From IMG/VR virus record IMGVR_UViG_3300028800_000829, positions 1 through 33,890 of that record: a stretch of DNA of 33,890 bases, one strand, 5' to 3'. The position numbers and the translations under genes were made by a program. Shown in pieces: positions 1 through 33,890 of the stretch. The DNA comes from a virus. The notes beneath the pieces were generated by a model. It did no database searches, had not been told where the DNA came from, and worked only from the letters and a program-made list of their open reading frames with translations. Every line of letters starts with the position of its first letter. Position 1 is the stretch's first letter.

Positions 1-1
1 C

Positions 2-70
2 CAGTCTGGTGGCGTGAATTCTGTGTGGTACAAAAAACTGAACCAGCACCGCAACGCCAAGAAAATCTAA
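2..70 (+). CDS. 3' end of an unidentified protein (partial)
   Basis: An open frame enters from the left edge and ends at a TAA at 68-70. It encodes about 22 residues ending in HRNAKKI. The tail is basic and too short to assign. Its place just upstream of tail-connector genes would suit a head or capsid gene, but that is inference from podovirus gene order only. Confidence 0.5.
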   Translation, partial: QSGGVNSVWYKKLNQHRNAKKI

Positions 71-108
71 ACCAACCCGCTCTCACGGATTGTGAGTAGG
101 AGAATGAA

Positions 109-690
109 ATGTCACTCAAAGCCTTAAAACCAGTTTCACCCGAAACCCCTGCTGAAATCGCCCCAATTACTGAGGCAATCGACACCAGCGCGAAGCCGTT
201 GTCTACCGACGCTTTGTTACAATTGATCGCAACGTTGACTCAGCAGAACGCAGAATCAAACGCAGCGTTAGCCAACGCGATCTTGAAGACCACCGAGCCC
301 CGAGAGGTCATCAAGACTAAGGAACAACTAGCCCGGGAAGCCAACGACAAAATGTTCTTGGAACAAGCCAAGGAACTCAATCGTCGGCAAAAAGCTACCA
401 AGAATCTCGAACAAGAGCAGTGCGATCACATCGCTGGCGGACTCGGGGAAACCAAAGATGTCCATCAGCGCACATCGATTGTCTGGCACCGTACGGACGC
501 CCAAGTGGACATCGGAATCTGCACAACATGCGGTCGCCGGTTCCATCCTGAAGACAAACCAGATCGTCAGGGTCACGACTACACGTACTGGCGTCGTAAG
601 GGTTCGTTCAACAGAATCTCGGCTGCTGGCGTTCGTCAGTTCCTGAACCCGCTTCAGGCCCAGCACGACTCCTACCTACGCGACAGCTAG
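109..690 (+). CDS. Hypothetical phage protein with C-terminal Zn-ribbon-like motif
   Basis: This 193-residue protein follows AGGAG at 98-102. The N-terminal 30 residues are Pro/Ala-rich. Residues 31-104 look helical and charged, possibly coiled-coil. The C-terminal half carries C105-x-H107 and C138-x-x-C141 followed by a basic FHPED stretch, which could form one zinc site. The last residues are basic and aromatic. I do not recognise the family. The gene sits at the head/tail-connector end of the structural block, so a virion or assembly role is plausible. Its TAG stop overlaps the first base of a dispersed 15-base palindrome. Confidence 0.75.
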   Translation: MSLKALKPVSPETPAEIAPITEAIDTSAKPLSTDALLQLIATLTQQNAESNAALANAILKTTEPREVIKTKEQLAREANDKMFLEQAKELNRRQKATKNLEQEQCDHIAGGLGETKDVHQRTSIVWHRTDAQVDIGICTTCGRRFHPEDKPDRQGHDYTYWRRKGSFNRISAAGVRQFLNPLQAQHDSYLRDS

Positions 691-704
691 TCCATTATTC
701 GGAC
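690..704 (+). repeat. Dispersed 15-bp palindrome, copy 1 (intergenic)
   Basis: GTCCATTATTCGGAC exactly. The first G is the last base of the upstream TAG stop codon. The Shine-Dalgarno GAGGG (706-710) of the next gene follows directly. Arms GTCC/GGAC flank a 7-base centre. Copy 3 at 12733 has the same stop-repeat-SD-ATG arrangement. Confidence 0.9.
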
Positions 705-713
705 CGAGGGAGC

Positions 714-1115
714 ATGAAAGCACCGCTCAAATACGAACCGTGGGTAAAGAAACTTGTGTCGAATCTGGCCAGCCATTTTGATCTGGCTGGCTGGACTCTC
801 CAAGTTCAATTTCCTGCTGAGCAAAAGGAAACCTGCTACGCAGAGAACGACATAAATTCTACCTATTTAGGTTCTACAATCCGAGTTTATCCTCTCGCAA
901 AAAAGGATTTTGATTCGGGGAATATAGATAGGTTTGTGATGGCTATTGTTCACGAACTTGTTCACTTATTCGTTGATCCATTCCACGAGTCAATGCTTCC
1001 TTTTCTGTCTCAGTCCACTACTCCTTCGTTTATGGAAACCCTAGAGCAGCAGACCCAAAAGTTGACGATGGTTTTCCTCAAGACCCTCCCGAAAAATCTG
1101 ATCCCACCGAGATAA
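714..1115 (+). CDS. Small HExxH metallopeptidase-like protein
   Basis: This 133-residue protein contains H80-E81-L-V-H84, the zincin active-site motif, within a hydrophobic helix (VMAIVHELVHLF). Possible third ligands downstream are E92, E108 and E111. It is short, about the size of a minimal metallopeptidase core, with no signal peptide or membrane segment. Small HExxH proteins are found among phage structural genes, where they may process or assemble virion proteins; the substrate here is unknown. The start follows GAGGG with tight spacing. The next gene starts immediately after its TAA. Confidence 0.75.
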   Translation: MKAPLKYEPWVKKLVSNLASHFDLAGWTLQVQFPAEQKETCYAENDINSTYLGSTIRVYPLAKKDFDSGNIDRFVMAIVHELVHLFVDPFHESMLPFLSQSTTPSFMETLEQQTQKLTMVFLKTLPKNLIPPR

Positions 1116-1826
1116 ATGGCCACAATTCAACTTGAAAGAACGATCCAGCGTTCCTCCCAATACGCTCGTCTAGAGCCCTTGGTGTTCGCTGCCAACACGT
1201 ATAATGACCCCGCGTTTTCGAACGCCGATTGGGTTATGCAGACGATCCTCGCGCCCCCGTTTGCGTGGAGGTGGAATCGCACGTCCAAAGGTACACCGTC
1301 TGCTCCAGCGTTTACTACCGTCATCGGACAATCGGATTACTCCGTAAGCTTGCCCACCTTTGGGTGGCTAGAGAAAGCCACTTTGTACGACCCAGATTCT
1401 GGATACGCGGCTTTCGAGTTGCAGGTTGAACTCTTAAAAGCTGCCGAGACCTTGGCCAATCAGCCGCAAAGAATAGCCACTCAACTCGATGATGGTCAGG
1501 GAAACATAACTTTTCGGTTATTCGGTACCCCGGACAAAGTCTACAACATCTGTCTTGAATTTCAAAACGCCGCTCAACTTTTCACTGATACCACCCAAAC
1601 TTGGAGACCGATTCCAGATTATCTCAGTTTTGTCTACAACGAAGGGTTTGATTTTCGGACGTTCTCATATTTGGGTGACCCGAGGGCGCAGACCTCTGGA
1701 CAGCTTTTCTTTCAATCTTTGGCTCAGATGTCCGAGGGTTTAAGCGAGAGCCAGAAAAATTTGTGGTTGGGGGATAAGCTCAACACGTTGAGACAGTCCG
1801 CAGCGGTCCAAGGAGGGCGAGGCTAA
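1116..1826 (+). CDS. Tail adaptor-like protein (paralogue of the 12757 gene)
   Basis: This 236-residue protein starts at the ATG directly after the previous stop. It shares an ordered set of motifs with the 362-residue protein at 12757: a VM-x-x-IL helix, W-x-WNR (here WRWNR), a QSDY/QQDY turn and a GWLE motif, then an IP-x-Y-x-S helix near the C-terminus. The 12757 protein precedes the nozzle-like gene, as T7 gp11 precedes gp12, so both are best read as adaptor or tail-tube-A-like subunits. This copy lacks a roughly 100-residue middle insertion present in the other. It overlaps the next gene by one base (TAATG). The family assignment is from gene order and shape, not a database match. Confidence 0.65.
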   Translation: MATIQLERTIQRSSQYARLEPLVFAANTYNDPAFSNADWVMQTILAPPFAWRWNRTSKGTPSAPAFTTVIGQSDYSVSLPTFGWLEKATLYDPDSGYAAFELQVELLKAAETLANQPQRIATQLDDGQGNITFRLFGTPDKVYNICLEFQNAAQLFTDTTQTWRPIPDYLSFVYNEGFDFRTFSYLGDPRAQTSGQLFFQSLAQMSEGLSESQKNLWLGDKLNTLRQSAAVQGGRG

Positions 1827-2341
1827 TGGGAATCACTACTACTGGACTCCATCGCTTCTCCAACGTGACCGCTAGGGCACAATACTCTACGACCCAAACG
1901 GTTGTTCCGGGTGCTACGATCTACGTCACACAAACCGTGGACGGAACCGAAGCTACGATATACTCCGACCCCGGGTTGAGTATCCAAATTGTCGGAGCTT
2001 TAATCACGGCGGACCAATCGGGTTTCTACGAATATTACATTCCCCTCAGTTACGACGTAACCGAAATCATCTCGTCCCCGTCCGGTCTTTTAACTGTAAT
2101 CACTAACATCGTTCTGAATACTCAAGTTGGATCAAATTTTGTAGTAAACGAGATCGTTGCGGGAGCGGGAACTGCTTTCACCTTAGCCAACACTCCGACA
2201 TCTGGGTCGGTTGCTTTGTATAACGGGGCGGCTCGTCTTCGTCCCGGCTCACTTCCTGCCGACTATACAATTTCTGGAGCAAATATTACCATGAACTACT
2301 CAGTTTCAACGGGAGGACTCCTTGCGGACTATAGGTACTAA
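1826..2341 (+). CDS. Short tail-fibre head protein
   Basis: This 171-residue protein has two parts. Residues 1-90 contain TTGLHRF, ATIYSDP, ALITAD and YYIPLSY, and match the N-terminal domain of the 1319-residue protein at 4593 position by position. Residues 105-171 resemble a common phage fibre/baseplate beta module with the FTLANTP...GSVALYNGAARL...DYTISGANITM pattern. There is no signal peptide, unlike the related downstream protein. It probably anchors or adapts fibres on the tail. Start coupling (TAATG) links it to the adaptor-like gene upstream. Confidence 0.7.
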   Translation: MGITTTGLHRFSNVTARAQYSTTQTVVPGATIYVTQTVDGTEATIYSDPGLSIQIVGALITADQSGFYEYYIPLSYDVTEIISSPSGLLTVITNIVLNTQVGSNFVVNEIVAGAGTAFTLANTPTSGSVALYNGAARLRPGSLPADYTISGANITMNYSVSTGGLLADYRY

Positions 2342-4586
2342 ACTTGTTTTGGTGTTCTTGCTCTTCCTAGCGGTTATGGCGAAGACGCAGACGGTTTCCC
2401 AAATTATAAACGGGGGCACGGGCGCAACCACGGCGGCGGGAGCGCAAGCGAATTTGCTCAATCCTACGGATCAATGGGTCGCTGTGGGCGCTGACCCGGT
2501 TGCAACAATCAATGCGGCCTGCGCTTATATCGCCGCAAACAATCAATCGGTGCGGCTGAACTTCCCCGGCAGCAGGTTCGTGTTCGGATCGACGGCTATG
2601 ATTGGCAATACCTGCTCTGGATTGACGATCAACGGCACGCAGGGCATCTTAGCTCCAACGTGTGCGAACCCTGATACCTGTATGAATGTGCAGGGTGGCA
2701 CAGTGTTTGACTGCGGCGCTAGTCAGTGCATCCTCATTAACGGCAACGGAACGACAGGCCCGAATAACGTCACAATTCAGAATGTGCTTTTCGACGATTG
2801 GGGAGCGACAGGATTTTTGCAATCGGGCTCGCCGACGACGGTTGGAGCGGGATTCCCGCGCTTTAAGGACATCTACGCCGTGGGGCAGACGACCGTCAAT
2901 GCCTCTACGCTCGGCATGGTGCTTTACAACACGCAGCACGCGACTATTGATGAGTTGAGAATCGCCAACGTGGACACGGGCTTCTCGACCTTGGTTGCAG
3001 GCAGCACCGGATCGATTCCTGGTAACAGCGAGATTCACAGCCTTTATGTTTACCCTTACACGAAATCGGTTGCGAACGGGAACTGCTCTTATCCCGCGAT
3101 TGACAATGAGGCGAACTACAACGTCTTTTACTATGTTCAAGTGAATCAGTATACCGGGGAATCGTGTTCGACCGCGATATACGACAACACTTCGCTGACG
3201 ACATACGATGCTGTCGCATTTGAGGGAAATTTCCTTAATGGGATGGACATTGCTGGAGGCGATGAAATCATCAACATCGTCGATGCGTTCGGAAGACCTT
3301 CGACGATCAACGATGTGACGATGGAAAGCTCCAGCGGGGAAATTCAACTGACCTCTTCGAGTCCGAACGTCACCATCAACAATCAAAGCGCCAACAACAC
3401 GAGAAATTGGTTTAGCGGCAGTTTCAACAGCACCTTCCCGTGGGTTTTCCTGACCGCCTCGGGAGGGTCGGGCATGACGATAGGAGCCTATCCTATTTCG
3501 TTCTCAGGGGGTGGTTGCACAACTCAACCGACCGCAACCCTCTACGTCCACAGTGCGACCACCTACGACTACCCGCAACTGCTGACTCCCGGCGTGAATT
3601 GCACATCGGCTTCATCCGCGTCAGTTGTGACTGGAGGAACACCGCCCACACTCACGGTGCATTGGTCGCAACAGGCTTATGGAATCTTCAACGGACAACT
3701 TAATGTATCGGGTGGTCTAACGCTAAACGGCACTCTGAACGCTCTTGGGCCTGACGGTCTCAACGTCTTTGGGAGCTATATTGCTGGAGGGTCATCAAAC
3801 GGCGCATCGGCGCAGATCAAGATTGAGGGCATCCCAACACCAAGCGCAGCGCCTTACGATCCCGGCGTCTTGATCTGCCCGAACGGGTCTGATTCCTATT
3901 GCGGATCAATTTTACAGGATTATTTCAGCGAGACGGGGGGCACCAACAATATCTCCGGAATGAACTTCCATCTAGGAACTGTGAGCGGCTATAGAGACAA
4001 CGCTACGTTCCTCAACGGAGCAGGGAATCCAGTTGGCGGATTTTATGATACTGGATTCCTAAGCCCATATGTACCTAGTTTCGATTCTACGCATAACTTC
4101 CTGATGGGTTCCGGCGAGGGAATTGGATTCTGGAATAACACCTACACAGCAATCCTCACCCCACCGAGCTACAGTTCGAATTTGACGTGGGCTATGCCCA
4201 ACGCAACCGGAACTGTGATGGTATCCGGAAACGCTACTACCGGTAATCTGGCGGACTGGACAAACTCCGGTGTGGGGTCTGGCTACTACCCGGCATGGAA
4301 TACGGGGACGAGCAAGTGGACGGCAACTCCGTTCCCGGCCCAGCCTTTGACCGGGACTACCGGCACCCTCACGGGAACGTCCCTCACATCTACCTGCGAC
4401 TCCGGAACGGCAACAGTTACGGGGGCGGTGGTGGGTTCTCCTGTCGTTGTCAGTTCGACTACTGGAGCAGATGTTGGGGGCGCTTTCTACCTACGTGCTT
4501 CTGTGACTTCTACCAACACGGTGACTGTTTATGTCTGCGGAACCGGAACACCCCCTAGCCTTGCGTATAACGTAACCGTACTTTAG
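2322..4586 (+). CDS. Tail-spike-like protein with signal-peptide-like N-terminus and beta-helix
   Basis: This 754-residue protein is read from a TTG at 2322, chosen because GGGAGG lies at 2311-2316 with ideal spacing. The next in-frame ATG, at residue 19, lacks such a site. Residues 1-22 (basic start, then LVLVFLLFLAVMAKTQ) look like a Sec signal. The phage-fibre motif NGGTGATTAAGAQANLL follows at about residue 30. Residues 60-330 have the short-turn, Asn/Gly-rich, Cys-paired pattern of a right-handed beta-helix, as in receptor-degrading tail spikes. The C-terminal 80 residues form a beta module ending in VTVYVCGTG...AYNVTVL, frequent at phage fibre ends. Many cysteines suggest disulphides. 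It overlaps the upstream gene by 20 bases. Confidence 0.75.
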   Translation: MRTIGTKLVLVFLLFLAVMAKTQTVSQIINGGTGATTAAGAQANLLNPTDQWVAVGADPVATINAACAYIAANNQSVRLNFPGSRFVFGSTAMIGNTCSGLTINGTQGILAPTCANPDTCMNVQGGTVFDCGASQCILINGNGTTGPNNVTIQNVLFDDWGATGFLQSGSPTTVGAGFPRFKDIYAVGQTTVNASTLGMVLYNTQHATIDELRIANVDTGFSTLVAGSTGSIPGNSEIHSLYVYPYTKSVANGNCSYPAIDNEANYNVFYYVQVNQYTGESCSTAIYDNTSLTTYDAVAFEGNFLNGMDIAGGDEIINIVDAFGRPSTINDVTMESSSGEIQLTSSSPNVTINNQSANNTRNWFSGSFNSTFPWVFLTASGGSGMTIGAYPISFSGGGCTTQPTATLYVHSATTYDYPQLLTPGVNCTSASSASVVTGGTPPTLTVHWSQQAYGIFNGQLNVSGGLTLNGTLNALGPDGLNVFGSYIAGGSSNGASAQIKIEGIPTPSAAPYDPGVLICPNGSDSYCGSILQDYFSETGGTNNISGMNFHLGTVSGYRDNATFLNGAGNPVGGFYDTGFLSPYVPSFDSTHNFLMGSGEGIGFWNNTYTAILTPPSYSSNLTWAMPNATGTVMVSGNATTGNLADWTNSGVGSGYYPAWNTGTSKWTATPFPAQPLTGTTGTLTGTSLTSTCDSGTATVTGAVVGSPVVVSSTTGADVGGAFYLRASVTSTNTVTVYVCGTGTPPSLAYNVTVL

Positions 4587-4592
4587 GAACAA

Positions 4593-7500
4593 ATGAAGAA
4601 ATTACTCATCATCGCCGCCTTCTGTGTTTGTCCATTATTCGGACTGGCTCAAGCTACCACTGGGTATCATAGGGTCCAAACAGCTTTGGCTCGGGCTCCT
4701 CAAGGAGGGGTGACGGCGAACGTTGTTCCGAACGCAAAGATTACCGTGACTAGCACGGCTACCGGACTGGCGGCGACGATCTACTCCGACCCGCTTTTGA
4801 CGGCGCAGATAACCCCGGCTTTGATTACTGCGGACAACTCCGGGAACTATTCCTACTACATCCATTTGAATTATTGTGTAACAGAGACCATCACCGCGCC
4901 GGGGCAGCATACCCAAACCATCCCTAATATCTGTATCAACGGCGGAGGTGGTTCTCCCGGTGTGTCCAGCCTGAACTCTCTGACCGGCGTCATAAATCTT
5001 ACGTCTACTGGCAACACGGTTACTATCACTCCTAGCGGGTCTAGTATTGATCTTGAAGCCAACGGGGGAGTTCTTCTTCAAACCAACACGTCTAACAACT
5101 CTTCTCAGACGACTCTGAATTTCGAGACCAGTACAACAAACTCCATCGGTCTCGTTGTAACCCCATCAAATCCCAGTGGGGGTATTGAAAAAGAAGAAGT
5201 AACCGGAACCTACTCCGGTTCGATTTCTTCTTCACAAGTTACAACCGCCCTTGGATACACCCCGGTTTCTCCAACAGTAACTTCCTTGGTCGATTTGACC
5301 ACAGCGGCTGGCGGAGCTTTCGGAACCGCTGCCTATGACAATACGGGGACCAGCGGGGCGACAATTCCCTTGCTGAATGGTTCCCCCACGGCAAGCGGGG
5401 TGTGGACTTTCTCGGCATCAAACGCTCTTGTTCTGTCCGCAATGACAGGTACAAGCTGCTTGGAGGAAATTTCCGGTATCGTCACGGCTACTGGCGTGGC
5501 TTGCGGAAGTGGCGGAGGCGGCGGGACAAATCTTGAGATAAATGGCAGTTCCGCGCTAACGACGGCCAATTTTTCCAACAATACCGGTGCAGGCGAGATT
5601 GACTTCACAAATCCGAGCGGAGCGACGGTCAACGCCACGCTGCACAATACGACTATCTCTGGAATCGCTTTAGGGAACAATCTCAATGTTTTGACTTTTG
5701 GGACACACTTAGCTTCTGGAGGATCGTCCTACAACGGCTCGGCGAATGTCACTATCACCAGTGACGCTACGAACGCGAACACGGCTTCAACCATCGTGGC
5801 GAGGGATGCTTCTGGCAATTTCGTGGCTGGAACGATCACAGCAACTCTAAACGGTAACGCGACCTCGGCCACATCGGCTACGAGTGCGACGAATTTTACC
5901 GGGTCACTGTCCGGTGATGTAACCGGAACCCAAAGTGCGACTGCCGTTGTAAAGATTAACGGTGGCTCTGTACCGGGAAGTGCGAATCTGCTTGCCTCGA
6001 ATTCCAGTAGTCAGTTAGTGGCAGCGACGGCAGCAGGCGTTGGCACTGTGATTAACCTTGCGGCAAACTACATCCACTACAGCGGAGGATCGAGTTCTGC
6101 GGTCCTCGGCATCACTCCAGTAAACAATGCCGTGCTGGTTACAAACGGAAGCGGTGTACCTTCCGAGAGTACAACACTTCCAAGCGGCCTGTCGGCTACG
6201 AACCTGTCCCTTACTACGCCGAATCTAGGTACTCCCTCTGCTGGAGTATTGACGCACGCTACCGGACTTCCGGCTGCTTCGGTGCTGGCCGGTGCGTTGG
6301 CGAATGGTATGACGGGAACAACGCAGACCGTGGGTGACAACACAACAGACTTGGCAACGGATGCTTTCGTACTGGCTAATGCAGGATCATGCGCTAATGC
6401 ACTGACCATGAACAATTCTGGTGCCGGGGCGTCTTCTGGGGCTGCGTTCAATTGCGGAACAGCATTGACTCTCAGTTTCAATACCATTGGAGCAGCCCCG
6501 GCTCTCGGGCTTCCTATTTCGGAGACCACTTCGTGGACCGTTTCGAATACAATCCCGACGATTTATATTTTCACTGGATCAGGGGCCTCGAACGCCACCC
6601 TTCCGGCGTCCGCCAGCGGTTTTCCGACCACAGTGATCTGGAATCAAGGAACAGCGGCTATCACAATTGCCAGCGGGGGAAGCGCCCCAGTTTGCGAACC
6701 GTCAAGTTGTATAGTTCAGATAGGGGGAAGTGCGGTTGTTTCTATAAACGCGGCAGGAACAGGGTTCGCCGCTCAACAATCGAACGCTAACGGAAGCGCG
6801 TTTGGTTCACTCGCCAATGCGAGCACGATCAACAATTCAAACTGGTCTGGGACGGTTCTGGCTGCTGGAAACGGAGGCACAGGTGTTGCCAATACGGCGA
6901 TCCTGACTCTGGGATCAAGCAATCAGAATTGGGCCACTCTCGGAACGGGCATCGTCAAGAATACGACGACTACCGGCGCACTTTCCGACGCGGCCTATGC
7001 GGACGTTGTTGGATTATGGGCGAGTGGTTCGTGTTCTGGATATCTCAAGAGCGACGGAACCTGTTCGACACCCGGAGGATCAGGCACAGTCACCGTCGTT
7101 GGGGCGGGATCATTGACTTCAACCGCTCTCGTGACTGGCGGCGGAACTGCCACGCTGCAAACTCCATCGGCTACTTCAACGCTGGACGCGAGCGGCAATC
7201 TTGCAGTCGCAGCCGGTGGGTCAATTGGCAGTGCCGACACTGGAACGCCGAAGTTCACATTTGCAACAAACAAGGCAACGTTCAATCAGCCTCTCTACTT
7301 GGGAACCACGAGCAATCAGCTTGTGCTCGGCACGAGCCCGAATCTGTCCACCTTGACCTTCCCGGCCTCGTCGGGAGCGGTTACGCTGACCTTCCCAAAT
7401 ACGACAGAATACATGATCGGCGCAAACAGCGACACGACGACAAGCCATGTACTTCATGCAACGTCTGTGGCTGGCGTAGGGGCATTTAGTGCGATTGCAT

Positions 7501-8552
7501 ATACTGATCTTCCTACGGGGACAGGAGCAAATCAGGTTGTTCTCGGTGGCGCAATTACTGCTGGGGGCCCCACAGGGGGAGCAACATCTATCCCGGTTAT
7601 CACCTACAACGCGGCAGGTCAGTTGACAGCCGTAACGACAGCAACTCCGACAGTGGCGACGATCCAAGGCGGTGCGACTGGGGATTTGGTCTATCAGAGC
7701 GCGGCGAATACGACCGCTTTCAGCACGGACTTCACATTCGTCACGCACACGCTCACAGGCGGGTCTTCAGCGATCCTCGACCTTAGCGCAGCCTCAGTGA
7801 CGGCTGGATTGAAAATCCCCGGTGCCGCTGGTGGCGCACCGACAGCAGATGATTTCCTCGCCTTCAACACGACCAATCACACGCATGTGTGGGGATCAAA
7901 CGGCACCACCCTCGTTGGAGCGGCAGCGGCAACGGGTACTGGAACATCGACCGCGTGCTCGTCCCACAACTGGGTTAGCACGATCTCAGGGGTCGCAGCG
8001 CCGTCTTGCACGCAGCCTGCAATCGGAGACATTAGCGGCCTTGGGACCGGCGTGGCAACGGGCCTTGCAAACGCGGCCACTGGCTCTGGGGCTCCCGTGC
8101 TGGCAACTTCCCCCTCGCTTGTTACCCCGGCACTCGGCGCGGCCACGGCCACAAGTCTCCTCGCAACCGGCATCGTGGACGGTACGGCTCCGATCACCAT
8201 CACGACCGGAACGACCGCGAACCTCGGAACCACCTACAAAAGCGGCTACACCTTCAATCAGGAAGGCACCGCTGGAACCGGCGTCACGTACACGCTTCCC
8301 GCAACGGCGGTTGGGCTTCAATACTGCGTGCAGAACTCAGGCACGACTGGCGTCATCAATACTGGCGTCCTGACGGTCTATCCTCCAGCCTCTTCGTTCG
8401 TAATCTTGAACGGCACTGTCAACACAGTGGGCGCCGGCGGGACTCACGGCGTAGCTTCGGGCGGGGCTGCAGGAGATGGAGCTTGCTTCGTGGCGATTGA
8501 CGCAACTCACTGGGAAGTGTTTCCGCTCAAAGGCACATGGACAGCAAATTGA
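4593..8552 (+). CDS. Long tail-fibre protein with signal peptide and shared head domain
   Basis: This 1319-residue protein starts at an ATG six bases after the previous stop, with AGGA at 4585-4588. Residues 1-20 (MKKLLIIAAFCVCPLFGLAQ) form a clear signal peptide ending near ALA/GLAQ. Residues 20-110 repeat the head domain of the 1826 gene. The rest is low-complexity Gly/Ser/Thr/Ala beta repeats with fibre motifs such as LGTPSAGVLTHATGLPA, GDISGLGTGVATGLA and a VGDNTTDLATDAFV segment, ending with an aromatic THWEVFPLKGTW tip. These are typical of long phage side or tail fibres. The palindromic repeat at 4630-4644 encodes CPLFGL inside the signal peptide. The signal peptide is unexpected for a virion fibre. 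Confidence 0.8.
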   Translation: MKKLLIIAAFCVCPLFGLAQATTGYHRVQTALARAPQGGVTANVVPNAKITVTSTATGLAATIYSDPLLTAQITPALITADNSGNYSYYIHLNYCVTETITAPGQHTQTIPNICINGGGGSPGVSSLNSLTGVINLTSTGNTVTITPSGSSIDLEANGGVLLQTNTSNNSSQTTLNFETSTTNSIGLVVTPSNPSGGIEKEEVTGTYSGSISSSQVTTALGYTPVSPTVTSLVDLTTAAGGAFGTAAYDNTGTSGATIPLLNGSPTASGVWTFSASNALVLSAMTGTSCLEEISGIVTATGVACGSGGGGGTNLEINGSSALTTANFSNNTGAGEIDFTNPSGATVNATLHNTTISGIALGNNLNVLTFGTHLASGGSSYNGSANVTITSDATNANTASTIVARDASGNFVAGTITATLNGNATSATSATSATNFTGSLSGDVTGTQSATAVVKINGGSVPGSANLLASNSSSQLVAATAAGVGTVINLAANYIHYSGGSSSAVLGITPVNNAVLVTNGSGVPSESTTLPSGLSATNLSLTTPNLGTPSAGVLTHATGLPAASVLAGALANGMTGTTQTVGDNTTDLATDAFVLANAGSCANALTMNNSGAGASSGAAFNCGTALTLSFNTIGAAPALGLPISETTSWTVSNTIPTIYIFTGSGASNATLPASASGFPTTVIWNQGTAAITIASGGSAPVCEPSSCIVQIGGSAVVSINAAGTGFAAQQSNANGSAFGSLANASTINNSNWSGTVLAAGNGGTGVANTAILTLGSSNQNWATLGTGIVKNTTTTGALSDAAYADVVGLWASGSCSGYLKSDGTCSTPGGSGTVTVVGAGSLTSTALVTGGGTATLQTPSATSTLDASGNLAVAAGGSIGSADTGTPKFTFATNKATFNQPLYLGTTSNQLVLGTSPNLSTLTFPASSGAVTLTFPNTTEYMIGANSDTTTSHVLHATSVAGVGAFSAIAYTDLPTGTGANQVVLGGAITAGGPTGGATSIPVITYNAAGQLTAVTTATPTVATIQGGATGDLVYQSAANTTAFSTDFTFVTHTLTGGSSAILDLSAASVTAGLKIPGAAGGAPTADDFLAFNTTNHTHVWGSNGTTLVGAAAATGTGTSTACSSHNWVSTISGVAAPSCTQPAIGDISGLGTGVATGLANAATGSGAPVLATSPSLVTPALGAATATSLLATGIVDGTAPITITTGTTANLGTTYKSGYTFNQEGTAGTGVTYTLPATAVGLQYCVQNSGTTGVINTGVLTVYPPASSFVILNGTVNTVGAGGTHGVASGGAAGDGACFVAIDATHWEVFPLKGTWTAN
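4630..4644 (+). repeat. Dispersed 15-bp palindrome, copy 2 (inside signal-peptide codons)
   Basis: GTCCATTATTCGGAC exactly, read in frame as C-P-L-F-G-L within residues 13-18 of the long fibre protein, so the repeat forms the end of the hydrophobic core of its signal peptide. Confidence 0.9.
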
Positions 8553-9292
8553 AAAGACTCTTTATCATTCCGTTTCTTATCTTGCTCTGCGCTGCGCAGC
8601 GTGGCGAGCAAGGTATCTTGACACAGACCGCAGCTGGCGCAGGCGGCACATGGACGCTGCATCAGTTCAAGAATTGGGACTCCAACTCACAAGGCACGGG
8701 CGGATCAGCCTGCACCGGCCTATCCACCTGCACCGTTACGACCGTCGCTCCGACCGCTGGCGATATCGTGCTGGTCGTCGCTACGATGGCGGCAGCATCC
8801 TCGAAAACTCTCAGCACCCCCACTATGACAGGGCAGACCTTTACTCACTGCACGAACGGGGGCGGGTCTGCCACGACTGAAGGGTGGTTTGATTGCTGGT
8901 ACACCTTGTCGGCAGCGGCGAGTGGCACTTCCGTCGTATGCCCTGCGAGCGCAGCCACGCTCTACATGAACTGCGCGGTCTATGACTATCACTGGTCCGG
9001 TTCCTCGATCACCGCCGACAATCAGGCTGCGGTCACGACCGACACAAGCTGCACAACCTGTGCGGGAGTGGGGCTGACTGTAGCTGGCACAGACGTTGCC
9101 GTACAAATGTCAATCGGCGCAAATAACATCACGGCCATCAGCGATGCGACCTACGCAAATCCTGCCAACTTCACCGATGGCGTTGGATCGTGCGGGAAGC
9201 TGAACGCCAGTGGGACCCTTACCACGCCGAACTGGACGCAAAGCAGCGCCGGAGCTGCAACTAACTTTGGCCTCACTTTCCAAGGACATTGA
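8537..9292 (+). CDS. Exported beta-sandwich-like protein of the fibre cassette
   Basis: This 251-residue protein overlaps the long-fibre gene by 16 bases. The N-terminus (KLKRLFIIPFLILLCAAQ) is a strong signal peptide. The mature part begins with a TQTAAGAGGTWTLHQFKNW segment, then PTAGDIVLVVATM, then strand-rich Ser/Thr/Ala sequence with paired cysteines (CTGLSTC, CTTC). This pattern suits a jelly-roll or Ig-like exported domain seen in bacterial surface proteins. I do not recognise an enzyme. AAAGG lies just upstream of the ATG. Base composition looks more GC-rich than the genes at 13-19 kb, which fits acquisition. Confidence 0.65.
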   Translation: MDSKLKRLFIIPFLILLCAAQRGEQGILTQTAAGAGGTWTLHQFKNWDSNSQGTGGSACTGLSTCTVTTVAPTAGDIVLVVATMAAASSKTLSTPTMTGQTFTHCTNGGGSATTEGWFDCWYTLSAAASGTSVVCPASAATLYMNCAVYDYHWSGSSITADNQAAVTTDTSCTTCAGVGLTVAGTDVAVQMSIGANNITAISDATYANPANFTDGVGSCGKLNASGTLTTPNWTQSSAGAATNFGLTFQGH

Positions 9293-12231
9293 TGAGAAAG
9301 ACTCCGATCTTCGCACTGCTGCTTTCTGCGAGCTTCACGTTCGCGCAGGGCCATACCTTCGGCCCTACTTCATTTCCATTGACCGAGAATCCTATCTCGC
9401 AGGGTGGTCAGTGGCTGAACGGATCGACAAATTGCTCCGGCAACTGGACAAATATGGCAACCGACGGGACTAAAGTCTACGGAACCGCATTGAATCCAGA
9501 CCCTCCCTTCAACGACGATTCCGCGTGGCTCAATGCCACCTGGGGGCCAACTCAGACAGTGCAGGCTACTCTGGTGCTGGGTTCCACCGGAACGCTATCG
9601 CAGGCTGAAGTAGAAATTCATCTAAACACAAGCTGTAGCGGTGGGCAACTCAGCACCTATGAGTTCAATGAGAGCGTGCTGTCCGGGGTTCCCTATATGT
9701 ATATCGTCCGGTGGAACGGTCCACTGAACAGCTATACAATCCTTGCGGGTCCGTACAGTTCGCATGTGGCCGTAAACGGCGACGTGCTGAAGGCAACCAG
9801 AGTTGGCAGTCTGTTGACCTTCTATCTGAACGGCTCTTCAATCTTGTCTGTGAACGATTCGACCTTTACAGCCGGTTCACCGGGCGTAGGCCAGTGGTGC
9901 GTCGGAACGACCGTGAGCGATTGCAAAGGCTTTGGCCTGACAGCCTTTTCGGCGAATGATGGCTCCTCCGGGCCCGGAACGTATACCGCATCCTCCGATG
10001 CTGAGTCGGACGTGAACGCGATCATCAACGGCCCAACCCACACGGCAGTCAACGGCGACATCATCCAGATTCCTTGCAGCGGAACTCAGTCAGTCACTTG
10101 GACCTCGACTCTCAGCACTACCAAGACCATCACCATCACGGCTTTGGGAGGAATGCCGAATACGACGGCGAGTACCTTTGGCTCAGGCACAAACTGCCTC
10201 ACCATCAAGGACAACGTGGCAAGCGGCGCACTCTTCAGCTTCACGCCCACTTATGCGTCGTCGAACAACGTCGTGACGTTGCAGAACATGAACATCGACC
10301 CGCTCACGACCAGCACTGCTCTCACATCGCCGGTACAGGTCGGAGGAACCTGCACATCGAGCGGATGTCCAAATCTGCGTGTAGACAATATCTGTTTCGG
10401 CATCGGGACGCAGTGGAACGAGGGTACAAATGGGGCTTCTTCTGACTGGATGATTCGCACCGATAACGTGTTTGGCGTGCTTGACCACAACACGGTTCCT
10501 TCTGGCAGCGATGTGGAATTGCTCAACGCGAACCACTCAGCTTACCTGGGCGTCGGTGGATACGGCGACAACTCCTGGGCGCAGCCTGACACCTTCGGCG
10601 GCGCGAACGTCCTTTACATGGAGAACAACAGTGTCTATACCTCTCAGGCGGTGAACGATTGCGATACTGGCCCGACCGGGGGAGGGATTGGCGGATGCCG
10701 AATCGCTGGCCGTTTTAATCACGTCACAGGCGCCACCGGAATGTTTTCGGCCTTCTATGTTCATGGCCTGGACACCGATGGCAGACCGCAGGGCGGACGG
10801 CAGATGGAAGCCTACGGAAATACTTTGAACTGCGCGACCAGCGGCGGCTGCGATTTAGGGATGGCTTCTTTCAGGAGCGGAACTGGCTATGTATTTGGCA
10901 ACACTTTGACCAGCTCGGGCGGTGGTTTCTACAACAATGTCGCTGGAATCTATGTCTATCGGACGGTATTCAATGCGAGCACATGGGGAGCGTGCGGAGG
11001 GTCGAGCGCGTGGGATACGAACGATGGCACGGTCTACTACACCGGCACCGTGACGACTGCAGCTACCCCGACCATGACCGACTCCACAAAAACATGGACC
11101 ACGAATCAGTTCGTTCCCACAGGAGCGCCCTACACGGTTTACGACGTTACACAGGGATGGTGGGCCGAAATTCTCAGCAACACATCGAACACCATCACGA
11201 TTCAAGGATCGATTCCAGAGGAGCCCCTCAACTTCGTCAACGGCGATAGCTATGAGATTCTGAGGGCTACCGTTTGCGCTGATCAGGGAGGACGTGGGGC
11301 GGGTAACTACGTTTCCGGCTCGACTCCCTCCCCGGCTTCGGCTTTATCTCAGGCGCTTGACCCAATCTATGAATGGGACGACACCGCATCCCCGATCTAC
11401 CACGGCAATATCTCTTCAGACACGTTGAGAACGATTGCCAACCGCGACTGGTACACGGACGGGTCCAACGGTTCCCCAGTCGCGCAGACCTCGCCAACTT
11501 CCCCCTTCAACGGCACCAGCGGGGTTGGGTTTGGAACGCTTGCCAACAGGCCCACAACCTGCACGACCCACGTCGGATATTTTGCAACCGACCAGGGAAG
11601 TTGGAACACGAGCGGCAATGGTTTCGGACAGGGCCAGCTTTACTCCTGCTCCGCGACAAATACGTGGACAGTGCTTTATACCCCCTACACCTACCCTCAT
11701 CCGCTGGTCTCCGGCGTCACGACCTACACATGGAATCCGACCATCGTCGGAAGTGGAAGCCTGACAGGGACGAACTGTGGACCGGGAAGTTACGCTTCGG
11801 GCACGACCATCGGCGGATGCACGGCCTCTGCCGGGACCGGCTCTACGTTCAGCGCGTGGTCTTCGGTAAGTGGCAGCGCGGCGTGCTCCGGCGCGACAAA
11901 CCCCTGCGCGTCGTTCTCGATCACGGCAAATTCCGCAGCGACGGCGACCTTCACGGTCAACAGCTATGCGCTTTCGACGGCTACGTCCGGCGCAGGATCG
12001 GGCACGATCACAGGCTGTGCCGGGTCCGTGAATTACGGGGCTGGATACTCCTGCACGGTCACGGCAACGGGCGGCTCGACGCTGGCCTCTGTGAGCGGAT
12101 GCGGAGGATCGGGAACTACGACGTACACTGGCACCATGCCCGCATCGAACTGCACCGTGACGGCGACGTTTAATTTAACATCGAGCTTAAAACCCGGAAA
12201 CATTACTCTTGTAATCTCAGGAACACAATAG
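9292..12231 (+). CDS. Large exported multidomain beta protein (LamG-like, beta-helix, InlB-like repeats)
   Basis: The ATG at 9292 overlaps the upstream TGA by one base; a TTG one codon earlier is also possible. The 979-residue protein starts with a signal peptide (RKTPIFALLLSASFTFAQ). Residues 20-225 look like a concanavalin/LamG-type jelly roll. Residues 230-700 show beta-helix turns (RTDNVFGVLDHNTV, MEAYGNTLNC) with many cysteines. Residues 830-965 hold at least two divergent InlB/Flg_new-type repeats (GSGTITGC...CTVTATGGSTLASVSGC...CTVTATF). This last class is typical of bacterial secreted proteins and unusual in a virion. It may be a captured surface protein or a carbohydrate-binding fibre. 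Confidence 0.7.
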   Translation: MRKTPIFALLLSASFTFAQGHTFGPTSFPLTENPISQGGQWLNGSTNCSGNWTNMATDGTKVYGTALNPDPPFNDDSAWLNATWGPTQTVQATLVLGSTGTLSQAEVEIHLNTSCSGGQLSTYEFNESVLSGVPYMYIVRWNGPLNSYTILAGPYSSHVAVNGDVLKATRVGSLLTFYLNGSSILSVNDSTFTAGSPGVGQWCVGTTVSDCKGFGLTAFSANDGSSGPGTYTASSDAESDVNAIINGPTHTAVNGDIIQIPCSGTQSVTWTSTLSTTKTITITALGGMPNTTASTFGSGTNCLTIKDNVASGALFSFTPTYASSNNVVTLQNMNIDPLTTSTALTSPVQVGGTCTSSGCPNLRVDNICFGIGTQWNEGTNGASSDWMIRTDNVFGVLDHNTVPSGSDVELLNANHSAYLGVGGYGDNSWAQPDTFGGANVLYMENNSVYTSQAVNDCDTGPTGGGIGGCRIAGRFNHVTGATGMFSAFYVHGLDTDGRPQGGRQMEAYGNTLNCATSGGCDLGMASFRSGTGYVFGNTLTSSGGGFYNNVAGIYVYRTVFNASTWGACGGSSAWDTNDGTVYYTGTVTTAATPTMTDSTKTWTTNQFVPTGAPYTVYDVTQGWWAEILSNTSNTITIQGSIPEEPLNFVNGDSYEILRATVCADQGGRGAGNYVSGSTPSPASALSQALDPIYEWDDTASPIYHGNISSDTLRTIANRDWYTDGSNGSPVAQTSPTSPFNGTSGVGFGTLANRPTTCTTHVGYFATDQGSWNTSGNGFGQGQLYSCSATNTWTVLYTPYTYPHPLVSGVTTYTWNPTIVGSGSLTGTNCGPGSYASGTTIGGCTASAGTGSTFSAWSSVSGSAACSGATNPCASFSITANSAATATFTVNSYALSTATSGAGSGTITGCAGSVNYGAGYSCTVTATGGSTLASVSGCGGSGTTTYTGTMPASNCTVTATFNLTSSLKPGNITLVISGTQ

Positions 12232-12238
12232 GAGACTT

Positions 12239-12733
12239 ATGAAACGCACATTCACACTTCTTTTTACCCTTGCGGCCCTTGGTATCACCCAAGGTTGCGC
12301 CCAGCACCCGGTATCAACCCCGCAGTATACCTGTCCACCGGCAGGAAGTTACGTTGATCTGAACGGGGCCACGGGATCATCTTCAACTACCTACACCGCG
12401 TCGAACGTAACCGGACAGACTTGCTTCGAGGCTCAAGGCTATCTCAATGGTCAATATGGGACCGCCTCGAACATCGTCGGACCGACAGTCGGTGGGGCTA
12501 CGAACAAAGTCAGTCTCAGCGTGACCTGCACAGCCGGTACGGGACAGACGTGCTCAGGGGTTAATTGGGTGTTTCAGAGCGCCCCTGCGGTCGTTGCTAC
12601 GGCTCCTGGTACTCCGGCAATGGGTGCCCCAACGAGCGCAGAGGTCATCCTAACGCTCCGGAAGCCGGAACCGCTATTCGCAAAGAATATCCCGAGTGGA
12701 AAGCTCACAGCCAGCGCGGTCGATAGCAAGTAG
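12239..12733 (+). CDS. Small exported, possibly lipoprotein-like protein
   Basis: This 164-residue protein follows TAGGAG at 12230-12235. The N-terminus (MKRTFTLLFTLAALGITQGC) is a signal peptide. The C20 context (TQGC) is only a poor lipobox, so lipid attachment is uncertain. The mature part has paired cysteines, an Ig-like FEAQGYLNGQYGTASN...VSLSVTC pattern and a Pro/Ala-rich linker before a charged tail. It is last in a run of five genes with signal peptides. Its TAG stop overlaps the 15-base palindrome. No family recognised. Confidence 0.65.
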   Translation: MKRTFTLLFTLAALGITQGCAQHPVSTPQYTCPPAGSYVDLNGATGSSSTTYTASNVTGQTCFEAQGYLNGQYGTASNIVGPTVGGATNKVSLSVTCTAGTGQTCSGVNWVFQSAPAVVATAPGTPAMGAPTSAEVILTLRKPEPLFAKNIPSGKLTASAVDSK

Positions 12734-12747
12734 TCCATTATTCGGAC
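12733..12747 (+). repeat. Dispersed 15-bp palindrome, copy 3 (intergenic)
   Basis: GTCCATTATTCGGAC exactly. Its first G is the last base of the upstream TAG. GGAG at 12748-12751, the Shine-Dalgarno of the gene starting at 12757, follows immediately. Layout matches copy 1 and the orientation is direct relative to it. Confidence 0.9.
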
Positions 12748-12756
12748 GGAGAATAG

Positions 12757-13845
12757 ATGCCCATACTTTCTGGCGATCAATCGAACAGCACGACGATTCA
12801 AAAACTAGCTTATCAGCTAAAATCAGACCCGTCCTTCTACAACGTCTTAGGCGGTACTGCTGGGTATAGCACAGAACCGTTGCTGACAATCTGCAACGAA
12901 GTCATGTGCCGAATCCTAGCGGAGAACATGCCGTGGATTTGGAATCGGTCCGTCGTGCCCCCATTCTTAACTGTAAGTTTGCAGCAGGATTATTGCACAC
13001 AGTTAACTGACATTGGGTGGTTGGAAAACGGTTGGCGGGTAGACATCAATAACTCGACATCTAACTCCAATGGGGCCCCGAAGCCGGTCTTCAGTCTAGA
13101 AACGGTAAGATACATCCCACAAGCTTCTGCACAAAGTGTTCCCTTCAACATTTGCTTTGTTCCTAACTCGCAGGCATTTTTGGGGTTGTGGCAAGCGAAT
13201 ACCGAGTACGGTTGTGGATACGGGGTTCCTATGACTCCTCGTTCTCCAATCCAACAGTTCTTGGATGCAAACGGAAACATTCTGTACATCGACTCGACCC
13301 AGTTAGGTCTGAATATTGAATCGCCGGGATATACAGGAACAACTATCTTTCCCCCCGGAGTATACCCTTACGGAACTTCGGGAAGCACCCAGCCTCTCGC
13401 TCCGGCAAACGCAACCCCCGGAACACAGATTCAAGACGGGAGTGTCATCTGGACAGTCGCTAATCCGGACGGGTACGCAGTCAGACTCTTTCCGCTGCCC
13501 GCGTTGAACGGTTTGTGCTGGTGGATTCAGTGCCAGTATCAAGTCGCGCCCCCGCAGTTACTGACGCTGCAACAAACGATTGACCCGATACCTTTCTATA
13601 TGTCGTATCTTTTTAGACAAGGGGTAAGGGCGCAACTGAAGATCGCAAACGGTCTTCCGAACGCACAGCAAGAGTACAACGAGTGGGAGGAAACGCTAGT
13701 AAAAGCTTTGCGCGGAGCAGATAGACAGCAAGACGATTTCCGGCTCTACCCAGATACGTCGATCATGGGTACGTTCAACCCTTGGATGGACCCCGCTGGA
13801 ATTGGAGCCGCGTGGCCGTACGGGCCAGGACCTTACGCCTACTAG
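12757..13845 (+). CDS. Tail adaptor-like protein (gp11-type position)
   Basis: This 362-residue protein starts at an ATG five bases after GGAG. It shares with the 236-residue protein at 1116 the VM-x-x-IL helix, WIWNR, QQDY, GWLE and a C-terminal IPFYMSYLFRQG...QQEYNEWEE helical region. It also has an extra mid-region (about residues 130-260) rich in Gly/Pro and aromatics. Helical ends around a beta insertion, and a nozzle-like gene downstream, fit a T7 gp11-like adaptor between portal and nozzle. The C-terminus is Pro/Gly/Tyr-rich (GPGPYAY). The nozzle gene is now separated from it by a homing endonuclease. Confidence 0.7.
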   Translation: MPILSGDQSNSTTIQKLAYQLKSDPSFYNVLGGTAGYSTEPLLTICNEVMCRILAENMPWIWNRSVVPPFLTVSLQQDYCTQLTDIGWLENGWRVDINNSTSNSNGAPKPVFSLETVRYIPQASAQSVPFNICFVPNSQAFLGLWQANTEYGCGYGVPMTPRSPIQQFLDANGNILYIDSTQLGLNIESPGYTGTTIFPPGVYPYGTSGSTQPLAPANATPGTQIQDGSVIWTVANPDGYAVRLFPLPALNGLCWWIQCQYQVAPPQLLTLQQTIDPIPFYMSYLFRQGVRAQLKIANGLPNAQQEYNEWEETLVKALRGADRQQDDFRLYPDTSIMGTFNPWMDPAGIGAAWPYGPGPYAY

Positions 13846-13856
13846 CATTCGATTTG

Positions 13857-13865
13857 TGGTATAAT
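13857..13865 (+). promoter_or_regulatory. Extended -10 promoter for the GIY-YIG gene
   Basis: TGGTATAAT gives a TG-N extended element and a perfect TATAAT at 13860-13865. A start site about seven bases downstream would fall at the ATG at 13872, so the transcript could be leaderless. I see no good -35 and no Shine-Dalgarno between the box and the ATG. Confidence 0.6.
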
Positions 13866-13871
13866 ACTACT

Positions 13872-14762
13872 ATGTCGAATTCTATTGTTTACGTCTACGG
13901 TCGAATTTACCTACTGACTTGTTTGGTCAACGGGAAACGATACGTTGGGCAAACGGTCAATTCGATGAGTAAGAGATTGTACGGACATTTCAATTCTCCA
14001 AAACATTCTAAGGCAGTTCGAAACAGCACCCCTCTAGCCAATGCAATAAAAAAGTATGGGAAAGAAAATTTTGGGTCTATTCTATTGTGCTCTTGCTCTT
14101 CTCAAGAAGAACTCAATTTGATGGAGGATTTGTATATTGCCGCTCTCAATACTATGGTAGACGGTGGCAACGGGTACAACCTAGAACGCGGAGGAGCTAA
14201 AGGTAAGGCATCAGAAAAGACCAAGGCCCTTCAAAGCCAACAAAGAAAGGGAATCGGAAATTCTAGATACATACACGAAATAAACAACCAAGAAATAGTC
14301 GATCTTTATAAACAAGGATATGGCGCTCCTAAAATTTCCAAGATTCTTGGCGTACGACAAGGTACTGTTGAGAAGAGGCTCAAAGCTTCTCAAGTTGTAA
14401 TGAGATCAGTTGGTCATCAATACTGGTCCGACGAAGAGAGAAAGGTAGTCGGCGCTCGGATGAAAATTCGTCACGCTGGACCAAAGAACCCCGCATATCG
14501 CCACGATATTTCCACTGAACAATTGATTGCCTTGTACAGCGAGGGTTTCAGCCTCGCAGAAATTGGCAGAAAACTATCTACCTCCCACGGAATAGTTGGG
14601 AAACGGCTCAAGAAAGCCGGAATAACTTTGAGGCCATACCAAAAGAAGAATGTCGAATCAACTACAGAAATTCGGAGCACAAGCATCCAAGCCCGCCAGA
14701 TATGGAATTCTATGGCAAAATCGAATGGCTACGGGAATTTGGACGCAAAGATCGCCGCTTAG
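13872..14762 (+). CDS. GIY-YIG homing endonuclease with two HTH repeats
   Basis: The start is placed at ATG 13872 (296 residues) because the GIY motif begins there; upstream in-frame sequence overlaps the adaptor gene. The N-terminal nuclease has RIYLL (R11-Y13), YVGQT (Y24-G26), the catalytic Arg in KRLYGH (R35) and the metal-binding Glu in NLMEDLYI (E85). Residues about 135-185 and 215-260 are helix-turn-helix repeats, the second after a NUMOD-like GPKNPAYRHDIS stretch shared with the minus-strand endonuclease at 30536. It probably cleaves phage DNA lacking the insertion and spreads by gene conversion. It is more AT-rich than its neighbours and carries its own promoter. Its last 38 bases overlap the likely start of the nozzle-like gene. 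Confidence 0.9.
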   Translation: MSNSIVYVYGRIYLLTCLVNGKRYVGQTVNSMSKRLYGHFNSPKHSKAVRNSTPLANAIKKYGKENFGSILLCSCSSQEELNLMEDLYIAALNTMVDGGNGYNLERGGAKGKASEKTKALQSQQRKGIGNSRYIHEINNQEIVDLYKQGYGAPKISKILGVRQGTVEKRLKASQVVMRSVGHQYWSDEERKVVGARMKIRHAGPKNPAYRHDISTEQLIALYSEGFSLAEIGRKLSTSHGIVGKRLKKAGITLRPYQKKNVESTTEIRSTSIQARQIWNSMAKSNGYGNLDAKIAA

Positions 14763-17490
14763 AGACGCGGCAAGCTCAAGAATTGAAGAAGAATTTTACG
14801 GGGCCAGAGGAGACGCTCTTATAGATGGACTCAACACCGAAATCTCCACTAAGCTAACGATCATCCGCCGCCCGGGCCACACCGTCTATAACTCCCAAAC
14901 GTTTCCAACCATCAACCGATTCTATGAAAATCGAGTGTCCGTGTTCAATGCTTCGCAGACCGCGACCACCGAGTCGATCCAAATAATTGCAGATACTTCT
15001 GATGTTATTTATGACGCGACAGGCCCATCTACCAAAACGGTGTTGTTCAATAAATCCGTTTTTTCCGGATCAACATTTTTCCAATCTGTCGGAAACGAAC
15101 TATTCTTCTCGGATGGTCCAGACCAAAAAAAGCTTATTACTCCAAATTTGGTTTGGGCCTCGAATCAGATGTTCAACACCGGTAACCAGATTCTCGATCC
15201 AAACGGAAATCTGCAAATTGTTCAAGGAACTGGAACTGCCTCTATCACGGAAATTGAGGTAGTTAGCACTACATTAGGTGTGGTTGGCGGACCTACGCTA
15301 TACTATTTGAAGATCACGTTTTCGTCGGATGTTTTCTGGACCCAAGGAACGTCTGTTAGTTTTTCTGGGATCGGGACTTATGCCCAGATAAACAACACGT
15401 CTCAAACCGTGGTTGTTGATCCGACTTACCTTACGCCTTCTCCGACCGTTGCTTATTTCACCACGGGAGCTACGACAACATACGGCCCCGCACCAGATAC
15501 CGGAACAGCCACGTCTACTAACTCTACAGGGTCCGGGATCAGCGGATCGTCGAGTCCAGCGTGGAACGTTTCTCTTGGTGGGTTCACAACGGATAACCAA
15601 TTGACATGGCAGAATTTCGGTTCTCCTTTGTATAATTGGGCCACCCCCGCTCCCGTATTAGCTCCCACTATTACTCCGGTTTCGGGAAACCGGCAGTGGA
15701 CCGCGAACACAACCCTAACCCAATGGTACTCAGTTCTTGACTCCAACGGAAACGTCGAAGTTATCATAAACACTCCGCCCGGAACAACAGGAAACTTCGC
15801 CCCAACTTGGAACACCACTGTCCCAACACCGGCGTCAAATACCTACAACTATACAGCAGATGGGTCTGTTTTGTGGCAAAACGCCGGAACCCCAAGAGGG
15901 TGGTCCGCTAATACTTCGTTCCCGGCGGGAAGTTGTATTGTAGACTCGAATCAAAATTTGCAGTGGGCTTTTTGCACTATCTCAGACTCTACTGGAGCAC
16001 TTCCTCCAACTTGGGCGACGACGGTGGGGGTCACGACTACAGACAACACCATCACATGGACTTGCTTAGGGCCCGGAGTGACTCTCATCTCCGGCTCCGT
16101 TTATTACGCTTATAGCTGGGTTTCAACTGACGGAAGCGTAACCACTTCTTCTCCGTTTGTTGTACAAAATAACCAAACCGCCGTTCTCGGCCCGGCCAAC
16201 GGTGCCAGAGCAATCCTATCAGGAAGTTTTCCGGACGACCCACAGATAACCCAAGCATGGTTATGGCGATCCGTTCAGGGAGGGTCTTCATCTTCTCTGT
16301 TCTTTGACTCAGCAATCCCAAACCCGACCCCGGGAACCGCTTCAAATTGGGCGTTCACCGATGTTCTTCCGGATACTTTTCTTGACGAGCTAATTGAAGC
16401 CCCCGTTGACGACGCAAACAACCCGCCTCCCGTTGGGATCACCGCTCTTGCCTACCACCTGAACCGGGTCTGGGGCGCTGTAGGAAATATTGTTTTCAAT
16501 TCTCAAACATCTGGAATCACCGGAAACCCCTACACGGCCTGGGACCCGCAATCTTTCTTTGAATTTCCCGGCACTGTCGTTCGTTTGTGGCCAACATCCA
16601 ATGGGTTAATTGTGTTCACGAATTCGGCCCCCTACGTTATTCAGGGCCTCGGTGATTCGTCCAGCCCGTTTTTCTCGACCCCCTTCCTTCAGAATGTGGG
16701 ACTGGCAAACTATGACGCTTTCGATGTAAATGGTGCTGTAGCATATATGTACACTACAGATAACCAAGTCATGTCGATGGACCCTTCGTCCGGATTTTCA
16801 GAGGTAGGATTCCCAATCGGAGATCAATTCGGTCCGAATAATGGAACGGGGACTTTTCTTCCAAGCACCGCAGTTTTAACTTGGCATTTTGATGGGTCAC
16901 AAGAAAAAGCCTTGTACGTTTCAAACAGAGACGGCGTTTGGTGGAGGATGTTGCCGACCCCCTCTCCCGAAACCGGAAACACATGGTGCCCAAAAGCCAT
17001 TGTCACCGGGAACTTTTCTGTCGTTCAATCGGTTGAAACTTCTCCCGGGATTCGTAGTCTTCTCGTAGCTCCTTACAGCAACGGGCCTATTTTGATGAGA
17101 GATTCTTCTTCTTTCTCTGATAACGGGTCCGCGTACAACGCATACAGCGTAATAGGGAGTTTGGTTCTCGCACAGCCGGGACAACTGGCTTACGCGAAGC
17201 TGATTACCACGGACGCAATGGCGGTAGGAACTCCGATTACTCTAAAGGTACAGTTGGACGAAATCGCTCCGATTTCCGCCGGGTATTTTGAGAACCTGAC
17301 GTTGTTTGTTCCCGATCCAACACAGTTGTCTCCTTCGAACAGTGTGTATGCTCAGAGATTCTACTTGTCGCAGACTCAACAACCAGCGGTCTGTCGGCAT
17401 ATGCAGATCGCGGTTGAATTTGGAACCGATACGGTTAAGAACGAGCTTCTGTCGTTGACCCTATTTGGTTCTTTCGATCAGGAAAACTAA
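14725..17490 (+). CDS. Nozzle-like large tail protein (gp12-type position)
   Basis: The frame is open from 14650, but the ATG at 14725 (921 residues) starts the convincing sequence MATGIWTQRSPLRDA; the extra 25 residues read through endonuclease codons. No good Shine-Dalgarno precedes either start, so coupling to the overlapping endonuclease gene is possible. The N-terminus has LIDGLNTEISTKLTIIRRPG and VYNSQTFPTINRFYE. The middle holds beta-sandwich repeats with PTWNTTVPTP/PTWATTVGVTT segments. Residues about 590-800 (RVWGAVGNIVFNSQ, GLIVFTNSAPYVIQG) look like propeller blades. Position after the adaptor and before internal virion genes matches T7 gp12-like nozzle proteins. A near-perfect palindrome copy lies at 16832. 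Confidence 0.75.
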   Translation: MATGIWTQRSPLRDAASSRIEEEFYGARGDALIDGLNTEISTKLTIIRRPGHTVYNSQTFPTINRFYENRVSVFNASQTATTESIQIIADTSDVIYDATGPSTKTVLFNKSVFSGSTFFQSVGNELFFSDGPDQKKLITPNLVWASNQMFNTGNQILDPNGNLQIVQGTGTASITEIEVVSTTLGVVGGPTLYYLKITFSSDVFWTQGTSVSFSGIGTYAQINNTSQTVVVDPTYLTPSPTVAYFTTGATTTYGPAPDTGTATSTNSTGSGISGSSSPAWNVSLGGFTTDNQLTWQNFGSPLYNWATPAPVLAPTITPVSGNRQWTANTTLTQWYSVLDSNGNVEVIINTPPGTTGNFAPTWNTTVPTPASNTYNYTADGSVLWQNAGTPRGWSANTSFPAGSCIVDSNQNLQWAFCTISDSTGALPPTWATTVGVTTTDNTITWTCLGPGVTLISGSVYYAYSWVSTDGSVTTSSPFVVQNNQTAVLGPANGARAILSGSFPDDPQITQAWLWRSVQGGSSSSLFFDSAIPNPTPGTASNWAFTDVLPDTFLDELIEAPVDDANNPPPVGITALAYHLNRVWGAVGNIVFNSQTSGITGNPYTAWDPQSFFEFPGTVVRLWPTSNGLIVFTNSAPYVIQGLGDSSSPFFSTPFLQNVGLANYDAFDVNGAVAYMYTTDNQVMSMDPSSGFSEVGFPIGDQFGPNNGTGTFLPSTAVLTWHFDGSQEKALYVSNRDGVWWRMLPTPSPETGNTWCPKAIVTGNFSVVQSVETSPGIRSLLVAPYSNGPILMRDSSSFSDNGSAYNAYSVIGSLVLAQPGQLAYAKLITTDAMAVGTPITLKVQLDEIAPISAGYFENLTLFVPDPTQLSPSNSVYAQRFYLSQTQQPAVCRHMQIAVEFGTDTVKNELLSLTLFGSFDQEN
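16832..16846 (-). repeat. Dispersed 15-bp palindrome, copy 4 (imperfect, in nozzle-like gene)
   Basis: GTCCGAATAATGGAA on the plus strand: 14 of 15 bases match the reverse-complement form, with the last C replaced by A (a C follows one base later). It is read in frame as G-P-N-N-G-T. It is the only copy whose outer arm base is broken. Confidence 0.7.
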
Positions 17491-17723
17491 TGCCTTCGAT
17501 AGCCTCTAGACTTCGTCCTGACCCCCCTCCTACTTTCGGCGGTGTGCCTCCTGTGGCGATTCTTCCAAAACCCCCACTACCTCCTGCGGCTCCGCCGATC
17601 AGCACCACCCTGCGGTCCCCTCTTCCCAATTTAGTGGTCATGCAACCGGATAGTCTCCGCCAGTATTATGCGGGGGGACAGATTCCACAGTACCGTTTTC
17701 CTCCTCTCAAACCAATTTCCTAG
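17490..17723 (+). CDS. Small proline-rich protein
   Basis: This 77-residue protein begins at an ATG overlapping the previous TAA by one base (TAATG). About a quarter of residues are Pro, with runs such as PPPTFGGVPPVAILPKPPLPP. The C-terminus is aromatic and basic (QYRFPPLKP). There is no membrane segment. No family recognised. Tight coupling to the nozzle-like gene suggests a virion or assembly accessory. Confidence 0.6.
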   Translation: MPSIASRLRPDPPPTFGGVPPVAILPKPPLPPAAPPISTTLRSPLPNLVVMQPDSLRQYYAGGQIPQYRFPPLKPIS

Positions 17724-17734
17724 TCAGGACAGAC

Positions 17735-18037
17735 ATGCAATTCTTTCAATGGATAGCTACAAACTGGCAGGCAGTATGCGCGTGGACCGGTGGTCTGTAC
17801 CTCACCTACCACATCGGAAGGCTTTTCGCGTCGATAGTCTTGGCCTTAAATTCTTGGGTCAAACGTTTCCAGCAAGCAGAAACAACCCTGGTAACGATGT
17901 CTACTAACCACTTACCACACATTCAGGCGGAACTTGAGAAAACGAGTTTAGCTGTACTTCAAAGTAACTCCCTCCTTTTGGATATCCGAAGAGACTTGAG
18001 GGCGGTATTGAAGATTGAGGAAAACGAGCAGCAGTAA
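17735..18037 (+). CDS. Small membrane protein with C-terminal coiled coil (holin- or spanin-like)
   Basis: This 100-residue protein follows AGGAC at 17724-17728. Residues about 5-38 are hydrophobic and aromatic, enough for one transmembrane helix or a short hairpin. Residues 42-100 form an amphipathic helix with heptad-like Leu/Ile spacing and a charged end (EENEQQ). A small membrane protein with a long helical tail near a second such gene could be a holin or an inner-membrane spanin, but no diagnostic motif is visible. Confidence 0.6.
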   Translation: MQFFQWIATNWQAVCAWTGGLYLTYHIGRLFASIVLALNSWVKRFQQAETTLVTMSTNHLPHIQAELEKTSLAVLQSNSLLLDIRRDLRAVLKIEENEQQ

Positions 18038-18047
18038 GAGGGGCCCA

Positions 18048-18412
18048 ATGAAAAACTGGACACTAAAAACTCTTCTTCATTTGGTGAACGAAAGAGACAG
18101 GTTCTATGGAGAGAGAGGCATATCTCTTTTCAAAGAGAGGTAGACGCAGTTCGGGTGTCTCAGGAAAAAGCTTTGGATTTGGCTTTTAAGTCCTCACAGG
18201 ACGCAATACACCACGAGCACGAATTACTTAGTGGAAAAGTTGATTCTCTAAAGGAAACGGAGTCTCTTGTAGAATCAAGAGTCAAACAACTGGAAATCAA
18301 TCGTGGGCAGGATGTTGGGGGTAAAGACATAATCAAAGAGGTTGTTAGGTGGCTGGTTTGGATTTTGGGGCTATTGGCTGTCTGGTATTTCACTTCGCAC
18401 TCAGGAAAATAA
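18048..18412 (+). pseudogene. Frameshifted coiled-coil/membrane protein gene (two-frame reading)
   Basis: ATG 18048, with a strong AAGAGGGG upstream, opens a 31-codon frame (MKNWTLKTLLHLVNERDRFY...) that stops at 18141-18143. The C-terminal part continues in another frame. Removing two bases from the GAGAGAGAGG tract at about 18109-18118 joins them into ...RDRFYGERHISFQREVDAVRVSQEKALDLAF..., a continuous protein of about 120 residues. It would have the layout of a common phage family: helical start, QEKAL coiled coil, C-terminal membrane helix. A slipped AG repeat, programmed frameshifting or a sequencing error could explain the break. Confidence 0.55.
18155..18412 (+). CDS. Coiled-coil protein with C-terminal membrane anchor (downstream part of the frameshifted gene)
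   Basis: This 85-residue frame is open from a GTG at 18155 that has no Shine-Dalgarno, so it is probably the tail of the broken gene starting at 18048. Residues 1-55 are charged and helical (VSQEKALDLAFKSSQDAIHH...). Residues 63-80 (VVRWLVWILGLLAVWYFT) are a single membrane span close to the C-terminus. Proteins with this layout are common near phage lysis or internal virion genes; function is not established. Confidence 0.55.
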   Translation: MSQEKALDLAFKSSQDAIHHEHELLSGKVDSLKETESLVESRVKQLEINRGQDVGGKDIIKEVVRWLVWILGLLAVWYFTSHSGK

Positions 18413-18829
18413 ATGAATAAACGCCACATATACGTTCGCTTGATTCAAGAGAACGAGGGACAGCAATTTCTGGATTGGTCTTTGGAAAACTCCAAGGGCG
18501 AGTTCGACCCGCAAGTTCCTTTGTTCCAGTCAAGTAGAACATGGTGTGCATACGACAAAGACGGTCCGCTCGTGTTCCAGACAATCCAACGTCCGCTAAT
18601 GCTTGAGTCTTTGGCCACTCGGCCCGGAGCTACAAAGGAACAAGTAGCTTTGGCGATGAAAGAATTGACTCAGAATGCCATCACGAACGCCCACACTTCC
18701 GGGGCAGGAGAAATTTACTACTTGAGTTCCGATGCGGACACAGACAAGATGGCGGCAAACCAAATCTTTGAGGAAGTCCCGATGAAAGTGTACCGAGTAA
18801 AATTGAAGGATTTGACCACATGCGTATAA
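18413..18829 (+). CDS. Possible GNAT-like phage protein
   Basis: This 138-residue protein starts at an ATG directly after the previous TAA. Its order of secondary structure, RLIQENEGQQFLDW helix, beta pair WCAYDKDGPLVFQTIQ, strand LESLATRPGATKEQ, helix, strand GEIYYLSSD and helix NQIFEEV followed by strand KVYRVKL, resembles an N-acetyltransferase fold. The RPGATKEQ turn sits where the acetyl-CoA loop would be. Small GNAT-like proteins also occur among virion genes of T7-like phages. The assignment is from fold pattern only. The next gene's start overlaps its 3' end by 10 bases. Confidence 0.5.
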   Translation: MNKRHIYVRLIQENEGQQFLDWSLENSKGEFDPQVPLFQSSRTWCAYDKDGPLVFQTIQRPLMLESLATRPGATKEQVALAMKELTQNAITNAHTSGAGEIYYLSSDADTDKMAANQIFEEVPMKVYRVKLKDLTTCV

Positions 18830-19608
18830 GTTCAAGACGAGAGTATCTCTGGAGCGTTAGACAAAGTCGGTACATAATAATTCGAGACCTTTCGTCCATT
18901 ATTCGGACGGAAGTTGCTCGGTGCAAAGGAGCGTCTGCTGGTCAGGATGCCTTGGCTACCAGCCAAACCAATTTCTACAACACACTCTCGTCAGATTACA
19001 ACACCCAGTTCGCCAATCAGAGTTCGATTCTAAGCTCGCTCAATAATTCCCTAAGCCCTATCGTAGCCGCTGGCCCGAATCAGTTCGGATTCTCTGGTGG
19101 GGAAGTTGCCAATCTAAATTCCCAAGCTATCCAAGGAACCGGGCAACAATACGCCAACGCTTCGAAAACTTTGGGGGCACAACAAGCCGCGCAAGGCGGG
19201 GGCAACTCGTATTTGCCCACAGGAGCACAAGGGGCGCAGCAGGCGGGACTTGCTTCGGCGTCTGCGTCTCAGGCTTCGAACGAACTTCTAGGAATTCAAC
19301 AAGCCGGATATCAGCAAGGATACAATCAGTATCAATCTGCTATTGGTCAACTTGGTTCAGTGGCTTCTCAATACAACCCAACCGGGTATGCCGGTCAGGC
19401 AACTAGTGCGGGAAGTGCTGCCGCAAGCGAACAGAACTTAATCACTCAGGAAAACAATGCAGCCTCACCGTGGAATCTTGTGGGTGGAATTCTTGGTGGT
19501 GCCGTGGGCGCAGGACTCGATGCCTTTACTGGTGGACTCGGGACTCTAGCTTCCGGGGTTTTGGGGTCTACTACCGATACTATTTCATCTGGCGGAAGCC
19601 ACTCATAA
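18820..19608 (+). CDS. Internal virion-like protein with amphipathic Gly/Ala/Gln-rich sequence
   Basis: This 262-residue frame starts at ATG 18820. Residues 34-262 look like one family: CKGASAGQDAL, SQTNFYNTLSSDYNTQF, SPIVAAGPNQFGFS, a Gln/Ala/Gly helical centre and a glycine-zipper-like end (LVGGILGGAVGAGLDAFTGGL). A membrane-active C-terminus and Gln-rich helices suit an ejection or internal core protein. The first 33 residues are unlike the rest and include a palindrome copy read as S-S-I-I-R-T. No in-frame ATG, GTG or TTG lies between that stretch and C34. Confidence 0.65.
   Translation: MRISSRREYLWSVRQSRYIIIRDLSSIIRTEVARCKGASAGQDALATSQTNFYNTLSSDYNTQFANQSSILSSLNNSLSPIVAAGPNQFGFSGGEVANLNSQAIQGTGQQYANASKTLGAQQAAQGGGNSYLPTGAQGAQQAGLASASASQASNELLGIQQAGYQQGYNQYQSAIGQLGSVASQYNPTGYAGQATSAGSAAASEQNLITQENNAASPWNLVGGILGGAVGAGLDAFTGGLGTLASGVLGSTTDTISSGGSHS
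18894..18908 (+). repeat. Dispersed 15-bp palindrome, copy 5 (N-terminal extension of virion gene)
   Basis: GTCCATTATTCGGAC exactly, followed by GGA as in copy 3 (GGACGGA). It is read in frame as S-S-I-I-R-T just before the conserved-looking part of the 18820 protein. Confidence 0.9.
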
Positions 19609-19633
19609 TAGCAACTAACGTAGGAGAAATATA

Positions 19634-20032
19634 ATGTCTGTGTCACGGCTTGAGGCGCTACACGACGCCATCGCTTCGCTTCGCGGGTGGAATAATCCCG
19701 ACTCGGATTCGTATCAACTCCGAAACCCGCTGCTCGTCAAAAGTTTCAGCAGGCCCGGCAAGAATTCGATTGATCCGGAAGGCAATAGAATTTTCGATAC
19801 CGAACTCGCCGGGATACGAGCTTGTCTGTTCGATCTCGAATTGAAGGTTCGCGGAAAATCGAGAGCAGGAATCAAAGACACGGATTTACTTGAGAACGTG
19901 CTTAGGGTCTACGGAATCACGGAGCGACTAGGAATGCAACAAATTGTGAAGTATCTAAAACGAGCGTTGAAGACGCAAGATATTAGTGTTACGACGCCTT
20001 TGAAGTGGTTTCTTGAAGAGGAGCAAAAATAG
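19634..20032 (+). CDS. Small virion-block protein, weakly muramidase-like
   Basis: This 132-residue protein follows a strong TAGGAG at 19621-19626. The segment AIASLRGWNNPDSDSYQLRN followed by RIFDTELAGIRACLFDLELK and GKSRAGIKDTDLLE recalls the layout of phage NPGNL-type peptidoglycan-hydrolase domains: a Gly-Trp opening, Asn-Pro core, then a helix fed by a G-I/A-L motif. The classic NNPGN core reads RNPLL here, and no catalytic Glu is obvious. It may be a degenerate lytic domain or an unrelated structural protein. It overlaps the next gene by one base (TAGTG). Confidence 0.5.
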   Translation: MSVSRLEALHDAIASLRGWNNPDSDSYQLRNPLLVKSFSRPGKNSIDPEGNRIFDTELAGIRACLFDLELKVRGKSRAGIKDTDLLENVLRVYGITERLGMQQIVKYLKRALKTQDISVTTPLKWFLEEEQK

Positions 20033-21840
20033 TGCCCGATCCCCTAACAAATCCCGTAGCTTCCGTGGTGGTTACTCCTCCGCCGTCCCCGGCTCCTCCG
20101 CAAGTTCAGCAACCGCAAGGACCGCCTGACCAATTACCACAAGGTCCGGGGCCGCAGCAGTTTCAACCACCGGCACAAGCTACCCCTACGCCCGCACAAC
20201 GTAACATTCTACATTCGGCTGCGGTTGGACATGGTTTCAAGTCCCTTATGACTTCTTTGGAAGGGACTTCCACCCAATATCAACAGACCCCAAACGGCCC
20301 CGTACCGGTTCAGGTTCAAAACAAACCCGGACAGCTTTTTCGTAGCATTTTGGCTGGAGCGATCTTAGGTGCCGGAGCAGGATCATCTAATGCTCAGAAC
20401 GACGCAGGCAGCGGGTGGTCTGCTGCTGGTCGCGGTGCTGCGGCTGCACAGCAGGGGATGCAACAACAGCAACAGCAGCGTGCGGCGGAAGCTCAGAAGC
20501 AGTGGGATAATCAACGGCAGGCTAATCAGGATTCTCAGGAAGAGATTCTACGCAAAGCGCAGATCGCCCACGAAAACGCGGCTACTTTGCAACTAAATGC
20601 TGCAACTCAGGGGGCTGATTTGGAGGTCCACCAAAAAGTAGCAGATATGGGAAAAGCTTCCGTCGCTGATTTCAAGGCTGCTGGAATACAGCCGGTTGTC
20701 GATGGGATGTCTGAATCTCAGATGACTCAGTATATTCAAGATCATCCCGGGTCTGGTTCTCTTGATTGGGTTCACACCGGAGTTAAACTCAGCACGGTAA
20801 AGGATGCCAACGGAAACGAGGTTCCTCACTATGAGTACACCCTGTCTGCCTATGACCCCAATGCCAAGGTTCCCGTGTCTCAAGCCACATACGATGAGTG
20901 GAAGAAGAACGGTCTTTTTGACCGCTACCCGGAATATGATTCTATTCTAAAAAACGGTAACAAGACCTTGACCGTGGCGCAGTACGGGTCTATCAAAGGT
21001 GATGCTGAAAAAGTAGCTGCGGATAATTACGCCAAACAGAAACAGGACCTCGATATTAAAAAGGATCAGGCAGCGATCAACGCCGACAACGCAAGAACGG
21101 CGGAATCTCTAACTAACACCAATAAGATTAAACAAGAGATTTCCGACGCTGCTCTCGGAAAAACACAGGCCGAACAATTCAACAACGCCCTTAAGGAACT
21201 CAACGACAAGGGCGGAAACTTCGATGCTCTGAAGCCCTCGTCTCGCGTGGTCATCGCCGAATCAATGGACAAGATGGTCCCGGCATTGAATACCGAATAC
21301 CATAACATCCTTGCGTCTGATGACCCCGATGCCCAAGCAAAAGCAGGGGACGTGATGTCTCAGATTCAAAATTTGACGAGTTTGGGAACTAGAGCGTTGT
21401 CTGGAATTGGTGGGGGAGGAACGACGCCTGCTGCCGGGGCTAGCAACATTCCTCCGGGGGCGCTTATCGCCAAGAATGCCACTACCGGAGAAACAAGGTA
21501 TTCCACAGATAACGGAAAAACTTGGAATGTGGCCGGAGCGCAAACCCCCGCTCTGAATATTGACCGGTTTAGAAGTCTTTCCGCCCACGACAGAGAAATC
21601 GCTCTCGCTGATCCAAAAATTTCACCGAGGGACGAAGACAAGATTCGCCGGTCCTTGGGGGTTTCAGTACCCGATGACTCCAAGTATGATAACGATATTG
21701 AAGTCCAAAGACAGATCAAGAAGATGAAGGGCGTTCCTCCGGATCAGGTTGAGGACAGATTGTCTAGCTTCGGCTTCACTCCGGGCCAGTTAATGGCTAT
21801 TATTAGAGGAGCGAAGAACGCCGAATTGGCCTCTCAGTAA
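20032..21840 (+). CDS. Internal virion (ejection) protein, Pro/Gln-rich N-terminus and coiled coils
   Basis: This 602-residue protein starts at a GTG overlapping the preceding TAG. Residues 1-65 are Pro/Gln-rich. Residues 100-150 hold a small-residue segment (FRSILAGAILGAGAG) and a poly-Gln run. Residues 150-200 and 325-400 are long charged helices. Residues about 225-300 form a globular part (SLDWVHTGVKLSTVKDANG). The C-terminal 90 residues are charged and helical (PKISPRDEDKIRRSLG). Immediate position before the giant protein, size and composition fit a T7 gp15-like internal core protein. No enzymatic motif is visible. Confidence 0.65.
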   Translation: MPDPLTNPVASVVVTPPPSPAPPQVQQPQGPPDQLPQGPGPQQFQPPAQATPTPAQRNILHSAAVGHGFKSLMTSLEGTSTQYQQTPNGPVPVQVQNKPGQLFRSILAGAILGAGAGSSNAQNDAGSGWSAAGRGAAAAQQGMQQQQQQRAAEAQKQWDNQRQANQDSQEEILRKAQIAHENAATLQLNAATQGADLEVHQKVADMGKASVADFKAAGIQPVVDGMSESQMTQYIQDHPGSGSLDWVHTGVKLSTVKDANGNEVPHYEYTLSAYDPNAKVPVSQATYDEWKKNGLFDRYPEYDSILKNGNKTLTVAQYGSIKGDAEKVAADNYAKQKQDLDIKKDQAAINADNARTAESLTNTNKIKQEISDAALGKTQAEQFNNALKELNDKGGNFDALKPSSRVVIAESMDKMVPALNTEYHNILASDDPDAQAKAGDVMSQIQNLTSLGTRALSGIGGGGTTPAAGASNIPPGALIAKNATTGETRYSTDNGKTWNVAGAQTPALNIDRFRSLSAHDREIALADPKISPRDEDKIRRSLGVSVPDDSKYDNDIEVQRQIKKMKGVPPDQVEDRLSSFGFTPGQLMAIIRGAKNAELASQ

Positions 21841-21888
21841 AAGGATTGAACACAAACCGCAGCACCAACCAGTAAACACAAGGAAATA

Positions 21889-24800
21889 ATGCCCGATAAC
21901 GATTCGAATCTTCCTCCCGGTTTTGTAGTCCAAGGAACGGAACCTTCGTCCGCGTCGGGCATTCCTGCGTCTGGACTACCCCCGGGTTTTGTTATTCAAA
22001 ATCCAACCCCCTCGGCCCAAACAACCCCAACGTCGTCAGCACCTTCTTCTTTGCCTCCGGGTTTCGAGGTTCAAAGTAGTCCAGATAATGGACAGCCTGC
22101 CCCTGAACCGACCCAACACCTCTACCAAGACTCCTCGCAGCCGTGGTACAAACGAGGTTGGGATTTCCTAAATACCCCCCTGACCGAGTCGTTATTCGGT
22201 CTGCCCGAAGACCGTCCCGGGGCTGGAGGCTTCGAAAGAGGTGTTGAGCACATCGTTTCTGGCCTCACGTCGCCCTTGTCGGTCGCGTTAACTGCCGCAA
22301 CTCTTGGAACGGGTGGGTTCATAGAGTCCGCTGGAGCTTCCGCCCTTCGTGAGATTGGCGGTATGACGGCTGCGGAGATCGCTGACGTGGCAAAGGGCTC
22401 CCAAGTGGCTATAAACGCCGCCAAGGAACTCCCTGAAGGTTCTACAGCCATTGCAGACGCTGTCCGGGACGCTGGGGTCGATCCGGCGCTGTGGAAGCGT
22501 GGACAGGATATCTTATACAACAACGGATTGTCCGAACACGACCTACTCCAAGGTAACATGGTCGAACGCGGAGCCTACCAGATTCTCCGCAAAACCGTGC
22601 CCGATCTTCCGATTTCTGTAGCGGCCCGGTCGGCGAAGACGGCTAATACCCTTCTAAATGCCGGGTTCACCCTACAGCAGTTCGAATCCGCAGCGGCTAT
22701 GTCCCCTCGGTTCCTCGACGCGCTCAAGGAAGGGGATACGGACAAAGCGTTGGAGTACGGTACAGAGGCTCTAGCCGGTGCCGGTCTCGGCATTTTGGGA
22801 ACCAGCCACGCCTTGCACTCAGCCGGTGAGCTATTTAAGCCATTAGTTGAGTCCGACGCCCCTCGCCCTTCTGACGAATGGAACGCGATTAACCGGGCCA
22901 ACTCGGAACGCGAAGCGCAGCACGCCGAAGGTGAACAGAAAGCCATAGACTTGGCGGACAAAGCCAGATACGAAATTCTCGGTCATAAAAAGCCGGGGAT
23001 TTTCGGTCTGAATAAAGAAGTCAAGGCCCGTCAAGATTTGGAACTGGCCTCTGTCTTAAATCAGGTCATATATCCAGACCCAGAAAAAGCAGCTTTCGAC
23101 AGCAATGTACTGTTAGAAGCAGTCGGTCGCTCTGACGAAAAGACCCCGGTCAGTCCGAATAATGGACTGGCTCCGAACCCTGACGTACAGGCACTAGCCC
23201 AGAAATACGCTGCATCTGTCGGAATTGACAGAGACCCACACGAAGGGTTGGTTTCCGTAGACCCCGAAGCCGCCAAGAAAATCGCAGACGCCTACGAAGA
23301 AATGAAGCATGACCCGGATGATCCAAAGGTCAAAGCTTCGTACGACGCTCTGATCCGTGAAACCAAAGCGCAGTGGGACGCCGCTAAAGCTGCCGGATAC
23401 AAAATGGAGCCGTGGCCCGAGGCGGGTCAGCCTTATGGGGACGCTATTTCCCCATCCAAGGCAATGGCCGAGGACGTTAAGAACAACAAACACCTCTACT
23501 ACTTCCAAGGCAGAGAGGTTCCTGAAAATCATCCTCTCGGTCAAGTAGACCCGGAAACCGGTGAAACTTACAATAACATTTTCCGGGCTGTCCACGATTT
23601 ATTTGGACACGCGAAAAACGGATACGAGTTCGGACCACGCGGCGAAGAAAACGCCTTCCTCGCGCACAGCAAGATGTATTCGGACAAGGCTATTCCCGCA
23701 CTATTGTCCGAAACCAAAGGCCAGAATTCGTGGGTAAACTTTGGTAAGCATCTCCGTGACGAAAACGGAAACTTGCCGGTCAAAGGCGAAAAAGGATTCG
23801 TTCCGCCACCAGAGCGCCCGTTTGCCGAACAGAAGGCCGGAATCCTACCGCCTGAGATAGTTAATCCGCATCTCAGCAAAGAACCACAGGTAGGAACTCC
23901 AATTGAAACCCCTAGCCGAGCAGGCACACAAGTCGTTCACTCGAACGACGCGGGAGAAGTGCGTGTTGGCGCAGACGGCAGACCGGTTGTTTGGTTGAGT
24001 CCGGCGGCATGGAGAGCCTTCAATAGAATCTCTCACCCCGGCTTCAAAATTTCTGGTGTTAGCTATTCTCCTGAAGAAGCAGCCGGTATTGCTAACTCTC
24101 TGCTTAAAGTAAAGGGTTCTGGAACTTCCTCTAATATTTTGGACTTGTTTTGGAAGGCACAGAATCTTTCTAAGCAAAATCTCCTTACCGCTGCAAAGTC
24201 TGGAATAGGCGTAGATGTTGTGTCTGAAGAACTTCATCATACGTGGCAGAGAGAACTGGCCCAAGATGGAGAAATTCACAATCATCTTGCACCCGGTCAG
24301 TGGTCCAAGCTTTCTGATATAATACCTTCAGAATGGGTGGATCATCTAAATTCTTTGGGGTATCCAAATGATCCGGTTACCCGGGTTGCAGAGACCGCCG
24401 CCCAATTTATGAGTCACCGGTTTACCGGCATCATATCCGAAACGGACGCTGATCGGTTTCTTGATGCCTATTACGAGGAAGTAGTCAAAAGACACGGGCC
24501 CAATGCTCTAGAATCTATGGGCAAAATCAACGATGTTGCAGAACATCATGTAGGAGACATAAATGCCGAACGAAACAGAACAGACGCCGCTTCAACAAAT
24601 AGGGTGGCCGACCAAGGAACAAATTCGGAAACACTTCGAAGCGTGGCAGAAGGGCGGGAAACTAGCTCTGCTGAAGGTGATACAAGAGAACAAACCGGCC
24701 TAAAGGCCCGCGAAGACAAAGAATTCCAGAAACTCTCTGGTCTCAAACTCCGCGTAGGAATGGGAGACCCGGGTAGTGCCGGGCTTGTAACCGGTGACAA

Positions 24801-27800
24801 CGACGTATTGGTCGGCAGAGATCACGCCGATCTGATCCGGGAAGCTGGATATAAGGCAACTCCGTCTACCAACAAACCTACCGAAGACCCGTATTCCAAA
24901 TTCTTCCGAGACGGCGGCGTGCGAATCCGTACGGCTGGCGGGGTTGCCCATGTGGACTTCATGGAGCCGAACGCCGACACCTGGGATAGGGTTTACCGCT
25001 CGATAGAATCGATGCCGGAAGCCAACCGGTACTACGTGGATTTCCGCCCAATTAAGGGCGGTACCGGTTTCAGCATTGACGCCTACGACAAAGACAATCT
25101 ACTTTTCAGGTTGAAGAATCTCGAAGACGGCAAAGAACGTCCCTCCGCTCCCGGAAGTGTGTCTTATTTCAGACAAGGGTTGCTGTCTCGTGAAGGCGAT
25201 TACCGCGACAAAGAACCGAGATTTCCGGGGCTCGCTTCTCGCGGTAGCGTAACGTGGGACGACATCAAGCCTCATCTGGCCGATGACGTTACCAAACACG
25301 ACACCGAAGAAAAACAAGCGGCTCTGACAGCAGCCTTTAACGCTCTGCCGGACACAGCGGATTACCGCGAGGCGATCAAAGCCGGTCGCGCCGGACAGTT
25401 GTGGTACGAGCGGTCATCTCGCGCCTTCGACGCCCTAATGGATTCCGGTGCTGATTTCATCAAGCCGAAGGACAAAACCAAGTTCCTGAATTTCGTCGCT
25501 GCTCTGTCTCCAGTTCAACCGGTTCGCTCGAATCTGCTCATGGCCCTAAATCTCTGGTCGAAGTGGGACAAAGCCGGACGCCCAACTGACGTTGAGTGGA
25601 AAGACGGGGTTCCAAACAAGAACGCTTCTCTCTACCGCATCCTCAAAGGACGTGGTCAGACCCAAGGTGTAGACCTACCGGCCCGCATGAACAACGCCGT
25701 ACGTGCGTTGCAAGGTGAACCGTTGTCCGGGCCCAAGGTCTCAGCGTTTACCACCAACTTGGGCAAGGATGTCAACCGGGTTACCAACGACACATGGATG
25801 GCGGTGTTCGGAGACCAAGACCCGAATCGGATCAACAAGCCAGCGATCTACGACGCCATGTCCGCCAAGGTCCGCGAAGCAGCCAAAGCAGAAGGCATCG
25901 CCCCGCGTCAGGCTCAAGCAGCGGTCTGGTCGTTCATCAAGTCTCTAGCCGAACTCTCAGGCTGGGAAAATGACCGCTGGATTCCACCACAAGAAATTAT
26001 CAAGCAAGGTCTGCTAACCCCCGAGTTGGTTGGTATGCACTCGGCGGACTTCGCAGACATGCTTCAAAACGATCCCGAAATCCGGGAAGCTATCCGGAAA
26101 ATAGGAGGAGACCTAAATGCCCTCGACACAAAACTCAAGTCCTACGTCCCCGGAAAGCCTTCCGAGGGAGAAGCTGCGGTCGCTAGTCCTGAACTTCTTA
26201 ACGCGGCTGGCCGACTCGAAGCCGCCCGCTCAAACTCAAGGATAGCGGGACACCTCGCACGCAAACAAGAACCCGGTTTGTTCGACACGGAATTCCGTCC
26301 AAATAATGGACTGTTTTCCAAAGAAGAACGGGAAAATCTCGCCCCGACTTGGTACCTAAAATCTAACCAGCTAATCGACAGCCGGATGGGCGGACCTATG
26401 CCCGCCGACACCGTTCTGAAGATGCTCGAAAACAACGGTGTAAAACCGGACGAACTCAAGTACACCGGTCTCGACGAATTCCTCCGTTCCAAAGGTAAGG
26501 AACCGGTGCGCCCCGACGAACTCCGGCAATATCTGGCGGCGAATAACTTACAGGTACAAGAAATTTCCAAGGGCGGTGGATTAGTATTTCGCAATTCCTT
26601 TGCTACCGAGGAAGAGTTACAGAGAGCCATCCAAGGCGATGATATGCTTGTCGCTCATGACGGAGGTCTTCGTCGGGGTTTGGCTATTCAACAAAGCAGA
26701 GAGGGATGGAATGTCTACGACTCCCTAGATCGCGGAGAAGGAGCCACCAAATTCGGCTCCTACACCCTACCCGGAGGCCAAAATTATCGAGAGATGTTGC
26801 TGACGTTACCTAAAAAAGAAGGAGTTGAACGTCCTTTTGAGATCAAGTACGACCCCGACGCTCGCGCAAATGAAAATTGGGTGATCCTCAAAAACGGAAT
26901 GCGACAAGGATACGCTTCGAGTTCCGCCGACGCCAACGCAATGGCAGATCACTTGTTCGGCGAAGGGTGGAGGCAAAAAAATCCTGTGCAGCCCGAAAAC
27001 TTTCAATCGGGCCACTGGGACGAACCCAACGTAGTAGGCCATGTCCGCTTCAACGACCGTATAGGACCCAACGGTGAAAAACTGTTGCACCTCGAAGAGT
27101 TGCAGAGTGACTGGCACCAGAAGGGGAGGACGCAGGGGTATTCCGAACCTACGTCCCCAGAATATCAAAATGCCAAGTCTCTTGTAGAACAGAAGCGAAG
27201 CAACGTTGACTACGCGGAAAACCAAGCTCATCCGATCTTCCGAGATTTCGATGTAAATAAGAATGATTTGAGGAGGGAAGCTCTCCGGGGAACACTGGAT
27301 CAGAAGAAATGGGGCCTAGATGACCACGAATTTTCTGTTCTTCAGGCGCTCCATAAAGCAAATGAAGAATGGTTAGCTGCTTCAGAAGCAGAAGCCAAGC
27401 TGCGCCCAAAATCCGGAACCGTACCCGACGCCCCCTTCAAGAAGACCTGGCCCGAACTCTTGATGAAGAGAATGGTTCGGTACGCCGCTGAACACGGGTA
27501 CGACGGAGTTTCTTGGACACCGGGAGAAGAACAGGCGTCGCGGTATGACTTGTCGCAACAAGTTGACCACTTAGAATACAACCCTGAAACACAGCGTCTA
27601 AATGCGTATAAACATGACACTTCTAAAGCACCGGAAATATCTGAAATAGTTCCACCTGAAAAGTTGCCAGATGTTATCGGAAAAGACGCAGCAGCAAAAT
27701 TGATGGAAAGCGAAGCAAGGCACGGGGAACAATTAGAAAACGGAAGGTATTCAAAGGCGGGGAACAAGTATCTCCTAAATGCAGACCTGAAGATAGGCGG

Positions 27801-33852: not shown

Positions 33853-33890
33853 CTAGGCTTCGTGTGTCCAGCCGTGGACAGACTTGAGTT
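33853..33890 (-). CDS. 3' end of an upstream leftward gene (partial)
   Basis: On the minus strand a frame entering from the right edge encodes LKSVHGWTHEA and stops at TAG (33853-33855), 21 bases before the phosphoesterase start. It is too short to identify. Spacing suits the same operon. Confidence 0.4.
   Translation of the reverse strand, partial: LKSVHGWTHEA

What the first reader, a model, noticed from the sequence alone, without database searches (positions are those of the whole stretch)
2322..12733. Five successive fibre-region proteins begin with Sec signal peptides
Genes at 2322, 4593, 8537, 9292 and 12239 all encode basic-then-hydrophobic N-termini, most ending near an AxA/AQ cleavage site, and have many paired cysteines. 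Yet the first two carry classic cytoplasmically assembled fibre motifs (GGTGATTAAGAQANL, GTPSAGVLTHATGLP). Virion fibres are not normally exported. They may be displayed on the host envelope, added to particles outside the cytoplasm, used to alter host adsorption, or be recent captures of host secreted proteins.
Basis: partly seen in the sequence, partly recalled or inferred. Interest (0 to 1): 0.72.

Follow-up and report, generated by a model that had tools for sequence, protein, structure and literature searches.

The report
Phage tailspikes carrying export signals
Viruses of soil Acidobacteria encode their tail spikes and fibres with signals that send proteins out of the cytoplasm, although tailed viruses normally build their tails inside it; cultured relatives exist, so the puzzle can be tested directly.

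Summary
The five ORFs (2322, 4593, 8537, 9292, 12239) start with n-h-c signal peptides, four of them behind a clear ribosome-binding site, and their cysteine content far exceeds that of their neighbours. It is also conserved: in IMG/VR relatives essentially every complete fibre gene in this slot has a signal peptide.

After the signal peptide, ORF 4593 has a domain that fits tailspike head-binding domains (Pan3, Pam1, P22 gp9) and is homologous to the neighbouring ORF 1826-2341, which lacks a signal peptide. All 23 signal-bearing copies carry a Cys95/Cys114 pair in cross-strand register; none of 12 signal-less copies does. Predicted cleavage leaves an N-terminus like that of the signal-less paralogue. 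No conserved internal start bypasses the signal.

Two cultured Acidobacteria podoviruses, Tunturi 1 and 2, have the same arrangement. In Tunturi 2's complete genome the signal-bearing proteins are the only recognisable large fibre/spike candidates.

Best reading: tailspikes are Sec-exported, disulphide-bonded in the periplasm, and joined to particles when the inner membrane is breached at lysis. Export is well supported; virion attachment is inferred. The main rival is an off-virion role on the envelope or its polysaccharide. I found no earlier report in the open-access library searched.

The parts
1116..1826 (+). tail protein gene flanking the module on the left
   Evidence: homologous to Tunturi_3 tail protein gp13 (35%, E 5e-22); conserved in relatives
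1826..2341 (+). 171-aa head-binding-domain protein WITHOUT signal peptide and without the Cys pair
   Evidence: aligned with the N-terminal domain of ORF 4593 (profile E 1e-39); ribosome-binding site GGAGG
2322..4586 (+). fibre ORF 1 (754 aa, TTG start)
   Evidence: counterpart with ATG start and signal peptide in L029
2322..2381 (+). signal peptide of ORF 1, predicted cut VMA|KT
   Evidence: of the TTG start and the internal ATG 2376, only the TTG start has a ribosome-binding site
4593..8552 (+). fibre/spike ORF 2 (1319 aa)
4593..4649 (+). signal peptide of ORF 2, cut GLA|Q; Gln at +1 invariant in 18 aligned relatives
4650..4937 (+). head-binding domain of ORF 2 (aa 20-115)
   Evidence: AlphaFold model; best fold matches Pan3 9vyg, Pam1 7eeq, P22 gp9
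4875..4877 (+). Cys95, invariant in signal-bearing homologues
4932..4934 (+). Cys114, cross-strand partner of Cys95 (strands 95-101 and 108-114)
8537..9292 (+). signal-bearing ORF 3 (251 aa)
8537..8596 (+). signal peptide of ORF 3, cut CAA|Q
   Evidence: sequence; the rule-based caller puts the cut one residue earlier
9292..12231 (+). signal-bearing ORF 4 (979 aa), C-terminal InlB B-repeat-like domain (PF18998)
9292..9345 (+). signal peptide of ORF 4, cut TFA|Q
12239..12733 (+). small last gene of the module (164 aa); signal peptide, possible lipoprotein (GITQG|C)
   Evidence: weakly alignable small signal-bearing genes at the equivalent place in relatives
12757..13845 (+). tail gene flanking the module on the right
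   Evidence: 63-79% identical in relatives
14650..17490 (+). large tail gene downstream of the module
   Evidence: 43% identical to Tunturi_3 gp19

Best explanation
These are the tailspikes and fibres of a podovirus of Acidobacteriota, made as Sec precursors. Steps: (1) the genes are translated late with the tail block [inferred from gene order]; (2) the signal peptide sends each chain through Sec and signal peptidase I cuts it, for ORF 2 before Gln20 [well supported by sequence, not shown]; (3) the chain folds in the periplasm, where the conserved cysteine pair of the head-binding domain and further cysteines form disulphides [strongly inferred]; (4) cleavage leaves a head-binding domain starting almost where the signal-less paralogue starts, so it can still dock on the tail [sequence match shown, docking inferred]; (5) spikeless particles built in the cytoplasm meet the exported spikes when the inner membrane is holed at lysis, and attachment completes there or just outside the cell [inferred; from general knowledge, P22 tailspikes join last and can be added to particles in vitro]. 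Before lysis the exported spikes may also trim the host's own surface polysaccharide.
For: Signal peptides and ribosome-binding sites. The signal-bearing head-binding protein recurs across IMG/VR relatives with an invariant Gln at the cut and two invariant Cys. 23 of 23 signal-bearing and 0 of 12 signal-less homologues have both Cys, and the model puts Cys95 and Cys114 in cross-strand register. Close homologues L016 and L019 keep the signal sequence unchanged with 3 synonymous codon differences. The first PDB fold matches are tailspikes of Pan3, Pam1 and P22, the only PDB sequence matches are the Pan3 tail spike chains, at a weak E 0.04, and the viral library returns tailspikes. The genes sit inside the tail gene block. 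Tunturi_3, a cultured podovirus, has signal-less fibres in the corresponding stretch. In the complete genome of the infectious podovirus Tunturi_2 the large proteins of fibre-like composition, other than capsid and core tail proteins, carry signal peptides (gp12, 13, 14, 16, 17; mature Cys 20, 10, 20, 1, 34), and gp14 is annotated tail spike in Tunturi_1. No internal start with a ribosome-binding site bypasses the signal.
Against: No virion proteomics exists, so attachment to particles is not shown. Two Acidobacteriota chromosomes carry signal-bearing head-binding homologues inside apparent integrative elements in which I saw no structural genes, and Pantoea WceF is an exported tailspike-like enzyme that works without a phage (PMC7949094), so such proteins can act off-virion. 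The 12239 product may be a lipoprotein, which would belong in the envelope. The structural Z-scores (7.7 and below) lie in a range where a common arrangement is possible. The signal-less copies form one clade (support 0.886), so the Cys/signal association reflects few evolutionary events.
Confidence: 0.5

Rival explanations
1. The proteins are exported but work off the particle: in the periplasm, on the outer membrane or in the medium they cut or mask surface polysaccharide, to exclude other phages or to stop progeny sticking to debris, and the virion carries other receptor-binding proteins.
For: Signal peptides and disulphide pattern; enzyme-like domains in relatives (beta-helix in L023; sub-threshold pectate-lyase-like match in Tunturi_2 gp14; sub-threshold GDSL lipase match in a chromosomal copy); chromosomal copies in integrative elements; possible lipoprotein 12239; WceF precedent (PMC7949094).
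Against: A tailspike-like head-binding domain is kept at the mature N-terminus; the genes sit in the tail block; no signal-less large fibre candidate was recognised in the complete genome of the infectious isolate Tunturi_2.
Confidence: 0.3
2. The hydrophobic N-termini are not used as export signals: they stay on the protein as a hydrophobic anchor or trimerisation element of cytoplasmically assembled fibres, or are skipped by internal starts.
For: Fibre motifs and tail-block position are those of cytoplasmic fibres; signal-peptide calls here come from a simple rule, not SignalP.
Against: Basic residues, hydrophobic core, [AGS]-Q cut sites and the Cys pair occur together and are absent together; no internal start with a ribosome-binding site in 22 homologues.
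Confidence: 0.1
3. Recent capture of host secreted proteins by the phage.
For: Similar [AGS]-Q signal style in an Acidobacteriales genome (76% of phage and 52% of host signal peptides; small sample); homologues in two host chromosomes; weak matches in other host genomes.
Against: The two strong host copies lie near recombinase and integrase genes; the domain matches phage tailspikes; a signal-less paralogue sits next door in the phage; the module is widespread and diverse in the phages.
Confidence: 0.05

Closest known systems
P22 gp9, Pan3 and Pam1 podophage tailspikes
   Same: N-terminal head-binding domain fold; large beta-rich variable distal part; encoded with the tail genes
   Different: those three have no Sec signal peptide as far as I know; here a signal peptide and a conserved Cys pair are added, and up to five such proteins are encoded in a row
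Pantoea stewartii WceF (PMC7949094)
   Same: exported protein with a P22-like head domain
   Different: WceF uses a Tat signal, is chromosomal in an exopolysaccharide cluster, and the paper's text has no mention of disulphides; ours are phage genes in the tail block with Sec-type signals
Tunturi 1 and 2, cultured podoviruses of Tunturiibacter (PMC11924767)
   Same: run of signal-bearing fibre, tailspike and small proteins after a tail gene
   Different: different phage lineage (63 kb; not related to Tunturi 3 in that paper); the paper's main text does not mention signal peptides
Filamentous phage pIII and pVIII (from general knowledge)
   Same: virion proteins made with cleaved Sec signals
   Different: those particles assemble in the membrane during extrusion; tailed phages assemble in the cytoplasm
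Secreted endolysins such as Lys44 of phage fOg44 (PMC6116005)
   Same: a tailed-phage protein exported by Sec before lysis
   Different: a lysis enzyme, not a fibre or spike

Membership tests
Podophage tailspike (P22 gp9 / Pan3 type) | N-terminal head-binding domain fold | tested here: met
   top fold matches 9vyg Z 7.7, 7eeq Z 7.5, P22 8u10 Z 5.9 and 1lkt Z 5.7; weak sequence match to the Pan3 tail spike (E 0.04); viral library tailspikes. Z below 8, so moderate strength
Podophage tailspike (P22 gp9 / Pan3 type) | right-handed beta-helix receptor-binding part | tested here: inconclusive
   found in relative L023 (PF13229 E 1.7e-14) and below threshold in Tunturi_2 gp14 and gp17; no Pfam beta-helix hit in window ORFs 2322 and 4593
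Podophage tailspike (P22 gp9 / Pan3 type) | present on the virion | not testable with these tools
   needs virion proteomics
Sec / signal peptidase I substrate | basic n-region, hydrophobic h-region, small residues at -3 and -1 | tested here: met
   rule-based caller with E. coli control; SignalP not available
Sec / signal peptidase I substrate | cleaved N-terminus observed | not testable with these tools
   needs N-terminal peptides by mass spectrometry
Lipoprotein (signal peptidase II), ORF 12239 | lipobox with Cys at +1 | tested here: inconclusive
   GITQG|C here, and G-C near the same position in 3 of 6 aligned relatives; the window -3 residue is not canonical
WceF-type exported tailspike-like hydrolase | Tat signal and a place in a host exopolysaccharide cluster | tested here: not met
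   no twin-arginine motif in the five window signals, and the genes lie in a phage tail block

The most novel reading that the evidence does not exclude
Podoviruses of Acidobacteriota split virion assembly across two compartments: head and tail are built in the cytoplasm, while the tailspikes are exported, oxidised in the periplasm and attached only when lysis lets the compartments mix. Several phage lineages of the same host phylum would share this strategy.
Probability: 0.45. Interest if true: 0.92.

Novelty: new variant of a known kind. Interest (0 to 1): 0.77.

Why it matters
Tail fibres and tailspikes of tailed phages are taken to fold and assemble in the cytoplasm. A conserved export signal on a tailspike head-binding domain would mean that a virion is finished outside the cytoplasm, with disulphide-stabilised spikes, or that phages deploy their spikes on or around the host before lysis. 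Either changes how receptor-binding proteins of soil phages should be annotated, expressed and tested. Two cultured phages with a cultured host make the question directly testable.

Tried and rejected
Close-relative search with the ORF 4593 N-terminus alone found nothing; a profile query solved it. Pfam and PHROGs give no useful family for most window fibres. The fibre ORFs found no match in annotated phages by tblastn; low-complexity filtering may hide some. Internal-start hypothesis: rejected. Host-capture hypothesis: looked for in 200 family and 399 class genomes; the strong hits are G007 and G103, both near recombinase genes; further hits are weak. Homology of the head-binding domain to Tunturi_3 gp14/gp15 N-termini: no detectable profile match. 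A model of the signal-less 171-aa protein was too poor to use (pLDDT 47). Profile comparison with Tunturi_2 gp12 matches (94% probability), but largely through the signal peptide itself, so it is not counted as proof of a shared domain. IMG/VR relatives of Tunturi_2 gp11 and gp12 were not found. Literature: six open-access full-text searches for signal-bearing tail fibres or tailspikes gave no prior report; subscription papers and preprints were not searchable.

Full report
What the window is. The record is a 33,890-base IMG/VR virus contig. Its tail genes are related to Tunturiibacter phage Tunturi_3, a podovirus of Acidobacteriota (43% over ORF 14650-17490; 35% over ORF 1116-1826; morphology from PMC11924767). 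Larger relatives of 105-110 kb were found in IMG/VR, so the window is probably a fragment.

The observation. All five ORFs are real open frames with classical signal-peptide N-termini. Four have a clear ribosome-binding site at the start that includes the signal peptide; the fifth (8537) has a weaker AAGG. ORF 2322 starts with TTG behind GGGAGGA; the internal ATG at 2376, which would skip the signal, has no such site. My rule-based caller marks these five and no other window gene. On 41 E. coli genes it was right for yacH, yacC, yadE and cueO (a Tat substrate), missed secM, and gave one low false call and one membrane protein.

It is conserved. Profile searches brought 25 loci with the N-terminal domain and 19 with the right flanking tail gene, and a third search 30 partly overlapping loci. 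Between the left flanking gene (1116-like) and the right one (12757-like), every complete fibre gene has a signal peptide; the exceptions are the 171-aa family, HNH-like genes, one hydrophobic 91-aa gene and cut ORFs. Contig 3300043788_000060 repeats the whole layout: a large head-binding protein, three further signal-bearing proteins and a small one ahead of the flanking tail gene. In that 110-kb contig (G001) the large fibre-like proteins other than core tail proteins all have signals.

A built-in control. ORF 1826-2341 and the mature N-terminus of ORF 4593 are the same domain, one without and one with a signal peptide; the pair recurs in relatives. All 23 signal-bearing copies, one of them chromosomal, have Cys at both positions 95 and 114, and 0 of 12 signal-less copies do. 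In the AlphaFold model (mean pLDDT 68, 77-91 through residues 41-110) the two Cys start and end an antiparallel hairpin (strands 95-101 and 108-114), so they face each other in register. The Gln that would follow the cut is invariant in the 18-row alignment; after the cut the chain begins Q-x-TTG-Y-HR, next to M-x-x-x-TTG-x-HR in the signal-less copy. Signal-less copies form one clade (support 0.886), so the association counts few events, but both traits have been kept together across divergent sequences.

What the domain is. Fold comparison ranks podophage tailspikes first: Pan3 (Z 7.7), Pam1 (Z 7.5), P22 gp9 head-binding domain (Z 5.9 to 5.7). The viral library returns pectate-lyase tailspikes, and the only PDB sequence matches are the Pan3 tail spike chains, at a weak E of 0.04. 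The Z-scores are moderate, but position, sequence and fold agree. The distal parts of these proteins are largely unrelated between relatives, as expected for receptor-binding proteins.

Cultured counterparts. Tunturi_2 (complete, circular, 63,277 bases, plaque-forming) encodes gp12, gp13, gp14, gp16 and gp17 with signal peptides and, except gp16, even Cys counts of 20, 10, 20 and 34; no other large fibre-like protein was recognised in that genome. Tunturi_1 has the same set, with gp14 annotated tail spike. Tunturi_3 and Tunturi_4 tail-region proteins lack signals, so the trait is not universal in phages of this host genus. A podovirus that plaques must have receptor-binding proteins, so in Tunturi_2 they are most likely the signal-bearing ones. 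This is an argument by elimination, not a measurement.

How it most likely works. Export and oxidation in the periplasm are well supported by sequence. The head-binding domain and the gene context then point to virion attachment after export. That requires cytoplasmic particles and periplasmic spikes to meet, which happens at the latest when the inner membrane is holed at lysis. P22 tailspikes are known (general knowledge, not confirmed in the papers read here) to join last and to attach in vitro, so late joining is chemically plausible. An additional or alternative role is digestion of the host's own surface polysaccharide, as for WceF of Pantoea, a Tat-exported protein with a P22-like head domain (PMC7949094).

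What argues for an off-virion role. Two Acidobacteriota chromosomes carry a signal-bearing head-binding homologue near a resolvase and an integrase, with no structural genes seen in the stretches read. The small last gene 12239 may be a lipoprotein. I therefore keep 30% on an envelope or extracellular role without virion attachment.

Novelty. Sec-exported endolysins are known in tailed phages (PMC6116005) and Sec-exported coat proteins in filamentous phages, but I found no report of signal peptides on tailed-phage spikes or fibres in the open-access library. I file this as a new variant of a known kind: tailspikes with a Sec export step.

Noticed in passing
window 690-704, 4630-4644, 12733-12747, 16833, 18895, 22080, 23154, 26298, 28023, 31567: Dispersed 13-15 bp near-palindrome GTCCATTATTCGGAC: 11 copies with up to 2 mismatches against 0.73 expected (0 of 100 shuffles). 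It is common in the relatives, often about 20-25 nt before a start codon, or inside the signal-peptide codons of the head-binding gene. Possibly a regulatory site in the manner of L5 stoperators, or a cassette boundary.
   Followed up: partly
window 13872-14762 (+) and 30536-31414 (-): Two GIY-YIG endonuclease-like genes, the first lying between and overlapping tail genes.
   Followed up: partly
L047 9938-12328 and L133 13890-17255: Signal-bearing head-binding homologues in two Acidobacteriota chromosomes near resolvase and integrase genes; one has a sub-threshold GDSL lipase match. Possible phage satellites or defence cargo.
   Followed up: partly
window 21889-30579: 2896-aa protein without any cysteine near the right end, with a DUF7178 match; probably a large internal virion protein.
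   Followed up: no
L009 3602-3913, L002 487-894, L007 3995-4459: Small signal-bearing proteins of about 100-155 aa recur some kilobases upstream of the fibre module in relatives; function unknown.
   Followed up: no
L140 5010-6209 (Tunturi_2 gp79): Gene annotated 'tail protein' starts with a lipoprotein-like signal (MNTKILLLSLLLTGC).
   Followed up: no
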